Shown: positions 1-64,000 of the stretch, piece after piece
How positions within the stretch are numbered: position 1 is the stretch's first letter
How the letters are laid out: the number at the start of each line of letters is the position of its first letter
Assembly (NCBI RefSeq): GCF_000482705.1
Contig: NZ_KI519474.1
Span: forward strand, 1-64,000
DNA: 64,000 bases
Direction: 5' to 3'
Origin: Glycomyces arizonensis DSM 44726
GTDB taxonomy: Bacteria; Actinomycetota; Actinomycetes; Mycobacteriales; Micromonosporaceae
Notes under the pieces: model-generated
The model's database searches: none
The model's input: only the letters and a program-made list of their open reading frames with translations
Told to the model about the DNA's origin: nothing
Position numbers and translations under genes: made by a program

Positions 1-326
1 AGCAGCTGCGCGAAGGCGAACTGCAGCGTGTTGAGCAGCGCGTCGACGAAGTACGGGTCTGCGAACAGGATCTGGAAGTGCGTGAACCCGATGATCGGGT
101 TCGCCCACAGCGGCCGGTACGGACTGTAGTCCATGAACGCGATGACGCTGTAAGCCGAAGGGGTGTAGAAGAAGACCGCCAACTGCACCATCGCGGGCAC
201 GACGAGCACCACCAGCGGCCAGTCCCGCCGCAGCCGATGCCGCAGCGGCCGACGCCCGGCCCCCGGCGCCCTGCGCTTCGTCGATGCCCCGGCGGCGCGC
301 CCCGCCCGTGCTGCTGTCACTGCCAT
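1..326 (-). CDS. Sugar ABC transporter permease, N-terminal part (runs off the window)
   Basis: Reading leftward from an ATG at 326, the frame stays open to the window edge (108 codons). A basic, proline-rich cytoplasmic N-terminus of about 30 residues (RRPLRHRLRRDW) leads into a first membrane segment (LVVLVVPAMVQLAVFFY). The next part, with YSVIAFMDYSPYRP and a Trp-Ala-Asn-Pro stretch, is typical of the LplB/YtcP branch of carbohydrate ABC permeases (inner-membrane channel). It lies 89 bp downstream of the binding-protein gene on the same strand, so it is the second gene of a sugar-uptake operon. GAGGG lies upstream of the ATG. The C-terminal half, including the EAA loop, is outside the window. 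Confidence 0.85.
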   Translation of the reverse strand, partial: MAVTAARAGRAAGASTKRRAPGAGRRPLRHRLRRDWPLVVLVVPAMVQLAVFFYTPSAYSVIAFMDYSPYRPLWANPIIGFTHFQILFADPYFVDALLNTLQFAFAQL

Positions 327-385
327 ATCGCCCTCGTCGTCTCCGATGGGAATCGCTTGCTGGACCGTCCTCAGTGGTATGCGAA

Positions 386-409
386 GGGGCGGAACCGGAG
401 TTCCGCCCC
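386..409 (-). terminator. Perfect 10-bp hairpin between binding protein and permease genes
   Basis: GGGGCGGAAC and GTTCCGCCCC flank a CGGA loop, immediately after the binding-protein stop codon and 60 bp before the permease start. There is no clear U-tract. In sugar ABC operons such a hairpin often blocks most read-through or protects the upstream message, giving more binding protein than permease; that role is inferred here. Confidence 0.6.
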
Positions 410-415
410 GTCCCC

Positions 416-2116
416 TCACTCGCCGTGGAGCTGCTTGTAGGCCTTCTCGTAGAACTCGCGGGCCTCGTCGCCGCCGTCGGCCTTCCAGGTCTCGATGGCC
501 GCGTCGAGCTCGCTGAGCTCGGCCCGGCCGTACATGATGTCCTTGGCCTTCTCGTCGAAGACCGCTCCGGCATTGGTGCCGGCCTCGGGGCCGGTCAGCC
601 GCAGCCCCTGGAACGGGTTCTCGTCCAGATAGGGCTGGATGGCCTCGTCGAACGCGAAGCGGGCCTCGACGATGTCGGCGGGTCCTTCGAGCAGGTACTC
701 GGTGGCGCCGCTCATCGCGGTGTAGCACAGCGAGTCCTGGAATCCCTCGATGCCCGCCTCGGTGAACGCGGGCCTGCCGTTCTCGTCGTACTCGAACTGC
801 TGGCCTTCGAAGCCGAAGAAGGTCGTCTCGTACTCCTTGGTCCCGTAGGGGGCCGCCGCGTAGTTCGACACGTCGAGCAGCTCGGCGATCGCGTCCTCGC
901 CCAGGTCCTTCCTGAAGAACAGCCAGCCGCCGACGCCTCGGGCGGCGTGGTACATCGGCTCGCGGCCGGAGTAGGTGAGCGCGCCCACCGGGCCGAGTTC
1001 GAAGTCGGGGTTCTCACCGGTCGCCCGGACCTGCTGGGTCATCTGCCACCAGCGGCTCCAGCCGTCCTGGTCGAACAGGACCTCGCCGGTCCGCTGGAGG
1101 GTCTTGCCGTCGAAGTCGGCGCTGCCGACGCTGGGGTGGCGCAGCTTCTCGTCGGTCAGGGTGCGGTGGAAGGCGACCCACTCCTTGAACTCGGGGCGCT
1201 CGTAGTTGTGGACCAGGCCCGAGCCGTCCCACAGCCAGCCCGTGGCCTCGAGTCGGAACCATGCCTTGGACATGTAGTCGGATCCGCCGATGGCCCATCT
1301 GCCGGCCCGGTCGTCCGACCAGGCGCGGGCGGTCTCCAGCAGCTCCTCGACGGTGGTCGGCACCGCGAATCCGTCCTCCGCCAGCAGGTCGGCGCGGTGG
1401 AAGAAGGCGTTGCCGGGCCCGCCCAGCAGCGTCCAGGGGACGCCGTAGATCCCGGCGGTCTCGGTGGGGTTCTCGGGGTCGCTCGACCAGACCGAGTCGG
1501 CCCAGGCGGCGTCGCCGCGACCGGCCAGCAGCGGCCAGCGCTCGGCGATGTCGCCCGATACGATGCCGGTGATGTCGGCGAACCGGTTGACGACGGTCTC
1601 GTTGAAGTTGGCGTGCGAGCCGGTCATCCACCCGAACATGAAGATCGCGTCGCCGAACTCATCGGCCTGGATCCACTGGGTCGACGCCTCGGAGAACGCT
1701 TCGCCGTCGCTCTGGACGAACTCGATCTTCGTGCCGCCCGTGGCCTCCTGCATCGCGAGGAGGTACGGGTCGTCCTTGGACAGGGTCGGGCCCCAGTTGG
1801 GGACGTAGACCTGGTAGGAGCCGGAGTTGTTCGGCGGGTTCGGGATCGCCTGCGCGGGCGGGTTGGGGTAGGCGAGGTATCCGCTGGGGTGGTCCGGCGG
1901 GTCGCCGACCAGGTCCGGCTCGATCGGCAGCGGCCATTCCTTGTATTCGGGCAGGATGTCGAGGGTCTGGTCGAGCTCTTGGACGTTGCCGTCGCCGCCG
2001 CTGACCTCGCCGCAGGCGGACATCAGAGGAACGCCGGCGGCGCCGGCGGTGCCGAGGCCGGCGGCCTTGAACAGGGAGCGGCGCCGGAGCGGGGAGCCGC
2101 CGGGGGGAGTAGCCAT
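416..2116 (-). CDS. Extracellular solute-binding lipoprotein of a sugar ABC transporter (LplA-like)
   Basis: 566 residues. The N-terminus has a twin-arginine region (RRRSLFKAAG, residues 11-20), a short hydrophobic stretch and a lipobox LMSAC with the modified Cys at about 35, so it should be exported by Tat and lipid-anchored. The large mature domain is rich in Trp and Tyr and has the length (over 500 residues) of the LplA/YtcQ group, which serves oligosaccharide transporters with LplB/YtcP permeases. It is divergent from a ROK regulator and an alpha-galactosidase gene, suggesting an alpha-galactoside or plant/fungal oligosaccharide ligand; the sugar itself cannot be read from sequence. The promoter is at 2210-2239. 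Confidence 0.88.
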   Translation of the reverse strand: MATPPGGSPLRRRSLFKAAGLGTAGAAGVPLMSACGEVSGGDGNVQELDQTLDILPEYKEWPLPIEPDLVGDPPDHPSGYLAYPNPPAQAIPNPPNNSGSYQVYVPNWGPTLSKDDPYLLAMQEATGGTKIEFVQSDGEAFSEASTQWIQADEFGDAIFMFGWMTGSHANFNETVVNRFADITGIVSGDIAERWPLLAGRGDAAWADSVWSSDPENPTETAGIYGVPWTLLGGPGNAFFHRADLLAEDGFAVPTTVEELLETARAWSDDRAGRWAIGGSDYMSKAWFRLEATGWLWDGSGLVHNYERPEFKEWVAFHRTLTDEKLRHPSVGSADFDGKTLQRTGEVLFDQDGWSRWWQMTQQVRATGENPDFELGPVGALTYSGREPMYHAARGVGGWLFFRKDLGEDAIAELLDVSNYAAAPYGTKEYETTFFGFEGQQFEYDENGRPAFTEAGIEGFQDSLCYTAMSGATEYLLEGPADIVEARFAFDEAIQPYLDENPFQGLRLTGPEAGTNAGAVFDEKAKDIMYGRAELSELDAAIETWKADGGDEAREFYEKAYKQLHGE

Positions 2117-2209
2117 GTTGTCGTCCTCGTCTTCGGTAAGGGGATGCGGATTCGTCCGGGTCGGCCACGTCAGGATCGATGTATTTGCATGGCGCGCCTC
2201 GTGCGCCGT

Positions 2210-2239
2210 ACGCTACACAGCCTTCCCTCACTTTGTCAA
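2210..2239 (-). promoter_or_regulatory. Promoter of the binding-protein/permease operon
   Basis: On the minus strand, TTGACA (2239-2234) and TAGCGT (2215-2210) are 18 bp apart, 94 bp upstream of the binding-protein start codon. The hexamers match the actinobacterial housekeeping sigma consensus well. The site lies in the shared region with the divergent ROK regulator. Confidence 0.55.
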
Positions 2240-2274
2240 TACATGAAATCAAGTCGACCTCGATTCTGAACTGG

Positions 2275-2304
2275 AATCGCCTAAATTGCGCATAAATCGC
2301 CTAA
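2275..2304. repeat. Two direct AATCGCCTAA repeats, candidate ROK operator
   Basis: AATCGCCTAA occurs at 2275-2284 and again at 2295-2304, exactly 20 bp apart (two helical turns, same DNA face). The pair lies between the divergent ROK regulator and binding-protein genes. This is a plausible repressor site for the ROK protein; no binding data are implied. Confidence 0.4.
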
Positions 2305-2361
2305 CAGGACTGTGGGCGTAGAGTAGAGAAGCTTGGTCCGAAACAAAGCGAGGAGCTTGAA

Positions 2362-3519
2362 ATGACGAGTGCAACGGCACACTCGAACGGGGAGTCCGAA
2401 CCGTGGCCGGCCCTCGGCGGCGTCGAACGCCAAGCCCTGCGCGAACTGCTGGTCCACGGCCCGAAGTCGCGGGCCGAGATCGCGCGGCAGCTCGGCATGT
2501 CGCGCGCGAGCCTCACGCGCGTCACCCGCACGCTGGTCGACCACGGCTTCGTCGCCGAAGGCGCCGCCGAGCTGCGCGGGGCCACCGGTCGGCCCAGCGA
2601 GCTGCTCCACGTCCGCCCCGACGCGCGGAGCTTCCTCGGCATCAAGCTCACCGGCGAGGACCTCTTCGCCGTGGTCACCGACCTCACCGCGAAGCCCCTC
2701 GCCTCCCATGAGGAGCCGCTGCGCTCCAAGGCCGTCGACGACGTCGTCGCGCAGATCGGCGAGGTCTACGACCGGCTCAAGCCCTCCCATCCGGACATCA
2801 CGGCGGCGGGAATCTGCCTCGCCGGCGACATCGTCGACGCGGACGGGCGCCAGGTCGTCGTGGAGTCGCTGTTCCTGGGCTGGTACCAGGTCGAACTCGC
2901 CGAACTCGTCCGGGGGCGCCTCGGCATACCGGTCGCCACCGAGAACGACGTGCGATCGCTGACGGCAGCCGAGCACTGGTTCGGGGTGGGGGCCGGCTTC
3001 GGCTCGATGGCGCTGCTCACCGTCGGCGCCGGCATCGGCCTGGGCCTGGTCGTGGACGGGAAGGTCCTCACCGGCGCCCACGGCAAGAGCGCCCGCGTCG
3101 ACCACCAGCTGGTCGACCCGAACGGACCCCCTTGCGGAGGGCACCGCGGCTGCGTCAGCTCCTATCTCACGAACTGGTCCATCGTCGCCTCACTGCGCAC
3201 GCCCGGGCTCGACTACGAGGCGGTCGTGGACCTCGCCCGGAACGGCGACTATGCGGCCATGGCGGCCTTCGGCGACGCCGGACGCGCGCTCGGGGTGCTG
3301 GTGGCGACCGTGGCGAACACCATGGACCCGGAGAAGATCGTCATCACCGGCGAGGGCATCGCCGTGACCGAGCTCGCACGGGCCGCGATGGAGGCCGCGA
3401 TCGAGACCCACCGCCACCCCACAGGAGCCCCCATCACCCTCGACATCCAGCCGTTCGAGTTCGGAGAGTGGGCCCGGGGCGGGGCCGTGCTGGCCATCCG
3501 CTCCTGCCTCCAGTTCTGA
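2362..3519 (+). CDS. ROK-family transcriptional regulator
   Basis: 385 residues, the normal length of NagC/XylR-type ROK repressors. The N-terminal winged helix (residues about 20-80) carries SRAEIARQLGMSRASLTRVT. It is followed by a sugar-kinase-like domain with an END box (ENDVRSLTAAEHWFG) and a glycine-rich phosphate-binding segment. The ROK zinc motif is seen as CGGHRGC near residues 257-263, but the first Cys of the usual C-x-C-G arrangement is Pro. It is divergent from the sugar transporter operon and directly upstream of the alpha-galactosidase gene, so it most likely represses both in the absence of an oligosaccharide ligand. Start: ATG preceded by GAGGAG. Confidence 0.88.
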   Translation: MTSATAHSNGESEPWPALGGVERQALRELLVHGPKSRAEIARQLGMSRASLTRVTRTLVDHGFVAEGAAELRGATGRPSELLHVRPDARSFLGIKLTGEDLFAVVTDLTAKPLASHEEPLRSKAVDDVVAQIGEVYDRLKPSHPDITAAGICLAGDIVDADGRQVVVESLFLGWYQVELAELVRGRLGIPVATENDVRSLTAAEHWFGVGAGFGSMALLTVGAGIGLGLVVDGKVLTGAHGKSARVDHQLVDPNGPPCGGHRGCVSSYLTNWSIVASLRTPGLDYEAVVDLARNGDYAAMAAFGDAGRALGVLVATVANTMDPEKIVITGEGIAVTELARAAMEAAIETHRHPTGAPITLDIQPFEFGEWARGGAVLAIRSCLQF

Positions 3520-3547
3520 GACCTTCGACAAGCGTTAGTTTCATGCG

Positions 3548-3576
3548 TTGACAAAGCAACAAGCCGTGCGCATACT
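3548..3576 (+). promoter_or_regulatory. Promoter of the alpha-galactosidase gene
   Basis: TTGACA (3548-3553) and CATACT (3571-3576) are 17 bp apart, and the start codon is 36 bp after the -10. The alpha-galactosidase can therefore be transcribed separately from the ROK gene that ends at 3519. Confidence 0.6.
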
Positions 3577-3611
3577 GGGTCGGCCGTTGCAGTCGTCCCC
3601 GAGAGGCCCGC

Positions 3612-5825
3612 ATGAACGAGTCGATGTCCGCCATCGCACCGGTATCGTCCCTCCCGGCACGGGACCGGCGCCCATACCCGCGCGGAGCCGCCGATCCCGC
3701 CGCCGAGGAGCGGATCCGCCTCCTGCGCGGCGGCGGCGTCGCGGTGGTCGTGCACCTGCCCGAGACGGGCCTTCCCGAGGTGCTGCACTGGGGAAGGGAC
3801 CTCGGCGAGCTCGACGCGGGCGATCTCGACCAACTGCGCCTGGCCCGGTCCAGGCCGGTCTCGCCGAGCGCTCTGGACGAGCCGTGGCCGCTCACGCTCC
3901 TGCCGGGCGAGCACGACGGCTGGGAAGGGCGCCCCGGATTCGCGGCCCACCGCGACGGCCGCGCCGAACATCCCCGGTGGACGGTCACCGAGACCGAGAC
4001 GGGGCCCGGGGCACTGCGCGTGCGGGCAGCCGCGGACGGCCTCGCCATCGACTGCGCCATCGCCCTCGACGCGGCCGGGATCGTGCGCGTCGAACTCGAA
4101 GTCACGAACACCGGAGCCGTACCGCTCGCGCTCGCCGCCCTGGAGGCCGCGCTGCCGGTCGGCGACCGCGTCGGCGAGGTCCTCGACTTCACCGGCCGCT
4201 GGACCCGCGAACGGGTCCCGCAGCGCCGGACCCTCGCCCAAGGCAGCCACGTGCGCGAGACCCGGCGCGGGCGCACCGGCCACGACGCCCCGCACGTCCT
4301 CGCCCTAGGCACCGGCGGGTTCTCGGCCGACGCTGGGGAGGTCTGGGCCGTCCACCTGGCCTGGAGCGGCGACGCGGTCTACCGCCACGACGCGCTCCCC
4401 GAGGCCGGGCCGCTCCTGGGCGCCGGGCCGCTGCTGCGCCCCGGTGAGATCGCACTGGCGCCCGGCGAAGCGTTCCGCTCCCCGACCGCGGTCTTCGCCT
4501 GGAGCGACGAAGGCACCGACGGCATCGGCGTCCGCCTGCACCAGTCGGTGCGCGCACGCCCCGCCCACCCGCAGGGGCCGCGCCCGGTCGTGCTCAACAC
4601 CTGGGAAGCGGTGTACTTCCAGCACGACCTCGGCAAGCTCGCAACCCTCGCCGAGACCGCCGCCGCGGTCGGCGTCGAACGGTTCGTGCTCGACGACGGC
4701 TGGTTCCGCGGCCGCCGCGACGACACCACGGGCCTGGGCGACTGGACCGTCGACCCCGACATCTGGCCGCAGGGCCTGCACCCGATCGCGGACCGGGTCC
4801 GCTCCTTGGGCATGCAGTTCGGCCTGTGGTTCGAACCCGAGATGGTCAACCCCGACTCCGAGATCGCCCGCGACCATCCCGAATGGATGCTCCAGCCCCT
4901 CGACGCCGGGATCCGGGCCTGGAGGGGCCAGTACGTGCTCAACCTCGCCCACCCCGCGGCGTTCGAGTACCTGCTCGACGCGATCTCGGCGATCGTCGGC
5001 GAGTACCGGCTGGACTACATCAAATGGGACCAGAACCGCGACCTGATCGAGGCCGTCCACGACGGGCGGGCGAACGTCCACCGTCACACCGAGGCCGTCT
5101 ACCGCCTGCTCGACCACCTCCGCGCCCGCCACCCGGCGCTGGAGATCGAATCCTGCGCCTCCGGCGGCGCGCGAGTGGACCTGGGCATCCTCGACCGCAC
5201 CGACCGGGTGTGGGCCTCGGACACCAACGACCCGATCGAGCGCCTGGCGATCCAGCGCTGGACCGAACTGCTCCTCCCGCTCGAACTCATCGGCTCCCAC
5301 ATCGGACCGCCGGTCGCCCACACCACGCACCGGGCCGCGAGCCTCGACTTCCGCATCGCGGTCGCGCTGTTCGGCTCCGCCGGCATCGAATGGGACCTCA
5401 CCTCCTGCACCCCAGCCGAACTCGAACAACTGCGCTCCGGCATCGCCTGCTACCGGCGCCTCCGGGGCCTGCTGCACACCGGCCGACTCACCCACCCCGA
5501 CACCGGCGACGACGGCGCCGACGCCACCGCCGTCATCGCCGAGGACCACAGCCGCGCGGTGGTGCGCCTCGCCCGGCACGCCACCGCGAACCGCGCCCTC
5601 GCCCCCCTGCTCCGCATCCCCGGACTCGACTCCCGCGCCCGCTACCGCGTGGCACCGGTGGCGGAACTGCGCACACCCCGCGGACTGGACGAGACACCGC
5701 CGCCATGGCTGCGAGACGGGCTGCTCCTGCCCGGCGCCGCCCTCGCCGACGTCGGCCTCCAACCGCCCCTCCTCGCCCCCGGCGAGGCCCTCGTCCTCGA
5801 ACTCGTCCGCGAGACGCGCGACTGA
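3612..5825 (+). CDS. Alpha-galactosidase, glycoside hydrolase family 36
   Basis: 737 residues, the usual size of bacterial GH36 enzymes (about 730). These remove terminal alpha-1,6-galactose from melibiose, raffinose-family sugars and galactomannan oligosaccharides. The N-terminal beta-sandwich is followed by a TIM barrel with the nucleophile in YIKWDQNRD (Asp about 473) and the acid/base in SDTND (Asp about 537); FVLDDGWF and GLWFEPEM are further family motifs. A C-terminal beta domain ends the protein. There is no signal peptide, so it acts in the cytoplasm on sugars imported by the neighbouring ABC transporter. It probably answers to the ROK repressor next door. Confidence 0.93.
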   Translation: MNESMSAIAPVSSLPARDRRPYPRGAADPAAEERIRLLRGGGVAVVVHLPETGLPEVLHWGRDLGELDAGDLDQLRLARSRPVSPSALDEPWPLTLLPGEHDGWEGRPGFAAHRDGRAEHPRWTVTETETGPGALRVRAAADGLAIDCAIALDAAGIVRVELEVTNTGAVPLALAALEAALPVGDRVGEVLDFTGRWTRERVPQRRTLAQGSHVRETRRGRTGHDAPHVLALGTGGFSADAGEVWAVHLAWSGDAVYRHDALPEAGPLLGAGPLLRPGEIALAPGEAFRSPTAVFAWSDEGTDGIGVRLHQSVRARPAHPQGPRPVVLNTWEAVYFQHDLGKLATLAETAAAVGVERFVLDDGWFRGRRDDTTGLGDWTVDPDIWPQGLHPIADRVRSLGMQFGLWFEPEMVNPDSEIARDHPEWMLQPLDAGIRAWRGQYVLNLAHPAAFEYLLDAISAIVGEYRLDYIKWDQNRDLIEAVHDGRANVHRHTEAVYRLLDHLRARHPALEIESCASGGARVDLGILDRTDRVWASDTNDPIERLAIQRWTELLLPLELIGSHIGPPVAHTTHRAASLDFRIAVALFGSAGIEWDLTSCTPAELEQLRSGIACYRRLRGLLHTGRLTHPDTGDDGADATAVIAEDHSRAVVRLARHATANRALAPLLRIPGLDSRARYRVAPVAELRTPRGLDETPPPWLRDGLLLPGAALADVGLQPPLLAPGEALVLELVRETRD

Positions 5826-5898
5826 ACGGCGCCGTGCGCCCGTGCTCGCGGGCGCCCGCCTCGGCCGAATGTACGATCACCGATCGGTCGATCGGGTA

Positions 5899-5927
5899 TT
5901 GACATAAATATTTAATTCTATAAATAT
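5899..5927 (+). promoter_or_regulatory. Promoter of the cellulase gene
   Basis: TTGACA (5899-5904) is followed 16-17 bp later by an AT-rich -10 region (TAAATA at 5921-5926 fits best). This stretch is strikingly AT-rich for the window. A 10-bp palindrome ACCGATCGGT (5879-5888) lies just upstream. The CebR-type operator begins about 15 bp downstream of the -10. Confidence 0.6.
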
Positions 5928-5940
5928 GAAGGGGCCCTAT

Positions 5941-5954
5941 TGGGAGCGATCCCA
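5941..5954. promoter_or_regulatory. CebR/CelR-type operator
   Basis: TGGGAGCGATCCCA differs at one position from TGGGAGCGCTCCCA, the 14-bp palindrome recognised by the LacI-family repressors CebR (Streptomyces) and CelR (Thermobifida), which release it on binding cello-oligosaccharides. It lies between the -10 box and the start codon of the GH5 cellulase, a classic roadblock position. No CebR gene adjoins it, so regulation would be in trans; the LacI gene at 13465-14490 is a possible but unproven candidate. Confidence 0.75.
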
Positions 5955-5979
5955 AACCCAGCTGCGATCAGGAGCGCAC

Positions 5980-7656
5980 ATGTCCCCGTTGCGAGAACCC
6001 CCAGGGAAGCCGAGGAACCGCCGGAAGATGATCGGCGCCGTGGTCGTCTCGGCCGCCCTCATGATCGCCGGCAGCCTGTTCTCGGTCGTGCTGGCCAGCC
6101 CGGCGAGCGCCCAGGTGCAGGGGACCGGCACCGGCTTCCTCAGCACCGACGGCAGCCGCATCGTCGACGAGACCGGGGCCGAAGTGCAGCTGACCGGCAT
6201 CAACTGGTTCGGCATGGAGACCGACAACCACACCTTCCACGGCCTCTGGGCCAGCGCGCCCGCCACCTGGCAGGGCCAGATCGACCGGATGGCCGACCTC
6301 GGCTTCAACACCCTCCGCATCCCCTACACCGGCGACTCGCTGCGGCCCGGCGCCGAGGCCGCGGGCGTCAACTACTACACCAACCCCGACCTCGAAGGGC
6401 TGAGCCCGCTCGAGATCCTCGACAAGGTCATCGAGCACGCGGGCAGCCGGGGCATGCGCGTCATCCTCGACCGGCACCGCCCGACCGCGGCGGGGCAGAC
6501 GCCGCTGTGGCACACCCCCGAGGTCTCCGAGCAGAGCATCATCGACGACTGGGTCATGCTGGCCGAGCGGTACGCGGGCGACCCGACCGTCGTCGGCGCC
6601 GACCTCTTCAACGAACCGCACGCCGAGGGCACGCTGCCCGACGCGACCGGCGCCTGCTGGGGCTGCGGCGACCTCGACCGGGACTGGCGCCTGGCGGCCG
6701 AGCGCATCGGCAACGCCGTCCTCGCCGCCAACCCCGACTGGCTGATCCTCGTCGAGGGCGTCAGCACGCTCTCCGGCGGCCTGTCGAACCCGTGGGACAA
6801 CGACCCCGCGACCGACGACGAGAGCACCTGGTGGGGCGGGAACCTCAGCGGCGCCGCCGCGTACCCGGTGCGACTGGACGTGCCGAACAAGCTGGTCTAC
6901 TCCGCGCACGACTACGCGCTCTCGGTCTACGACCGGCAGCCGTGGTTCGAGGACCCGGCCTTCCCCGAGAACCTGCCGGAGGTGTGGGACCACTTCTGGG
7001 GCTACCTGGTCAAGCAGGACGTCGCGCCGGTGCTGGTGGGCGAGTTCGGCTCCACGCTGGTGAACCCGATGGACGAGCAGTGGCTGTCGGCGCTGCTGGA
7101 CTACCTGTCGGCCAACGGCATGTCGTTCACCTACTGGGCGTGGAACCCGAACTCCGGCGACACCGGCGGGATCGCCGGGAACGACTGGTGGACCATCGAT
7201 CAGCAGAAGTACGACCTCATCGAGCCGCACCTGGTGTACCCGGTGGGCGAGGACCCGAACGACGGCGACCCGACCGGTGACGATCCCACCAGCGATGACC
7301 CCACCAGCGACGAGCCGACCGACGACGACCCGACCAGCGACGAGCCGGTCGAAGGCGGATGCGAGGCGACGTACGCGGTCACCAACCAGTGGCCGGGCAA
7401 CTTCCAAGCCGACGTGACGGTGGAGAACACCGGCGACTCGGTCATCGACGCCTGGACGGTGAGCTGGACCTACGGAGGCGACCAGGCCCTCTACAACTGG
7501 TGGCAGGCCGACATCGTCCAGGACGGACAGCAGGTGACCGCCGCGAGCCCGGTCTCCGCCTCCGGACTGGCGCCCGGCGCCACCGCGACGTTCGGCATCC
7601 AGGGAACGGCGTCCGACCCGAACGCCGTTCCGGCGCAGATCACCTGCTCGAACTGA
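5980..7656 (+). CDS. Secreted endo-beta-1,4-glucanase: GH5 catalytic domain plus CBM2
   Basis: 558 residues from the ATG at 5980, which has GGAG five bases upstream. An in-frame ATG at 5926 is rejected because the operator would then be coding sequence. A basic N-terminus, a hydrophobic segment and an ASPASA site form a Sec signal. The GH5 domain (about residues 45-420, subfamily-1-like from INWFGMET and ILDRHRP) has the acid/base in FNEPH (Glu about 212) and the nucleophile in VGEFGS (Glu about 355). A linker of repeated DDPTSD/DEPT units leads to a family 2 cellulose-binding module with Cys461 and Cys556 positioned for the usual disulfide. It should act outside the cell on cellulose, induced by cello-oligosaccharides. 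Confidence 0.95.
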   Translation: MSPLREPPGKPRNRRKMIGAVVVSAALMIAGSLFSVVLASPASAQVQGTGTGFLSTDGSRIVDETGAEVQLTGINWFGMETDNHTFHGLWASAPATWQGQIDRMADLGFNTLRIPYTGDSLRPGAEAAGVNYYTNPDLEGLSPLEILDKVIEHAGSRGMRVILDRHRPTAAGQTPLWHTPEVSEQSIIDDWVMLAERYAGDPTVVGADLFNEPHAEGTLPDATGACWGCGDLDRDWRLAAERIGNAVLAANPDWLILVEGVSTLSGGLSNPWDNDPATDDESTWWGGNLSGAAAYPVRLDVPNKLVYSAHDYALSVYDRQPWFEDPAFPENLPEVWDHFWGYLVKQDVAPVLVGEFGSTLVNPMDEQWLSALLDYLSANGMSFTYWAWNPNSGDTGGIAGNDWWTIDQQKYDLIEPHLVYPVGEDPNDGDPTGDDPTSDDPTSDEPTDDDPTSDEPVEGGCEATYAVTNQWPGNFQADVTVENTGDSVIDAWTVSWTYGGDQALYNWWQADIVQDGQQVTAASPVSASGLAPGATATFGIQGTASDPNAVPAQITCSN

Positions 7657-7674
7657 GCGGGAGCGCAGTGCTGT

Positions 7675-7710
7675 CCGGTGCGGGGCCGCTCCGAAGCGGC
7701 CCCGCACCGG
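7675..7710 (+). terminator. Terminator after the cellulase gene
   Basis: A perfect 16-bp stem (7675-7690 with 7695-7710) closes a CCGA tetraloop, 18 bp after the cellulase stop codon. No T-run follows, as is common in actinobacteria. Confidence 0.8.
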
Positions 7711-7780
7711 ATGCGCAGTGGACGAACGGCCCGATTCCGGCTCCGAGGCGGGAGTTGCGCCGACCTGGCAAAATGGCGTC

Positions 7781-8977
7781 ATGGACCCCAATTCCTCCTA
7801 CGACCCCAACGCGAACATCCCCCCGGACTCCGGCTACCCCTACGGTCCGAACGGCGCGCCCGCGGACCCCGGCGCGGGCTACGTGCCGGGCCAGGCCCCC
7901 GGGTACCCCGACCCCAATCCCGGTTACGGCCCGAACCCGGCTCCCGGCATGGGATACGCCCCGACACCGGACACGACCCACAACATCGGGTACCCGCCGG
8001 CCGGCCCGCCCCCGCCGGGACAAGGGCCGTACCCCGGCGCCCCCGGGATGCCGCCGCAGTATGCGCCCATGCCGCCGCAGAGCTCGGGGATGCCGGTCGC
8101 GGGCTGGATCGGGATCGCCCTCGGGGCAGTGCTGGTGATCGCCTTGGGGATCGCCGGTGCCGTCTTCGTCCTGGACCGCTCCGAGGATTCGGGCGGCATC
8201 GCCTCGGACACCGACTCGGACTCGGGCGCCGACTCCGGCACCGACACCTCAAGCGACACCTCCGGCTCCGATCCGACCGAGCCGGCTGTGCCGGACCCGG
8301 TGGCGGACGCCGTGATCGGCGACTGCTTCTACGACTACGGCGACGAGACCACCGCGGATCTGGAGGCGACCGCCTGCGGGGCCGGGACCTTCGAGGCGAT
8401 CGACATCGTCGAGGGCACCACCGACCTGTCGGCCTGCGACGACGTGGCCGCCGTCGACACCGCGGTCTCCTCCACCGAGGCCAACCGCGTGCTGTGCCTG
8501 AGCTACACCGCGATCGCGGGCGACGACGCGTACCACGCCCAGGTCGACGACTGCGTCTACGGATACTCCACTCCGGACACCCCGTGGAACGTCATCGACT
8601 GCCAGGACGGCGCGTTCAAGGTCATCGAACGCCTCGAAGGCGAGTCCAGCGCCAGCGCGTGCAGCGATTCGACCTACTACATCTACAGTATGAGCTACTC
8701 CACCGGTCAGTCCTATCTGGACGTGACGCTGTGCCTGACGATGATCTACGCCAGCGGCGACGCCGGGTACGCCGAGATCGACGACTGCCTGTCCATGAAC
8801 TCCGACTACACGTACTTCGAGTTCGTGTCCGACTGCGGCGACGCCAACGTCTACGTCACCGGCCGCACCAATGAGGACGTCGACGGCGAAAGCTGGTGCA
8901 ACGGCTGGGGCTGGGCCTACGAAGACGTCCCCGACTTCCCCGAGCTCTCCTACACGATCTGCTGGGGGTATCTGTAG
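7781..8977 (+). CDS. Membrane-anchored protein with three tandem Cys-containing modules
   Basis: 398 residues of unknown function. The first 100 or so residues are Pro/Gly/Tyr/Asn-rich and cytoplasmic. One membrane helix (IGIALGAVLVIALGIAGAVFV) follows, then an acidic Ser/Asp linker, then three repeats of about 70 residues, each with a GDC or DDC start, a second Cys, a hydrophobic Val strand and a late LCL or WC. The modules resemble the Cys-paired domain of LppU/SCO3897-type actinobacterial surface proteins. ATG at 7781 is preferred over GTG at 7718, which lies nearly on the terminator; CAAAAT a few bases upstream could be the -10 of a leaderless message. Likely a cell-surface protein; partner unknown. 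Confidence 0.75.
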   Translation: MDPNSSYDPNANIPPDSGYPYGPNGAPADPGAGYVPGQAPGYPDPNPGYGPNPAPGMGYAPTPDTTHNIGYPPAGPPPPGQGPYPGAPGMPPQYAPMPPQSSGMPVAGWIGIALGAVLVIALGIAGAVFVLDRSEDSGGIASDTDSDSGADSGTDTSSDTSGSDPTEPAVPDPVADAVIGDCFYDYGDETTADLEATACGAGTFEAIDIVEGTTDLSACDDVAAVDTAVSSTEANRVLCLSYTAIAGDDAYHAQVDDCVYGYSTPDTPWNVIDCQDGAFKVIERLEGESSASACSDSTYYIYSMSYSTGQSYLDVTLCLTMIYASGDAGYAEIDDCLSMNSDYTYFEFVSDCGDANVYVTGRTNEDVDGESWCNGWGWAYEDVPDFPELSYTICWGYL

Positions 8978-9046
8978 ACAAGGCGGCGGGGAGCGCGGTC
9001 CGGATGCGGAAGGCAAAGGACGGTGGCCCGCTCGCAAGTACGCGGG

Positions 9047-9078
9047 TGGCAACCGGTACCGGGGTACGGGTTTACGGT
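9047..9078 (+). promoter_or_regulatory. MerR-type promoter/operator of the metal-resistance-like operon
   Basis: TGGCAA (9047-9052) and TACGGT (9073-9078) are separated by an unusually long 20-bp spacer. The palindrome GTACC-GG-GGTAC (9056-9067) is centred in that spacer. Over-long spacers with a central inverted repeat are the hallmark of promoters activated by MerR-family proteins through DNA untwisting. The second gene of the operon is a MerR protein, so autoregulation is likely. Confidence 0.55.
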
Positions 9079-9125
9079 TGATGCCCGCCCAGTACACGGG
9101 CATTCCCGTCAGGAAGGCGCCAGCC

Positions 9126-9518
9126 ATGACCTCACCGCACCTTTCCGCCATTGGACCGGACCGCGCCCCGGACGCGACGGCGAGCGAACCGTCGTGGGTG
9201 CCGGTCGACGCCTGCCTCCTGCCGAGCGACGAGCGGCCGATGCGCCTGGACGCCTTCGAGGACCTGTTCGCCGTCGCGGTCCGCTCGATCGCGCGCCCCG
9301 AGCCGACCCGGCTGCGCTTCGCGCTGGTCCCCGAACCGGCCGTGGCCGCCCGAGCCGCCGCGCTCGCGGCGCGCGAGGCCGACTGCTGCGGCTTCTTCAC
9401 GTTCGCGCTCACCGCGGCCCAGGGCCGCCTCGTCCTCGAAGTGGCGGTGCCCGAAACCCGGGCCGGTGTCCTCGACGGCCTGGCCGCCCAGTCCGCTGCG
9501 GCCGGAGCGCCGTCATGA
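9126..9518 (+). CDS. Unknown protein with a DCC-x-FF motif, linked to MerR and YnfA
   Basis: 130 residues. The start is ATG at 9126 with GGAAGG upstream. The conserved feature is [13 protein letters not shown] around residues 93-105, a vicinal Cys pair in a helix-strand context. I know similar small proteins next to MerR-family sensors in actinobacteria but no established function. Its stop overlaps the MerR start (ATGA at 9515-9518), so the two are co-translated. The Cys pair could bind a thiophilic metal or serve as a redox pair; this is inference. Confidence 0.75.
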
Positions 9519-9937
9519 GCACCGCGCTCAGGACCGGCGAGGTCGCCGCGGCCGTCGGCATCGGCCGCGAGACCCTGCGCTACTACGAGCGCCGCGGCCT
9601 GCTCGAGCGGCCGCCGCGAACCCTGGGCGGCCACCGGCTCTACACGGCCGAGACCGTCACCCGGATCCGGGTGATCAAGGCCGCCCAGCGGCTCGGGTTC
9701 ACCCTCGACGAGATCGCCGACCTGACCGATCCCCGCCGACACCGCCGCCGCCCCGACGGCGGTCTCAGAGCGGGCGCGAGCGCCAAGCTCGCCCAAGTCG
9801 AGGAGCGCATCGCCGAACTCGAGGCCGTCGCCGACCTGCTGCGCGCGGCCCTGTCCGCCGGGTGCGACGACCTGGACGCCTGCGCGGCCGCGCCGGAGTG
9901 CCCGCTGCCGTTCCCCCAGCCCGCGTCCGGACCGTGA
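9515..9937 (+). CDS. MerR-family metal-responsive regulator
   Basis: 140 residues. The N-terminal winged helix has [26 protein letters not shown], the MerR signature, followed by a coiled-coil dimer helix (residues about 85-115). The C-terminal tail holds three cysteines (Cys at SAGCDD, DACAAA and PECPL), a layout suited to metal or arsenical sensing. It is translationally coupled to the genes on both sides (ATGA upstream; a GTGA at 9934-9937 downstream). It probably controls the promoter at 9047-9078. Which metal it senses is not readable. Confidence 0.88.
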
Positions 9938-9954
9938 TCGGTAGGGTCGTGCCC

Positions 9955-10287
9955 GTGGACGTCGCCCGATCGATCCTGCTGTTCGCGCTGGCCGCCCTCG
10001 CCGAGATCGGCGGTGCCTGGCTGGTCTGGCAGGGCGTGCGCGAGCACCGGGGTCTGCTGTGGATCGCCGCCGGGATCATGGCCCTGGGCGCCTACGGCTT
10101 CGTCGCGACCTTCCAGCCCGATCCGAACTTCGGGCGCATCCTGGCCGCTTACGGCGGCATCTTCGTCGCCGGGTCCCTGGCCTGGGGCATGGCCGTCGAC
10201 GGCTTCCGCCCCGACCGGTGGGACCTGATCGGGGCGGGCCTGTGCCTGCTCGGCGTCGCCGTGATCATGTACGCCCCCAGAACCTGA
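9955..10287 (+). CDS. YnfA/UPF0060 small multidrug-resistance-like membrane protein
   Basis: 110 residues, matching the roughly 108 of the YnfA family. It has four predicted membrane helices; [24 protein letters not shown] and [19 protein letters not shown] are the family core. GTG at 9955 has AGGG eight bases upstream; an in-frame GTG at 9934 overlapping the MerR stop is an alternative. YnfA proteins are relatives of SMR transporters and, with MerR and the DCC-motif protein, make a compact export/resistance operon here. Confidence 0.85.
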
Positions 10288-10305
10288 CACCCTCGGAGGA
10301 ACATC

Positions 10306-11127
10306 GTGGACTCACGCCCCGTCGCGCTGGTGACCGGCGCCTCCTCGGGAATCGGCGAGCAGATCGCGCGGGCGCTGGCCGGTGACGGGTTCCGCGTCTT
10401 CGGCACCAGCCGCCGCGACCGCGCCGACCGGGACGGGGTCGAGATGCTGCGGCTGGAGGTGACCTCGCCGGAGTCGGTGCGTTCGTGCGTCGAGCGGGTG
10501 CTGGACCGGGCCGGGCGGATCGATGTGCTGGTCAACAACGCCGGGGTCATGCACGAGGGCCTCGCCGAGGAGACGTCGATCGACGAGGCGGGGGACGTGT
10601 TCGCGACCGACTTCTTCGGCGTGGTGCGCCTGACCGACGCGGTGCTGCCCGGGATGCGCGAGCGCGGTGCGGGGCGAGTGGTCAACATCGGCTCGCTGGC
10701 CGCCTGGGTCGGCGAGCCCGGCGAGGGCTTCTACGCGGCCGCGAAGGCCGCGCTCGCCCGGTACACCGAGGCCCTGGGATACGAGGTGCGTCCTTTGGGG
10801 ATATCGGTGTCGCTGGTCGAGCCCGGCGCGTTCGTCACGCCCGTGGTAGAGGCGGCTACGGCGTCCGAGCACGCGATCGCCGACTACGACGCGATCCGCG
10901 AGGCCGCCCGGGGCACGCTGCGGCGCGGCCTGGAGAACGGAGGCGACCCGCGCCGGGTCGGCCGCCTGGTCAGTGCGATCGCCCGCGCCCGTTCGCCGCG
11001 ACCGCGCTACGGCGTCGGCCGGGGCGGCACGGCGATCCCGCTGCTCAAGGTCCTGCTGCCGCGGCGCTGGTTCGACGCCCTCCTCACCCGGGCCTACGGC
11101 CTGCCCGCTCGAACGACACGGCAGTGA
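10306..11127 (+). CDS. Short-chain dehydrogenase/reductase
   Basis: 273 residues. The GTG start has a strong GGAGGA. The Rossmann motif is TGASSGIG near residue 10, NNAG follows, and the catalytic YxxxK is YAAAK within FYAAAKAALARYTE. Classical SDR of the subgroup that includes oxidoreductases acting on steroids, retinoids and alcohols; substrate unknown. It follows the YnfA gene by 18 bp and may be co-transcribed. Confidence 0.85.
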   Translation: MDSRPVALVTGASSGIGEQIARALAGDGFRVFGTSRRDRADRDGVEMLRLEVTSPESVRSCVERVLDRAGRIDVLVNNAGVMHEGLAEETSIDEAGDVFATDFFGVVRLTDAVLPGMRERGAGRVVNIGSLAAWVGEPGEGFYAAAKAALARYTEALGYEVRPLGISVSLVEPGAFVTPVVEAATASEHAIADYDAIREAARGTLRRGLENGGDPRRVGRLVSAIARARSPRPRYGVGRGGTAIPLLKVLLPRRWFDALLTRAYGLPARTTRQ

Positions 11128-11185
11128 GCGGGCGTGCCCGTGTTCCAGGCAACTCGCCGGTCCTGACCGAACCGAGGCCGCGGCG

Positions 11186-13231
11186 TCAGGCTTTGCCCGC
11201 GCTGGGAATCGGCGCGGTCAAGAGGGCCTTCAGCTCGCCGTGCCGGAACTCATAGGTGGCACCGACCTGCCGGAGCACGCCTCTCCGGTGGGCGTCTTCG
11301 AGGAAGCGCATGAGCCGCAACGGCAGGCGGCTCGGCCTGGAGCACGCGAGGTCCAGATGCGCCGTCCGGTACAGATGCCAGGTGGCCGGGGAGAGGAGGG
11401 TCGAGACCGTCACCGACATCAACCCGAAGCTCAGGCCCGCCCACACTGCGCGCTCGTAGTCGAGAACGACGCCGAACCACGCCCAGAGGAACAGGCCCAC
11501 GGCGATCGCGTACAGCACGGTCGTCACCGCAGTGGCGTTGCGCGTACTGGAAAGCACGCGCCGCGGACCGAGTATCTGCAGGTGGTGAACCGACCGAGCG
11601 CCGTTCACCAGCGCGATCAAGGCGACCAGCAGCATGTACCCCAGCGCCGCAATGGTCAAGGAGGCCGATCCGGTCGTCCACCAGAACGTCGGCACAACGG
11701 CCGGCATCGCTATCAGCCATGGATACACGAAGCGCCGCGCCACTCTGGACGAGAACTGCTCTCGCCTGAACGTCAGGTACTGCGGCCCCTCGTTCTGCCG
11801 ATCGACGTCTCGCCGCATGTCGGCGCCCACCCAGCTGACCGCCCAGGCGATCACGACCGCTGACGCCGCGGCAAGTCCGATCCCTCTCGGCAGGCCGGAC
11901 ATCGAGGTGAACAGCGGACCGAACGCCAAGAAGAGCAGCGGCCAGGACAGCAGAAATGTAACTATTTGGATTGTGGTCTTGTATCGCTGCGGCGCAACCG
12001 CATTGAACAGTTCCCACCATGCGAAGCGAGTCGTGTCGCCCTGTTCGAGTTGGCGCGCTATGGACCGGAGCCATCGTATGGCGCGGTCCCGGTCGTACCG
12101 CGGACCGCCCTCGTGCGCACTGCCGTCGTACAGCGCCGGCAGATAGGCGGACAGCAGGTGCCGCTCCACCGTGGCCCGGTCCTTCAACCGCGCCAGCACG
12201 GCACGGTCCGGCCGATCGTGCTTGTACACCTCACTGCACAGGTACACCATCAAGGGCGATTCGAGCGCCTTGGCGACGGCGCTGCCGTGCTCGTCGATCA
12301 GGTCGATGATCGGAGCCCAATGGCCTTCGGCCTGGGTGCCGTCCAGGAGGAACCGCTTCGCCTGCTCCGGCGCGACCGTGCCGAGCGTGATCACCGCCGT
12401 CGAGGGAAATCGCCCGGCCCGCTTCAGCGCGTCCTCGTATTCGGTGATGCGCGAGGCCAGCACCACGGAGCAGTGGGTGTCGGTCAGGAGCCGACGAAGC
12501 CGCTTGAGCGCCTTGTTCCTCCTGGGACGCGGAATCTCGTCGAATCCGTCGAGCACGAGCAGCAGGTCGCCGTCCCGCACCAGATCCTCGGCCACCTCGG
12601 CATCGGCGACGTCGAACTGATCGGTGAGCTCGGCGGCCGCCCACTCCGGCAGCGGGGTCTCGGGGTCCCAATCGCCCACGTGGAGCAGCACGGGGACCGG
12701 GATGTGCCGCGCATGGTCGCGGTCGTCGTGACGCAGCTGGAGCAGCTGGTGCGTCAGGAGCATCGCGGTGACGGACTTCCCCGAGCCCCTGTCGCCGAGG
12801 ATGACTCCCAGCCGCGGCCGGATCGCGAGCCAGTCGAGCCCGAGTCTCGCGGTGCCGAAGTCGTCCGAAATCCGCTCGCCGCGCTCCTCGGCCGCAGCGT
12901 TCCCGGTGTCGTCGTAGGACCATTCGACGTCGATGTAGTCGTCCCCTGAAAGGCCGAGCCGGTCGATCTCCTCACCGACCCGCTTGAACTGGAGCTTGGC
13001 GATCACCTCGACGATCGGCTCCTCGGCCCCGGCCCGTCGCTGATTGAGGGCCAAGACGATCGAGACGCCCGTCAGCACCGTGGCGAGCATGCCGCTCGCC
13101 AGTGTCGCCGCCTCGTACCAGTCCTGGTCCGAGGCCGACGCCAGCTGCAACGACACTGCGAGGACCACGGCGACCACCGCGGTGGTGATCAGCAACCCCC
13201 ACAGCCATTGAGGAATTCGCATGCACCTCAT
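11186..13231 (-). CDS. Membrane NACHT-domain NTPase
   Basis: 681 residues. Two N-terminal membrane helices (about 10-30 and 42-62) precede a cytosolic NACHT-type STAND NTPase with P-loop GDRGSGKS (146-153) and Walker B LLLVLDGFDEI (about 223-233); the small residue after DGFDE is typical of NACHT. The C-terminal half has about five membrane helices (roughly 375-580) and a short cytoplasmic tail. There is no recognisable sensor repeat or nuclease effector. It stands alone, convergent with the SDR gene. Membrane NACHT proteins are common in actinomycetes and most are uncharacterised; bacterial NACHT proteins include anti-phage systems. ATG at 13231 is used; ATG at 13222 is equally possible. Confidence 0.8.
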   Translation of the reverse strand: MRCMRIPQWLWGLLITTAVVAVVLAVSLQLASASDQDWYEAATLASGMLATVLTGVSIVLALNQRRAGAEEPIVEVIAKLQFKRVGEEIDRLGLSGDDYIDVEWSYDDTGNAAAEERGERISDDFGTARLGLDWLAIRPRLGVILGDRGSGKSVTAMLLTHQLLQLRHDDRDHARHIPVPVLLHVGDWDPETPLPEWAAAELTDQFDVADAEVAEDLVRDGDLLLVLDGFDEIPRPRRNKALKRLRRLLTDTHCSVVLASRITEYEDALKRAGRFPSTAVITLGTVAPEQAKRFLLDGTQAEGHWAPIIDLIDEHGSAVAKALESPLMVYLCSEVYKHDRPDRAVLARLKDRATVERHLLSAYLPALYDGSAHEGGPRYDRDRAIRWLRSIARQLEQGDTTRFAWWELFNAVAPQRYKTTIQIVTFLLSWPLLFLAFGPLFTSMSGLPRGIGLAAASAVVIAWAVSWVGADMRRDVDRQNEGPQYLTFRREQFSSRVARRFVYPWLIAMPAVVPTFWWTTGSASLTIAALGYMLLVALIALVNGARSVHHLQILGPRRVLSSTRNATAVTTVLYAIAVGLFLWAWFGVVLDYERAVWAGLSFGLMSVTVSTLLSPATWHLYRTAHLDLACSRPSRLPLRLMRFLEDAHRRGVLRQVGATYEFRHGELKALLTAPIPSAGKA

Positions 13232-13263
13232 CGTATTGGGATCCGGCCACTGCGTGAATGTGA

Positions 13264-13446
13264 AGGAGCCTCCATTCCGGCTACGGCACCGACCCGCGCG
13301 AGCGTGATGTCTGGTTCCGCCGGCGCGCCCGTTCTGCGATCGCCACGGCGTGCTGGACCCACGGGATCGGTGACCGGGACTTCGAGGCGCAGGGGCACCG
13401 GATGATCGCCGACGTCCTCGCCGAAGCCGCGACCGCCTCGCCCTGA
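13264..13446 (+). pseudogene. C-terminal remnant of an unknown protein
   Basis: An open frame without a plausible start encodes about 60 residues, including YGTDPRERDVWFRRRARSA and DVLAEAA before a TGA at 13444. It begins right after an in-frame TGA (13261) and has normal actinobacterial codon bias. It looks like the tail of a decayed gene between the NACHT and LacI genes. Family not recognised. Confidence 0.3.
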
Positions 13447-13464
13447 GCGGTGAGCGACGCGGGC

Positions 13465-14490
13465 TCAGCCGTTGCGCGGCGCGGCGGTGCTGTCGCGCAC
13501 CACCAGTTCGGTGGCGAGGTCGAGGCGCTGCCGGGGCAGCGGCTCGCCCGCGGCCAGAGCGACGACCATGTCCGCGGCGGCGGCGCCCATCTCCTTGAGC
13601 GGCTGGCGCACCGTGGTGAGCGGCGGGATCGTCCAGCGGGCCTTGGGCAGGTCGTCGAAGCCGACGACGCTGAGGTCGTCGGGGATGCGGACGCCCAGTT
13701 CCGCGGCGGCGTGGTAGACGCCGAGGGCCATGCCGTCGTTGCCCGCGAAGATCGCCGTGGGCGGCTCGTCGAGGCGCAGCAGCTCGGCGGCCAGGTCGCG
13801 GCCGCCTTCGATCTCGAAGTCGCCGTGGCGTTCCAGCGCCGGGTCGAGCGGTCGCCCCGCGAGGTCCGCCCCGGCCCGGAAGCCGTCGAGGCGCGCCCTG
13901 GCGGCCTCCATGCGGGCCGGGCCGGTGATCACCGCGATGCGCCGGTGCCCGAGCCCGATCAGGTGCCTGGCGGCGGCGAGGCCGCCGTTCCAGTTGCTCG
14001 CCCCCACCGACGGCGCGTCGTGGTCGGGGTCGCCGGTGGGGTCGAGGAGCACCAGCGGGATGTCGCGGCTGTAGAGGCGCTCGCTCTGCTCGGTGGTCAG
14101 CCCCGAGAACACCGAGATGACCCCGGCGGGGCGGCGGGCGAGGACCTGCTCGATCCAGCCCTGGCCGGGGACGTGGTGCCCGCCCATCTCGGAGAGGACG
14201 ACGCCGAGCCGGTGCCGCCTGGCCACCTCCTCGACGCCGTTGAGGACCTCGATCGCGTACAGCCCCCGCAGCTCGTGGAAGAGCACGTCGATGAGCGCGG
14301 ACGGCTTGGTCGGGCGGCGCTGGCGCCGGTAGCCGCGGCGGCGGATGAGGTCCTCGATCTGCTCCCTGGTCGTGGCCGCGACGTCCGAGCGGCCGTTGAC
14401 CACTTTGCTCACCGTGGCGCTGGAGACGCCAGCGAGCTGCGCGAGTTGGGCGATGGTCAGTGGACCTTCGGGGTCAGGGGTACGGCTCAT
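13465..14490 (-). CDS. LacI-family transcriptional regulator
   Basis: 341 residues, standard length. The HTH is LTIAQLAQLAGVSSATVSKV (residues 11-30) with the hinge helix after VNGRSDVAATT. The periplasmic-binding-like sugar domain contains GHRRIAVITG and IFAGNDGMALGV. No sugar gene adjoins it, so it acts in trans or on its own promoter. It could in principle serve the CebR-type operator at 5941, but this is untested. Confidence 0.88.
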   Translation of the reverse strand: MSRTPDPEGPLTIAQLAQLAGVSSATVSKVVNGRSDVAATTREQIEDLIRRRGYRRQRRPTKPSALIDVLFHELRGLYAIEVLNGVEEVARRHRLGVVLSEMGGHHVPGQGWIEQVLARRPAGVISVFSGLTTEQSERLYSRDIPLVLLDPTGDPDHDAPSVGASNWNGGLAAARHLIGLGHRRIAVITGPARMEAARARLDGFRAGADLAGRPLDPALERHGDFEIEGGRDLAAELLRLDEPPTAIFAGNDGMALGVYHAAAELGVRIPDDLSVVGFDDLPKARWTIPPLTTVRQPLKEMGAAAADMVVALAAGEPLPRQRLDLATELVVRDSTAAPRNG

Positions 14491-14547
14491 CGCGGCAGTT
14501 TATCGCCACAGGCCACACGCGCACCGACCGTCGAGAAGACGAGGCGG

Positions 14548-15261
14548 CTACGTCTCCGGGCTACTGGGGGAGTCGGCGATCCGGTCGAGCCACTGCCGCA
14601 GGAGGCCGCGTTCGGCGTCGGTCAGGGCGTCGGTCCGCGGCAGCGCGGCGCGGAGGGCGACGGCGGCCGCGACGGGTCCGGGGTCGGCGGTGGCGGGGGC
14701 GTCGGTGGTGATCGCGGCGATGGCCGCCTCGCGGGCGCTCAGCGAGAGCTGCGGGTCGCGGTGCTCGGCGGGGGTGGCGATGAGGGTGAGCGCCGTGCCG
14801 GTGCCGGTGGCGTGGATCAGGGCCGCGGCGCGGTCCTCGGGGACGGCCAGGCGCCCGGCCTCGGCGATGCGGCGGATGTGCCCGGCGAGGACCGCGAAGG
14901 CGGACCGGGCCGCCGGTGACGTCTCGGCGGCGCGGGGCCGGACGTACATCAGCGTGTAGAGCGCCGGGTTGGCCAGGGCGAACTCGAGGTGCAGGTCCCA
15001 GCCGGTGCGCAGGTCGCCGACGGGGTCGGCGGTGGGTTCGAGGAAGGTCTTGTCGTCCAGGTACTCGCGGAAACCGTGGGCGGCGGCCGCGTCGAGCAGG
15101 CCCTGCTTGTCGCCGAATAGGCGGTAGATGACCGGCGGCTGCACCCCGGCCGCGGCGGCTATGGCGCGGGTCGAGACCGCCTCGAACCCGCCCTCGGCCA
15201 GCAGCCGGGTGACGGCGGCCATGATGCGCTCGCGGTGTCCCTCCGCGGTCCCCGTTTCCAT
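14548..15261 (-). CDS. TetR-family repressor, divergent from an NmrA-like gene
   Basis: 237 residues. The N-terminal HTH has STRAIAAAAGVQPPVIYRLFGDK; the C-terminal half is the ligand domain. The start ATG (15261) is 90 bp from the divergent NAD(P)-binding protein, with an inverted repeat (15297-15315) between them. It most likely represses that gene and itself; ligand unknown. Confidence 0.85.
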   Translation of the reverse strand: METGTAEGHRERIMAAVTRLLAEGGFEAVSTRAIAAAAGVQPPVIYRLFGDKQGLLDAAAAHGFREYLDDKTFLEPTADPVGDLRTGWDLHLEFALANPALYTLMYVRPRAAETSPAARSAFAVLAGHIRRIAEAGRLAVPEDRAAALIHATGTGTALTLIATPAEHRDPQLSLSAREAAIAAITTDAPATADPGPVAAAVALRAALPRTDALTDAERGLLRQWLDRIADSPSSPET

Positions 15262-15296
15262 GATTCCGATGATAACAGGATCGTGTTTGCGGCGAT

Positions 15297-15315
15297 ACCG
15301 TTCCGGTGGTACGGT
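15297..15315. promoter_or_regulatory. Candidate TetR operator
   Basis: ACCGT (15297-15301) and ACGGT (15311-15315) form an inverted repeat with a 9-bp spacer between the divergent TetR and NmrA-like genes. Size and place fit a TetR operator; the arms are short. Confidence 0.4.
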
Positions 15316-15351
15316 CGTGGCGATATCAACGGAAACAATTGGAGGTTACCA

Positions 15352-16221
15352 GTGATCATCGTGACCGGAGCCAACGGCCGACTCGGCGGCGGGACCGTCG
15401 AGCACCTGCTCAAGCGCCTTCCCGCCGACCAGATCGGCGTCAGCGTGCGCGACCCGGAGCGGGCGAAGGGACTCAGCGACCGCGGGGTGCGGGTGCGCCA
15501 CGGCGACTTCACCGACGCGTCGAGCCTGGAGCACGCCTTCGAAGGCGCCTCGCGGGTCCTCATCGTCTCGTGCGACACCCTCGGCGAGGAGGGCGTGCGC
15601 CAGCACCGCACGGCGATCGACGCGGCGGTCGGCGCCGGGGCGCGCCGCATCCTCTACACCAGCCACATGGCCGCGAGCGCGGACTCCTCGTTCGTCCCCG
15701 TGCGCGACCACACCGCCACCGAGGAGTACCTGGCCGCCACCGGCGTCCCGTTCACCTCGCTGCGCGACGGCTTCCACGCCTCCAGCGCCCCCATGATGCT
15801 CGGCGACACCGCCGAAGGAACCCTCGCGATCCCCGCAGACGGGCCCGTCGCCTGGACCGACGTGAACGACCTCGCCGAGGCCGCCGCGATCCTCCTCGCC
15901 GGGGAGGCCGTCTTCGAGGGCCCGACCCCGCCGCTGACCGCCGAGGCCACCTACACGCTCCCCGAGGTCGCCGCGATGGCCGCCGGGGACCGGCCGGTCG
16001 CCACCGAGCGGCTCAGTGACGACGACTACCGCAGCCGCATGAAGGAGCGGGGGCTGCCCGACATCGCGGTCGAGATGATGCTCGGCTTCTTCCTCGCCGC
16101 CCGCGCCGGGGAGTTCGCCGGGACCGACCCGGCGCTCGCCCGACTCCTGGGCAGGTCCCCGCGACCGCTGCCCGAGGTCCTCCCCGAACTCCTCGGCCGC
16201 CCCGCGCCGCAGTGGCATTAG
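15352..16221 (+). CDS. NmrA/QOR2-like NAD(P)-binding protein
   Basis: 289 residues from the GTG at 15352, which has GGAGGT five bases upstream; longer in-frame starts would overlap the TetR gene. The Rossmann motif VTGANGRLGG is at the N-terminus, as in atypical SDRs of the NmrA and NADPH:quinone reductase (YtfG/QOR2) groups. HGDFTDASSL and LRDGFHASS match the group. It probably reduces a quinone or senses NADP; it is under the divergent TetR. Confidence 0.85.
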   Translation: MIIVTGANGRLGGGTVEHLLKRLPADQIGVSVRDPERAKGLSDRGVRVRHGDFTDASSLEHAFEGASRVLIVSCDTLGEEGVRQHRTAIDAAVGAGARRILYTSHMAASADSSFVPVRDHTATEEYLAATGVPFTSLRDGFHASSAPMMLGDTAEGTLAIPADGPVAWTDVNDLAEAAAILLAGEAVFEGPTPPLTAEATYTLPEVAAMAAGDRPVATERLSDDDYRSRMKERGLPDIAVEMMLGFFLAARAGEFAGTDPALARLLGRSPRPLPEVLPELLGRPAPQWH

Positions 16222-16229
16222 CCGGGGGG

Positions 16230-16991
16230 TCAGGCGATCTTGCGCCGGTAGACGGCCGTGGCGATCGCGTAGGCGACGACGAGGACGCCGGTGCACCACG
16301 CCAGGGCGATCCAGATGTCGTTGCCTACCGGTCGCTGCGCGAACAGGTCCCGGATCGTGTCGACGATGGAGGTGACCGGCTGGTGCTCGGCGAAGGCCGC
16401 CACCGGCGCGGGCATCGTGTCGGTGGGGACGAACGCCGAGCTGACGAACGGCAGGAAGACGATCGGGTAGGAGAAGGCGCTCGCGCCGTCCGGAGAGGAC
16501 GCCGACAGTCCGGCGATCACCGCGATCCACGTCAGCGCGAGCGTGAACAGCACGAGGATCCCGGCCACGGCGAGCCACGCCAGCGGGCCCGCCGAGGATC
16601 GGAAGCCCACGAGGAGCCCCACCAGCACGATGAGGGCCACCGAGATCGCGTTGGACACCACCGAGGTCAGCACGTGCCCCCACAGCGCGGCCGAGCGCGC
16701 GATCGGCATGGAGTGGAACCGTTCGAAGATGCCGCTCTGCAGGTCGTTGTAGAGCCGGTAGGAGGTGTAGGCGACGCCGCTGGCGATCGCGATGAGGAGG
16801 ATGCCGGGCATCAGGTAGTTCGCGTAGTCGCCGGTGCCCGCCTCGATGGCGCCGCCGAAGACGTAGACGAACAGCAGCATCATCGCGATCGGCATGACCG
16901 TGACCGTGATGACGGTGTCCATGCTGCGGGTGATGTGCCGCAGGGAGCGGCCGAGCATCACGCCGGTGCCGCTGTAGGTGCGCGCGCTCAT
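16230..16991 (-). CDS. ABC-2 type permease of a DrrAB-like exporter
   Basis: 253 residues with six predicted membrane helices. DTVITVTVMPIAMMLLFVYV and YLMPGILLIAIASG are typical of DrrB/ABC-2 permeases. Its ATG overlaps the stop of the ATPase gene (ATGA at 16988-16991), so the two are translationally coupled. Together they would export an antibiotic or lipid-like substrate; DrrAB is named for daunorubicin efflux but the substrate here is unknown. It is the first of two such pairs in the window. Confidence 0.9.
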   Translation of the reverse strand: MSARTYSGTGVMLGRSLRHITRSMDTVITVTVMPIAMMLLFVYVFGGAIEAGTGDYANYLMPGILLIAIASGVAYTSYRLYNDLQSGIFERFHSMPIARSAALWGHVLTSVVSNAISVALIVLVGLLVGFRSSAGPLAWLAVAGILVLFTLALTWIAVIAGLSASSPDGASAFSYPIVFLPFVSSAFVPTDTMPAPVAAFAEHQPVTSIVDTIRDLFAQRPVGNDIWIALAWCTGVLVVAYAIATAVYRRKIA

Positions 16992-17779
16992 CGCCGCTCC
17001 TCCTCGCTGCCGCTGGTGGCCTTGCCGCCGACGATGGACAGGAAGATCTCCTCCAGCGTGGGCTGCCGTTCGACGTATTCGACCTTCGCGGGCGGGAGCA
17101 GCTCCCGCAGCTCCGCGAGGGTGCCGGAGGTGATGATGGCGCCCTCGTGCAGGATCGCGATGCGGTCGGCGAGCTTCTCGGCCTCGTCGAGGTACTGGGT
17201 CGTCAACAGGACCGTCGTGCCGCCGTCGGCGAGGTCCTGGACCACCTGCCACACTTCGAGGCGGCCCTCGGGGTCCAGGCCGGTGGTCGGCTCGTCGAGG
17301 TAGATGACGGCCGGGTCGCCGATGAGGCTCATGGCGATGTCGAGGCGGCGGCGCATGCCGCCGGAGTAGGTCGACACCCGGCGCCCGGCCGCGTCGGCGA
17401 GGCCGAACCGTTCGAGCAGGGCGTCGGCGACCGTGCGGGGCTCGGCCACCTGACGCAGTTTGGCGATCATGACCAGGTTCTCGCGGCCGGTGAGGATCGC
17501 GTCCACGGCCGCGAACTGCCCGGTCAAGCTGATTGACTCCCGCACGCGCTCGGGCTCGGCCACGACGTCGTACCCGTTGACGCTCGCCGTGCCCCCGTCC
17601 GGCTTGAGCAGCGTCGCGAGGATGCGCACCATCGTGGTCTTGCCCGCGCCGTTGGATCCGAGCAGCGCGACGATGCTGCCGCGCGCCACGTCGAGGTCCA
17701 CGCCCCTCAGGACGTGCAGGTCCTTGTAGGACTTCCGCAGTCCCCGTACTCGTATGGCCGTTTGGTCGGCGGTGTTCAT
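16988..17779 (-). CDS. ABC transporter ATPase, DrrA-like
   Basis: 263 residues from the ATG at 17779 with GAGGAG upstream. Walker A GSNGAGKTT, signature STYSGGMRRRLD and Walker B VIYLDEPTTGLDP are present, with TTQYLDEAEKLADRI, the DrrA-subfamily switch region. The C-terminal PTLEEIFLSIVG is the usual DrrA tail. Cytoplasmic motor for the permease immediately downstream. The upstream region (17850-17876) is AT-rich and has two TATTAG units ten bases apart on the minus strand. Confidence 0.92.
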   Translation of the reverse strand: MNTADQTAIRVRGLRKSYKDLHVLRGVDLDVARGSIVALLGSNGAGKTTMVRILATLLKPDGGTASVNGYDVVAEPERVRESISLTGQFAAVDAILTGRENLVMIAKLRQVAEPRTVADALLERFGLADAAGRRVSTYSGGMRRRLDIAMSLIGDPAVIYLDEPTTGLDPEGRLEVWQVVQDLADGGTTVLLTTQYLDEAEKLADRIAILHEGAIITSGTLAELRELLPPAKVEYVERQPTLEEIFLSIVGGKATSGSEEERR

Positions 17780-17910
17780 GGCTCCTCGTCTCGGTGGGGG
17801 GTAGAGGGTGAGCAGCAGGCCGAGATCGAGCACGGCGGTTCACTCCTCATAGATATGTCTAATATGGACTAATAATGGACGCGGGGCGCCCCCGGAGGGC
17901 ACGGCGTCCC

Positions 17911-18339
17911 CTACTCGCAGAAGACCCGGATCTTGGAGGTGGCGTCGTCGACGTCGACGGTCAGCTCGTCGAGGGCGTCGACGAGATCCTCCAGCTGCTG
18001 CGGCTTGAGCTCGGCCAGGTCGATCGGGACTCCCGCCCTGCTCAGCTCCTCGTTGGCCTTCGTGATCGCCACCGGCGGCAGCAGGCTCGCGAGCCGGACC
18101 CCGGCGCGCAGCAGCTGGAGCGGGACGCGGACGTTGATGTCGGAAGGCCCGCCGCCCGCGCCGTCGTCCTCGGCGTGCACCACCACCCGCAGGTACTTCA
18201 CCCGCGCCTTCGCGCGGGGCGCGGCCGCGGGCGACTCGTCCGGTTCGCTCTCGACGGCGCCGAGCAGCCGCTCGGCCTCGTCCGCGGTGATCTTGCCGTC
18301 GGCCAGCATCTCGAGGATCTGGCGTCGCTGCTCGTTCAT
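17911..18339 (-). CDS. SHOCT-like domain protein
   Basis: 142 residues. The N-terminus QRRQILEMLADGKITADEAERLL is a SHOCT-like helical hairpin, as in YvlB/LiaX-type proteins. The rest has beta strands and a Cys near the C-terminus (RVFCE). Third gene of a leftward run with a DUF2089 protein and a small membrane protein. By analogy with yvl and lia loci it may take part in an envelope-stress response; this is inference. Confidence 0.7.
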   Translation of the reverse strand: MNEQRRQILEMLADGKITADEAERLLGAVESEPDESPAAAPRAKARVKYLRVVVHAEDDGAGGGPSDINVRVPLQLLRAGVRLASLLPPVAITKANEELSRAGVPIDLAELKPQQLEDLVDALDELTVDVDDATSKIRVFCE

Positions 18340-18389
18340 GTCGTTTTCCTCTGTCTCACCTAATGCTCAGTCTCACTCGATACTCAGGC

Positions 18390-18650
18390 TCACCTGATGC
18401 TCACGAGCACGGCCGTTTGGCCCTGCTCCATCTCGAACCGCGTGCCGGGCAGCGCCCACAGCACCCGCCCCACGCCGCGCACCGCGTCCGTCGGACTGAT
18501 CTCGTAGCAGAAGCAGACGACCATGCCGCCCACCACCGCGATGAGCAGCAGCGGCGACAGCAGCACCACCACCGGCACCACCGGGATGAACCAGCGCCGC
18601 CACCGCCCGTCGCGCTTGCGGTAGCGCACCGTCACGATCTGCGGCATCAT
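18390..18650 (-). CDS. Small membrane protein
   Basis: 86 residues. A basic N-terminus (RKRDGRWRRW) precedes one long or two short membrane helices (FIPVVPVVVLLSPLLLIAVVG). The ATG at 18650 overlaps the end of the DUF2089 gene by 4 bp, so translation is coupled. Family not recognised; its place between DUF2089 and SHOCT-like genes suggests a membrane anchor or sensor for that system. Confidence 0.65.
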   Translation of the reverse strand: MMPQIVTVRYRKRDGRWRRWFIPVVPVVVLLSPLLLIAVVGGMVVCFCYEISPTDAVRGVGRVLWALPGTRFEMEQGQTAVLVSIR

Positions 18651-19009
18651 CGCGGCCGCTCCAGCTCGTCCAGCGCGTCCTGGACGCTGATCTCGCCCTG
18701 ACGCAGCCGCTCGATGACGTCGGCGCGGGTGGGGGCGGGATCGGTGTCGACGAAGTCGAGCCGCTCGCCGATCCGGTTCAGCCGGGCCTTGACCGTCGGG
18801 TAGCTCACCCCGAAGATCCGCTCCATCTCCTTGATGGAGCCGTGCGCCCGCACGAACGCGGCGACGAACACCTGGTCCTCGACGCCGAGATTGGCCAGCT
18901 GCGGCGGCTCGAACTCGCCTTCGACCGCGATGCCGCTGTCGGCCAAGCGAACCCGCTCGACCACGAACGCCCGGCCGCGCGTCAAGTCCGTCAGCTCCTG
19001 CCAGTCCAT
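18647..19009 (-). CDS. DUF2089-family protein, probable HTH regulator
   Basis: 120 residues from the ATG at 19009, with GAGGGA upstream; a GTG at 19024 would add five residues. The core FVAAFVRAHGSIKEMERIFGVSYPTVKARLNRIG is a helix-turn-helix typical of DUF2089, followed by a C-terminal helical hairpin (IERLRQGEISVQDALDELE) that resembles the SHOCT-like unit of the downstream gene. It heads the three-gene operon and may repress it through the palindrome in the promoter spacer. Confidence 0.75.
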   Translation of the reverse strand: MDWQELTDLTRGRAFVVERVRLADSGIAVEGEFEPPQLANLGVEDQVFVAAFVRAHGSIKEMERIFGVSYPTVKARLNRIGERLDFVDTDPAPTRADVIERLRQGEISVQDALDELERPR

Positions 19010-19045
19010 CCTCGGTTCCCTCACTCTCGACGACCTCGTTCTTCA

Positions 19046-19074
19046 TTTGTATCTTGATTTCTTCAAGTTTTCAA
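19046..19074 (-). promoter_or_regulatory. Promoter of the DUF2089 operon with an internal palindrome
   Basis: On the minus strand TTGAAA (19074-19069) and TACAAA (19051-19046) are exactly 17 bp apart. The spacer holds the inverted repeat CTTGA-N5-TCAAG (19053-19067). The whole stretch is very AT-rich for this genome. The layout suggests a repressor, possibly the DUF2089 protein, that covers the core promoter. Confidence 0.6.
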
Positions 19075-19130
19075 CATCAAAAACTTAATTTTTATGAATC
19101 ATCACTGTCGCGCGCCGCCGACAGGTGCCG

Positions 19131-19174
19131 TGTCAGCGCGGTGTCAGTGCCGTGTCAGGCCGCCCGCCCATAGT
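19131..19174 (+). promoter_or_regulatory. SARP/AfsR-like promoter: three TGTCAG repeats at 11-bp period, then a -10 box
   Basis: TGTCAGC (19131), TGTCAGT (19142) and TGTCAGG (19153) are 7-mers with 4-bp gaps; nine bases after the last comes CATAGT (19169-19174), a -10 box. There is no good -35. Direct heptamers at 11-bp period close to the -10 are the known binding layout of SARP/AfsR-type activators. The same arrangement is found before the exporter at 24670. Confidence 0.65.
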
Positions 19175-19213
19175 TGCCGCATCAACGAGATCCGAACCGA
19201 AGGAGCAACCGCC

Positions 19214-19618
19214 ATGACCGTCACCCTCACTGCCCAGGACGAGACCACCATCCGCACCGCCGCCTGGGGCACCGTCACCCTGCTGTCCTTCGCGGGCATC
19301 TCCGGCTCGGCGCACAAGGTCGCCACCGACGCCTCCCTGGCTCTGAACGCCGCCACCGGTGCGGTCGGGCACGTCATCGCCGACAAGGCCGGGAGTGTGA
19401 AGATCAAGGGCAAGTCCGCGGCCGCCATCGCCGACCAGGTCCTGCCCGCGCTCACCGAGTCGGTGCGGCTGCTCGAAGCTCAGGACGCGGCCGAGGCGGA
19501 GAACTTCCGCAACACGATCACGGTCGCCGTCGCGGCCGCGAACCGCGCCCACAAGGGCGAGCCGGGCCCCGTGATGGCCGAGATGACCCGCAAGATCGAC
19601 GAGGCGCTGGGCGCCTGA
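19214..19618 (+). CDS. Unknown small Ala-rich protein under the TGTCAG promoter
   Basis: 134 residues. The ATG at 19214 has AAGGAG eight bases upstream. The sequence is Ala/Thr/Val-rich with predicted beta then helical segments (ETTIRTAAWGTVTLLSF; ALNAATGAVGHVIADKAG; LTESVRLLEAQDAAEAE). No signal peptide or membrane segment. Family not recognised. It has its own terminator, so it is a single-gene unit. Its shared promoter pattern with the DrrAB exporter at 23-24.7 kb suggests a joint stress response. Confidence 0.75.
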   Translation: MTVTLTAQDETTIRTAAWGTVTLLSFAGISGSAHKVATDASLALNAATGAVGHVIADKAGSVKIKGKSAAAIADQVLPALTESVRLLEAQDAAEAENFRNTITVAVAAANRAHKGEPGPVMAEMTRKIDEALGA

Positions 19619-19629
19619 CCCGGAAACCC

Positions 19630-19663
19630 GAAGGGGCCCGTCGCGATCGCGGCGGGCCCCTTC
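19630..19663. terminator. Bidirectional terminator
   Basis: GAAGGGGCCCG (19630-19640) pairs with CGGGCCCCTTC (19653-19663) around a 12-base loop that is itself partly palindromic. It lies between the convergent genes ending at 19618 and 19670 and can serve both. Confidence 0.75.
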
Positions 19664-19669
19664 GTCGTC

Positions 19670-20026
19670 TCAGCGAGCGGCGTCCGCCGCCGCGGCCGCC
19701 GCGTCCCGGCCCGTGGCGTGGCCCGCGTGGGCCAGGGCCTGCCGCAGGAGCGGCTCGATGTGGTGGTCGGCCGCCGAGTAGTAGACGAAGGTCCCCTCGC
19801 GCCGGGTGGTGACGAGCCCGGCGAGGCGGAGCTTCGCGAGGTGCTGGCTGACGGCGGTGGGGCGGGCGCCGGTGAGCTCGGCGAGGCAGGCGACGTTCTC
19901 CTCGCCCTGGAGCAGCGCCCACATGAGCTTGAGGCGGGTGGGGTCGGCGAGCATCCGCAGGGCGTCGGCGGCGACGCGCGCCTGCTCGTCGTCGGGCATG
20001 GTGAAGTTCGGCAGCCCTTCGTGCAT
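19670..20026 (-). CDS. ArsR/SmtB-family metal-responsive repressor
   Basis: 118 residues. The winged helix includes LADPTRLKLMWALLQGEENVACLAELTGARPTAVSQHLAKL. A C-terminal His/Asp group (DHHIEPLLRQALAHAGHAT) could form an alpha5-type metal site as in SmtB/NmtR, and a Cys lies in the alpha3/4 region (VACLAEL). It is divergent from a heavy-metal P-type ATPase, the standard pairing; it should repress that gene until metal binds. Confidence 0.9.
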   Translation of the reverse strand: MHEGLPNFTMPDDEQARVAADALRMLADPTRLKLMWALLQGEENVACLAELTGARPTAVSQHLAKLRLAGLVTTRREGTFVYYSAADHHIEPLLRQALAHAGHATGRDAAAAAADAAR

Positions 20027-20045
20027 GTGCCGAGCCTACCGCACC

Positions 20046-20073
20046 TTGATATCTGCGTGATTGCGAATATAAG
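20046..20073 (+). promoter_or_regulatory. ATPase promoter with overlapping ArsR operator
   Basis: TTGATA (20046-20051) and TATAAG (20068-20073) are 16 bp apart. An imperfect 22-bp palindrome (20049-20070; ATAT-N2-GC arms) overlaps both hexamers, like SmtB/CmtR operators. The transcript would start within a few bases of ATG 20083, so the message is probably leaderless. Confidence 0.6.
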
Positions 20074-20082
20074 ATGATGCGC

Positions 20083-21936
20083 ATGTTCGCTTCCATGTTC
20101 CGGCTCGCCGACGTCCGCTGGGCCGCCGCCGCGCTCGCCTGCTTCGCGATCGGCGGCGCCGCCGAATTCGCCGGTGCGCCCGCGTGGGCGTGGCTGCCCG
20201 CCTACCTCGCGTGCTACGCCGCGGGCGGCTGGGGCCCGGCCTGGGAGGGACTGACCGCGCTGCGCAAGCCCCGCTTCGAGGTCGACCTGCTCATGGTCAT
20301 CGCCGCTGTCGCGGCCGCGGCGATCGGGCAGTGGTTCGACGGAGCCCTGCTCATCGTCATCTTCGCGACCTCCGGCGCGCTGGAGGCGGTCCTGACCGAG
20401 CGGACCGCCGACTCGGTCCGGTCCCTGCTCGAACACGCCCCCGACCGGGCCGTGCGCCTCACCGGCGGCCGGGAGGAGACCGTGGACGCCGCGGACCTGG
20501 CCCCGGGCGACGTGGCCCTGGTCCGGCCCGGCGACCGCGTGCCAGCCGACGGCACGGTCACCGCCGGGGAGTCTGAAGTGGACGAGTCGACGCTCACCGG
20601 CGAGGCCCTGCCCGGCCGCAAGGCCCCCGGATCGAACGTCCTGGCCGGGACCGTCAACGGCACCGGGGCGCTCGAAGTGCTCGTGACACGCGCGGGCGCC
20701 GACTCCGTCCTGGCCCGCGTCGCCCGCCAGGTCGAGGAGGCCTCCGAGGCCAAGTCGAAGACCCAGCTGACCATCGAACGCGTCGAGCAGCCCTACTCGC
20801 TCGCCGTCGTCGCCGCCACCCTCGCGCTGCTGGCGGTCCCGCTCCTGGCCGGGGCGGCGTTCGAGCCGTCCCTGCTGCGCGCCATGACCTTCATGATCGT
20901 CGCCAGCCCCTGCGCGATCGTCCTGGCGACCATGCCCCCGCTCCTGGCCGCCGTCGCCCTCGCCGGGCGCCGCGGCGCGCTCGTCAAGAGCGCCCTCGTG
21001 ATCGAGCGGCTCGCCGAGGCCGACCGGGCCGCGTTCGACAAGACCGGCACCCTCACCAACGGGCGGCCCCGCGTCGAACGCCTCACCGTCCTCGACGGCA
21101 CCGAAGCCGAACTGCGGCGCCTGATCGCCGCCGCCGAGGCCCGCTCCGAGCACCCGCTCGGGCGCGTCCTCGCCGCGCTCGGCGACGCGAGCGGCGCCGA
21201 GGACTTCCAGGCCCTGCCCGGGCGGGGCGTCCGCGCCCGCGTCGACGGCGTCGACGTCCTCGTGGGACACCCCGTCCTGCTCGACGGGACCGACGACCGC
21301 GACGCCCGCGCGGCGGTGGCCGCGATGGAGGCCGAAGGGCTCACCGTCGCGGTCGCCGTCGCCGACAAGCGCCCCGTCGGCGTCATCGGCCTGGCCGACA
21401 CGGTCCGCCCCGAGGCGGCCCGGGCGATCGGGGAGCTGGGCGAGCGGCTCGCCGGTGCGCCGCGGCTGCTGACCGGCGACCACCCGGCCGCCGCGCGCCG
21501 CGTCGCCGCCGAGGTCGGCATCGGCGACGTCGAGGCGGGACTGCTGCCCGGCGACAAGGCCGACCGGCTCGCCGGGACGAGGACCCTCTACTGCGGCGAC
21601 GGCATCAACGACGCCCCCGCCCTGGCCGCCTCCCACGTCGGTGTCGCCATGGGCGGCAACGCCTCCGATCTCGCCCTGGAGACCGCCGACATCGTCTTGG
21701 CCGGGCAGCGCCTCACCGCGCTCCCGGCGGCGCTCGACCTGGCCCGCAAGGCCCGCCGCGTCGCCCGAGCCAACCTCGTCTTCGCCGCGACCGTCATCGC
21801 CGTCCTCACCGCCTGGGACCTGGCCGGCCACCTTCCGCTCGTCCTCGGCGTCGCCGGGCACGAGCTCTCAACGGTCATCGTCGGCCTCAACGGCCTGCGG
21901 CTGCTCAGCGGGCGCCACTGGAACGAGCCGAACTAG
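20083..21936 (+). CDS. Heavy-metal-translocating P1B-type ATPase (CtpG/CadA-like)
   Basis: 617 residues from ATG 20083; two earlier ATGs at 20074 and 20077 lie too close to the -10 for this promoter. There is no N-terminal metal-binding (HMA) domain. The channel motif is SPC (in IVASPCAIVLATMPPL, about 275), as in CtpG, rather than the CPC of most P1B pumps. The phosphorylation site is DKTGTLTN (Asp about 319), SEHPLG is the nucleotide-domain HP motif, and GDGINDAPAL is the hinge. It exports a soft or transition metal, likely Cd, Pb, Zn or Co, across the cell membrane under the divergent ArsR. Confidence 0.92.
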   Translation: MFASMFRLADVRWAAAALACFAIGGAAEFAGAPAWAWLPAYLACYAAGGWGPAWEGLTALRKPRFEVDLLMVIAAVAAAAIGQWFDGALLIVIFATSGALEAVLTERTADSVRSLLEHAPDRAVRLTGGREETVDAADLAPGDVALVRPGDRVPADGTVTAGESEVDESTLTGEALPGRKAPGSNVLAGTVNGTGALEVLVTRAGADSVLARVARQVEEASEAKSKTQLTIERVEQPYSLAVVAATLALLAVPLLAGAAFEPSLLRAMTFMIVASPCAIVLATMPPLLAAVALAGRRGALVKSALVIERLAEADRAAFDKTGTLTNGRPRVERLTVLDGTEAELRRLIAAAEARSEHPLGRVLAALGDASGAEDFQALPGRGVRARVDGVDVLVGHPVLLDGTDDRDARAAVAAMEAEGLTVAVAVADKRPVGVIGLADTVRPEAARAIGELGERLAGAPRLLTGDHPAAARRVAAEVGIGDVEAGLLPGDKADRLAGTRTLYCGDGINDAPALAASHVGVAMGGNASDLALETADIVLAGQRLTALPAALDLARKARRVARANLVFAATVIAVLTAWDLAGHLPLVLGVAGHELSTVIVGLNGLRLLSGRHWNEPN

Positions 21937-21965
21937 GCCCCGCGCGGGGCGACGCCGACCGCCGT

Positions 21966-22220
21966 CTACGTCCGGGGCGCCCGAGCGGCGTCCGGCTCGT
22001 CGGGTTCGGCGCTCACTTCGAAGCGGTACTCGACGCGCACGTCGCGGTAGTCGACGCCGGGTTCGACCGGCTCGGGCAGGTTCACGCGGCGGCTGCGCTC
22101 CGCCGACGTCCGGCCCGGCTCGCCGCTGAAGGTCACCTCGGTGCGCGGCGCTTCGCGGAAGCGCAGCTCGCGGGCCTCCACGGTCGAGGCGAACTCGATG
22201 TCGGGCTCGGGCGAGGTCAC
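21966..22220 (-). CDS. Unknown small acidic protein coupled to the histone-tail-like gene
   Basis: 84 residues. The GTG at 22220 overlaps the stop of the upstream gene (GTGA), so translation is coupled. It is rich in Glu, Arg and Val with alternating strands (ASTVEARELRFREAPRTEV; YRDVRVEYRFEVSAEPDEPD). Family not recognised. Its charge alternation and coupling suggest it works with the Lys-rich protein upstream. Confidence 0.6.
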   Translation of the reverse strand: MTSPEPDIEFASTVEARELRFREAPRTEVTFSGEPGRTSAERSRRVNLPEPVEPGVDYRDVRVEYRFEVSAEPDEPDAARAPRT

Positions 22221-22843
22221 GACGACCGCTTCCTGGCGGCCTTCTTGGCCGCCTTCTTCCTGGCCGTCTTCTTCTCGGCGGCGCGCTGCTTCGGCTTCCG
22301 CTCGCCGCCGTCCTCCTCGCCGCCCCCGGCACTGTCCCTCTGGTCGCTTCCAGCGACGCGCTCGGCGGTCCCCGGCACGGACTCGATCGCCTCGCCGACG
22401 GTCTCGACGGCCCTCCGGCCGCCCTCGGTCACCGGCGCGATCGTCCGCTCGACGGCGGACAGGGTCCGCTCCAGGACCTGCGGGTTCCGGTCGACGGTCG
22501 CCAGCACCCGCGCGACGATCTCGGCGACGCGGTCGAGCCGCACCTTGAGCAGCGCCTGCGCGTGCACGCCCTTGAGGTCGAGGTGCACCTTGCCGAGCGC
22601 GACGTCCGCGCCCACGTTGAGCCTGACCAGGTCGAGCACCTCGACGCTCAGCGACACGCGCGCCCGCAGGTCGTCGACGTCGACGACCAGCTCGTCGACG
22701 TCGACCTGCGGCACGTCGAGGTAGACGTCCGGTTCGACCACCGCGCTCGGCTCCCGGGGCTCGCCCGTCTCGAGCTCGTCGGTTTCGGGCTCGTGGGTCT
22801 CGGGCCTGTCGGTCTCGCGGTCGCGCTTGTCCTTCGCGGGCAT
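22217..22843 (-). CDS. Unknown protein with histone-H1-like Lys/Ala tail
   Basis: 208 residues in three parts. An acidic N-terminus (residues 1-35) with repeated ETDxPET units; a central domain (about 36-135) with VDVDDLRARVSLSVEVLDLVR and a repeated V-x-L-D-L-K pattern; and a C-terminal Lys/Ala/Arg tail with KKAAKK repeats like histone H1 or bacterial nucleoid proteins. I recognise the layout as recurrent in actinomycetes but without a known role. DNA or RNA binding by the tail is likely; a scaffold function for the middle is speculative. Confidence 0.7.
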   Translation of the reverse strand: MPAKDKRDRETDRPETHEPETDELETGEPREPSAVVEPDVYLDVPQVDVDELVVDVDDLRARVSLSVEVLDLVRLNVGADVALGKVHLDLKGVHAQALLKVRLDRVAEIVARVLATVDRNPQVLERTLSAVERTIAPVTEGGRRAVETVGEAIESVPGTAERVAGSDQRDSAGGGEEDGGERKPKQRAAEKKTARKKAAKKAARKRSS

Positions 22844-22943
22844 GTCGACGCTCCTGCCTTCGTGCTGTCACACAGGGTAAGCACCGCGACCGTCCGGCGT
22901 CCGGCGATGAGCGATTCCGGCAGCGCCCCAGCACGCGAATGGA

Positions 22944-22965
22944 AGGCACGGCCCAGGCCGTGCCT
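22944..22965 (-). terminator. Terminator of the second DrrAB operon
   Basis: AGGCACGGCC and GGCCGTGCCT form a 10-bp perfect stem with a two-base centre, 23 bp after the permease stop on the minus strand. Confidence 0.6.
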
Positions 22966-22988
22966 CCCCGATGTTCCGTTCGGCGCCG

Positions 22989-23735
22989 TCACGCCCGCTT
23001 CGTGAACGCCGAGCGCGCCCACACGTACCCCACGAGGGCGATCCCGACGCACCAGGCGACGGCGGTGATCGCGTCGCCGGTGTCCGGCGTGCCCGCCAGC
23101 AGGCCGCGCATGGTCTCGATGATCGGCGTGAAGGGCTGGTACTCGGCGAACTGCCGGATACCGGGGCCCATCTTCTCGGCCGGGACGATCGCGCTGCTGA
23201 AGAAGGGCAGCATGACCAGCGGCACCGAGGCCAGCCCGGCGGCCTCCGGCGACTTCGCCGCCAGGCCGAGTGCGACGGTGAACCAGCCGGCCGAGACGGC
23301 GAGCAGCACGACCAGGCCGATCACGCCGAGCCAGTCGAGCGGGCCCGCCGCCGGGTCGAAGCCCAGGGCGAAGGCCACCCCGACGACTGCCGCGACGGCG
23401 ACCGCGTTGGTCAGCACGCTGGCGACGACGTGGCCGGTGAGCACCGCGCCGCGGGAGACGTCCATGACCTTGAACCGGTTGATGATGCCCTTGGTCATGT
23501 CGGCGTTGACCGACGTCGCGACGGCCCCGAGCCCGTAGCAGACGGCCAGCAGGATCACGCCCGGCGTCGCGTAGTCGACGTAGTCCACGCCGACGCTGAA
23601 CGCGTCGCCGAGCATGTACACGAACATCAGCATGACCACGACGGGCATCAGGACCGCGTTGAACACGGTGATCGGGTTGCGGGCGATGTGCTTGAAGTTG
23701 CGGCGCAGCATCACCGTCGAGTGGGACTTGCTCAT
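22989..23735 (-). CDS. ABC-2 type permease of the second DrrAB-like exporter
   Basis: 248 residues with six predicted membrane helices (for example VFNAVLMPVVVMLMFVYML and WLGVIGLVVLLAVSAGWF). The ATG overlaps the ATPase stop (ATGA at 23732-23735). It is similar in layout to the permease at 16230-16991 but clearly diverged. Probable drug or lipid exporter, expressed from the TGTCAG-repeat promoter. Confidence 0.9.
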   Translation of the reverse strand: MSKSHSTVMLRRNFKHIARNPITVFNAVLMPVVVMLMFVYMLGDAFSVGVDYVDYATPGVILLAVCYGLGAVATSVNADMTKGIINRFKVMDVSRGAVLTGHVVASVLTNAVAVAAVVGVAFALGFDPAAGPLDWLGVIGLVVLLAVSAGWFTVALGLAAKSPEAAGLASVPLVMLPFFSSAIVPAEKMGPGIRQFAEYQPFTPIIETMRGLLAGTPDTGDAITAVAWCVGIALVGYVWARSAFTKRA

Positions 23736-24670
23736 TTCACGGCCTCCGTGGTGCGGCCCGTCAGGGCGAGGAAAACGTCGTCGAGGTCAGGGGTGTGGAC
23801 GGAGAGTCCTTCGGCGCTGAGCGAGTGCTCGTCGAGCCGGTCCAGCAGGGCCCGCAGCGAGCTCGTGCCGCCGTCGCCGGGGACGTTCAGCGTGAGCGCC
23901 TCGTCGTCCCGCGAGGCGTCGGGGAAGAGCCGGGCGGCCGCGTCGAGTTCGGCGGCGGCGGTGAACCGGAGCCGGACGTGCGTCCCGGGGATCTGGCGCT
24001 TGAGCTCGTCGGGCGTGCCCTGGGCGACCAGGCGGCCCTGGTCGAGCACCGCGACCCGGTCGGCGAGCTGGTCGGCCTCTTCGAGGTACTGGGTGGTGAG
24101 GAAGACGGTCACGCCGCCCGCCACCAGCTCGCGGACGATCGACCACATCGTGCGGCGGCTGCGCGGGTCCAGGCCCGTGGTCGGCTCGTCGAGGAAGATG
24201 ATCTGCGGGTCGCCGACGAGCGTCATCGCCAGGTCGAGCTTGCGGCGCATGCCGCCGGAGTAGGTCGAGGCGGGCTTGTCCGCCGACTCGGCCAGCTCGA
24301 AGCGCTCGAGCAGTCCGGCGACGATCCGCTTGCCGCCCTTGGCGGGCAGCGGGCTGAGGTCGACCATCAGCTGGAGGTTCTCCCGGCCGGTGAGCAGCTC
24401 GTCGACCGCCGCGAACTGGCCGGTGACGCCGATGGCGGCGCGCACCGCCTTGGCGTCGGCCGCGACGTCGTGCCCGGCGACGCGCGCCGTTCCGCCGTCG
24501 GCCTTGACCAGCGTGGTCAGGACGTTGACCGTCGTGGTCTTGCCCGCGCCGTTGGGGCCGAGCAGGGAGAAGACGGTGCCCGCGCGGACGTCGAGGTCGA
24601 TGCCGTCGAGGACGGTCTTGTTTCCGAAGGATTTGCGCAGTCCTGCGACCGCGATGGCTGCATCTGTCAT
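23732..24670 (-). CDS. ABC transporter ATPase, DrrA-like
   Basis: 312 residues from ATG 24670. Walker A GPNGAGKTTTVNVL, signature STYSGGMRRKLD, Walker B IIFLDEPTTGLDP and the DrrA TTQYLEEADQLADR segment are present. It has an extended C-terminal domain (about 225-312) ending in DLDDVFLALTG. There is no Shine-Dalgarno sequence, and the predicted -10 (24683-24678) is seven bases from the ATG, so the transcript is probably leaderless. Confidence 0.92.
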   Translation of the reverse strand: MTDAAIAVAGLRKSFGNKTVLDGIDLDVRAGTVFSLLGPNGAGKTTTVNVLTTLVKADGGTARVAGHDVAADAKAVRAAIGVTGQFAAVDELLTGRENLQLMVDLSPLPAKGGKRIVAGLLERFELAESADKPASTYSGGMRRKLDLAMTLVGDPQIIFLDEPTTGLDPRSRRTMWSIVRELVAGGVTVFLTTQYLEEADQLADRVAVLDQGRLVAQGTPDELKRQIPGTHVRLRFTAAAELDAAARLFPDASRDDEALTLNVPGDGGTSSLRALLDRLDEHSLSAEGLSVHTPDLDDVFLALTGRTTEAVK

Positions 24671-24677
24671 GCGGCCA

Positions 24678-24721
24678 ACTGTCGGCGCACGTCCTGACAC
24701 CGACCTGACACGACCCTGACA
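24678..24721 (-). promoter_or_regulatory. SARP/AfsR-like promoter of the second DrrAB operon
   Basis: On the minus strand, three identical TGTCAGG heptamers (24721-24715, 24710-24704, 24699-24693) are spaced at exactly 11 bp. After nine bases comes GACAGT (24683-24678), the -10 position. Repeat unit, period and distance to the -10 all equal those at 19131-19174. No BTAD/SARP regulator gene is in the window. Confidence 0.68.
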
Positions 24722-24728
24722 CGGGACC

Positions 24729-25730
24729 TTACGCCGCTTCGCGGCCTCCGACGAGCACGGTCGCGGGGTGGCCGTTGACGAGCACCTCGTGGGCCGAGCC
24801 GATGGCGAGGCCGCGGTTCGTCAGCGCCCGCTCGGCCTCGTCGGCGACCATCCGGGCGACCAGGACCACGAACCGCCCGTGCTCGCGGTCGAGCACCCGG
24901 TCGAAGGACCGGGCCATCGCGTCGAGGAATTCGGGCAGTGCCATCGGCAGCTCCCCGTACTCGCCCCACGGGGGATCGGTGACGATGACGTCCACCTCGC
25001 CGTCCCCGATGGAGGGGAGCGTCAGCGCGTCGTCGGCGAGGAACTCGATGCCGCCCTCGCGCACCGCCTCCGGGAAATCGCCCCGCAGCCGCTCGAGTTC
25101 GCTGTCGGAGTAGACGATGCGCTTCGCCGGGAACGACAGCCGGGCGTTGGTGAACGAGCCCGAACCGGCGAACGGGTCGAGGAAGACGTCCTCGCGCCGG
25201 GGCCGGGAGGCCGCGACGAGCAGCGACGACAGCTCGTGCGAGATCGCGCCCGCCGCCTTCGCCGCGCGCCCCGGCCGCATGTGGCGGCGGCACAGCATGA
25301 GGCGGTCGAAGTCGGTCCTGCCGACGGCCCAGTACTCCTCGCCGAGGCCCCGCCCTACCATGCGCTGCCCGGACGCGGCGGCGATCGCCGACTCGAGTTC
25401 GCCCCGCGCCCGGCGGCCGACCGAGACGAGCTCGCCGTCGACGTGGAACATGACGCGGAACGTGTCGGCGTAACCGTCGAGGCCGCCGTCGTAAACGGTG
25501 TCCGCGAGCGCTTCGACGCTCCAGTCGAGGTCGCGCCGGAGCACGTCGGCGATGACGGTGAAGGAGTTCTTCACGAAGGGCATCTGCTCGACGCGCGAGC
25601 GGCGCGTGTCCGACTCGAAGATCATCGAGCTGTCGTCCGCGTACACGACGTCCGGCCTGTCGACGTACGACCCGATCGACTCGGCGACCAGCTCGCCGGT
25701 CCCGGCCGGAAACTGAATGTAGTAGCGCAC
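24729..25730 (-). CDS. RNA/DNA methyltransferase (UPF0020/TrmN-like)
   Basis: 333 residues from a GTG at 25730. The N-terminal part (1-165) is a THUMP-like region (RYYIQFPAGTGELVAESIGS). The C-terminal Rossmann methyltransferase has a SAM motif DPFAGSGSFTNARL and a catalytic TDPPWGEYG, the DPPW type used for exocyclic amino methylation. This matches the UPF0020/TrmN family that makes m2G in tRNA. No ribosome binding site is seen and a -10 box lies just upstream, so the message is probably leaderless. Confidence 0.82.
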   Translation of the reverse strand: MRYYIQFPAGTGELVAESIGSYVDRPDVVYADDSSMIFESDTRRSRVEQMPFVKNSFTVIADVLRRDLDWSVEALADTVYDGGLDGYADTFRVMFHVDGELVSVGRRARGELESAIAAASGQRMVGRGLGEEYWAVGRTDFDRLMLCRRHMRPGRAAKAAGAISHELSSLLVAASRPRREDVFLDPFAGSGSFTNARLSFPAKRIVYSDSELERLRGDFPEAVREGGIEFLADDALTLPSIGDGEVDVIVTDPPWGEYGELPMALPEFLDAMARSFDRVLDREHGRFVVLVARMVADEAERALTNRGLAIGSAHEVLVNGHPATVLVGGREAA

Positions 25731-25737
25731 CGCGGCA

Positions 25738-25743
25738 ACTATA
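25738..25743 (-). promoter_or_regulatory. -10 box of the methyltransferase gene
   Basis: TATAGT on the minus strand ends seven bases before the GTG at 25730. This fixes the start and indicates a leaderless transcript. The box overlaps the stop codon region of the upstream TetR gene. Confidence 0.55.
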
Positions 25744-26344
25744 CGGACGGCGGCCCGTCGCCGGGCGTCCCGCGTTCGGGGGCCGGTCCGGTGAGGTAGC
25801 GCTGAATGGTGGGGCCGTACCAGGCCGCGAGTTCCTCGATGTCCATCGCGGCCACGGCCGGGGCCCGAAGGATGTAGCGGCACAGCGCGATCCCGAGGAT
25901 CTGCGTGGCGACGAGGCCGGCGCGCAGCTGCGCCTCGGCTGCGTCGGCCGAGTAGGGCTCGGCCAGGGCCGCGCCGTCGTGCTCGATGGTCCCGCGCACC
26001 TGGGCGGCGGTGTCGTCGTCGGTGACGGCCCTGCGCAGGCGCGCGAGGAGGACCGGGTCGCGCTCCCAGAGCGCGAACATGCTCCGCACCACGGTGGCGC
26101 CCAGCTCGTCGGCGGGGACCTCTTGGGGCCTCGGCAGGCGGAACGGGACGTCGATGGCCGTGGCGAACAGCTGCTCCTTGCTGCCGTAGTAGCGGATGAC
26201 CATCGACGGGTCGATCCGCGCGTCGGCCGCCACGGCCCGGATGGTCGTCCGGTCGTAGCCCTCGTGCGCGAAGCGCTGCCGGGCGGCTTCGAGGATGGCG
26301 GCGCGGGTGGGGTCGGAGCGGCGCGGCCTGTTCGCATTGTCCAT
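25739..26344 (-). CDS. TetR-family repressor of the adjacent FAD monooxygenase
   Basis: 201 residues from ATG 26344; a longer frame would run through its own operators. The HTH contains TTIRAVAADARIDPSMVIRY and the C-terminal domain is of the TetR_C type seen in actinobacterial drug regulators (about 90-200). It is divergent from a FAD monooxygenase with two matching operator sites in between, so local control of that gene is likely. Confidence 0.88.
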   Translation of the reverse strand: MDNANRPRRSDPTRAAILEAARQRFAHEGYDRTTIRAVAADARIDPSMVIRYYGSKEQLFATAIDVPFRLPRPQEVPADELGATVVRSMFALWERDPVLLARLRRAVTDDDTAAQVRGTIEHDGAALAEPYSADAAEAQLRAGLVATQILGIALCRYILRAPAVAAMDIEELAAWYGPTIQRYLTGPAPERGTPGDGPPSV

Positions 26345-26357
26345 GCGCCGGATTCTA

Positions 26358-26374
26358 TGCCAACGCTTGTTGAC
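26358..26374. promoter_or_regulatory. TetR operator, proximal to the regulator gene
   Basis: TGCCAACGCTTGTTGAC. It is a near-palindrome (GCCAAC with GTTGAC) and matches the second site at 26412-26430 at 15 of 17 positions when that site is read on the other strand. Confidence 0.6.
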
Positions 26375-26411
26375 GCGATTTGACCTCTCGTTGTAAAGTG
26401 TCAACACACGT

Positions 26412-26430
26412 TGGCCAACAAACGTTGGCA
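26412..26430. promoter_or_regulatory. TetR operator, proximal to the monooxygenase gene
   Basis: GCCAACAAACGTTGGC (26414-26429) is a GCCAAC-N4-GTTGGC inverted repeat, 22 bp before the monooxygenase start codon. It shares the TGCCAACG-TTGTTG pattern with the site at 26358-26374. Confidence 0.65.
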
Positions 26431-26451
26431 TTCAATCCCTTGGAGGATGCG

Positions 26452-27858
26452 ATGACCGATGTCGTCATCATCGGAGCCGGTCCCACCGGCCTCCTGCTCG
26501 CCGGCGATCTCGCCGAAGCCGGCCTCGACACCCTGGTGCTGGAGCGGCGCAGCGCCGAGATCTCGAACCTGTCGCGCGCGTTCGTCGTCCACGCCCGGAC
26601 CATGGAGGCGCTCGACGCGCGCGGCATCGCCGAGGACCTCCTCGCGTGCGGCGGCGCGAAGCTGCCCGGGATGCGCCTGTTCAACCGGATCTCGCTCCAC
26701 CTCGCCGAGCTTGAGACGCGCTTCCCCTACCTGCTCATGACCCCGCAGTACGACGTCGAGAAGGTGCTGCTGCGCCGCGCGCTCGACAAGGGAGCCGAGA
26801 TCCGCTACGACCACAAGGTCACCGGCGTCGAACAGGACGAGGTGGGCGTCACCGTCCACACTGATCAGGGCGAGTACGCGGCGGCCTACGCGGTCGGCGC
26901 CGACGGCGTGGGCTCGGCCGTGCGCAAGGCCATCGGGATGCCCTACCCCGGCGAATCGGTGCTCAAGTCGATCATGCTCGCCGACGTCAAGCTCGCCGAG
27001 CCGCCCGCCGACAGCCCCGCCATCCACGGCCTCAACGGCGCGTTCTGCTTCGTGGCCTCCTTCGGCGACGAGTACTGGCGCGTCTTCGGCTGGAACAGCG
27101 GGGACCAGAAGGCCGACGGCGACCCGATCGAGCTCGACGAGATCAGGGAGGCCACCCGGCGTGTCTTCGGCACCGACTTCGGCATGCACTCGCCGCGGTG
27201 GATCTCCCGGTTCCACTCCGACGAGCGCCAGGTGCCGAACTACCGCGACGGGCGCGTCTTCCTCGCCGGGGACGCCGCGCACTGCCACTCGCCCGCGGGC
27301 GGCCAGGGCATGAACACCGGCCTCCAGGACGCCGCCAACCTCTCATGGAAGCTCGCCGCCGTCCTGCGCGGCGCCGACCCGGCCCTGCTCGACACCTACA
27401 ACAGCGAGCGCCACCCCGTCGGCAAGGCGGTCCTGCGTTCGAGCGGCGCCATCGTCCGCCTGGCCGCGGAACGGTCGAAGATCAAGGCCGCGGCCAGTGT
27501 CCTGGCGGTCGTCACCGCGCTGCACATCAAGCCGATCGAGCACAAGGCCATGGGCATGATCAGCGGTGTCGGGATCCACTATGGCCATGAGTCGGGAGAG
27601 GACGCGTTGGTCGGCCACAGGGCCAACGACATTCAGCTGGCGGACGGCTCGCGGCTGTACGAGGCGCTGCGCGGGGGCAGGTTCGTCGTGCTCGACAGTG
27701 ATGGGCGCTATGAGGACAAGTTCGTCGCCGATGCCGCTTCGGCCGCGTCTGACGGCGAAGCGAAGGTCATCCGCCCCGACGGCTATGTGGGCTGGGCCGG
27801 TGGCGACGACCCGACCGCGATCCGGGCGTATCTGGAGACCCACGCGGGCAAGGCGTAA
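26452..27858 (+). CDS. FAD-dependent aromatic monooxygenase
   Basis: 468 residues from ATG 26452, with GGAGG six bases before. VVIIGAGPTGLLLAGDLAEAG is the GxGxxG FAD motif; VGADGVGSAVRKAIG is the DG motif; GDAAHCHSPAGGQGMNTGLQDA is the second FAD/ribityl motif (26-residue region near 285-310). This is the PheA/TfdB/MhpA group that hydroxylates phenolic or polyketide rings with NADPH and O2. Under TetR control, it is likely a resistance (antibiotic-inactivating) or catabolic enzyme. Confidence 0.9.
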   Translation: MTDVVIIGAGPTGLLLAGDLAEAGLDTLVLERRSAEISNLSRAFVVHARTMEALDARGIAEDLLACGGAKLPGMRLFNRISLHLAELETRFPYLLMTPQYDVEKVLLRRALDKGAEIRYDHKVTGVEQDEVGVTVHTDQGEYAAAYAVGADGVGSAVRKAIGMPYPGESVLKSIMLADVKLAEPPADSPAIHGLNGAFCFVASFGDEYWRVFGWNSGDQKADGDPIELDEIREATRRVFGTDFGMHSPRWISRFHSDERQVPNYRDGRVFLAGDAAHCHSPAGGQGMNTGLQDAANLSWKLAAVLRGADPALLDTYNSERHPVGKAVLRSSGAIVRLAAERSKIKAAASVLAVVTALHIKPIEHKAMGMISGVGIHYGHESGEDALVGHRANDIQLADGSRLYEALRGGRFVVLDSDGRYEDKFVADAASAASDGEAKVIRPDGYVGWAGGDDPTAIRAYLETHAGKA

Positions 27859-28084
27859 GGGGATGAAGGGGCTGAGTGCTCCGGTGCCGCGTCCGCCGGA
27901 TGTTCGGGCTGATCGGCGATGAGCCCTCGGCCTCGACCGGGAGCGCCGGGAAGTCCGCTTTCGGGCGCGACCGGCGTTCTCGCGGACGGCGGCGCCTGAA
28001 CCGCACCCGCGAAACCCTCTTGCCGTGGGGTGCCCGGCGGTAGACAATTCCTGTCAACCACTCCTACCACTGAGGACCGCCGCC

Positions 28085-28660
28085 ATGGACTTCGCCGTAC
28101 GTCGCTACCTGCCGAGTGACGAGACCGCCTGGCTGCGCTGCCGGGCCCTCGGCTTTTTGGACACCACCTATTTCGATGCCGTCGAGCGGACGAAACCGGT
28201 CATCCCCGCTCCGGGCATCGAGCTCGTCGCGACCGGCCAGGACGGCGAGGTCATCGGCGTCATCGATGTCGCGGTCGAGGGCGATGAGGCCACCATCGAG
28301 ACCATCGCAGTCCATCCCGACCACCGTTCCCGAGGCATCGCGAGCGCGCTTCTGGAAGAGGTGCTCGCCTACCTCCGGACCCAGAACGTGGCGACACTCG
28401 ACGCATGGGGCAGGGAGGATCCGAGCGCGCTGCGCTGGTACCGGTCCAGCGGATTCGCTGAAGGCGAGCATTACCTGCACGTGTACGCCGACTACGACGC
28501 CGACGCGGCGGAACCCGACCGCGCGATCGGTGAACGGCGCCCGGGACTGCGCCCGGTGCGGGCCTTCCTGCACGCCAAGATTGAGGATGAGGCCGTCATG
28601 CGCGAGCAGTTCGCCCGCGTGCATGTGTGCCGACGCTTCGTGCAGGACGTCAACAGCTGA
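28085..28660 (+). CDS. GNAT-family N-acetyltransferase
   Basis: 191 residues from ATG 28085, with GAGGA eight bases upstream. The acetyl-CoA motif is IETIAVHPDHRSRGIASALLE and the second motif is ALRWYRSSGFAEGEHYL. The C-terminal 50 residues extend beyond the minimal fold. Acceptor unknown. The 226 bp before it (27859-28084) show no gene. Confidence 0.88.
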   Translation: MDFAVRRYLPSDETAWLRCRALGFLDTTYFDAVERTKPVIPAPGIELVATGQDGEVIGVIDVAVEGDEATIETIAVHPDHRSRGIASALLEEVLAYLRTQNVATLDAWGREDPSALRWYRSSGFAEGEHYLHVYADYDADAAEPDRAIGERRPGLRPVRAFLHAKIEDEAVMREQFARVHVCRRFVQDVNS

Positions 28661-28824
28661 TCTGAGGCCGGTTTCGTTCCGCGGCAGTGTGTCCGGACTG
28701 CTGTGACGACGGTCTCTAGACGCTTTTGGACCGTTAGTGTGTCGTAAGTTGCGCGGTGCCAAATGATGTGTAAGAGTTTTTGACACGCACGTATCGCACG
28801 TGCCTCAACCGAATACCGAAACGC

Positions 28825-28868
28825 GGCGGGCCGCCGCTCCTAACGCCAATCAAGTTCGGCGGCCCGCC
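28825..28868 (+). promoter_or_regulatory. Stable 5'-leader hairpin before the small-gene cassette
   Basis: GGCGGGCCGCCG (28825-28836) pairs perfectly with CGGCGGCCCGCC (28857-28868) around a 20-base loop. It ends 23 bp before the first start codon, which has its own GAGAGGAAA site. It may be an attenuator or a terminator of upstream transcripts; there is no T-run. Confidence 0.5.
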
Positions 28869-28891
28869 CCTAGCCAGAGAGGAAACCTCCC

Positions 28892-29143
28892 ATGGTTGGC
28901 TTCAGCCTACCCCAAGACCCGGTTCCCGCCTCGGTCAAAATCGACCTGGAACTTCACCAGCCGTACCGCACGTGGTTCGGTTTCGGTCGTCTGCGGTGCG
29001 AGTGGTGCCATCACAAGTGGGGCGCTCACGGTTGCCCCCAGCGGCGTTCTGCCGTGAAGCTGCTCGCCTCCTGCGTCGGCTCTCCTTCGCTTCGCGGGGT
29101 GCTCGCCAACCTCATCGGTTTCTCGTGGGGTGGTGCGGCGTGA
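28892..29143 (+). CDS. Small protein with a CxxC...H...HxC cluster
   Basis: 83 residues, ATG with GAGAGG upstream. The middle has RCEWCHHKWGAHGC, a likely zinc-binding knuckle. First of three overlapping small genes (GTGA overlap at 29140-29143). Similar zinc-knuckle small proteins occur in accessory regions of actinomycetes; function unknown. Confidence 0.6.
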   Translation: MVGFSLPQDPVPASVKIDLELHQPYRTWFGFGRLRCEWCHHKWGAHGCPQRRSAVKLLASCVGSPSLRGVLANLIGFSWGGAA

Positions 29144-29417
29144 ACCCTGAGCGCATCGTCCTGGGCCGCTTCACTCTCGAACACCGCCGCATCGAGGTCT
29201 ACCAGGTCATCGGCGCCTCCATCAGCTCTGTGCGCCTGCGCCGCATCGAACCCGAACCTGCCATCGACCTCGGGTACATCAACCGGATCGGCTCGCCCTT
29301 CGCCCGCCTCCACTTGTACCGGGCCGAGTGGTCCCGGCGTTGCGGCGGGTCGCCAAGGAGCACGCTGCGGGGATCTGGCTCCACGCCGCGCAGCATGAGG
29401 CGGAGGTGGATGGATGA
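29140..29417 (+). pseudogene. Frameshifted small gene, second of the cassette
   Basis: From GTG 29140 the frame reads NPERIVLGRFTLEHRRIEV through SPFARLHLYRAEW and then loses sense. The frame that ends at TGA 29417 reads VPALRRVAKEHAAGIWLHAA, which continues the domain and overlaps the next start (ATGA). The two frames differ by one base, with the shift around 29326-29340. The coding potential on each side is convincing, so this is either a real frameshift mutation or a sequence error. Unknown family. Confidence 0.55.
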
Positions 29418-29710
29418 GCCTGCACTTCGTCGACAAGCTTCCGGTGTTCGGCTACCGCGAGATCGACGGCTTTGAGCTGGCCTTCGCCTGGATCTGGCGG
29501 CAGTCCGCCCTGCGGGTGACCTTCGTCGAGACCGAACCGGCCCTGATCGGCCGGGTCACCCACCTTGACGGCCTCCCGCGCCTGGTCGCCGCCCCGGACA
29601 ACCTCGCCTGGCTGCATCAGGACGACCCGGCCCGCACCCTCGCCGTCCTCGACTTCGCCACCGACCTATGGCGCCGAAAGGACTCCATCATCCGCACCTG
29701 CGACGGCTGA
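29414..29710 (+). CDS. Unknown small protein, third of the cassette
   Basis: 98 residues, overlapping the preceding gene by ATGA. It is an alpha/beta-looking sequence (LPVFGYREIDGFELAFAWIW; TLAVLDFATDLWRRKDS) with no signal or membrane segment. Family not recognised; position suggests that it works with the two preceding small proteins. Confidence 0.55.
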   Translation: MSLHFVDKLPVFGYREIDGFELAFAWIWRQSALRVTFVETEPALIGRVTHLDGLPRLVAAPDNLAWLHQDDPARTLAVLDFATDLWRRKDSIIRTCDG

Positions 29711-29844
29711 AGGCCCATTGCCCGATCGGGCCACCGGAGGCGGTATCGGTCCGAACTGGTGTCGGCTACCCGACAAATATTCCGACAGCGAGGCTCGCGT
29801 GTCGTACGAGCCTTACGAGATGAAAGTGAACTTAAGGTCTTTCC

Positions 29845-30717
29845 ATGGCGAAGATTCCCCATGAAGCACTCCATCACCTGTTCCGAGAAGACCCCGGCCT
29901 GTTCACGCAGACCATGCGCCGCGTCTTCGACGAAAGGTTCCCCGACATCAAGGAGGTCGCCGAGGTCATCGTCGACACCACCAGCCTCGATGCCGTCGAG
30001 CGCTATATCGACACCTCACTGCGGGTGACCACCGACCAGGGCGAGGAGATCCTGGTCATCGAACCGCAGACCGAGCCGCCCTCACCGCAGAAGATCCGCT
30101 CCTGGGCGTGGTACTTGGCGTTCTTGGAGAACAAGTACCAGTTGCCGACGAGCCTGCTGATCCTCACCGCGAAGGAGCCGACCGCCCGAGCATGCCGCAG
30201 GGAGCTCTTCTTGGGGCCGCCCCGCAGTCCGGTCATGCGGCTGTTTCCTCGCATCGTCGGTCCCGACAACATGCCGCTGATCACCGATGCCGCCGAAGCG
30301 GCCGAGGACGTGCCGTTCGCGGTGCTCGCGTTGCTGACGCAGCGGCTCAATCCCGGGGTCGAGCGGGCCATGCGTCCGCTGATGGACGCGCTGGACACGC
30401 TCGACACCGACACCGCCCGCTATTACGCCGAGTTCGTGGAAGGCGGACTCGGTGAAAGTTGCCAACGAGAGGTTTGGAAGCAGATAATGAAGACCATGAC
30501 CTACGGATACGTCTCCGAGCTCAAGCAGGAGTTCCGCGAGGAAGGCCACCTCGAAACTGCGGTGAAGACGCTGCTGGCCGTGCTCGACGCCCGTGGCCTC
30601 GACGCGACCGACGCCGACCGCGACCGCATCCGCTCCTGCACCGATCACGAGCGGCTGCTCGCGTGGACCGTGTGCGCCGCCACCGCGTCGAGCACGGCCG
30701 AGGTCTTCGGCGATTAA
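29845..30717 (+). CDS. Rpn/PD-(D/E)XK nuclease-like protein
   Basis: 290 residues. The N-terminus HEALHHLFREDPGLFTQTMRR and the core DTSLRVTTDQGEEILVIEPQ match the actinobacterial relatives of Rpn recombination nucleases/PD-(D/E)XK transposase-family proteins, where the D...E-x-Q stretch is the nuclease site. A C-terminal helical part (ELKQEFREEGHLETAVKTLL) is typical. These proteins occur in many copies in Streptomyces-like genomes; the cellular role is unclear. Confidence 0.7.
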   Translation: MAKIPHEALHHLFREDPGLFTQTMRRVFDERFPDIKEVAEVIVDTTSLDAVERYIDTSLRVTTDQGEEILVIEPQTEPPSPQKIRSWAWYLAFLENKYQLPTSLLILTAKEPTARACRRELFLGPPRSPVMRLFPRIVGPDNMPLITDAAEAAEDVPFAVLALLTQRLNPGVERAMRPLMDALDTLDTDTARYYAEFVEGGLGESCQREVWKQIMKTMTYGYVSELKQEFREEGHLETAVKTLLAVLDARGLDATDADRDRIRSCTDHERLLAWTVCAATASSTAEVFGD

Positions 30718-30742
30718 CCGCTCTGCCGGGACCATGTCAGCG

Positions 30743-30781
30743 GAAGGCCCCCGCGCCGCTTTCGGCGGCGTGGGGGCCTTC
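30743..30781. terminator. Terminator between convergent genes
   Basis: A stem of about 17 bp (30743-30759 with 30765-30781, one G-T pair) and a five-base TTTCG loop sit 26 bp after the Rpn-like gene and 14 bp before the end of the convergent small gene. Confidence 0.75.
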
Positions 30782-30794
30782 GGCTGCAGCGGGC

Positions 30795-30995
30795 CTACTG
30801 ACCGCCGCGTTCGTTCTTGAAGTTCTCGTAGGACTCGCGGGCCTTGTCCTTCGCGTTCTGGACGGCGTCGCCCATCTGCTCACCGGTCTGCGAATCCTTG
30901 GCCCGGTCGATCATCTCCCCGGCCTTGTCCTGGGCATCTTCCGCAGCCCCCGACAACCGGTCTTTCCACTCACCGAACTTGTCAGCCAAGCCCAT
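30795..30995 (-). CDS. Small helical MT0933/Rv0909-like protein
   Basis: 66 residues from ATG 30995, with GAGGGG upstream. It is strongly hydrophilic and helical, with Lys/Asp/Ala repeats (DKAGEMIDRAKDSQTGEQMG, DAVQNAKDKARESY). The pattern matches the MT0933-like family, annotated as antitoxin of the Rv0909-Rv0910 pair, and also looks like CsbD-type stress proteins. No toxin gene adjoins it, so a general stress role is as likely as an antitoxin role. Confidence 0.65.
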   Translation of the reverse strand: MGLADKFGEWKDRLSGAAEDAQDKAGEMIDRAKDSQTGEQMGDAVQNAKDKARESYENFKNERGGQ

Positions 30996-31236
30996 GGTGT
31001 ATTCCCCTCTCTCGTCGGTATGTCCCACTGTATGCCTCTGCGTCGCTCAGGGAAACCCTTCAGCGCAGTGCGGGACCGCGCCGCTGCCCCGATTCGAGGC
31101 CGTTCGCCGGCTGTTCATGTCTCGTTGGTGGAACGGGCCACCGGCTCGGCATAGCGTCCGGAGTCGAGGCGCACCGGTCAGGTCCCGCCGCCCGGCCGGT
31201 GGCGCCCACACCCGCTGAACTGCTTTTGGAGTTGCC

Positions 31237-33306
31237 ATGGGCCCCCGATCCTCTGCCAGACGGCTGCCGCTGCTCACCCCGCCGCACCAAGGCGGGCGCG
31301 CCGCCATGACGTGCGTCTACCGCTGCGGGAACGCGTGCAGCCACCCCGTGCCGAACACGTCGGACAACCCGTACCTGAACGACCTGATCGCCCAGGCCGT
31401 CTCGCGCCGCTCGCTGCTGCGCGCCGGTGTGGTGGCCACGACCGCCGCCGGTGCCGTCGGGGCGCTCGCCGCCCCCGCTGCCGCCGACCCCTGGTGGCAC
31501 GACCACGGCCACGACGACGCGCCCCGCGGCCTGCGCTTCGAGGCGGTGCCGCCCAACACCGACGACCAGGTCACCGTGCCCTCCGGCTACCGGCCGCAGG
31601 TCGTCATCCGCTGGGGCGACCCGATCCTGGACGGCGCCCCCGAGTTCGACCCCGACGCCCAGACGCCCGAGACGCAGGCCGGGCAGTTCGGCTACAACTG
31701 CGACTACCTGGCCCTGCTCGACGCGCCGTGGGAGTGGCGCCGCCGCGTGCTCGTCGCCAACCACGAGTACACCGACGAGGAGCTGATGTTCGCCGGTTAC
31801 GACGGCGACGCCCCCACGCGCGAGCAGGTCGAGATCGCCTGGGCCGCACACGGACTCTCCGTCGTCGCGCTCGACGAGGACCGCCGCTCGGGTGACCTCA
31901 CGCCGGTCGTGGGCCACCGGCTCAACCGGCGCATCACCGCCACCACCGAATTCGAGGTCACCGGCCCCGCCGCCGGGAGTGAGCTGCTCAAGACCTCCGC
32001 CGACCCGACCGGCACCGTCGTGCTCGGCACGCTGAACAACTGCGCGGGCGGGACCACCCCGTGGGGCACGATCCTGTCCGGCGAGGAGAACTACAACCAG
32101 TACTTCGCCAACGCCGAGTCGGTCACCGACCCGCAGGCCCGGGAGCGGCTGAGCCGCTACGGGTTCGGCGGCGGCGCCACCCAGCGCAAATGGGAGCAGT
32201 TCGACCAGCGCTTCGACATCGCGGCCGAACCGAACGAGGTCAACCGGTTCGGGTGGATCGTCGAGATCGACCCGCTCGACCCCGACGCGAAGCCGCGCAA
32301 GCGCACCGCGCTGGGCCGCCTCAAGCACGAGGGCGGCGGGCCGCGCCTGACCCGCTCGGGCCGCGTGGTCGTCTACATGGGCGACGACGAGCGCTTCGAC
32401 TACTTCTACAAGTACGTCTCCGACGACAAGGTGCGGTGGGGCAGCAGCCGCTGGGCGCGGCGGCACAATGACACCCTGCTCGACGAGGGCACGCTCTACG
32501 TCGCGAAGTTCACCGGCAACAGCCCCGCCGAGGAGATCGACGGCTCGGGCGAACTGCCCTCCGATGGCGCCTTCGACGGCGCGGGGGAGTGGATCCCGCT
32601 CGCCAGCGGCGACGAGTCGTTCGTCGAGGGCATGAGCGCCGACGAGGTGTACGTCTACACGCGACTGGCGGCCGACAAGGTCGGGGCGACCAAGATGGAC
32701 CGCCCCGAGGACGTGCAGCCGCACCCGTACACCGGAACCGTCTACATCGCTCTGACGAACAACTCGCAGCGCGGCACGGACGGCAAGCCCGCCGCCGACG
32801 AGGCCAACCCGCGCAACAGCAACAAGCACGGCCAGGTCTTGGAGGTCATGGAGGAGGACAACGACCCGACGTCGCTGGAGTTCGGGTGGCGGCTGCTGCT
32901 CGTGTGCGGTGACCCCGAGGACCCCGCCACGTACTTCGCGGGCTTCCCGAAGGACCAGGTCAGCCCGATCTCCTGCCCCGACAATGTCGCCTTCGACCCG
33001 CACGGGAACCTGTGGATCTCGACCGACGGCAACGCGCTCGGCACGCACGACGGCCTGTTCGGCGTGGCGCTGGAGGGCCAGCACCGCGGCCAGGTCAAGC
33101 AGTTCCTCACCGTCCCGAACGGGGCGGAGACCTGCGGGCCGATCGTGGAGGACCGCCACGTCCTGGTGGCCGTGCAGCATCCCGGCGAGGTGGACGGCGC
33201 GAGCGTGGAGGAACCGGCCTCGGAGTGGCCGGACGGGCCGGGGAGCATCGTGCGCCCCTCGGTGGTCAACGTGACCAAAGAGGACTGCGGCCGCATCGGC
33301 CGCTGA
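31237..33306 (+). CDS. PhoX-family alkaline phosphatase (DUF839), Tat-exported
   Basis: 689 residues. ATG 31237 has GGAG upstream; the segment before the internal Met (residue 24) is conserved in actinobacterial PhoX, so the long start is kept. The region about 57-85 is a twin-arginine signal (SRRSLLRAG, hydrophobic stretch, APAAADPWW). The mature protein contains the PhoX beta-propeller with LSGEENYNQYF, GRLKHEGGG and PEDVQPHPYTGTVYIALTN. PhoX enzymes are secreted phosphomonoesterases using Ca and Fe that are induced by phosphate starvation. No Pho box was identified. Confidence 0.9.
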   Translation: MGPRSSARRLPLLTPPHQGGRAAMTCVYRCGNACSHPVPNTSDNPYLNDLIAQAVSRRSLLRAGVVATTAAGAVGALAAPAAADPWWHDHGHDDAPRGLRFEAVPPNTDDQVTVPSGYRPQVVIRWGDPILDGAPEFDPDAQTPETQAGQFGYNCDYLALLDAPWEWRRRVLVANHEYTDEELMFAGYDGDAPTREQVEIAWAAHGLSVVALDEDRRSGDLTPVVGHRLNRRITATTEFEVTGPAAGSELLKTSADPTGTVVLGTLNNCAGGTTPWGTILSGEENYNQYFANAESVTDPQARERLSRYGFGGGATQRKWEQFDQRFDIAAEPNEVNRFGWIVEIDPLDPDAKPRKRTALGRLKHEGGGPRLTRSGRVVVYMGDDERFDYFYKYVSDDKVRWGSSRWARRHNDTLLDEGTLYVAKFTGNSPAEEIDGSGELPSDGAFDGAGEWIPLASGDESFVEGMSADEVYVYTRLAADKVGATKMDRPEDVQPHPYTGTVYIALTNNSQRGTDGKPAADEANPRNSNKHGQVLEVMEEDNDPTSLEFGWRLLLVCGDPEDPATYFAGFPKDQVSPISCPDNVAFDPHGNLWISTDGNALGTHDGLFGVALEGQHRGQVKQFLTVPNGAETCGPIVEDRHVLVAVQHPGEVDGASVEEPASEWPDGPGSIVRPSVVNVTKEDCGRIGR

Positions 33307-33310
33307 CCTC

Positions 33311-33349
33311 CGGATCGGGTGCGGGGAGGCCGCCCCCGCACCCGATCCG
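33311..33349. terminator. Bidirectional terminator after the PhoX gene
   Basis: A 15-bp perfect stem (33311-33325 with 33335-33349) and a nine-base loop, between convergent genes ending at 33306 and 33357. Confidence 0.8.
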
Positions 33350-33356
33350 CTCGCGG

Positions 33357-34376
33357 TCAGCGCGTGACGGGCATGATCGCGGCCGGGTAGCGCTCGCCGG
33401 AGACCCGCTCCGGCCCGAAGGCCGCGTCCAGGTCGGCGAGCTGCTGCACGGTCAGGGCGACGTCGGCCGCGCCGAGGTTCTGCGCGAGGTGGTCGAGCGA
33501 GCGCATGCCCGGAATTGGGACGATGTCCGACCCCTGCGCCAGCACCCACGCCAGCGCCACCTGTGCGAGCGTCGCGTTCAGGGACGCGGCGATGTCGCGG
33601 ATTCGTTCCAGGAGCGGAAGGTTGGCCTCCAGGTTGCCGCCGGAGAACCGCGGGTTGGAGCGCCTGAAGTCGCCTTCGCCGAGTGCGGCCGCGCTGCTCA
33701 CCGCTCCCGTGAGGAATCCGCGGCCCAGCGGCGAGTAGGCGACCGTGGCCACGCCGCGCTCGCGGGCGACGGCGAGGACGCCGTCGTCGATGAGATTGCG
33801 AGTCCACAGTGAATATTCGCTCTGCAGTGCCGCCACCGGGTGCACGGCGCAAGCCCGGCGCAGCTGGTCCGCGCTCACCTCGCTCAGTCCGATGTGGCGG
33901 ACCTTGCCCTCCTTGACGAGCTCGGCCATCGCGCCCACGGTCTCCTCGACCGGGGTGGTGCCGTCGAGCCGGTGCGCGTAATAGAGGTCGATCACGTCCA
34001 CGCCGAGGCGGCGCAGCGAGGCCTCGCAGGCGCTGCGGGCGTACTCCGGCGAGCTGTCGTGCCAGCGGCGCCCTCCGGCGGTGTGGCGGATGGCGAACTT
34101 GGTGGCGATGACGGCGTCCTCGCGGCGGCCCTTGACGGCCCGGCCCACGAGTTCCTCGTTGTGGCCCCTGCCGTACATGTCGGCGGTGTCAAGGAGAGTG
34201 ACACCCGAGTCGAGGGCCGTGTTGATGAGGCCGATGGACGCGTCGTCGTCGGCCGCGCCGTAGTAGTCACCGCTCATCGCCATGCAGCCCAGCCCGATCG
34301 CCCCGACCAGAGGGCCATCGGTGCCGACGCGGCGGTGCGGGGCGGTCAGGAACGGCGGCTGCGGTTGTTCGTTCAT
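33357..34376 (-). CDS. Aldo/keto reductase
   Basis: 339 residues. [20 protein letters not shown] carries the catalytic Asp and Tyr; the Lys is in [10 protein letters not shown] and the His in [10 protein letters not shown]. This is the AKR13/YakC group of NADPH-dependent reductases that act on aldehydes and methylglyoxal-like compounds. The promoter region upstream (34377-34543) is full of AT-rich palindromes, so it is probably tightly regulated. Confidence 0.88.
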
Positions 34377-34400
34377 GCGTTCTCCTCATGATAGCAGGTA

Positions 34401-34543
34401 TCTTATAAGATATAAGATATGTTATATAGGCTATAACATATACGCGACGGCTCATCTCATGGCATCGAGTATGTTATAGCCTATAATTTATAAGTTATGT
34501 GTAACGGCAGATTCCTCGCGGCAGCACGGCGTTATAAGTTATA
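34401..34543. repeat. AT-rich palindrome cluster upstream of the aldo/keto reductase
   Basis: Within 145 bp lie TCTTATAAGA (34401-34410), an inverted repeat with 10-bp arms around TAGGC (34417-34441), TTATAGCCTATAA (34474-34486) and two TTATAAGTTAT units (34489-34499 and 34532-34542). The stretch is far more AT-rich than its surroundings. TATAGGCTATA/TATAGCCTATA is also the core of the large palindrome at 58060-58126. Probably operators for a regulator encoded elsewhere. Confidence 0.55.
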
Positions 34544-34605
34544 GAAACGGTTTCCTTGCAGTAACCGCGCGCGGCGTTCACCTCGCCGTATCCGTCTCGC
34601 CGTGT

Positions 34606-35454
34606 TCACCTCGCGGTGGTGACGAATTCGGAGAAGCTCGCCTCTTGCAGCTTCAGCTGCGCGTGGATGTCCCCGCCGAGCCCGTAGAAGCCGATCGCGC
34701 CGCCGTAGTTCTGCTGGTAGCTCATCCACAGCAGCACGATGTTGACGATCCGCTCGGGTCCCGGCGCGCCCGGTGCGGGGAACGGGTTCGGCAGCTTCGC
34801 GTGGTACTGCGCGTTCCCGCGCCGGTCGGTCATGAACACGTTCGGGATCCCGAGCGGGCCGGGCCGGTGCGGGCCCATCGGCGCGGGGGCGAGGTCGTAG
34901 GTGCGCAGCGACATCACCGTGTACATGCTCTGCGGGATCAGGCCGGTGAACTCGAAGGCGAACTCGGCCTCGTGCCCGGCGCCGGCGAGCGAGACGTCGA
35001 GCCCGCCCTCGGCCTGCACCCACTGGCCGAGGGTGATCGGCTCGTCGACGCGCCGCCCGTCCTCGGGCCGCAGGTCGGGGATCGGCACCCGGTGGAACGG
35101 GTAGCTCGGCCGCTCGACCTCGTGCGCGTCCGGGCGCTGCTCGGGCGCGAACAGCATCGGGTAGTTGTTGACCGGGAGCGGCAGCGGCAGCGTGTGCAGG
35201 ACGGTGTCGCTGTCGCGCTGGCCGAGCCGCTCGGGCAGCTCGCGGACGATCGTGTAAGGCACGTTCCGCCCGTGCGGCGGCACCTCGCTCTTGGAGGAGA
35301 CGATCGCCCGCCCCCAGCTGGTGCGCACGCCGTCCGGCGAGGGCCGGTTGACCATGCCGATGACGATGAAGTCGCCGTTGCCGTCCATGACCTCGCTGGG
35401 CGGATAGGTGGGGCCCTGCGTCGTCAGGCTCAGCTCGTAACTCTGCTTCCGCAT
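34606..35454 (-). CDS. Unknown protein of the ACP-ligase cluster
   Basis: 282 residues, no signal or membrane segment. It has a mostly beta-looking sequence (FIVIGMVNRPSPDGVRTSWG; AEFAFEFTGLIPQSMYTVMS) and a C-terminal segment VNIVLLWMSYQQNYGGAIGF. Family not recognised. It starts two bases after the stop of the gene upstream and is the last gene of the leftward series. Could be a tailoring enzyme or a binding protein for the product. Confidence 0.7.
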   Translation of the reverse strand: MRKQSYELSLTTQGPTYPPSEVMDGNGDFIVIGMVNRPSPDGVRTSWGRAIVSSKSEVPPHGRNVPYTIVRELPERLGQRDSDTVLHTLPLPLPVNNYPMLFAPEQRPDAHEVERPSYPFHRVPIPDLRPEDGRRVDEPITLGQWVQAEGGLDVSLAGAGHEAEFAFEFTGLIPQSMYTVMSLRTYDLAPAPMGPHRPGPLGIPNVFMTDRRGNAQYHAKLPNPFPAPGAPGPERIVNIVLLWMSYQQNYGGAIGFYGLGGDIHAQLKLQEASFSEFVTTAR

Positions 35455-35456
35455 GG

Positions 35457-36083
35457 TCAGGACCCGATGCGGGCGTAGGTCTCCAGGAACAGGCCCGCGT
35501 CGCCGCCGATGTCGGTGACGATGAAGTTCTCCCTGGCCTGCACGAGGATCGCCTCGTAGGCGGGGGTCCGGTACACGGCATTGTGGACTTCGGGTTCGCA
35601 GGAGAACCCGGCCACGAACAGCACGCCCGGGTCGGCGCCGAGCAGCGAGTGGTAGGCCAGGAAGACCTCGGAGGCGTCGGAGGCGCGCACGATCTCGAAG
35701 ATGGTGCGCTCGCGCCACGCGCGGTAGTCCTCGAACACCGGCGGCCTCACCTCGACGCGCCGCAGTTGGAGGTACGGGCTGTCGGGGAACGGGGCGTCCG
35801 TCGGCCGGGGCGCCTCGACGAACTCGTGGACCTGGCGCCGGAAGTCGCCCGCCAGTCGCGGCGCGAGCGCTTGCCACTGGGCCGCCCACAGAGGACGCAG
35901 CCCGTCGAGTTCGGCCAGGCCGTTCGCGGCCCGCACTTCGAGCAGGACCGGGCGCTCCAGCGACCGGTAGAGCAGGGCGTCGCCGCCGTGCTCGGCGTTG
36001 ACCTGCTCCCAGGCCTTGGCGGTCTGGTCGACGGCGTCGGGCTGGACGGGGAGCTGGGTGACCAGGAGTAGCTGAGAGGACAT
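35457..36083 (-). CDS. Unknown protein, probable double dimeric alpha/beta barrel
   Basis: 208 residues from ATG 36083 with GAAAGG upstream. Two similar halves can be seen: LLLVTQLPVQPDAVDQTAKA through LEVRAANGL (first ABM-like unit) and LQLRRVEVRPPVFEDYRAW through LFVAGFSCEP (second). Such ferredoxin-fold units (ABM, EthD, NIPSNAP) often form small monooxygenases or cyclases in natural product pathways. The assignment is from pattern only. Confidence 0.6.
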   Translation of the reverse strand: MSSQLLLVTQLPVQPDAVDQTAKAWEQVNAEHGGDALLYRSLERPVLLEVRAANGLAELDGLRPLWAAQWQALAPRLAGDFRRQVHEFVEAPRPTDAPFPDSPYLQLRRVEVRPPVFEDYRAWRERTIFEIVRASDASEVFLAYHSLLGADPGVLFVAGFSCEPEVHNAVYRTPAYEAILVQARENFIVTDIGGDAGLFLETYARIGS

Positions 36084-36185
36084 GGTGGTGCCTTTCTTCG
36101 AAGGGGGACGACTGAGCGGTGATGAGGGCGCGCCGCAGACCCGCCGGACTGCGGCGCAAGGCAACGTGAACGGCGGCGGCCGGGT

Positions 36186-36500
36186 CTAGGGGCTTGTGGG
36201 AAATTGCACCGACGCGTTGGCGGACTGCCGGAAGGCGTGGATGCGCACCTCCCGCCACACGCCGCCGCTGCGGAACGGATCCGCCTCGATCCACCGTTCG
36301 GCGGCGTCTCGGTCGGCGACGTCGATGATGAACAGGCTCCCCAGGCCGCGCTCGCCGTCGTCGGACAGCAGCGGCCCGCAGACCAGCGGCCTGGGGGAGG
36401 CGGTGCGCAGGCGGGCCGAGTGCTCGGCCCCCAACTTGGCGCGGCGCTCGGCCGCGTCGTCGCCGTCGAGGCAGTGGAGGGCGAACAGCACCGGCCTCAC
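36186..36500 (-). CDS. YciI-related protein
   Basis: 104 residues from a GTG at 36500 that overlaps the stop of the AfsA-like gene (GTGA). VLFALHCLDGDDAAERRAK, HSARL and LFIIDVADRDAAERWIEADPF are typical of the YciI family, a dimeric alpha/beta barrel with a His-Asp pair. Some members are hydrolytic or dehalogenating enzymes, but here it likely assists the pathway chemistry. Confidence 0.75.
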   Translation of the reverse strand: MRPVLFALHCLDGDDAAERRAKLGAEHSARLRTASPRPLVCGPLLSDDGERGLGSLFIIDVADRDAAERWIEADPFRSGGVWREVRIHAFRQSANASVQFPTSP

Positions 36501-37276
36501 GCCCCCACCGCGGGGGCGACCGGCTCCAGCGCCGTCGCCTCCCGCAGCGTCTGACGGGCGGCCATGACCTCCTGCTTGGCCGCGAACACCTCCGGGATCA
36601 CGCGGATCTCCGCCTCGAAGCGGGCGGCGACGCGCCCGGCCTGGTGGATCTCCACAGTGCAGCCGATGACGTGGCCCACCGGCCCCTCGTCGTGGCGGAC
36701 CAGCCGGTACTCCAGGTGCGCCGGGAGCGGGAAGACGAAGTTCAGGAACATCGAGTTGACGTGGGCGATGACGAACCGGGTGGCCGGCTCGGCGGCGATC
36801 AGGAACCGCTCGGTGACGGCCGTCCACGTCTGCCGTGCCGCCTCCAGCAGCGTCACGGCCGGGATGTGGAGGCCGGTGAGGTGGTCTTCGAGGACCTCGA
36901 CGCGCTCGTCGAGCACCAGCGCGGCCCGGTACCGGTCGGCGCCCGCCTGCTCGATATCTCCGATGAGGACGTTCTTGTCGTGGGCCTTGTGGGTCACTGC
37001 GCGTCCCACCGGCTCCGGAGCGCGCCCCTGCGCGGCGAGCACGCAGCGGCCCTCGTCGGCCAGGCGGTTGAGCTCGGCGATCTGCTCGCCGGTGAGGCCT
37101 TGGCCGACGGTGATCCGCGGCGGCCCCTCGTCGTGCTCGCCGTGCTCACCGTGCAGCGACTTGAGCAGTGCGGAGACGCCGATGGTGCCCGGCTGTGCGA
37201 GGAACGCCTCGAACCGGTCGCCGACGACCATGACCGGCCGGTCCTGCGCGGTTTTGTCCACAGTGGCGGTGCTCAT
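36497..37276 (-). CDS. AfsA-like double-hotdog protein
   Basis: 259 residues. Two AfsA-type hotdog units can be made out. The first (about 92-155) has THKAHDKNVLIGD, a run of strands, and VTLLEAARQ with Glu145; the second (about 165-255) has FVFPLPAHLEYRLV and VARFEAEIRVIPEV. AfsA/ScbA enzymes join a beta-ketoacyl-ACP to dihydroxyacetone phosphate in gamma-butyrolactone signal synthesis; relatives act in other small-molecule clusters. Here it is coupled (ATGA) to a stand-alone ACP gene, so its acyl donor may be that ACP. Exact reaction unknown. Confidence 0.75.
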   Translation of the reverse strand: MSTATVDKTAQDRPVMVVGDRFEAFLAQPGTIGVSALLKSLHGEHGEHDEGPPRITVGQGLTGEQIAELNRLADEGRCVLAAQGRAPEPVGRAVTHKAHDKNVLIGDIEQAGADRYRAALVLDERVEVLEDHLTGLHIPAVTLLEAARQTWTAVTERFLIAAEPATRFVIAHVNSMFLNFVFPLPAHLEYRLVRHDEGPVGHVIGCTVEIHQAGRVAARFEAEIRVIPEVFAAKQEVMAARQTLREATALEPVAPAVGA

Positions 37277-37560
37277 GCGCGCACCTCCGCTTCGCCGGAG
37301 GCCTTGGCGTAGGCGTCGGCGAGCGCGCCGACCGTGCGGACGTCGGCGATCACCAGCTCGCCGTCGCCGAACGGGTCGACGCCGAGTTCGAGTTCGAGCT
37401 GGATGAGCAGGCGGGCGAGCAGCAGCGAATTGAGCCCGACGGCGTTCAGCGCGTCGGCCCCGGTGATCTCGCCGTGCTCGGTCCCCGCCTCGTCGAGCAG
37501 GTCGGTGATGTAGTTGCACACGGTGGTCAGGATCTCGAGATTATCCAAATTGTCTAGCAT
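37273..37560 (-). CDS. Stand-alone acyl carrier protein
   Basis: 95 residues. The four-helix ACP pattern is clear, with the phosphopantetheine Ser in GLNSLLL (Ser45) and LEVDPF-like helix III region (ELGVDPFGDGELVIADVRTVG). Coupled to the AfsA-like gene downstream (ATGA) and overlapping the SDR stop upstream. It is not the fatty-acid-synthesis ACP by context; it should be loaded by the ligase at 38288 after activation by the transferase at 39771. Confidence 0.9.
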   Translation of the reverse strand: MLDNLDNLEILTTVCNYITDLLDEAGTEHGEITGADALNAVGLNSLLLARLLIQLELELGVDPFGDGELVIADVRTVGALADAYAKASGEAEVRA

Positions 37561-38291
37561 GTGATTCCTCCGTCGACGACGATGGTCTGGCCGGTGATGA
37601 ACGAGGCGCCGGACGAGATGACGAACAGGACGGTGTCCGCGATCTCCTCGATGCCCGCGAGGCGCCCCAGCGGGGTGCGCCGCCTGATGCGCTCGCGGTT
37701 CTCCGCGGTCACGCCGGCGGTCATGCCGCTGTCGAAGAAGCCCGGGATCACCGAGTTGACGCGGATGTTCAGCGGCCCCAGCTCGCGCGCGAGGCTGCGG
37801 CTGAAGCCGTCGAGCCCGGCCTTGGCGGCCGAGTAGACCGCCACGCCCCGGTAGCCGCGGATGGCGTTGATCGAAGAGACGTTCACGATCTGCCCACTGC
37901 GCCGGACGCTCATGACCTTCGCGCACGCCTGCGTCAGCGCGATGGGCGCCGCGAGGTTCTGCGCGATGAGCGCGTCCAGGCGCCCGTCCGGGACGGTGAG
38001 GAACAGCTCCTGGTCGGTCAGGACGGCGGCGTTGTTGACCAGGAGGTCGATCCGGCCGAAGCGGCGCGTCGCCGCGGCCGCGTACGCGCGCAGCCCCGCC
38101 CGGTCGCCCAGATCGACCGGCGCCCACAGGAAGTCCTCGGGGCGCTCCGCCGCGGTCTGCTCGGTGAACTCACTGGGCTTCCGGCTGAACGTGGCCACCT
38201 TCCAGCCGTCGCCGAGCAGCCGCTCCACCAGGAGCCGCCCGAGCCCGCGGCTGCCGCCGCTGACCACGGCCACGCGTCCGGCGGCGCTCAC
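37554..38291 (-). CDS. FabG-like short-chain reductase
   Basis: 245 residues from a GTG at 38291 overlapping the ligase stop (GTGA). SGGSRGLGRLL is the cofactor motif, LVNNAAVL follows, the catalytic residues are Ser in NVSSINA and YSAAK, and the C-terminus has SSGASFITGQTIVVDGG as in 3-oxoacyl-ACP reductases. In the cluster it would reduce a keto group of an ACP-bound intermediate. Confidence 0.88.
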   Translation of the reverse strand: MSAAGRVAVVSGGSRGLGRLLVERLLGDGWKVATFSRKPSEFTEQTAAERPEDFLWAPVDLGDRAGLRAYAAAATRRFGRIDLLVNNAAVLTDQELFLTVPDGRLDALIAQNLAAPIALTQACAKVMSVRRSGQIVNVSSINAIRGYRGVAVYSAAKAGLDGFSRSLARELGPLNIRVNSVIPGFFDSGMTAGVTAENRERIRRRTPLGRLAGIEEIADTVLFVISSGASFITGQTIVVDGGITC

Positions 38292-39637
38292 GACGCACTC
38301 CGGATCTTCTTGAAGCGGTCCGAGTGCTGCCGCGCGGTGGAGACCTCCACGACCGCTGGGACCTTGAACGCCTCCAGGCGCCGGGAGCAGTGGGCGCGCA
38401 CGCGCCGCTGCACCGAGCGGTGGTCCTCGGCCACGTCCGGCCCGAGCAGCACCGTGGCCTTGACGACCATCCCGGTCACATGGCTCGGATGACCGCTCAC
38501 GGTGGCCTCGGCGATGCCCGGGACCTCCAGGACCGCGCTCTCGACCTCGCTGGGGTAGACCTTCTCGCCGCCGACGTTGATGATCTCGGAGCGGCGGCCG
38601 AGGATCCTCAGCCATTCGCCGTCGGTCTCGACCACGTCCTGGGTGTTGAAGAAGCCGTCGGCGTCGAACGGCGCCTCGGCGTTGAGGTAGCCGAGCATCG
38701 CCATGTCCGAGCGGATCCACAGGATGTCGTCGATGATCTTGTGCTCGAACCCGGCGTCGCCCAGCTTGACCCACAGCGTGTCGTCGCCGCGGGACTTGGT
38801 CGGCAGGATGCCGAGCTCGGACAGGCCGTACGTCTGCTTGAGCCGCGCGCCGGGGAGGTCGCGGGCCAGCCGGGTGAGGGTCCGGATCGGCATCGGCTCG
38901 GTCCCGTAGGTGACCAGCCGCAGCGAGGAGCAGTCGAACCGTTCGAGCACGCCGGAGATGAGGACCATGTTGAGGAAGGTCGGCGTCGTGGGCAGCACCT
39001 CGACGCGGTGGCGCTCGACGGCGGCGAAGACGGTCTCGGGGCTGCGGTCGGCGACGGTGACCACGGTGCCGCCCTGGACGAGCGTGTGCAGGAGCGTGTT
39101 GATGCCGCCGATGTGGTCCAGGCTCAGGAAGGACAGGATGCGGTTGGCGCGGCCGCCCGCGGTGTACCGGTCGAGGGCCTTCTGGAAGTCGAGGACGGAG
39201 GCCTTGCTGCGGCCGGTGGTGCCGGAACTGAAGAGCACCAGGCCGGGGCGGTCGGCGTCGCGCAGTTCGCGGTAGAGCGGATGCGCCGCCTTCGTTCCGG
39301 TGCGCACGACGTCGCCGGGGCCGGTCTCGTCGGCGGTGACGGCGATCTCGACCTCGGCCACCTCGAAGAACTCGGCGCGCTTGGCGGCCGGGAGGGCACT
39401 GAGCGGCACGGCCACCACGCGGCGCTCGATGAGCGCGAGCAGGCCGGCGCACAGCTGCGGCGAGTAGGCCCCTTCGAGGGCGACGACGCGGCCGGGGTCG
39501 ATGTGGTGCTCGTCGAGGAACACGCGCCAGTCGGCGACCATGTCGACGAGCTGCCGGTAGGTGCAGGTGCGGCCGTGGAACACGACGGCCTCGCCGTCGC
39601 CGTGCTTCTCCAACTGCTCGATGATGGTCATGCTCAT
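38288..39637 (-). CDS. AMP-forming acyl/aryl acid ligase
   Basis: 449 residues, GGGAGG before the ATG. ANL-superfamily motifs: P-loop SSGTTGRSKA (about 137-146), TYGLSELG, GFFNTQDVVETDGEWLRILG, INVGGEKVYPSEVE and the C-terminal catalytic Lys in DRFKKIR. It is short for the family (most are 500-550), with a compact N-terminal half. It should adenylate a free acid and pass it to CoA or, by context, to the stand-alone ACP. First core gene of the tightly overlapping series. Confidence 0.88.
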   Translation of the reverse strand: MSMTIIEQLEKHGDGEAVVFHGRTCTYRQLVDMVADWRVFLDEHHIDPGRVVALEGAYSPQLCAGLLALIERRVVAVPLSALPAAKRAEFFEVAEVEIAVTADETGPGDVVRTGTKAAHPLYRELRDADRPGLVLFSSGTTGRSKASVLDFQKALDRYTAGGRANRILSFLSLDHIGGINTLLHTLVQGGTVVTVADRSPETVFAAVERHRVEVLPTTPTFLNMVLISGVLERFDCSSLRLVTYGTEPMPIRTLTRLARDLPGARLKQTYGLSELGILPTKSRGDDTLWVKLGDAGFEHKIIDDILWIRSDMAMLGYLNAEAPFDADGFFNTQDVVETDGEWLRILGRRSEIINVGGEKVYPSEVESAVLEVPGIAEATVSGHPSHVTGMVVKATVLLGPDVAEDHRSVQRRVRAHCSRRLEAFKVPAVVEVSTARQHSDRFKKIRSAS

Positions 39638-39770
39638 GCGGCCTCCCGGGAAAGGACTTCAGGGGTGTTCCTGCTGCGACGCTCTACCGGCCCCGAGGAA
39701 TGCACTTCCGTTGCGATGGAATGTGATGTCCGGACCGTTCGAGTGCCGTCTGTGAGAAGCCTAAGCACCG

Positions 39771-40496
39771 CTATTGTGGATCACAAGCTCCACTTTCAGG
39801 CAGCGCATATGGTGTATCCGCAAGGGCATACCCGTTCATGGGCACAGAAGTTGACTGTCCGGCGATCACCGAGGTGACCATGATGCGGCCGTCGGTGTGC
39901 CAACGGCCTTGGAAGACGGGAGACAGCGCTTTGCCGGTTTCATGACAGGGCACTCGTACATCCACTGTAAACTTTCCATCGTGTTCCGGCCCGATGCGCG
40001 CGTCGTGGAATCCGAGCCAGCGGCCGGTCAGCGGGAACCACGCCTTGTAGAGCGATTCCTTGGCGCTGAAGATCAGCGTCTCCCAGTGGACGCCCGCGCC
40101 CAGGCGCCGCACGTGCGCCCGCTCCTCGGGCAGCAGCACCGTCTCCACCAGTTCGGGCGGGAGCGGGCGGTGCTCCTCGGCGTCGATGCCGATGCCCTGG
40201 ATCCGGCCCCGGCGGGCCGCCGCGGCGGCCCGGTACCCGCGGCAATGGGTGATGCTGCCGACGATGCCGTCCGGCCACAGCGGTTCGCCATGCGCCCCGG
40301 AGGGGATGGCGATGTCCGGCACGCCGAGCCGCGCGAGCGCCAGGCGGCCGCAGCGCCGCCCGGTGGTGAACTCCAGGCGGCGCGCGTCCACCGCGCCGCG
40401 GAGGCGGTCCTCCTCCTCGGGAAAGAGGACCGCCTCGGCGGTGTCGTGCGCGGTCCAGGCGGTGGCGACGGCGTCAGGCAGGAGACGCTCGATCAC
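39771..40496 (-). CDS. 4'-phosphopantetheinyl transferase, Sfp type
   Basis: 241 residues, the Sfp size. Metal and substrate motifs are GIDAE (near 103-107) and FSAKESLYKAWFPL (about 143-156), with SITHCRGY upstream. It transfers the phosphopantetheine arm from CoA to carrier proteins, here most simply the ACP at 37273. It lies 133 bp upstream of the ligase gene and 21 bp downstream of the exporter gene. Confidence 0.9.
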   Translation of the reverse strand: MIERLLPDAVATAWTAHDTAEAVLFPEEEDRLRGAVDARRLEFTTGRRCGRLALARLGVPDIAIPSGAHGEPLWPDGIVGSITHCRGYRAAAAARRGRIQGIGIDAEEHRPLPPELVETVLLPEERAHVRRLGAGVHWETLIFSAKESLYKAWFPLTGRWLGFHDARIGPEHDGKFTVDVRVPCHETGKALSPVFQGRWHTDGRIMVTSVIAGQSTSVPMNGYALADTPYALPESGACDPQ

Positions 40497-40517
40497 CTCG
40501 GCCCTCGCCGCACCCGC

Positions 40518-41516
40518 TCAGCCCTTGCCCGCGGGCGCCGCCGGAGCGGCGCTGTCGGCCTCCGCTGACGAGGCCATGGCGGGTTCGGGCGCGGCCGCGA
40601 CCGGCGCGGGGCGGAATCTCGCCAGCATCCGGCGGTGCGTCCCGGTGGCGACCAGGACGCCCGACATCACCACGATGCCGGCGATGACCTGGAGCCAGGT
40701 GACCTCCTGGCCGAGCGCGAAGGAGCCCAGCACGGTGAACACCGGGACCAGGTGGAAGAAGACCGCGGTGTCGGCGACGCCGATCAGCCTGATGCCGCGG
40801 TTCCAGAAGATGTAGGCCAGCACGGAGCCGAGCGCGCCCATGAAGAACAGCGCGCCGTACACCTGCCACGGCAGGCCCGCGAGCACGCTCGGCGTCGGCT
40901 GCGGGGCGACCATGGCCGCGACTATCCACATCGGGATGAAGCCCATGACCGTGGTCACGCCGGTGGTGATGATGGGCGTGCTGTCCTTGACGTAGCGCTT
41001 CTGCAGCACCGCGTACAGCGCGAAGCAGATGTTGGCGATGAGGAAGAAGATGTCGCCGACGTTGGGCGCCTCCAGGCGCTGCACCGATCCGGTCAGGATC
41101 AGCGCGGCGACGCCGATGAAGCTGATGGTGGTGCCCACCTTGTGGTTGCCGCTGACCTTCTCTTTGAACAGGACCGCGGCGACGATCGCGGTCACCAGCG
41201 GGTTGGTGGCCTGGATGAGGGCGCCGTTGGTCGCCGAGGTGAAGTGGACGCCCAGGAAGAAGAACGTGTTGAAGCCGAAGACGCCCAGCAGGGCGACCAC
41301 GGCGAAGATCCCGAGGTTCCGCTTGGCCGCGTCGACGACCTTGGGGAACTGCGGGGCCAGGATGACCGCGATGATGACCGCGGCGAGTGTGAAGCGCAGG
41401 GCCGCCCCGGCGGCCGGGGTGAGGTAGCCGACCGTGTATTTGGCCAGGTTGAACGTGATGCCCCAGAAGAAGGCGGAGAGTGTGAGCAGCGGATAGACGC
41501 TGCGCGCGGTGCTCAT
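40518..41516 (-). CDS. EamA/DMT-family exporter
   Basis: 332 residues with ten predicted membrane helices in two EamA repeats (LSAFFWGITFNLAKYTVGYL near the N-terminus; GALGSVLAYIFWNRGIRLIG in the second). A Pro/Ala-rich hydrophilic tail of about 30 residues ends the protein. DMT exporters move amino acids and small metabolites out of the cell; here it is the probable exit route for the cluster product. It is divergent from the ArsR-like regulator with palindromic operators between. Confidence 0.88.
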   Translation of the reverse strand: MSTARSVYPLLTLSAFFWGITFNLAKYTVGYLTPAAGAALRFTLAAVIIAVILAPQFPKVVDAAKRNLGIFAVVALLGVFGFNTFFFLGVHFTSATNGALIQATNPLVTAIVAAVLFKEKVSGNHKVGTTISFIGVAALILTGSVQRLEAPNVGDIFFLIANICFALYAVLQKRYVKDSTPIITTGVTTVMGFIPMWIVAAMVAPQPTPSVLAGLPWQVYGALFFMGALGSVLAYIFWNRGIRLIGVADTAVFFHLVPVFTVLGSFALGQEVTWLQVIAGIVVMSGVLVATGTHRRMLARFRPAPVAAAPEPAMASSAEADSAAPAAPAGKG

Positions 41517-41625
41517 CGCATCGCTCCGGCGGCGTTGCGGCCGGTGCGGTGTTCAGGCGCTGGTGGACAGGGGTGCGAGCTGGTGCGGGCCATGGGACGA
41601 CTCCTTCACGGTAGTACCAATGAAG

Positions 41626-41679
41626 TCGAACTAGTTCGATTACAGTCGAACATACACTGTAGTACGATTGAATTCGAAC
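41626..41679. promoter_or_regulatory. Operator region of the ACP-ligase cluster
   Basis: TCGAACTAGTTCGA (41626-41639) is a perfect 14-bp palindrome. TCGAAC recurs at 41646-41651 and 41674-41679 (within ATTCGAAC). The sites lie between the divergent exporter and ArsR-like genes. TCGAACATAC (41646-41655) is repeated exactly at 46319-46328. Confidence 0.6.
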
Positions 41680-41714
41680 CACTTATAAGTGACATGAATC
41701 ACAGGAGGTAGATC

Positions 41715-42065
41715 ATGCCGGCGCAGGCCGCAACCGAATCCGAGACCGGCTACCTTCCCGAGCCGGCCAGGGCCGAGATCCGCCTGGAGAAGGTGCTGAG
41801 CGCGCTCAGCGACCCCCTGCGGCTCAACATCGTCCGGGCCTACCTGCTCGACGCGGGGGGCGTCGAGCGATCGTGCAGCTGGTTCGCGATCGACCGGCCG
41901 AAGTCCACGCGCACGCACCACTGGAAGGTGCTGCGGGAATCGGGGATCATGCGGCAGCGCATGGTCGGCCTGGAGAAGCGCAACACCGTGCGCGAAGAGG
42001 ACCTGGACGCCAGGTTCCCCGGCCTGCTGGACCTCGTCCGAGCCTGGGAGCCCGAGGCCGAATAA
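41715..42065 (+). CDS. ArsR-like winged-helix regulator
   Basis: 116 residues. ATG 41715 has AGGAGG upstream. LEKVLSALSDPLRLNIVRAY and STRTHHWKVLRESGIMRQR are the winged helix of the ArsR group, but the usual metal-binding Cys pairs are absent, so it more likely responds to a small molecule or redox state. Its position opposite the exporter gene and beside TCGAAC palindromes makes it the probable local regulator of the cluster. The stretch 42066-42251 after it shows no gene. Confidence 0.82.
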   Translation: MPAQAATESETGYLPEPARAEIRLEKVLSALSDPLRLNIVRAYLLDAGGVERSCSWFAIDRPKSTRTHHWKVLRESGIMRQRMVGLEKRNTVREEDLDARFPGLLDLVRAWEPEAE

Positions 42066-42251
42066 CCGGGTGCCGCGCCAGACGGGCGCTGCCCGCCTTC
42101 AGCCGGCGGTCTTACACGCGCGCAGGCGCAGGAGCGGTGCGAACCGCCGCGGACGCCCGTCCCGCCGAGCGCTGCGACGCCCGCGCCCCGCCGACGGCCA
42201 AGTCCTGCCCGGCATGCACGCCGGGGCGTGCGGAACCGCCGTTCCGTGGTG

Positions 42252-43448
42252 TCAGTTCAGGTTGGCGACGAGGTTGACGTAGTCGCCGAATGCCCGGTCG
42301 ACGTCGGCATGGGTGAGCCCGTAGTCGGCGAGGCTGTACTCGTGCTTGCGGTCGGCCGAGGGCCGCTTCAGGGCCTGCTCGAGGTTGGCCTCGTCCTTCG
42401 GCCCCCACTGCGCCCCGAGCTTGCCGTAGAGCTCGGGCACGTAGGTGTGCGGATCGGCGTTGAGCCGGTGGTAGGGCACGTCGATCACCGAGCCGGGCCG
42501 CAGGTACGGCCGGGCCTCCCGCGCGTGCTCGATGCCGTCGGCGAGCAGGTCCAGGAACCTCCGCCCCAGGGCGTGCCTGTCGATCCTGCGCAGCATCAGC
42601 CCCATGGCCGTCTCGTTGAGCGAGCAGGTCGAGGCGATCACGGTTATGGGGTCGCGGTGGTTCCACACGAACGTCGCGTCGGGGAACACCGTCTGGATCT
42701 CGCGGAGATTGAACGTGTCCATCGGGGACTTCAGTATCCAGCGCTTGCGTTCCCGCCCGTACTGGAGCACCTGCAGCGCCTCCTTGAGATAGGTGTAGTC
42801 GGGCACCTTGTCGTGGGTCTCCAGCCACTTGGCGTAGTGCGGGATCGGCGCGCGCGTGAGGTGGTAGTGGGTGTGCGGGACGATCAGGAACGACTCCTCG
42901 GGCCCGGTCGCCACCATCGGATGCTGGATCGGGAACACCGGCATCAGCTTCTCGAGCATCGACAGGTCCCTGGCCACCTTGGCGATCCGCGCGTCGCGCT
43001 GCTTCGGCGGCAGCTCCAGGTCGATGTTGTACATCTCCCAGGTGAGCGGGCCGCGGTGGCCGGGCGATCCGGCGAGGATCTTGTGCGTGAGCGTGGTCGC
43101 GGTGCGGGGCAGGCCGAGGATGAACACCGGTTTCTCGATCGGCTCGTCGGCGATCGCGGGGTGCTCCGCGCGCAGGCGGCGCACCCGCAGGCGGTTGGTC
43201 AGGCGCATCGCGAACTCGGCCTTGACCCCGACCCAGCCCATGGGCGCCATGCCCTCGACCTCGGTGTAGCACTTGAACGCGAAGCCGAGGTCGTCGACCC
43301 ACTGCCGGTCGTCGTCGAAGGTGAACTCCTGGTCGGCCTCGGCGGCGGAGACCATTTTGGACCAAGTCCTGTCCGGATTGCGGCGAGAGCCGAGTGCGGG
43401 GGCCATGGCGAGGTTCAGGACGGAGGCGAGGGCGGAGACGCGACGCAT
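42252..43448 (-). CDS. Sulfotransferase-family protein
   Basis: 398 residues. The PAPS 5'-phosphosulfate loop is seen as GLPRTATTLTHKIL (112-125), and a 3'-phosphate-binding region as FVWNHRDPITVIAS. This is the bacterial Sulfotransfer_3 group often found with modified lipids and natural products. It would transfer sulfate to a hydroxyl group. It lies on the same strand as the SDR and HAD genes further upstream but 232 bp away, with a hairpin between. Confidence 0.82.
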   Translation of the reverse strand: MRRVSALASVLNLAMAPALGSRRNPDRTWSKMVSAAEADQEFTFDDDRQWVDDLGFAFKCYTEVEGMAPMGWVGVKAEFAMRLTNRLRVRRLRAEHPAIADEPIEKPVFILGLPRTATTLTHKILAGSPGHRGPLTWEMYNIDLELPPKQRDARIAKVARDLSMLEKLMPVFPIQHPMVATGPEESFLIVPHTHYHLTRAPIPHYAKWLETHDKVPDYTYLKEALQVLQYGRERKRWILKSPMDTFNLREIQTVFPDATFVWNHRDPITVIASTCSLNETAMGLMLRRIDRHALGRRFLDLLADGIEHAREARPYLRPGSVIDVPYHRLNADPHTYVPELYGKLGAQWGPKDEANLEQALKRPSADRKHEYSLADYGLTHADVDRAFGDYVNLVANLN

Positions 43449-43579
43449 GAGGGTGCATCCTCTCTAGAGGGTTGGCGTCACTCTACCGCCGGTCGCCTGT
43501 TACGGGAACGAGTTGTTCGCGGTATCCGCGGGCCGCGTGAGCGCCGCGATCGACGCCGCCTTCGATCCCCGCCGACCGG

Positions 43580-43634
43580 TTCCAGGGCTCATCGCGACGC
43601 TGGAACGACCACCGTGCCGCGATGAGCCCTGGAA
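43580..43634 (-). terminator. 17-bp inverted repeat between SDR and sulfotransferase genes
   Basis: TTCCAGGGCTCATCGCG (43580-43596) pairs perfectly with 43618-43634 around a 21-base loop, 47 bp after the SDR stop on the minus strand. It may end the LuxR-HAD-SDR transcript, or mark a mobile or regulatory element because the loop is long. Confidence 0.5.
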
Positions 43635-43680
43635 TCCGCCCGTGGAGGACGGGTCCCTTGTCATGCCGCTGAGGCGCGCC

Positions 43681-44418
43681 TCAGCGCCACAGCCACGCGT
43701 CGAGTTCGATCGACGACGGGTGGGCCCGGCCGGAGCTGTTCAGGACGGCCATTGTGGCGTCCACGACGTCCTCGGCGCTGAGCATCCGATCCCGCTGCTC
43801 GGCGCTGTAGTCGATGTGCGGGCGCATGTTGTCCCTGAACGCCGTGTCCACCTTGTCCAGCACGATGCTCGAGACCTTCACGCCCCACGGGTTCGCCTCC
43901 TCGATCAGGCACTTGGTCAGGCCCTCGACCCCGAACTTCGAGACCGCGTAGGCGAGCATCGCGCCGGGAGGGGCGCCGCGCTTGCCCCAGATCGACGACA
44001 TGTTGACGATCGTGCCCCGCCCCGCCGCCTTCATGTGCGGCAGCACCGCCTGCGCCATCAGGAAGTACCCGGTCAGGTTGGTCCGCAGCGTCTCCTCCCA
44101 CACCGCGACGTCGGTGTCGAGGATGCCCCCGTGGTAGGCCACGCCCGCCACGTTGAGCAGGTTGTCGACGCCCCCGAACCGGTCGACGGCCGCCGCGACG
44201 GCCGCCGTCACCGCCTCGGCGTCGCCCACGTCGTGCGCGGCGGTGAGCACCTGCGCGCCCGTCCACCCCGCGTCCGCCACGGCCTTCTCCAGGCCCTGCC
44301 CGTCGTTGGAGTGGAGGACGAGCGCGTGGCCCGCCGTGGCCAGCCGCCGGGCCAGCGCGAGTCCGATGCCGCGGTCGGCGCCGGTGATCAGCGACACCGG
44401 GCGATGGTCTGTACTCAT
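43681..44418 (-). CDS. Short-chain dehydrogenase/reductase
   Basis: 245 residues. ITGADRGIGLALA is the cofactor motif, NVAGVAYHGG and NMSSIWGKRG follow, and the catalytic motif is YAVSK. Third gene of the LuxR-HAD-SDR series. Substrate unknown; in an AfsA-type pathway a reductase and a phosphatase would be needed after condensation, which this and the HAD gene could supply. Confidence 0.85.
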   Translation of the reverse strand: MSTDHRPVSLITGADRGIGLALARRLATAGHALVLHSNDGQGLEKAVADAGWTGAQVLTAAHDVGDAEAVTAAVAAAVDRFGGVDNLLNVAGVAYHGGILDTDVAVWEETLRTNLTGYFLMAQAVLPHMKAAGRGTIVNMSSIWGKRGAPPGAMLAYAVSKFGVEGLTKCLIEEANPWGVKVSSIVLDKVDTAFRDNMRPHIDYSAEQRDRMLSAEDVVDATMAVLNSSGRAHPSSIELDAWLWR

Positions 44419-44500
44419 GTGCTTCTCCTTCTTCCGTGCGCCCGGCCGACCGTCGGCCGGGTCGCTGCGCCGCGCCCCGCTCGGGGCGCGGACGGTGTGG

Positions 44501-45205
44501 TCATTCGGCGGCGAGCACGGCGGGCAGCGGGCCCGCCTCGGCCGGGAGGTGCGCCCAGCCGTGCCGCCGGGCGTGCTCGGCGAGCACCGGGTCGGCGCCG
44601 ACCACGCACGGCCTGCCGACCTGCCGGAGCATGTCGAGGTCGCTCGCGTGGTCCCCGTAGCAGCAGCACTCCTCGGGGTCCAGCCCGAGCGCGGCGATGG
44701 TCTCCCGCACCGCCGCCGCCTTCGCCTCGCCGATCATGGGGCGCACGACGTCGCCGGTGAGCCGCCCGTCGGGGCCCACCACCGGCTCGGTGCCGATCGC
44801 GAGGTCGGCGCCCAGCTCCTCGGCCAGCGGCTCCAGGCAGGCGCGGAACGACCCGGAGACGAAGACCGTGGTGTCGCCCGCCAGCCGGTGCCTCCCGATC
44901 GCCTCCAATGTGGCGCTGACGTAGGCGTCGGGTCTGGCCCGGTACGCCGCGTACCAGCGGCGGCCCTCGGCCAGCAGCTCCTCATAGGAGGTCCCGGCGA
45001 AGCCGCGGTAGTACGTGCGGTTGACCTCGGAGCGGTGGACCCCCGAGGCGGCCATCGCGTGCAGCCTCCCGGCGGCCTCCTCGTAGGTCGGCCCCTCGCC
45101 GCCGGGGCGTTCGAGCCAGTGCCGCAGGAAGTCGAACATGCTCTTGGCGCTGATGACGGTCTCGTCGACGTCGAAGAACGCCGCCCTTCGGATGCTGTCG
45201 GTCAT
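44501..45205 (-). CDS. HAD-superfamily phosphatase, subfamily IB (SerB-like)
   Basis: 234 residues. The nucleophile motif is FFDVDETVI (Asp about 11-13), SGSF is motif II, and CCYGDHASDLDMLR is motif IV with the metal-binding aspartates. HAD-IB enzymes remove phosphate from phosphoserine or similar small molecules. Its start overlaps the LuxR stop (ATGA at 45202-45205). Confidence 0.88.
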   Translation of the reverse strand: MTDSIRRAAFFDVDETVISAKSMFDFLRHWLERPGGEGPTYEEAAGRLHAMAASGVHRSEVNRTYYRGFAGTSYEELLAEGRRWYAAYRARPDAYVSATLEAIGRHRLAGDTTVFVSGSFRACLEPLAEELGADLAIGTEPVVGPDGRLTGDVVRPMIGEAKAAAVRETIAALGLDPEECCCYGDHASDLDMLRQVGRPCVVGADPVLAEHARRHGWAHLPAEAGPLPAVLAAE

Positions 45206-45969
45206 CGCGTTCCCCTGTCGTTGTCGTCGTGTGCGGCGCCCGATCGCCCGAGCGCCACGGCCGGGCGGCCCGTCGCGCCGCCGCCCGCGTGGGCGGGCAC
45301 GTTCGTGGAGAGGCCCTCGCGCAGGATCCGCGTCACCGCGAAAGTCCTATTAGGTGAGTCGAGCTTGGCGAGGATGTTGCCCACCAGCCGCTTGGCCCCA
45401 TGTGGAGAGATCGCCAGGCGCCGGGCGATCTGCTTGTTGCTCATGCCCTCCACCAAGAGCGGTAGCACCTCCCGCTCACGCGCGGTCAGTCGCGGCGGCC
45501 GCCTCGCGTCACTGCCGGGACAGGCGGTCAGCAGCCGCTGCGCCAGGCTCGGGGGCATCGGCACGTCGCCGATGGCGATGCGCCGCATGCACTCGCGCAC
45601 CGTGTGCGGGGTCAGCGCCCCGGCGTCGAGGATCCCGGCGCTCGGCACGCGGGGGACCCGGGACAGGTCGACGCGGGCGGGGTCGGCGACCAGCAGCACG
45701 GCCCGCAGGCCCGCCGCGTCGAGCGATGCCGCGGTGGCCGGTTCGAGTTCGTCGAGGGCGAGGAAGACCAGGACGGGCCCGGCGCGGACCTCCAGGTCGG
45801 CCGCGCTCCGTATCGCGGACTCGGGGGCGGGGTGCGAGTCCAGCGTCCTGATATGGTCTACTATGGAGAGTGTTCTTTTCAGTTGCGACCGGAGCAGGCC
45901 GTCGCCGACGCCGATGACGACGTCGAAGAGCGCTTCGGTCCCCACCTGTACGGCTCCTCCATCCAGCAC
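45202..45969 (-). CDS. LuxR-type regulator with a receiver-like N-terminus
   Basis: 255 residues from a GTG at 45969 with AAAGGAG upstream. The C-terminal LuxR HTH is LTAREREVLPLLVEGMSNKQ through NILAKL (about 170-225). The N-terminal 130 residues resemble a receiver fold (DVVIGVGDGLLRSQLKRTL; VLVFLALDELEP), but the usual phospho-acceptor and acidic pocket are not clear, so it may be an atypical, non-phosphorylated receiver. It is coupled to the HAD gene and likely controls this block. Confidence 0.82.
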   Translation of the reverse strand: MLDGGAVQVGTEALFDVVIGVGDGLLRSQLKRTLSIVDHIRTLDSHPAPESAIRSAADLEVRAGPVLVFLALDELEPATAASLDAAGLRAVLLVADPARVDLSRVPRVPSAGILDAGALTPHTVRECMRRIAIGDVPMPPSLAQRLLTACPGSDARRPPRLTAREREVLPLLVEGMSNKQIARRLAISPHGAKRLVGNILAKLDSPNRTFAVTRILREGLSTNVPAHAGGGATGRPAVALGRSGAAHDDNDRGTR

Positions 45970-46439
45970 GTTTGATCAACTCCTTTCCTGGATCGGGCAC
46001 ACGCCGCCTACCGGCGGATGCGGTGGTGTTCCGGCGTCGTCCGGGCGGCCGAGAGGCATGGCTGGCGGCGGATCGACGACATGGCGCCGCGCAGGCGGCA
46101 TCGCCCCGGCCGACGGGGTCGAGCGCGTGCGGTGGCGGTGAAGGAGGCCGTTGGGGCGGCGATGGCCCAGCGGTGCTCTCTATAAGGGGCCGTGGATATC
46201 CGCTCGGGGGGATCGCGCGGTCTGGTCGGCGCGTGTGACCGGACGGATGAGGGTTGTACGCCCTTGACTACTCCACGCTACCGATCCTTGCCATACCGTA
46301 CAAGTGTCATGTTCGAAATCGAACATACCGCCCGCCGGGACTCCTGCGCGCACACACGGAAAGCGCCGGGCCTGTTACCGTGAATCGGTTTGGCGCGCAG
46401 CCGACCACCCCACACCCCTCCGAGTGAAGAGAGAGTGAA
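45970..46439. other. 470-bp intergenic region between LuxR genes
   Basis: No convincing gene. It separates the leftward LuxR regulator from the rightward stand-alone HTH gene. The right half (46260-46400) holds a palindrome (46309-46326) and TTGCCA/TTGACT-type hexamers suitable for promoters. The left half is GC-rich with short inverted repeats only. Confidence 0.5.
46309..46326. promoter_or_regulatory. Palindromic operator ATGTTCGA-AA-TCGAACAT
   Basis: A perfect 18-bp palindrome, with the right half continuing as TCGAACATAC, identical to ten bases at 41646-41655 in the exporter/ArsR-like region. It lies 114 bp before the stand-alone HTH gene and is a candidate target of the same regulator. 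Confidence 0.6.
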
Positions 46440-46742
46440 GTGAGCCCTCGGTCTTCAGTCGACTCGCGAATATTCACCACAGGAGACGGCGAGCTGCTCA
46501 GCTGCCTCATCGCCGCCCCCAGCCAGGCGCTGGCCGCCGAGTGGCTGGACATCACGCCCACCCACCTGCGCAGGCAGCTCAAGGAGCTCCGCGACAAGGC
46601 GGGCGTCGACACCAACTCGCAGCTGATCGTCCTGGCGACGGTCAGCGGCGTGGTCGACCCCGCGAAGGTGCTGCCCTACACCGTGTCTCCGTGCAATCGG
46701 TGCCGGCCCTCCCCTCAGGACCGACATCGGAGTGTCGGATAG
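46440..46742 (+). CDS. Stand-alone LuxR-type HTH protein
   Basis: 100 residues from a GTG preceded by purine-rich GAAGAGAGAG. The region 25-70 (APSQALAAEWLDITPTHLRR, QLKELRDKAGVDTNSQLIVL) fits a LuxR/GerE-type HTH without the usual REREVL start. There is no sensor domain. Small GerE-like proteins of this type act as transcription factors; the shared palindrome with 41.6 kb suggests it belongs to the same control circuit. Confidence 0.65.
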   Translation: MSPRSSVDSRIFTTGDGELLSCLIAAPSQALAAEWLDITPTHLRRQLKELRDKAGVDTNSQLIVLATVSGVVDPAKVLPYTVSPCNRCRPSPQDRHRSVG

Positions 46743-46850
46743 CCGACAGGCTCCTCGATCACATACCGCATCGATCATCTTGCCGGGGAAGCGCATCGGG
46801 TCCACACTGCTATGCTGTGAGACCGTCACCGAGCGTTCCCGGGAGTTCCC

Positions 46851-47846
46851 ATGCCTGAACCGTCGTCCGCGCCAGTCCACGTCACCGTCACCGGTGCCGC
46901 AGGCCAGGTGGCCTACGCGACGCTGTTCCGCATCGCGGCCGGCGAGATGCTGGGGCCGGACACCCCCGTCGTGCTCAGGCTCCTCGAAGTCGAACCGGCG
47001 ATGGACGCGCTCGAAGGCGTGGCCATGGAACTCCAGGACGGCGCCTTCCCGCTCCTGGCCGACGTCGTCACCACCTCCAGCGCCGAGACCGCCTTCGAGG
47101 GCACCTCCTGGGCCCTGCTGCTGGGAGCCTCCCCGCGCACGGCGGGCATGGAGCGCGGCGACCTGCTCACCGCGAACGCCGGACTGTTCGCCCCCCAGGG
47201 CCGCGCGATCGCCGCCGGTGCCGCCGCCGACGTCCGCGTCCTCGTGGTCGGCAACCCCTGCAACACCAACTGCCTCATCGCCGCCTCCCACGCGCCCGAC
47301 GTCCCGCGGGACCGGTGGTTCGCCATGACCCGCCTCGACGAGAACCGCGCCAAGGCCCAGCTGGCCCACCGCGCCGGAGTCTCGGTGGCGCAGGTGACCA
47401 ACACCGCCATCTGGGGCAACCACTCCGCGACCCAGTACCCGGACGCCGCGCACGCGCTCATCGGCGGGCGTCCCGCCCCCGAGGTGATCGCCGACGACGC
47501 CTGGCTCGACGGCGAGTTCGTCTCCGTGGTGCAGCAGCGCGGCGCGGCGATCGTCGCCGCGCGCGGCAAGTCCTCGGCCGGTTCGGCGGCGAGCGGCGTC
47601 ATCGACTCGGTCCGCTCGATCGCCGAGGGCACGCCCGAGGGCGACTGGACCTCGCTCGGCGTGATCAGCGGCGGCGAGTACGGCGTCCCCGAAGGGCTCG
47701 TCTTCAGCTACCCGGTGGAGTCCGACGGGCGCGGCTGGAAGGTCGCCGAGGGCCTCAAGCACGACGCGGCCGCCCAGCGGCGCCTCGACGCGACCATCGA
47801 GGAGCTCGTCAAGGAGCGCGAAGGCGTCGCCGACCTCCTGAAGTAG
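46851..47846 (+). CDS. mdh: Malate dehydrogenase
   Basis: 331 residues. ATG with GGGAG upstream. [16 protein letters not shown] is the NAD-binding motif of the 330-residue MDH type (as in Streptomyces and Thermus); [13 protein letters not shown] and [13 protein letters not shown] are the substrate Arg/Asp region and [11 protein letters not shown] carries the catalytic His. It oxidises malate to oxaloacetate in the TCA cycle. Confidence 0.95.
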
Positions 47847-47897
47847 CGCAAGCGCAGCGTCCCGTCCGCCGACACCGGCGGGCGGGACTCGTCTTTG

Positions 47898-48503
47898 TCA
47901 CCGCTGCGAAGGGATCAACGCCGGGCGCAGTGCGGTCATGGCCCGGTCCAGGTGGCTGCCGAACCGCTCGGGGTCGCCGCCGCACGCGACGTGCGAGATG
48001 GCCGCGTGGAGGCACGCGAAGGCCGAACCGACCACGGCCCGCATGACGATCCGGTCGCCGTCCTCGTCGCGCGCCATGAGCTCGTCGGTCAGGCGCTGCT
48101 GGATGCCGTCGAGGCGCTGGAGGTAGGCGGCCAGCAGCCGCGGGCTGTCCTCGATGATCCGCTGCACCGCCGCGCCGTGCTCGCGGCGGGCGCGGTCGGC
48201 GAACTGCTCGATGAGGGGGTCGAAGGCCCGGCGCAGCGTGTCCCACTCCGGCTCGCCGTCCGGGCGCTCGGCGACGGCGGCCGCCAGATCGTCGGCGAGG
48301 CGCTCGAGGTTGTCGAGGATCACATCGTCTTTTGAAGCGAAGTAGCGGAAGAAACTGCGCTGCGACATCCCCACCGCGGCGGCGATCTCGTCGACCGTGG
48401 TCTCCTCGAATCCCTGGGCGATGAACAGCGCTTCGGCACTCGCGGCTATCTGCGACTGCACGGCCCGCCGCGACAGCTCGCGCAGACCCCCACCAGTGGT
48501 CAT
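47898..48503 (-). CDS. TetR-family repressor of the MFS pump
   Basis: 201 residues from ATG 48503. The HTH is TTVDEIAAAVGMSQRSFFRYF. It is divergent from a DHA2-type drug exporter at 48656, the typical pairing, so it likely represses the pump until a drug binds. A conserved Cys/His group (ACLHAAISHVACGG) is in the ligand domain. Confidence 0.88.
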   Translation of the reverse strand: MTTGGGLRELSRRAVQSQIAASAEALFIAQGFEETTVDEIAAAVGMSQRSFFRYFASKDDVILDNLERLADDLAAAVAERPDGEPEWDTLRRAFDPLIEQFADRARREHGAAVQRIIEDSPRLLAAYLQRLDGIQQRLTDELMARDEDGDRIVMRAVVGSAFACLHAAISHVACGGDPERFGSHLDRAMTALRPALIPSQR

Positions 48504-48655
48504 CGGTGAATTGTACCGAATCAAAACGTTGGCAGTCGCTGACAGAACGGACGTAGACTGCAACGCGGTGCGCCGCGTCGCGCGCCGAATCCCACGACCG
48601 CACGGCGGCGACCTCTCGCCTTCCGCCTGAGCCAGAACGCAAGGAAAGGTACCCC

Positions 48656-50137
48656 ATGAGCGTTGACCAGCGCCGGGACGACGCCCAGGCGGCGTCCGCC
48701 GAGCAGCCGGAGTCGGCGATCCCACGCCAGATCAAGCTCGTCATCGGGCTCCTGCTCGGCGCCTCGTTCGTCATGATCCTGAACGAGACCGTCATGGGCG
48801 TGGCGATCCCCAGGCTCATGGAGGAGCTCACGATCAGCGCCGCCACGGCGCAGTGGCTCACCACCGCCTTCATGCTCACCATGGCCGTGGTCATCCCGAC
48901 GACCGGGCTGATCCTCCAGCGCTTCACGACCAGGGCCGTCTTCATCACCGCGATGTCGCTGTTCACCGGCGGCACCCTGCTCGCCGCGGCCGCGCCCGCC
49001 TTCGGCTTCCTCGTGGCCGCGCGCGTCATCCAGGCCAGCGGCACCGCCGTGATGCTGCCGCTGCTCATCACCACCGTGCTGACGTTCGTCCCCGCCGACC
49101 GGCGCGGGCGGACGATGGGCCTGATCACCATCGTCATCTCCGTCGCACCGGCCGTCGGGCCGACGTTCTCGGGGTTCATCCTGTCGGTCCTGGAGTGGCG
49201 CTGGATGTTCCTGTGCGTCCTGCCGATCGCCGGAATCAGCCTCGCGTTCGGCGCAGTGCTGGTCAAGAACATCACCGAGCCGAAGTCGGTCAAGTTCGAC
49301 GTGCCCTCGGTGGTGCTCTCGGCGCTGACCTTCGGCGGCCTCATCTACGGCCTCAGCAGCATCGGCCAGGCCGCCGAGTCCGACGTCCCCCTGCCCCCGG
49401 CGGTGCCGCTGGCGGTCGGGGCCGTCGCCCTGGTCCTGTTCGTGCGCCGCCAGCTGGTCCTCCAGCGCTCCGACGCCGCCCTGATGGACCTGCGGCCGTT
49501 CCGCGACCGCGCCTTCGTCGTGGGCGTGGTCATGATGCTCATCTCCATGGGCGCCCTGTTCGGGACGCTCATCCTCCTGCCGATCTACCTGCAGAACGTC
49601 CTCGGCCTCACCACGCTGGACACCGGCCTGGTGCTGCTGCCCGGTGGCCTGGCCATGGGCTTGATCGCGCCGGTCATCGGGCGGCTGTTCGACCGCTTCG
49701 GCCCCCGGCCGCTGGTCATCCCCGGCGCGGTCGTCGTCGCCTCGGCGCTGGGGCTGCTGAACCTGCTCGACGAGACGAGCCCGACGTGGTTCGTGCTCAT
49801 CGCCAACCTCGTGCTCAGCATCGGGCTCGGCTTCATGATGACGCCGCTGATGACCTCGGCGCTCGGCTCGCTCAAGCCCGAGCTGTACCCGCACGGCAGC
49901 GCGATCGTGAACACGCTCCAGCAGCTCGCCGGGGCCGCCGGGACCGCGCTGTTCATCACGATCATGACCACCGGGACCACCGCGAACCTCGAGGACGGCA
50001 TGGAGGCGGCCGCGGCGCAGTCCGGCGGCATCCACAGCGCGTTCCTGTGGGGCGCGGCGCTCGCCGTCGTCGCCGTCGCGGCGTCCCTGCTCGTCAGGCG
50101 CCCGCCCGAGCCCGCCGCCGCGGTCGCGGCGCACTGA
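48656..50137 (+). CDS. MFS multidrug exporter, DHA2 (14-helix) family
   Basis: 493 residues. GGAAAGG precedes the ATG. Fourteen predicted helices; the family motif C region (LLPLLITTVLTFVPADRRGR; GLITIVISVAPAVGPTFSGF) is well kept, and LNETVMGVAIPRLMEEL is the DHA2 N-terminal motif D1. Proton-driven export of toxic compounds, under the divergent TetR. Confidence 0.92.
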   Translation: MSVDQRRDDAQAASAEQPESAIPRQIKLVIGLLLGASFVMILNETVMGVAIPRLMEELTISAATAQWLTTAFMLTMAVVIPTTGLILQRFTTRAVFITAMSLFTGGTLLAAAAPAFGFLVAARVIQASGTAVMLPLLITTVLTFVPADRRGRTMGLITIVISVAPAVGPTFSGFILSVLEWRWMFLCVLPIAGISLAFGAVLVKNITEPKSVKFDVPSVVLSALTFGGLIYGLSSIGQAAESDVPLPPAVPLAVGAVALVLFVRRQLVLQRSDAALMDLRPFRDRAFVVGVVMMLISMGALFGTLILLPIYLQNVLGLTTLDTGLVLLPGGLAMGLIAPVIGRLFDRFGPRPLVIPGAVVVASALGLLNLLDETSPTWFVLIANLVLSIGLGFMMTPLMTSALGSLKPELYPHGSAIVNTLQQLAGAAGTALFITIMTTGTTANLEDGMEAAAAQSGGIHSAFLWGAALAVVAVAASLLVRRPPEPAAAVAAH

Positions 50138-50147
50138 CCTGAACGCG

Positions 50148-50175
50148 AGCGGCCCCGCCGACTGGCGGGGCCGCT
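50148..50175. terminator. Terminator after the MFS gene
   Basis: AGCGGCCCCGCC pairs with GGCGGGGCCGCT (12 bp) around a GACT loop, followed by TATTC. It lies between convergent genes ending at 50137 and 50189. Confidence 0.8.
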
Positions 50176-50188
50176 TATTCGTCGCCGG

Positions 50189-51616
50189 TCAGAGGCTCCA
50201 CTGCTGGTTGGCGCCGCCCCAGCAGTCGTACTGCTGGAGTCTGGTGCCGTTGGCGGTCGAGGAGTCGATGACGTCGAGGCACTTGCCGGAGTGGCGGGCG
50301 ACGAGTTCGACGTGGCCGCCTCCGGCGTCGCGCACCTCCCACTGCTGGTTGGTCTGCCCGTTGCACGGCCACTGGATGGCCCTGGCGCTGTTCGATGTCG
50401 AGGCGCCGTCGATGTCGAGGCACTTGCCCGAGGCCTGGGAGATGATCTGGTAGTAGCCGCCGCCCGCGTCCTGGAGCATCCATTGCTGGTTGGCGCCGCC
50501 GTGGCAGTCGTACTGGATGATCTCGGCCCCGTCGGCGGTGGAGCCGTTGACCACGTCCACGCACTTGCCGGAGTTCCGGTTCACGATGTCGGTGACCTGC
50601 CCGCCGCCCCCGGCCCCTTCGACGACGCCGGTGGCGGTGTCGATGGTGATCTGCGAGTACCAGTCCATGGCCAGGGTGTTGTTCGAGGGGAAGCGGAGCG
50701 GCAGCCACACGTACGTCGACTCGTTCGGCGTGCCGCCGGTCGCCCCGGCCCACCGGTCACCCATGTACATATAGGACGTCTGCTGGGAGCCGGCGACCTC
50801 CAGCACGTACGTCGACTGCGAGTTGTAGGTCGTGCCGTTCCCGAAGTTCTGCCACCCGCTCCAGCCGGTGGGGAAGCTCGTGGTGGTCGCGTACTGCGCC
50901 TGGTTCGGGTTCCAGCCGGTCGCCCCGGAGGTGACCAGGAAGTACACGCCGTTGCGCTTGAAGATCGCCGGGGCCTCGCGGTGGTCGCCGTCGAAGGAGT
51001 ACAGCAGCTCCTCGACGCCGAGGTAGTCGTCGGTGAGGCGGTAGATGTGCAGGTCGTAGTTCTCATTCGCCGCCGAGATCAGATAGCCGGTGCCGTCGTC
51101 GTCGACGAAGACCGTCTGGTCCCGCGACATGTGGCCCAGCGGCCGGAAGGACCCCTGGTAGGTGTAATCGCCGTCGATGGTGTCCGAGACGGCCACGGCC
51201 GCTTCGGCGTCGCCGTAGTCCGAGCCGTTCTCCTTGTGCGCCCACAGCACGTAGTGGTCGTACTCGGCGTTGTAGATCACCTTGGGCCGCTCCAGGTTCG
51301 CCGGGTCCAGGGCCGGGTCGGAGTCCTTGGTGAGGATGTCGTTGACGTGGGTCCAGTGGACCAGGTCGCTCGAGCGGTACATCGAGACGGCCTCGAAGAG
51401 GCTGCCGCCGTCGACGCGGTGCTCGCCGAGCATGTAGTAGTAGCCGCCCTCTTTGATGACGCCGCCGCCGTGGGCGTGCATGACGCTGCCGTCGGTGGTG
51501 ATGATCTGGGTGCCGTTGGTGAACGTCTGCTCCGCCGCCTGGGCGGGGGAGGCGCCCAGCGCGGCCGCGAGCAGTGCCGCGGCGCCGATCGCGGCGGCCT
51601 TCCATCGCATTCGCAT
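50189..51616 (-). CDS. Secreted GH43 galactanase-like enzyme with ricin-type lectin domain
   Basis: 475 residues from ATG 51616 with AAAGGA upstream. A Sec signal (MRMRWKAAAIGAAALLAAAL, cleavage near SPAQA) is followed by a five-bladed GH43 domain (about 27-330) with MHAHGGGVIKEGGYYYMLGE. That opening is the GH43_24 type (exo-beta-1,3-galactanase), which lacks the general-base Asp found in most GH43 enzymes. The C-terminal 130 residues are a beta-trefoil with three NQQW repeats (CBM13/ricin-B). Probably degrades arabinogalactan side chains outside the cell. Confidence 0.87.
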   Translation of the reverse strand: MRMRWKAAAIGAAALLAAALGASPAQAAEQTFTNGTQIITTDGSVMHAHGGGVIKEGGYYYMLGEHRVDGGSLFEAVSMYRSSDLVHWTHVNDILTKDSDPALDPANLERPKVIYNAEYDHYVLWAHKENGSDYGDAEAAVAVSDTIDGDYTYQGSFRPLGHMSRDQTVFVDDDGTGYLISAANENYDLHIYRLTDDYLGVEELLYSFDGDHREAPAIFKRNGVYFLVTSGATGWNPNQAQYATTTSFPTGWSGWQNFGNGTTYNSQSTYVLEVAGSQQTSYMYMGDRWAGATGGTPNESTYVWLPLRFPSNNTLAMDWYSQITIDTATGVVEGAGGGGQVTDIVNRNSGKCVDVVNGSTADGAEIIQYDCHGGANQQWMLQDAGGGYYQIISQASGKCLDIDGASTSNSARAIQWPCNGQTNQQWEVRDAGGGHVELVARHSGKCLDVIDSSTANGTRLQQYDCWGGANQQWSL

Positions 51617-51899
51617 GATGGTCCTTTCGCTCGTCACCCGTCGTCCGGTTCGGCGCCGCTCGGGCCGGGCAGGGGCCGCCGGCCGTCCGGGGATCGGACG
51701 CGGCGCCCGCGTTCGCGTGGTCGCCGGGGGTGAACATCTCCAGCATTCCATATATTTAAATGCTTGTAAATACCGTCAGAGGAAGCGGGCGGGCCGTTGA
51801 CCGGGACCGGTGTCATTCAGTTGTCTAAAGAGGAATCAGTGTTCCGTGAGATGGAGCGCATCTCATTGGGAGCGTGGGCAATGCCGACCGACGGGTAGG

Positions 51900-52030
51900 T
51901 CAGTAGCGCGCGCAAGTGGTCTGGTAGAGTTCTGCGCGGATCGCCGAACGGCGATCCGAGGCCGGGTGCCTGCGGGGGCACCGATCCGGTTCGATCCCGG
52001 TCCTGGCCGCTGCGCCCGATGCGGCGCACC
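51900..52030 (+). other. Structured intergenic element with tRNA-like pieces
   Basis: The 476-bp gap 51617-52092 holds no gene. Within it are a D-loop-like GGTAGAG (51923-51929), a 9-bp stem-loop CGGATCGCC-GAAC-GGCGATCCG, a second stem GGTGCC/GGCACC and a T-arm-like GGTTCGATCCCGG (51990-52002). No matching acceptor stem or normal anticodon arm can be built, so it is not called a tRNA; it could be a decayed tRNA, a small RNA or chance. TAGAGT at 51926 could be a -10. Confidence 0.35.
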
Positions 52031-52051
52031 GACTTGTCTTCGAGGGGTATG

Positions 52052-52083
52052 GGCCCTGATCAGCGGCAACGCTGATCAGGGCC
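52052..52083. terminator. Strong terminator hairpin
   Basis: GGCCCTGATCAGC pairs with GCTGATCAGGGCC (13 bp) around GGCAAC. It follows the hydrolase gene on the minus strand by nine bases and could also end a rightward transcript through 51900-52030. Confidence 0.75.
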
Positions 52084-52092
52084 TCTCTTCGC

Positions 52093-52944
52093 TCATGCCA
52101 GGCGCTCGAGCAGCCCGGCGACGGCCCGGCCGATCGCCTCCGGGGCGTCCTCGGGCGCGTGGTGGCCCACCGGGCCGATGTCGGTGACTTCGAGCCCGGC
52201 CACGTGCTCCTCGGCCCACGCCACGATCCCCTCCGAGACGAGGCTCTGCCCGAGCCCGGTGGTCAGCAGCAGCTTCGGCACCTCAGGCGTGGCTTCCATC
52301 CACTTGCCGTAGGCCTCGAACCGCTCGGCCACGTCGGCCGGTTCGCCGTCGAGCGGGATCTCGCGCGGCCACTGCAACAGCGGACGGCGCGACTCCGGCG
52401 TCGGGTAGGGCTCGCGGTAGACGTCGAGGTCGGCGTCGGCGATGCCCGGATTGGTGGCGCGCAGGGCGCTCTCGATGAACCAGTTCTCCTCCAAGGCCAT
52501 CTGTTCGCCCTCGCCGGGCGTGCGCAGCCGCTGGAACAGCGGCACGGCCGGGGCCGGGTACTCGGCCCACGTCATGGGCCGCAGGAACGTCTCGGTGAGG
52601 ACGACGCCCCTGGTGCGGCCGGGATGCCTTGCGGCCCAGTCGAGGGCGAGCGAGCCGCCCCAGTCGTAGCCGACGAGGACGACCTCGCCGAGGCCGAGCG
52701 CCTCGATCCAGGCGTCGAGGTACTCGGCGTGGTCGGCGAAGCGGTAGCCGATCTCGGGCTTGCCGGAGGCGCCCATGCCGATGAGGTCGGGTGCCAGGAC
52801 GCGGGCCGAGCCGCTCAAGTGCGGGACGACGCCGCGCCAGATGTGCGAGGAGGTCGGGTTGCCGTGCAGGAGCACGACGGTCGGACCGCCCGTGCCTTCG
52901 TCTGCATAGGCCATGTGGGAGTCGAGGATGTCGATGGCGTGCAT
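52093..52944 (-). CDS. Haloalkane dehalogenase-like alpha/beta hydrolase
   Basis: 283 residues. HGNPTSSHIWR carries the halide-binding Asn (29) and VGYDWGGSLALDWA the nucleophile Asp94 with its neighbouring Trp, as in DhaA/LinB. WPREIPLDGEPADV matches the characteristic cap segment, and GHHAPEDAPEAIG holds the catalytic His (about 261). This supports true dehalogenase chemistry (carbon-halogen hydrolysis) better than a generic esterase. Upstream lie a SnoaL-like gene and a divergent MarR. Confidence 0.87.
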   Translation of the reverse strand: MHAIDILDSHMAYADEGTGGPTVVLLHGNPTSSHIWRGVVPHLSGSARVLAPDLIGMGASGKPEIGYRFADHAEYLDAWIEALGLGEVVLVGYDWGGSLALDWAARHPGRTRGVVLTETFLRPMTWAEYPAPAVPLFQRLRTPGEGEQMALEENWFIESALRATNPGIADADLDVYREPYPTPESRRPLLQWPREIPLDGEPADVAERFEAYGKWMEATPEVPKLLLTTGLGQSLVSEGIVAWAEEHVAGLEVTDIGPVGHHAPEDAPEAIGRAVAGLLERLA

Positions 52945-52966
52945 GTCGGTGCCTTTCTTCGAGTGG

Positions 52967-53395
52967 TCAGAGGGCCCGGTCGATCGCCGCGGTCAGCGCG
53001 ACCGGGGCGACCTCGAGGCGGTCGAAGCGCCAGCCGTTCGCGGTGCGGCGCGCGCCGTAGCGGTGGACCGCGGCCGCGAGGGCCTCGGTCTTGTCGTCGA
53101 GGACGTAGACGGCGAGGCCGTCCGCCCGCACTGCGGCGGTGTCGCCGTCGAGGTCGATGACGAGGTTGGACTTGTGGTGGAGGGTGCGGGCGTACTTGTC
53201 GTGGCCTTTGCGCGCGATCGCGACGAGTGCCTCGGCGCCGCGGGCTGCGCCGCGCACGGACTTGACGGTGACGTCCTCGGTGAAGAGCCGGTCGGTCTCG
53301 TCGTAGCGCTGCTCGTCGAGCCACACGCTGTGGCGGGCGACCAGGTCGGCCAGCTCGGCGCGGTCGGCGAGCTCGCGGACCAGGGTGTCGGTCAT
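52967..53395 (-). CDS. SnoaL-like/nuclear-transport-factor-2 fold protein
   Basis: 142 residues from ATG 53395, with AAGGAGG five bases upstream (a start five codons earlier is less likely). ELADLVARHSVWLDEQRYDE and the C-terminal YGARRTANGWRFDRLEV match the SnoaL-like cone fold used for cyclases, isomerases and dehydratases. It is 22 bp from the dehalogenase and shares its promoter; substrate unknown. Confidence 0.8.
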   Translation of the reverse strand: MTDTLVRELADRAELADLVARHSVWLDEQRYDETDRLFTEDVTVKSVRGAARGAEALVAIARKGHDKYARTLHHKSNLVIDLDGDTAAVRADGLAVYVLDDKTEALAAAVHRYGARRTANGWRFDRLEVAPVALTAAIDRAL

Positions 53396-53422
53396 GGCGG
53401 CCTCCTTCAAGTAGTTAATCTT

Positions 53423-53470
53423 ACTAACGTTTATGTCGCTAACGAATATACATCGTTAGTGTCACTAACG
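53423..53470. promoter_or_regulatory. MarR operator region
   Basis: CGTTAGTGTCACTAACG (53454-53470) is a perfect 17-bp palindrome. ACTAACG (53423-53429) and GCTAACG (53438-53444) repeat its half. The cluster lies between the divergent SnoaL/dehalogenase operon and the MarR gene and overlaps the promoter of both. Confidence 0.7.
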
Positions 53471-53491
53471 CAAATGGGGTAGGGTGTGCCC

Positions 53492-53962
53492 ATGGATCAC
53501 GGCAACGACCTGCGCTTCGACCGCGGCGAGCAGATGCCCGAGCGGTTCCGGCGCCAGACCTCCCGGCTGCTCGGCATGACCGCCGCGCAGGCCTCACGCG
53601 TCGCCCAGAGCGCGTTCGCGTCCGTCGGCGCGCACCGCTGGCACTACGGGGTCCTCGCGGCCTTGGACGAGTCCGGGCCCGGCAGCCAGTCCCAGATCGC
53701 CGACCGCACCGGCATCTACCGCTCCGACCTGGTCGCCACCCTGAACGAGCTCGTCGAAGGCGGCCACATCGAACGCAGCCCCGACCCGTCCGACAAGCGA
53801 CGCAACATCATCACCATGACCGAGACCGGCAGGGCCAGGCTCGCCGAGCTCGACCGCGTCACCGCCGGGATCAACGAGCACATCCTCGCCCCGCTCGACG
53901 AGGCGGAGCGGGAGCGGCTCTTCGCGCTGCTACGGCGCCTCAACGACCACCTCTCGGCCTAG
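53492..53962 (+). CDS. MarR-family repressor
   Basis: 156 residues from ATG 53492; GTG 53486 is possible. TAGGGT ends six bases before the ATG and may be the -10 of a leaderless message. The wing and recognition helix are in SQSQIADRTGIYRSDLVATL and IERSPDPSDKRRNIITMT. It likely represses the divergent dehalogenase operon and itself through the TAACG palindromes. Its last 4 bp overlap the end of the convergent ALDH gene. Confidence 0.87.
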   Translation: MDHGNDLRFDRGEQMPERFRRQTSRLLGMTAAQASRVAQSAFASVGAHRWHYGVLAALDESGPGSQSQIADRTGIYRSDLVATLNELVEGGHIERSPDPSDKRRNIITMTETGRARLAELDRVTAGINEHILAPLDEAERERLFALLRRLNDHLSA

Positions 53963-55338
53963 CGCAGCCGCCGCATGATCTTCTCCTTGACCGACGTGAA
54001 CGGCGGATAGACCACCTGCATCGTGTCCGGCGCGAGCGGCTTCTCCAGCACCGCCTTCGCGTGGCTGAACGTCTCGATCGACCACTTCCCGTGGTACGCA
54101 CCGAGGCCCGAGGCGCCGACGCCGCCGAACGGGAGCCCCGGCACGTCGATGTGCGCCGTCGGCACGTTGAACCCGACCGCGCCCGAGGACGTCCGCGTCA
54201 ACAGCTTCCGCTTCGTGGTGTCGGCGTTCGTGAACGCGTACAGCGCCAGCGGCTTCTCCCCGGCGTTGACGTGCGCGATCGCCTCGTCGAGCGTCTCCAG
54301 CGACAGGATCGGCAGGACGGGCCCGAAGACCTCCTCGGCCATCACCGCGTCCTTGGCGTCCACATCGGCCAGCACCGTCGGCGCGATGTAGCGCGCCTCC
54401 CGGTTGTGCCCGCCGCCGCACACCAGGCGGCCCTCGTCGAGGAACGCGGCCAGGCGGTCGAACGAGCGCTCGTCGACGATCCGCCCGTAGTCCTCGCTCT
54501 CGGCCGGGGCGTGCCCGTACATCTCGCGCACCGCCTCGGCCAGGTGCCTCTCCAGTTCCGGGCCGACGCCGTCGAGCGCGATCACGTAGTCCGGCGCCAG
54601 GCACGTCTGCCCGGCGTTCATGAACTTCGCCCACGCGATCCGCCGCGCCGCCGCGGCCAGGTCCACGCCCGGCTCGACGATCGCCGGGGACTTCCCGCCG
54701 AGTTCGAGCGTCACCGGCGTCAGGTGCTCGGCCGCCGCCTTCGCGACGATCCGGCCCACCTTGGCCGACCCGGTGAAGAAGATGTGGTCCATCCGCTCGC
54801 CCAGCAGCGCCGACGTCGCCTCGGCGCCGCCCTCGACGACGGCGACCGCCTCGGGGTCGAGGTAGGCGCCCAGCAGCCGCGCCAGCGCCGCCGAGGTGGC
54901 GGGGGAGGACTCCGAGGGCTTCACGACCACCGCGTTGCCGCAGGCGAGCGCGCCGGCCAGCGGCGTCAGCGTCAGCTGCACCGGGTAGTTGAACGGCCCG
55001 ATCACCAGCACCAGGCCGAGCGGCTCGCGCAGCAGGTACGACTTCGCGGGCTGGAGGTGCGGCGGCGTGTGCACCCGCTTGGGCCGCAGCCACGACCGCA
55101 GGTGCTTGCGCATGCTGCGCACCTCGGCGGCGACGAAGTCGATCTCGGCGAGGAACGACTCGGGCGCGGCCTTGCCGAGGTCCTCGCCGAGCGCGGCGGC
55201 CAGCTCGTCGCCGGCCTCCTTGAGCATGCGGTCGAGCCCCTTGAGCTGCGCGAGGCGCCACGGGATCGGTTTGGTGCGCCCCGCATCGTAGTGGGAGCGG
55301 AGGCGGGAGACGGTGTCCGAGAGGTGCGCGCTGGCCAT
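53959..55338 (-). CDS. Aldehyde dehydrogenase, ALDH3 (fatty aldehyde) type
   Basis: 459 residues from ATG 55338. TLELGGKSPAIV carries the general-base Glu and MNAGQTCLAPDYV the catalytic Cys. The C-terminal VPGLPFGGVGASGLGAYHGK is typical of class-3 aldehyde dehydrogenases, which oxidise fatty or aromatic aldehydes. No ribosome binding site is seen and TACGCT six bases upstream may be the -10 of a leaderless message. Confidence 0.92.
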   Translation of the reverse strand: MASAHLSDTVSRLRSHYDAGRTKPIPWRLAQLKGLDRMLKEAGDELAAALGEDLGKAAPESFLAEIDFVAAEVRSMRKHLRSWLRPKRVHTPPHLQPAKSYLLREPLGLVLVIGPFNYPVQLTLTPLAGALACGNAVVVKPSESSPATSAALARLLGAYLDPEAVAVVEGGAEATSALLGERMDHIFFTGSAKVGRIVAKAAAEHLTPVTLELGGKSPAIVEPGVDLAAAARRIAWAKFMNAGQTCLAPDYVIALDGVGPELERHLAEAVREMYGHAPAESEDYGRIVDERSFDRLAAFLDEGRLVCGGGHNREARYIAPTVLADVDAKDAVMAEEVFGPVLPILSLETLDEAIAHVNAGEKPLALYAFTNADTTKRKLLTRTSSGAVGFNVPTAHIDVPGLPFGGVGASGLGAYHGKWSIETFSHAKAVLEKPLAPDTMQVVYPPFTSVKEKIMRRLR

Positions 55339-55470
55339 GCTGCGAGCGTATCGGGTTCCGGCCTCCGGCGCCGGTCTCGGCGCCTGGCTGCACCCGTTGT
55401 TGCGCCGCGCTCCTTGTGGCCTGGTGCACAAGTCGGGCGGCGCGGCGCGGCGGTATGAAAGGATTCCGGC

Positions 55471-56568
55471 ATGGCTGCCGCGATCCGAACACACCTGCTG
55501 TCCTGGACCGCTCTCGTGCCCGTCGCCGGGGTGATCCTGCTCGCCCTGGCCTGGGGCCGCGTCCCGGGCGCCTTCGTGGTCGTCATCGTGACCGCCGCGC
55601 TGGCCGGGTCCGTCCTGGCCGCCGTCCACCACGCCGAGGTCGTCGCCCACCGGGTCGGCGAGCCGTTCGGGTCGCTGGTGCTGGCCGTCGCGGTCACCGT
55701 CATCGAGGTCGCGCTCATCGTCACCCTCATGGCCTCCGGCGGGCCCGAGTCGTCCTCGCTGGCGCGCGACACCGTCTTCGCCGCGGTCATGATCACCGTC
55801 AACGGCATCGTCGGCCTCTCGCTCATGGTCGGGGCCGTCCGCTACGGCACGACCGTGTTCAATTCCGAAGGCGCGGGCGCGGCCCTGGCGACGGTCGCCA
55901 CGCTCGCCACGGTGTGCCTGGTGCTGCCGACGTTCACCGTCTCCGAGCCCGGCCCGGAGTTCACCCCCTCGCAGCTGGTCTTCATCTCGCTGGCCTCGCT
56001 CGCCCTGTACGCCATGTTCGTGTTCACGCAGACCCGGCGCCACCGGGACTTCTTCCTCCAGATCGACGACGAGGGCGTCATCCGCGAGGAGGAGCACGCT
56101 GTCCCGCCGAGCGGGAAGCGCGCGCTGTTGAGCCTGGCGCTGCTCATGGTCGCGCTCGTGGCGGTGGTCGGGCTCGCGAAGGTCGACTCGCCCGCCATCG
56201 AGGCGGGCGTCAAGGCCGTGGGCTTCCCGCCCTCGTTCGTGGGCGTGGTCATCGCGCTGCTGGTGCTCCTGCCCGAGACGATCGCGGCGGTCAGGGCGGC
56301 GCTGCGCAAGCGGATCCAGATCAGCCTCAATCTCGGCTACGGCTCGGCCATGGCGAGCATCGGCCTGACGATCCCGACGATCGCGGCGGCCTCGATCTGG
56401 ATGGAAGGGCCGCTGGTGCTCGGCCTGGGGTCGACGCAGCTGGTGCTCTTGGCGCTGACGGTGGTCGTCAGTGTCCTGACGGTGGTGCCCGGGCGGGCCA
56501 CCCGGCTCCAGGGCGGGGTGCACCTGGTGCTGCTGGCGGCGTTCCTGTTCCTGGCCGTCAACCCCTAG
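55471..56568 (+). CDS. chaA: Ca2+/H+ antiporter (ChaA-like, CaCA superfamily)
   Basis: 365 residues, GAAAGGA before the ATG. Eleven or so membrane helices. The two alpha repeats have acidic residues in VAVTVIEVALIVTLMASGG and LLVLLPETIAAVRAALRKR, the ion-binding signature, with an acidic loop (EEEHAVPPSG) between. It exports Ca2+ or Na+ in exchange for protons. Ends 4 bp inside the convergent TSUP gene. Confidence 0.9.
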   Translation: MAAAIRTHLLSWTALVPVAGVILLALAWGRVPGAFVVVIVTAALAGSVLAAVHHAEVVAHRVGEPFGSLVLAVAVTVIEVALIVTLMASGGPESSSLARDTVFAAVMITVNGIVGLSLMVGAVRYGTTVFNSEGAGAALATVATLATVCLVLPTFTVSEPGPEFTPSQLVFISLASLALYAMFVFTQTRRHRDFFLQIDDEGVIREEEHAVPPSGKRALLSLALLMVALVAVVGLAKVDSPAIEAGVKAVGFPPSFVGVVIALLVLLPETIAAVRAALRKRIQISLNLGYGSAMASIGLTIPTIAAASIWMEGPLVLGLGSTQLVLLALTVVVSVLTVVPGRATRLQGGVHLVLLAAFLFLAVNP

Positions 56569-57356
56569 CCGCGCCAGGCGGCCCACACGTCCCAGCCGAG
56601 GCGGGCCAGGAGCGCGAGGACGACGACGAGCAGGATGACGCGGACGAAGCCCGAGCCCTTGGCGATCGCGGTGCGCGCGCCGATCCATGAGCCGATCATC
56701 GTCGCGGCGCCCATCGACAGGCCCAGCACCCACCACACGTGGCCCTGGACGGTGAACACGACGAGCCCGCCGAGGTTCGTGGCGACGTTGACGACTTTGG
56801 TGTGGGCCGCGGCGGTCACGTAGTCGAAGCCGAGGATCGTCGTGAACGCCACCGACAGGAAGATGCCGGTGCCCGGGCCGATGAGCCCGTCGTAGCAGGC
56901 GATCGCGACGCCGCACACGAGCATGACCGCGGCCGAGCGATGCGGGGTGCGCAGCTTCGGCTGCGGTTCGAGGCCGAGTTTCGGGCGGGCCATGACCAGG
57001 ACGAGCACGGCCAGCAGGATCGCGATGACGATGGGCTTCAACGCCTGCGAGGAGATGGCCGTGGCGGCCGCGGCTCCCGCGCCGGCCCCGGCGAGCGCGA
57101 GCGCGACGGTCGGCCACAGCATCCGGTGTTCGAGCTTGATCTTGCCCGCGTAGGTGGCCGCGGAGATCGAGGTGCCGCAGATGGAGGCGAGCTTGTTGGT
57201 GCCCAGCAGGACCGCGGCGGGGGCGTGGGGGAAGGCGACCATCAGCGCGGGCAGCTGCACGAGCCCGCCGCCGCCGACGACCGCGTCGATCCAGCCCGCG
57301 AACAGCGCGGCGGCCACCAGGAGGGGGATCAGGGAGGCGTCGAGCTCGATGGGCAC
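56565..57356 (-). CDS. TSUP-family (TauE/SafE) membrane permease
   Basis: 263 residues from a GTG at 57356 (no strong ribosome binding site). Eight predicted helices; GWIDAVVGGGGLVQLPAL and DGLIGPGTGIFLSVAFTTIL are the paired TSUP motifs. The family exports sulfite, sulfoacetate or related anions; substrate unknown here. Confidence 0.87.
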   Translation of the reverse strand: MPIELDASLIPLLVAAALFAGWIDAVVGGGGLVQLPALMVAFPHAPAAVLLGTNKLASICGTSISAATYAGKIKLEHRMLWPTVALALAGAGAGAAAATAISSQALKPIVIAILLAVLVLVMARPKLGLEPQPKLRTPHRSAAVMLVCGVAIACYDGLIGPGTGIFLSVAFTTILGFDYVTAAAHTKVVNVATNLGGLVVFTVQGHVWWVLGLSMGAATMIGSWIGARTAIAKGSGFVRVILLVVVLALLARLGWDVWAAWRG

Positions 57357-57446
57357 GGGCCAGAGCTTAACCACCTGCGTCTCGGTCGACACGCCGATGA
57401 GGTGAGGAACACGTGTCGGTCCGTAATCGTCTGCTATCAACAGGTG

Positions 57447-58046
57447 ATGGACTTGACGAAACCCATGACCCACTTGGTGAAACGCGGATACGAGTATACG
57501 TTCACGCCGGACGCCGGGCAGCGGCGGAACCTCGAGGAGACGCTGGAAGCGGTTCGGGCCGTTTACAACTGGTCCCTGTCGGTGTTCCAGAGCGAGTGGC
57601 GGCGCAGGCACCGGAAGCTGACGTACGCCGAGATCTCCGCGAAGCTGACCAGGTGGAAGAACCAGCCGGCGAACCGGTGGGTCAAGGAGTATTCGTCGGT
57701 GCCGCTGCAGCAGATCGCGCGCCAGCTCCACACCGAGTACCATGCGTTCACCAACAAGCGGCGGCCCGAGCCGGTGCCCAAGGAGCACGGGGAGCAGCAG
57801 GTGCTGGTGTACTCGCGGGCCGGGTACTACCTCAAGGGGCGCGAGGTGAAGCTCGCGAAGCACCAGACGCCGCTGGCGATCCAGTGGGGGCTCGAGCGGC
57901 CCAGCCGCGACGACATCACCTCGATCACGGTGATCCGGGAGGACGAGCACGCGTGGCGCCTGTGGATCGTGGCCGAGGAGTTCATCGAGGTGCCGCGCCA
58001 GAAGCCCCCGGAATGCGGCGAATGCGGCCGGGTCCTGGAGGTCTAG
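57447..58046 (+). CDS. N-terminal-only TnpB (IS200/IS605 OrfB) remnant or derived protein
   Basis: 199 residues from ATG 57447. The N-terminal YEYTFTPDAGQRRNLEETL, VYNWSLSVFQ, KLTYAEISAKLTR, EYSSVPLQQIARQLHTEYHA and the beta segment with TSITVIREDEHAWRLWIVAE match the WED/REC part of TnpB. It stops just where the RuvC nuclease domain should begin, after PPECGECGRVLEV. No TnpA gene or RuvC remnant follows; instead there is a 67-bp palindrome. The frame is intact with normal codon use, so a kept, truncated protein cannot be excluded. Confidence 0.75.
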   Translation: MDLTKPMTHLVKRGYEYTFTPDAGQRRNLEETLEAVRAVYNWSLSVFQSEWRRRHRKLTYAEISAKLTRWKNQPANRWVKEYSSVPLQQIARQLHTEYHAFTNKRRPEPVPKEHGEQQVLVYSRAGYYLKGREVKLAKHQTPLAIQWGLERPSRDDITSITVIREDEHAWRLWIVAEEFIEVPRQKPPECGECGRVLEV

Positions 58047-58059
58047 ACCGGGGCAAGAC

Positions 58060-58126
58060 CCCTATAGCCTATAACCACATTATAGGATATAACTTATATC
58101 CTATAATGTGGTTATAGGCTATAGGG
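58060..58126. repeat. Perfect 67-bp AT-rich palindrome
   Basis: Positions 58060-58092 are the exact reverse complement of 58094-58126 around a single C (58093): 33-bp arms. It contains TATAGCCTATAACC and its complement, TATAGGATATAA and its complement, and starts 14 bp after the TnpB-remnant stop. As DNA it could form a cruciform; as RNA a 33-bp hairpin. It shares TATAGCCTATAA with the AT-rich cluster at 34401-34543. Confidence 0.9.
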
Positions 58127-58152
58127 AAAAGGTGTCGCGAGGGCGAAAAGGT

Positions 58153-58188
58153 GCCCGGTCGGGGAAACCCTTCAAACCCCGACCGGGC
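58153..58188. terminator. 12-bp GC hairpin after the large palindrome
   Basis: GCCCGGTCGGGG (58153-58164) pairs with CCCCGACCGGGC (58177-58188) around a 12-base A/C-rich loop. It is a likely terminator for the TnpB-remnant transcript. Confidence 0.6.
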
Positions 58189-58415
58189 GGTGGTGACTCA
58201 GCGCGGCGTTGACAGGGGAGCCGGCGTTGCTGAGCCGTGTCGAGGAGACGTGGCGGACCCTGGCGGCTTCTCAATCGGGCCCGTCGCGCGCTCTCGGCGT
58301 CTATTCACTTGAGCGGCGGCGCTTGCCGCCGCAGTCCCGTCCCGGCTCTGGCGAGCCGCCGCGCTGCGCGCGGGCCGCTTCCCACTGTGCTCTCTGCTTC
58401 GGGAAGCGGCAACGC
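58189..58415. other. Intergenic stretch downstream of catalase
   Basis: No convincing gene. GGCGGC-GCTT-GCCGCC (58312-58327) is a small hairpin about 90 bp after the catalase stop on the minus strand that may help to end that transcript. The rest shows nothing recognisable. Confidence 0.4.
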
Positions 58416-59885
58416 TCACTGTCGCAGCTCTGCCACCGCGACCGTGAGCCGCTTTCCGAAGTCCTCATCGGCCTTCGCGAAGTTCCCGATCGCCCGCTCG
58501 ACGATGTCCTCGCGGCTCACCTTCGCCAGCGAGGAGGACAGGTTCGCGATGAGGCGGTCCTGCTCGCCGTCGGTCATGAGCCGGTACAGGTTCCCCGCCT
58601 GCACGAAGTCGTCGTCCTCGGCGTGGCGCGGCGTCTCCCACTCGCCCGTGGCCCCGCTGACCTCCACCGGCGCCCACAGCGGCTGACCGGTCTGGTCCGG
58701 GCCGCCGAAGGAGTTCGGCTCGTAGTTCTTCTGGCGGCCGTGGCGGCCGTCGTAGGCGTAGCCGTCGCGGTTGTTGTTGCGCGCCTCGGTGGCGTGCGGG
58801 CGGTTCACCGGCAGGCTGTCGGCGTTGATGCCCACGCGGTAGCGGTGCGCGTCGCCGTAGGCGAACAGGCGGCCCTGGAGCATCTTGTCCGGGCTCGGCC
58901 CGATGCCCGGCACGAAGTGCGCCGGGGAGAAGATCGACTGCTCGACCTCGGCGAAGATGTTCTCCGGGTTGCGGTTCAGCTCCAGCTTGCCGATCTCGAT
59001 GCGCGGGTAGTCCTCGTTCGGCCACACCTTCGTCAGGTCGAACGGGTTGAACCGGTACGTCGCGGCCTCGGCGGCCGGCATGATCTGCACGGAGACCGTC
59101 CACGACGGGAACTCGCCGCGCTCGATCGACTCGCGCAGGTCCCGCTGGTGCGAGTCGGGGTCGCTGCCGGCCAGCTCGTCGGCCTCCTCCTGGGTGAGGC
59201 ACTTGATGCCCTGGTCGGTCTTGAAGTGGTACTTCACCCAGAACTGCTCGCCCTCGGCGTTGACCCACTGGTAGGTGTGGGAGCCGAAGCCGTCCATGTG
59301 CCGGTAGGACGCCGGGATGCCCCTGTCGCCGTGGACCCACGTCACCTGGTGCACCGACTCGGGGCTCAGGCTCCAGAAGTCCCAGACGTTGTCGGGCTCC
59401 TGGCTGCCGGTGTACGGGTCGCGCTTCTGGGTGTGGATGAAGTCGGGGAACTTGATCGCGTCGCGGATGAAGAAGACGGGCGTGTTGTTGCCGACCAGGT
59501 CGTAGTTGCCCTCTTCGGTGTAGAACTTCAGCGCGAAGCCGCGCGGGTCGCGCACGGCGTCGGCCGCGCCGAGGTTCCCGGCCACGGTCGAGAAGCGCAG
59601 GAACGTCTCGGTCTCCTTGCCGACCGTGTTCAGGAACGCGGCCCTGGTGTAGCGCGAGACGTCGGCGGTGGCGGTGAAGGTGCCGTAGGCCCCGGCGCCG
59701 CGGGCGTGCACGACGCGCTCGGGGATGCGCTCGCGGTTGAAGTGCGCGAGCTTCTCCAGCAGCACCTGGTCTTGGATGAGGAGCGGCCCGCCAACACCGG
59801 CCGCTTCGCTCTGGTTGTTGTCGGCCACCGGCGCGCCGGACTCGGTGGTCAGCGGTCCCGCGGTGTTGTCGAACTGATCGCTCAT
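58416..59885 (-). CDS. katA: Monofunctional heme catalase
   Basis: 489 residues from ATG 59885 with GAGGAAGG upstream; nine codons longer is possible. The catalytic His is in [13 protein letters not shown] (His60), [20 protein letters not shown] is the distal Asn region, and [14 protein letters not shown] holds the heme-ligating Tyr. It is a small-subunit (clade 3-like) catalase that breaks down hydrogen peroxide. It is divergent from a Fur-type regulator with an operator between, as in the CatR-katA pair of Streptomyces. Confidence 0.95.
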
Positions 59886-59973
59886 GAAGCGCCCTTCCTC
59901 ACTGTGTTGCATCGGAGTCCGGGCCGGATGCGTGCGGCCGGCCGGGCCTCGGTTCCTTCGACTCGATCCTAGC

Positions 59974-59988
59974 TTAGACTTCGTCTAA
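59974..59988. promoter_or_regulatory. Fur/CatR operator
   Basis: TTAGAC-TTC-GTCTAA is a perfect inverted repeat with a 3-bp centre between the divergent catalase and Fur genes, 89 bp before the catalase start. TAGGAT just beside it (minus strand) could be the catalase -10. Confidence 0.65.
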
Positions 59989-60076
59989 TGAAAGATCCAG
60001 TCCCACGTCAGTGGTGTCACAGTGTTTCTGCTGCTAGAGTGGGATGGACTCCCGAAAAACGCCCTGAGAGACGACC

Positions 60077-60496
60077 ATGAGTGACCTCGTTACCCGGTTG
60101 CGCCGGCACCAATGGCGCATGACTCCGCAGCGTCGAGTGATCGCCGAGACGCTCGACGGGGCCCACGTGCACTACACCGCCGACGAGATCCTCGAACGCG
60201 CCTGCGAGCGCATGCCCGAGCTCTCCCGCGCCACCGTCTACAACACCCTCAACGAGCTGGTCGCCCTCGGCGAGGTCCTCGAACTCAACTTCGACGGCCG
60301 GTCCAAGCGCTACGACCCCAACGTCGACCACGAGCACCACCACCTCATCTGCGACGGCTGCGGCGCCACCAAGGACGTCCACACCGTCGCCGACCCGCTC
60401 GACTGGCTCCCGGGCGACGAACGCCACGGCTTCGCCGTCGCCAAGGCCTCCATCACCTTCCGCGGCCGGTGCCCCGAGTGCCGGGAGGCCCGCTGA
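60077..60496 (+). CDS. Fur-family peroxide regulator (CatR/FurA/PerR type)
   Basis: 139 residues. The N-terminal HTH has MTPQRRVIAETLDGAHVHYT and SRATVYNTLNEL; the metal region has DHEHHHLICDGCG (HHxH and first CxxC) and a second zinc CxxC in GRCPECREA. Divergent from catalase, so it should act as a peroxide sensor, using Fe-catalysed oxidation, that represses catalase until H2O2 appears. Confidence 0.92.
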   Translation: MSDLVTRLRRHQWRMTPQRRVIAETLDGAHVHYTADEILERACERMPELSRATVYNTLNELVALGEVLELNFDGRSKRYDPNVDHEHHHLICDGCGATKDVHTVADPLDWLPGDERHGFAVAKASITFRGRCPECREAR

Positions 60497-60566
60497 GCGC
60501 CCGCCGCGCCGCGCGAAAAACCGGACGCCTCCCGACTTCGCCGCGCCGCTCGCTAGGCTTCCTCGC

Positions 60567-61946
60567 ATGAGGCTGACGCAGGAACCCTGGAAATCCCCGA
60601 TCTGGCGCTCCGGCCCCGCGTTCCTGTACTCCCAGCGGCCCCTGGCCCGCTACGTCGGCCGCCCCGCCGCCGAGTTCCTCAAGATCGAACCGGCCGCGGG
60701 CATCGTCCTCCTCGTCTGCGCCGTGGTCGCGATGCTGTGGGCCAACTCCCCGTGGGGCGGCTCCTACACCGGCCTGTGGGGCATGGACGTCACGCTCCAG
60801 ATCGGCGACTTCACCCTCTCCCACACCCTCCACGACTGGGTCAACGACGGGTTGATGGCGATCTTCTTCTTCGTGGTCGGCATGGAGATCAAGAGCGAGA
60901 TCGTCTCGGGGGAGCTGCGCAACGTCCGCACCGCCGTCACGCCCATCGCCGCGGCCGCCGGCGGCATGATCGTCCCGGCCCTGATCTACACCGGCTTCAA
61001 CTTCGGCGGCGAGGCCTCCGGCGGCTGGGGCATCCCCATGGCCACCGACATCGCCTTCGCGCTCGGCGTCCTCGCCCTGTTCGGCAGCCGCATCCCCTCC
61101 CCGGCGCGGATCTTCCTGCTCACCCTCGCCATCGTCGACGACCTCGGCGCCATCGCCGTCATCGCCGTGTTCTACACCGACGACCTGTCCACCGGCTGGC
61201 TCGCCGTCGCCGCGGCCCTGGTGCTCGCGGCCGTCGCGATGCGGCTGCTCAACGTCTGGTCGGCGCCGGTCTACCTCGTCATCGGCGTCGCGCTGTGGGT
61301 GGCGATGCTCGAATCGGGCGTCCACGCCACGATCGCCGGGGTCGTCATGGGGCTGATCATCAGCGCCAAGCCCCTGCTCGACCCCGCCGTCGCCCACGCC
61401 GAGGCCCAGCGGATGGCCGAGGGCGGGCTGACCGCCGCCGAGACCGAGCGGCTCGTCAAGCTCACCCGCGACGCCGCCGCGCCGGCCGAGCGCATCCAGG
61501 AGCGCTTCCACCCGTTCTCCTCGTTCGTGGTGCTGCCGGTGTTCGCGCTCGCCAACGCCGGGGTGGCGCTCTCGGGGGACCTGCTCGCGGACGCGGCCAC
61601 CTCACCGGTGACGATCGGGATCGCCGTGGGGCTCGTGGTCGGCAAGATCGTCGGCGTGGGGGCCACGACCTGGCTGGTCGTCAAGACCGGCCTGGGCCGC
61701 CTGCCCGAGGGGACGTCGTGGCCGCTGGTGGGGGGCCTGGCGACCGTCGCGGGCATCGGCTTCACCGTGGCGCTGTTCATCACCGAGCTGGCCTTCGGCG
61801 GCGGCGACGCCGAACTGCTGACCGACGAGGCCAAGATCGGCGTCCTGGCCGCCTCGCTCATCGCCGCCGTCTTGGGCGCACTGGTGCTCGGGGCGGCCGC
61901 CCCGAGACGCGGTGAGGGTGATCGGGACGCCACCGACGGGGGTTAG
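60567..61946 (+). CDS. nhaA: Na+/H+ antiporter NhaA
   Basis: 459 residues, longer than E. coli NhaA (388) by N- and C-terminal extensions. Twelve helices; MATDIAFALGVLALFGSRIP and the ion-binding Asp pair in TLAIVDDLGAIAVIAVFY are kept. It exports Na+ in exchange for protons. TAGGCT ends seven bases before the ATG and no ribosome binding site is visible, so the message is probably leaderless. Confidence 0.94.
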   Translation: MRLTQEPWKSPIWRSGPAFLYSQRPLARYVGRPAAEFLKIEPAAGIVLLVCAVVAMLWANSPWGGSYTGLWGMDVTLQIGDFTLSHTLHDWVNDGLMAIFFFVVGMEIKSEIVSGELRNVRTAVTPIAAAAGGMIVPALIYTGFNFGGEASGGWGIPMATDIAFALGVLALFGSRIPSPARIFLLTLAIVDDLGAIAVIAVFYTDDLSTGWLAVAAALVLAAVAMRLLNVWSAPVYLVIGVALWVAMLESGVHATIAGVVMGLIISAKPLLDPAVAHAEAQRMAEGGLTAAETERLVKLTRDAAAPAERIQERFHPFSSFVVLPVFALANAGVALSGDLLADAATSPVTIGIAVGLVVGKIVGVGATTWLVVKTGLGRLPEGTSWPLVGGLATVAGIGFTVALFITELAFGGGDAELLTDEAKIGVLAASLIAAVLGALVLGAAAPRRGEGDRDATDGG

Positions 61947-61994
61947 GCTTGGCTCAGTTCACGAGCGACTCGAACCTAGAGTGAGGACACCGCA

Positions 61995-62402
61995 TTGGCG
62001 CCGCAGAATCTCATGTCCCAACCCCCCGCCACACTGCTCCCCGAGGACGCCGAGGCCAGGAAGTACCTCGACGGGCATTCGCCGGAGGACACGGTCCGGC
62101 ATTTCCCGTGGTTCTGCGCGGCCTGGGCGCGGCTGGCCAAGAACGCCATGGAGGCCGAGGACGACGTGACGGCGTACGCGTTCGCCCGTACCGGCTACCA
62201 CCGGGGCCTCGACCAGCTGCGGCGCAGCGGCTGGAAGGGCCACGGTCCGATTCCCTGGGAGCACAAGCCGAACCGCGGGTTCCTCAAGTCGCTCTACCAG
62301 CTCTCGCGCGCCGCCGCCTCGATCGGCGAGGCCGACGAGGCCGCCCGCTGCGCCCAGTTCCTGCGCGACTCGGACCCGGCCGCCGCCGACGCCCTGACGT
62401 AA
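61995..62402 (+). CDS. DUF3151-family protein
   Basis: 135 residues. A TTG at 61995 with GAGTGAGGA eight bases upstream is preferred to ATG 62013, which has no ribosome binding site; the extra residues align with the start of other family members. The family core YAFARTGYHRGLDQLRRSGW and PNRGFLKSLYQLSRAA is well kept. DUF3151 is restricted to actinobacteria and has no assigned role. Confidence 0.85.
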   Translation: MAPQNLMSQPPATLLPEDAEARKYLDGHSPEDTVRHFPWFCAAWARLAKNAMEAEDDVTAYAFARTGYHRGLDQLRRSGWKGHGPIPWEHKPNRGFLKSLYQLSRAAASIGEADEAARCAQFLRDSDPAAADALT

Positions 62403-62487
62403 GGCTCGCCTTCGGCGCAGTCCGGCCCGGTCTCCCGCCCGCTCCGCGGGGCGGCCGCACTGCCGGGCTCGCGGATATGCAGCGATA

Positions 62488-62527
62488 CGGCTGGGACCCG
62501 GACGGCATGCCGTCCGGGCCCCAGCCG
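62488..62527. terminator. Bidirectional terminator
   Basis: A long hairpin: CGGCTGGG (62488-62495) with CCCAGCCG (62520-62527) enclosing the 22-bp palindrome CCCGGACGGC/GCCGTCCGGG (one mismatch between them). It lies between convergent genes ending at 62402 and 62607. Confidence 0.75.
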
Positions 62528-62606
62528 TCCCCTGTCAACCGCCGCGCTTGCGCGGCCGCGTCCAGCTTGTGTACGGCGCCGTCGGAACGCGGGGCGGAGC
62601 CGGCCC

Positions 62607-63083
62607 TCAGGCGAGGGTGATGCTCCCGTTCTCGACGCTGATCGCCACTTCGGTCAGGCCGGTCTCGGCCGGGCCCTTGAGCAGTTCGCCTTCCATGCCG
62701 AACTCGGAGTGGTGGTTCGGGCAGATGATGACGCCCTCGTCGTTCGGGGCGTCCACGATGGTGCCCATGTGCGGGCAGACGGCCGAGAACGCGAGGAACT
62801 CGTCGGCGCTCGGCTGCACGATCACGGTCTCGCCGGCGACGATGCCGCCGCCGACCGGCACGTCGGCGGTCTGGGCCAGCGCCTCGGCGCCGCCCTCTCC
62901 GCCGCCGTCACTGCCGCTGCCGCCGGTCTCGCCGCCGCTCCCGCTCGAGTCGCCGACGGGTTCGGCGGTGCCGCAGGCGCTCAGGGCTCCCGCGGCGCCG
63001 ATGCCGGCCAGGCCGCACATGAGTCCGCGCCGCGAAGCGAGGATGCGCCGTGCCACCGCGCGGCCCGTGTCGATGTCGGTCAT
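62607..63083 (-). CDS. Tat-exported Rieske [2Fe-2S] lipoprotein
   Basis: 158 residues. A twin-arginine region (ARRILASRRGLM), a hydrophobic stretch and lipobox LSAC (Cys about 37) precede a Gly/Ser-rich linker. The Rieske motifs are VCPHMG and ICPNHHSEF, giving the two Cys and two His ligands. It is a small soluble-type Rieske protein on the outer face of the membrane. GAGGAG upstream of the ATG. Confidence 0.92.
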   Translation of the reverse strand: MTDIDTGRAVARRILASRRGLMCGLAGIGAAGALSACGTAEPVGDSSGSGGETGGSGSDGGGEGGAEALAQTADVPVGGGIVAGETVIVQPSADEFLAFSAVCPHMGTIVDAPNDEGVIICPNHHSEFGMEGELLKGPAETGLTEVAISVENGSITLA

Positions 63084-63222
63084 TGCTGCTCCTCAGTGCC
63101 GCCGCGCAATATCGCGGCTTATATGCCTATAGGTGGGTTTGGAGGGGGACCATCCCATTGAGGCGGCCATGCGGCAACAGTACGTCCGCGACATCGAGCT
63201 TGTCACACACATACTTCAGATT

Positions 63223-64000
63223 TCAAGTATTTTGTTGAAGTTTTAATAAAACTCCCAGGGATCGCGCAATGACCATGCGCTGCACCTCGTTCGTGCCCTC
63301 GCCGATCTCCAGGATCTTGCAGTCGCGCCAGGCCCGGGCCACCGCCGTCTCGTTCATGAACCCGTAGCCGCCGAAGATCTGCGTGGCCTCCCGGGCGTTC
63401 TCCACGGCCGCCTGGCTGGCGTACAGCTTCGCGATCGCCGCGTCGGTGCCGAACGCCTCGCCGCCGTCGGCCCGCTCGGCCGCGTCCAGATAGGCCAGAC
63501 GCGCGGTGTGCGCCCGCAACCGCATGTCGGCGAGCATGAACGCGATCGCCTGGTTGTCCGCGATCGGCCTGCCGAACGCCTCGCGCTCCTTGGCGTGGGC
63601 GAGCGCCTCGTCCAGGCACCCCTGCGCCATCCCGGTGGCGAGCGCGGCGATGGCGACCCGCCCGGAGTCGAGCAGTTCGAGGAACTGCGTGAAGCCACGG
63701 CCCCGCTCGCCGACGAGGTTCTCGGCCGGGACGCGGCAGCCGTCGAAGTAGAGCGGCCGCGTGTCCGAGGCCCGCCAGCCCACTTTGGAGTACTCGGGGC
63801 CGATCTCCAGGCCCGGCGTGCCCGGCTCCACCGCGATGCACGAGACCTCATCGGGGCCAGTGGAGGCGGTGGCGATGACGAGGTCGGTCATCGATGTCCC
63901 GGCGTTGGTGATGAAGCACTTCGCGCCGTCGATCACCCACTCGCCGTCCTCCAGGCGGGCGCGCGTGTCGGTGTGGCCCGCGTCGGTGCCGCCGCCCGGT
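63223..64000 (-). CDS. Acyl-CoA dehydrogenase, C-terminal part (runs off the window)
   Basis: 259 residues to the window edge; the N-terminal third is missing. WVIDGAKCFITNAGTSMTDL and FDGCRVPAENLVGERGRG are substrate/FAD regions, and EIGEGTNEVQRMVIARSL at the C-terminus holds the catalytic Glu in GEGT. It oxidises an acyl-CoA to the trans-2-enoyl-CoA with FAD in fatty-acid or branched-chain amino acid breakdown. An AT-rich stretch with no gene (63084-63222) separates it from the Rieske gene. Confidence 0.92.
   Translation of the reverse strand, partial: PGGGTDAGHTDTRARLEDGEWVIDGAKCFITNAGTSMTDLVIATASTGPDEVSCIAVEPGTPGLEIGPEYSKVGWRASDTRPLYFDGCRVPAENLVGERGRGFTQFLELLDSGRVAIAALATGMAQGCLDEALAHAKEREAFGRPIADNQAIAFMLADMRLRAHTARLAYLDAAERADGGEAFGTDAAIAKLYASQAAVENAREATQIFGGYGFMNETAVARAWRDCKILEIGEGTNEVQRMVIARSLGVLLKLQQNT

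What the first reader, a model, noticed from the sequence alone, without database searches (positions are those of the whole stretch)
34606..41516. Compact ligase-ACP-AfsA cluster with its own PPTase and exporter: candidate undescribed small-molecule pathway
Six of the genes from 34606 to 39637 overlap or nearly touch (GTGA/ATGA at 38288, 37273, 36497; 7-bp overlap at 37554; 2-bp gap at 35455). They encode an acid ligase, a FabG-like SDR, a stand-alone ACP, an AfsA-like double hotdog, a YciI protein, a double alpha/beta-barrel protein and an unknown 282-residue protein. A PPTase and a DMT exporter precede them. There is no ketosynthase or condensation domain. The logic seems to be: activate a free acid, load it on an ACP, reduce it, and let the AfsA-like enzyme release or condense it. 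Known AfsA pathways draw on primary-metabolism beta-ketoacyl donors rather than on a dedicated ligase and ACP, so this is a variant I cannot match to a described system.
Basis: partly seen in the sequence, partly recalled or inferred. Interest (0 to 1): 0.8.

Follow-up and report, generated by a model that had tools for sequence, protein, structure and literature searches.

The report
Mupirocin-type primer feeding a butenolide synthase
A soil actinomycete, probably a Glycomyces, carries a gene set that seems to build a small diffusible lactone by joining a starter-making trio known from the antibiotic mupirocin to a hormone-type (AfsA) enzyme; distant relatives use other starter makers at the same place, and one marine relative needs its version to kill competing bacteria.

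Summary
Three things change the reading. (1) The cluster is larger, about 33357-45969. (2) The "ligase, SDR, ACP" trio is homologous to the MupQ/MupS/MacpD starter-unit cassette of mupirocin and thiomarinol (SDR vs MupS E 2e-58; ligase vs the thiomarinol ligase 38%, 320 bits). (3) The 208-aa/AfsA/282-aa core with HAD and reductase is shared with the Ruegeria pomeroyi cluster required for diffusible killing (PMC7426152). Relatives have a ketoacyl synthase III or a thiolase instead of the cassette, never both (20, 10, 13 and none found in 14 of 57), also inside the genus. I infer that the cassette primes an ACP with a short acyl chain which the AfsA-like enzyme joins to DHAP, and that HAD removes the phosphate. 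Substrate, product and activity are untested. New variant of a known kind.

The parts
   Evidence: PF00248 258.7 bits; 67-71% homologue directly after the 282-aa gene in L016 and L019; AKR within 9 kb in 20 of 57 loci, window included
34606..35454 (-). P282: 282-aa protein, homologue of Ruegeria SPOA0341 (my mapping by gene order); Cu/Zn-SOD-like beta barrel in the model, function unknown
35457..36083 (-). P208: double alpha/beta-barrel protein (ABM/anthrone-oxidase-like fold), homologue of Ruegeria SPOA0343 (my mapping by gene order)
36186..36500 (-). YciI-family protein
   Evidence: PF03795 57.1 bits; within 9 kb in 20 of 20 ligase-type loci and 0 of 37 others
36497..37276 (-). single-domain AfsA-family enzyme, presumed acyl-ACP : DHAP condensing enzyme
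   Evidence: PF03756 55.6 bits; E145, R148, Q149 and H137 shared with 6 of 6 ScbA C-terminal domains, D131 and H132 with 5 of 6; only AfsA match in the genome
37273..37560 (-). stand-alone ACP of the priming cassette (GLNSL attachment motif)
   Evidence: PF00550 22.4 bits; 42-44% to the ACPs of the B. stagnalis and Bradyrhizobium cassettes, but no BLAST match to the thiomarinol ACP
37554..38291 (-). MupS-type SDR of the priming cassette
   Evidence: best PDB hit MupS 4yxf 2e-58, next hit 4.9e-42; C-terminal GGITC, GGFTC in MupS and the thiomarinol SDR
38288..39637 (-). MupQ-type adenylating ligase of the priming cassette
   Evidence: 38.2% / 320 bits to the thiomarinol ligase, 53% to cassette ligases of B. 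stagnalis and Bradyrhizobium; best own-genome paralogue 43 bits
39771..40496 (-). 4'-phosphopantetheinyl transferase
   Evidence: PF17837 86.3 and PF01648 62.7 bits; PPTase in 10 of 20 ligase-type loci
40518..41516 (-). DMT-family exporter
   Evidence: EamA 139.9 bits; 52-57% homologues in L016, L018, L019, L028, L029
41715..42065 (+). divergent ArsR-like HTH regulator (membership likely by position only)
   Evidence: HTH_20 23.9 bits, below the Pfam cut-off 27; ArsR-type matches below cut-off
42252..43448 (-). sulfotransferase-like gene inside the span; membership doubtful
   Evidence: PF13469 122.2 bits; found in 1 of 57 loci, the window itself
43681..44418 (-). second SDR, possible tailoring enzyme
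   Evidence: 46% homologues beside the clusters in L028 and L029; matches in 10 of 57 loci, window included; SDRs are common, so weak
44501..45205 (-). HAD-IB phosphatase, core partner of AfsA
   Evidence: TIGR01490 and TIGR01488 above cut-off; HAD within 9 kb of AfsA in 55 of 57 loci, window included; 2 other matches in the whole genome
45202..45969 (-). LuxR-type regulator, 4-bp overlap with HAD
   Evidence: GerE 50.1 bits; 63-65% homologue beside HAD in G. niveus and G. lechevalierae

Best explanation
This is one biosynthetic cluster (about 33357-45969) for a small butenolide-type molecule. A ligase-SDR-ACP trio of the MupQ/MupS/MacpD kind attaches a short dicarboxylic acyl group (by analogy malonyl-CoA) to the phosphopantetheinylated ACP and reduces its far end. 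The acyl-ACP is handed to the single-domain AfsA-like enzyme, which esterifies dihydroxyacetone phosphate (DHAP) and closes a butenolide phosphate; the HAD-IB enzyme removes the phosphate; the 208-aa, 282-aa, YciI and aldo-keto reductase proteins tailor the ring; the DMT carrier exports it. Shown: gene content, homology of each step's enzyme, order conservation, mutually exclusive acyl-supply modules in the loci examined. Inferred: that the ACP serves AfsA, that DHAP is the partner, the chain (3-oxopropionyl or 3-hydroxypropionyl), the product and its role (antagonism or signalling, by analogy with Ruegeria).
For: Cassette homology: SDR vs MupS E 2e-58, above the next hits, FabG-type enzymes; ligase 38%/320 bits and SDR 46%/188 bits to thiomarinol pTML1 proteins, 51-53% to cassettes heading PKS operons in B. 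stagnalis and Bradyrhizobium, same order ligase-SDR-ACP; a quick SDR tree groups the 20 cluster SDRs with these three against own-genome paralogues (SH-aLRT 91). Coupling to AfsA: in a row in 18 of 20; ligase-type AfsAs form one clade 100/100 with one extra row; one ACP-AfsA fusion noticed among 96 homologues (P0033). Supply logic: ligase 20, KASIII 10, thiolase 13, none found 14 of 57, no overlaps; within the genus 3 of 22 genomes have the ligase and 5 an AfsA-HAD-KASIII locus, with no ligase in those five and no KASIII in the fetched stretch of the others. Phosphate step: HAD in 55 of 57. Role: transposon hits in the homologous R. pomeroyi cluster abolish diffusible killing (PMC7426152, abstract and passages).
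Against: No product or enzyme assay. HAD lies 7.9 kb from AfsA (centre to centre), behind a sulfotransferase, a second SDR and an opposite-strand regulator. The canonical AfsA donor is a beta-ketoacyl thioester (recalled), whereas MupS-type reduction ends at a hydroxyacyl chain, so the hand-over needs a halt at the aldehyde or a changed AfsA reaction. The window ACP (95 aa) lacks the C-terminal tail of the cassette ACPs (111-120 aa) and gave no BLAST match to the thiomarinol ACP. P208 and P282 are near only 7 of 20 ligase-type loci. No recognisable N-terminal hotdog of ScbA. 14 of 57 AfsA loci have no donor gene found.
Confidence: 0.65

Rival explanations
1. Two neighbouring operons that only happen to touch: a mupirocin-type starter cassette making a hydroxyacyl-ACP for something else (for instance a polyketide enzyme elsewhere in the genome), and an AfsA-HAD signalling unit drawing its beta-ketoacyl donor from primary metabolism as in Streptomyces.
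For: In B. stagnalis, Bradyrhizobium and pTML1 the cassette heads PKS operons; 14 of 57 AfsA loci have no dedicated donor gene found; a type I PKS-like frame (judged by eye) lies next to the cluster in L019, and its family f29 also in L016, L018, L026.
Against: Ligase-SDR-ACP-AfsA in a row in 18 of 20 loci, overlapping genes in the window, one AfsA clade for the ligase type, an ACP-AfsA fusion, and no KASIII or thiolase match in any of the 20 cassette loci.
Confidence: 0.15
2. A different chemistry: the AfsA-like enzyme only transfers the hydroxyacyl group from the ACP to an alcohol (an ester synthase), and no butenolide forms; HAD, P208 and YciI act on that ester.
For: MupQ/MupS/MacpD end at 3-hydroxypropionyl-ACP and thiomarinol is primed from 4-hydroxybutanoyl (passages of PMC10098928); the protein has one AfsA domain only and scores 23.9 bits against a 200-bit ScbA/BarX cut-off.
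Against: The residues shared with the ScbA C-terminal domain are kept and the HAD phosphatase is near-universal, as a phosphorylated intermediate would need; KASIII and thiolase, the modules found instead, make beta-ketoacyl thioesters.
Confidence: 0.15

Closest known systems
MupQ/MupS/MacpD and TmlQ/TmlS/TacpD starter-unit cassettes (mupirocin, thiomarinol)
   Same: ligase-SDR-ACP in that order (read on pTML1); clear homology of ligase and SDR; C-terminal GG[IF]TC of the SDR
   Different: followed by AfsA instead of a ketosynthase; ACP without the C-terminal tail and without a BLAST match to the thiomarinol ACP; substrate unknown
Ruegeria pomeroyi DSS-3 'GBL' killing cluster, SPOA0339-0344 region (PMC7426152)
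   Same: P208-AfsA-P282 triad, HAD, AKR, an exporter
   Different: Ruegeria has no acyl-supply module found, a tautomerase and a CMD protein instead of YciI, LysR regulators, an MFS exporter beside the cluster (a DMT gene lies farther off)
A-factor / ScbA-type gamma-butyrolactone synthases of Streptomyces
   Same: AfsA domain and LLEAARQ motif region
   Different: one domain instead of two, dedicated acyl-ACP supply, no TetR-type receptor gene among the cluster genes scanned
Methylenomycin-furan pathway MmfL/MmfH/MmfP (recalled, no call)
   Same: AfsA-type enzyme with an HAD phosphatase
   Different: extra cassette and P208/P282; no counterpart of MmfH recognised, but this was not tested with an MmfH sequence
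Gladiofungin-type AfsA domains at the end of trans-AT PKSs (PMC7756420, PMC7756379: search listings and starts of abstracts only)
   Same: an AfsA-type unit in chain release from an ACP-bound intermediate
   Different: there the donor is a PKS chain; here a stand-alone ACP with no ketosynthase

Membership tests
ScbA/AfsA gamma-butyrolactone synthase | PF03756 AfsA domain | tested here: met
   55.6 bits, cut-off 24
ScbA/AfsA gamma-butyrolactone synthase | two AfsA domains in tandem; NCBIfam ScbA/BarX cut-off | tested here: not met
   one domain; 23.9 bits vs cut-off 200; no recognisable N-terminal ScbA hotdog in the alignment; a degenerate hotdog was not tested by structure
ScbA/AfsA gamma-butyrolactone synthase | conserved LLEAARQ region of the C-terminal domain | tested here: met
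   E145, R148, Q149 aligned with all 6 ScbA-type proteins in the alignment; that these residues are catalytic is recalled
ScbA/AfsA gamma-butyrolactone synthase | condenses a beta-ketoacyl thioester with DHAP | not testable with these tools
   needs enzyme assay
MupQ/MupS/MacpD starter cassette | ligase, SDR and ACP genes contiguous in that order | tested here: met
   window and pTML1
MupQ/MupS/MacpD starter cassette | SDR closest to MupS rather than FabG; ligase closest to the cassette ligase | tested here: met
   MupS 201 bits vs best FabG 147; ligase 320 bits to the pTML1 ligase vs 43 bits to the best own-genome paralogue; SDR tree SH-aLRT 91; MupQ itself was not available
MupQ/MupS/MacpD starter cassette | ACP of the MacpD/TacpD kind with C-terminal extension | tested here: not met
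   95 aa vs 111, 120 and 120 aa in the three cassettes read; BLAST match to two of the three ACPs, none to the pTML1 one; so a variant, not an identical cassette
MupQ/MupS/MacpD starter cassette | turns malonyl-CoA (or the 4HB precursor) into a hydroxyacyl-ACP | not testable with these tools
   activity described in PMC10098928 passages; not tested here
Ruegeria-type P208-AfsA-P282-HAD cluster | P208, AfsA, P282 and HAD close together | tested here: met
   window order AfsA-YciI-P208-P282, HAD 7.9 kb away; L055
Ruegeria-type P208-AfsA-P282-HAD cluster | tautomerase and CMD genes | tested here: not met
   no BLAST match within 9 kb in the window
Ruegeria-type P208-AfsA-P282-HAD cluster | needed for diffusible killing | not testable with these tools
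   shown for R. pomeroyi only

The most novel reading that the evidence does not exclude
The cassette stops at, or passes on, the aldehyde stage, giving 3-oxopropionyl-ACP (malonate-semialdehyde-ACP), the smallest possible beta-oxoacyl donor. AfsA then makes 2-formyl-3-hydroxymethyl-butenolide or its furan tautomer, matched in relatives by 2-acetyl analogues from thiolase- or KASIII-made acetoacetyl thioesters: a cross-phylum family of very small reactive butenolides used as diffusible weapons, with the strongly conserved 282-aa protein handling the shared head group and perhaps immunity.
Probability: 0.22. Interest if true: 0.8.

Novelty: new variant of a known kind. Interest (0 to 1): 0.62.

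Why it matters
It joins three things known apart: a starter-unit cassette of clinical antibiotics, the AfsA hormone-type enzyme, and a conserved 208-aa/282-aa/HAD core required for bacterial killing in a marine model. The mutually exclusive supply modules suggest that the donor is a short beta-oxoacyl thioester, which makes the unknown chemistry of the Ruegeria-type killing cluster directly testable, and they give a genome-mining handle on a product class found in Actinomycetota and Pseudomonadota (AfsA-HAD alone also in one Myxococcota locus, L052).

Tried and rejected

Dropped or biased rows: the 57-locus census is the window, L010-L054, L055, L056, L062 and L074-L081. L010-L054 were picked by an AfsA alignment rich in ligase-type members; 9 of the 10 KASIII loci were found through the 282-aa protein, so its presence there is by construction; the KASIII query came from L056 and the thiolase query from L032, so distant donors may be missed, and some loci without a donor are on short contigs (for example L036, L041, L046). 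Presence was called by BLAST E<=1e-3 within 9 kb, the ligase at 40% identity or more; 'in a row' means order and strand by position, with the ligase centre within 2.6 kb of AfsA, and 'YciI next' means within 1 kb downstream. The AfsA tree left out L053 (short) and L074 (weak). In the genus, the AfsA loci of G004, G011, G017 and the second ones of G007 and G019 were not fetched.


Full report
Observation. The window lies in a 5.05-Mb, 49-contig genome. Two same-genus genomes carry the cluster on contigs of the same lengths as named Glycomyces niveus and G. lechevalierae contigs, so the host is inferred to be a Glycomyces. Two corrections: the AfsA-like protein has one AfsA domain (96-225), and the cluster does not end at 34606 and 41516.

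Boundaries. Comparing 57 loci, the window included (composition and omissions are under Tried and rejected), an HAD phosphatase lies within 9 kb of AfsA in 55 of 57, P208 in 39, P282 in 37, an aldo-keto reductase in 20. In the window these are HAD 44501-45205 and AKR 33357-34376. The own genome has only two other HAD matches at E<=0.001, so a chance match within 9 kb would be expected in roughly 1% of cases (2 x 18 kb / 5.05 Mb, my arithmetic, for this genome). The LuxR gene overlapping HAD also recurs in the two other cassette-bearing Glycomyces. The sulfotransferase gene is in no other locus and may be a passenger.

Order. LIG-SDR-ACP-AfsA stand in a row on one strand in 18 of 20 ligase-type loci, all 18 from Actinomycetota; in the two proteobacterial loci P208 stands between ACP and AfsA. 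YciI follows within 1 kb in 14, P208-P282 follow that in 5, AKR is also there in 3. Searching 295 Streptomyces genomes with the 282-aa profile alone found 10 carriers; all 10 have P208, HAD and an AfsA-like frame nearby, one of the AfsA matches weak (28.7 bits). The 282-aa protein is rare (3 of 296 genomes in the class, own genome included), so this linkage is hard to put down to chance.

The trio is a known cassette. The SDR's best match among solved structures is MupS of mupirocin biosynthesis (2e-58; next best 4.9e-42). On the thiomarinol plasmid pTML1 the ligase, SDR and ACP genes stand in the same order before a polyketide synthase; the window's ligase is 38% identical (320 bits) and the SDR 46% (188 bits), while the ACPs gave no BLAST match. 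Closer cassettes (ligase 53%, SDR 51-52%, ACP 42-44%) head operons with a large PKS-type gene in Burkholderia stagnalis and Bradyrhizobium. In a quick tree the 20 cluster SDRs and the three plasmid cassette SDRs form one group against own-genome SDRs (SH-aLRT 91; several long branches). All 20 end in GG[IY]TC. Passages of PMC10098928 state that MupQ, MupS and MacpD make the 3-hydroxypropionate starter from malonyl-CoA and that thiomarinol uses a 4-hydroxybutanoyl starter. The primary paper (Walker 2020) is not held; that the intermediate is a CoA/ACP bis-thioester is recalled. The names TmlQ/TmlS/TacpD for the pTML1 genes are recalled too.

The AfsA partner. Aligned with six ScbA-type proteins, the window protein matches their C-terminal domain (DH..H......LLEAARQ), with E145, R148 and Q149 kept in all six and the DH pair in five, and shows no recognisable N-terminal hotdog. 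Among 28 aligned relatives H96, K97, D131, H132, H137, E145, R148 and Q149 are invariant. One of 96 homologues, noticed by its length and name, is an ACP-AfsA fusion (P0033; five of the 96 were read in full there); it is a single metagenomic protein and could be an assembly or frame artefact.

Supply modules. Counting donors near AfsA: ligase cassette 20, KASIII 10, thiolase 13, none found 14 of 57, no locus with two. The MupS-type SDR (>=50%) and YciI occur in 20 of 20 ligase-type loci and 0 of 37 others; a tautomerase is found in 18 of the 23 KASIII and thiolase loci. AfsA phylogeny follows the donor: ligase-type rows form a clade of 21 at 100/100 with one donorless row (L020), KASIII rows are one side of a branch (91/81), and the fewest changes are 5 against a shuffled mean of 29 (shared ancestry and near-copies contribute). 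Inside the genus, 3 of 22 genomes have the ligase and 5 have an AfsA-HAD-KASIII locus; those five lack the ligase, and the fetched cassette loci of the other three show no KASIII. Four of the five also hold the 282-aa protein, in one of them on another contig. The thiolase is acetyl-CoA C-acetyltransferase-like and the KASIII FabH-like. Both kinds make beta-ketoacyl thioesters, so the cassette should supply something equivalent; the cassette intermediate that fits is 3-oxopropionyl-ACP. That last step is inference.

Function by homology. R. pomeroyi DSS-3 carries P208-AfsA-P282-tautomerase-HAD with AKR, CMD and MFS genes. Sharpe et al. 2020 (PMC7426152; abstract and passages seen) report six non-killing mutants with insertions in this cluster; mutants in SPOA0341 (by gene order the 282-aa homologue, my mapping) also lose some immunity, afsA is needed for transcription of most of the cluster, and SPOA0339-0343 make up 1-6% of the proteome. 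They found homologues of all three genes SPOA0341-0343 in 29 of 35 organisms, and say that most carriers of at least two of them are gammaproteobacteria and actinobacteria, so the triad itself is not new; its chemistry was not identified in the passages seen. A Chromobacterium AfsA-HAD pair is quorum-regulated with an efflux pump (PMC12114271, passages).

Verdict. The finding is real, larger than stated, and partly explained: a mupirocin-type priming cassette joined to an AfsA-HAD-P208-P282 butenolide core. I found no description of this combination in the searches listed. Product, substrate and biological role remain open.

Noticed in passing
42252-43448: Sulfotransferase-family gene inside the cluster span, found in none of the other 56 loci; either a window-specific tailoring enzyme or a passenger.
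   Followed up: partly
L019:15102-19244 (family f29 also in L016, L018, L026): A long type I polyketide-synthase-like frame (judged by eye) lies just downstream of the AfsA cluster in L019, with relatives near three other clusters.
   Followed up: no
L028:14348-15415, L019:4068-4922: Alpha/beta hydrolases, and CMD-family proteins elsewhere, recur beside these clusters; together with YciI and tautomerases they recall small enzymes of lactone and aromatic metabolism.
   Followed up: partly
L095, L096: Cassette-headed operons with a large PKS-type gene on plasmids of Burkholderia stagnalis and Bradyrhizobium, a separate use of the same kind of starter cassette.
   Followed up: no
L097:8001-9350: Rhizobium sp. 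T1470 plasmid: relative of the ligase (41%) next to an SDR and a gene annotated as a CmlS-type halogenase, with no AfsA match among the neighbours compared.
   Followed up: no
P0033: 363-aa metagenomic protein that fuses an ACP to an AfsA-like domain.
   Followed up: partly
11186-13231: 681-aa protein with a NACHT domain, a kind often found in signalling or defence; surroundings not examined.
   Followed up: no
50189-51751: GH43-type glycosidase with a ricin-type lectin domain.
   Followed up: no
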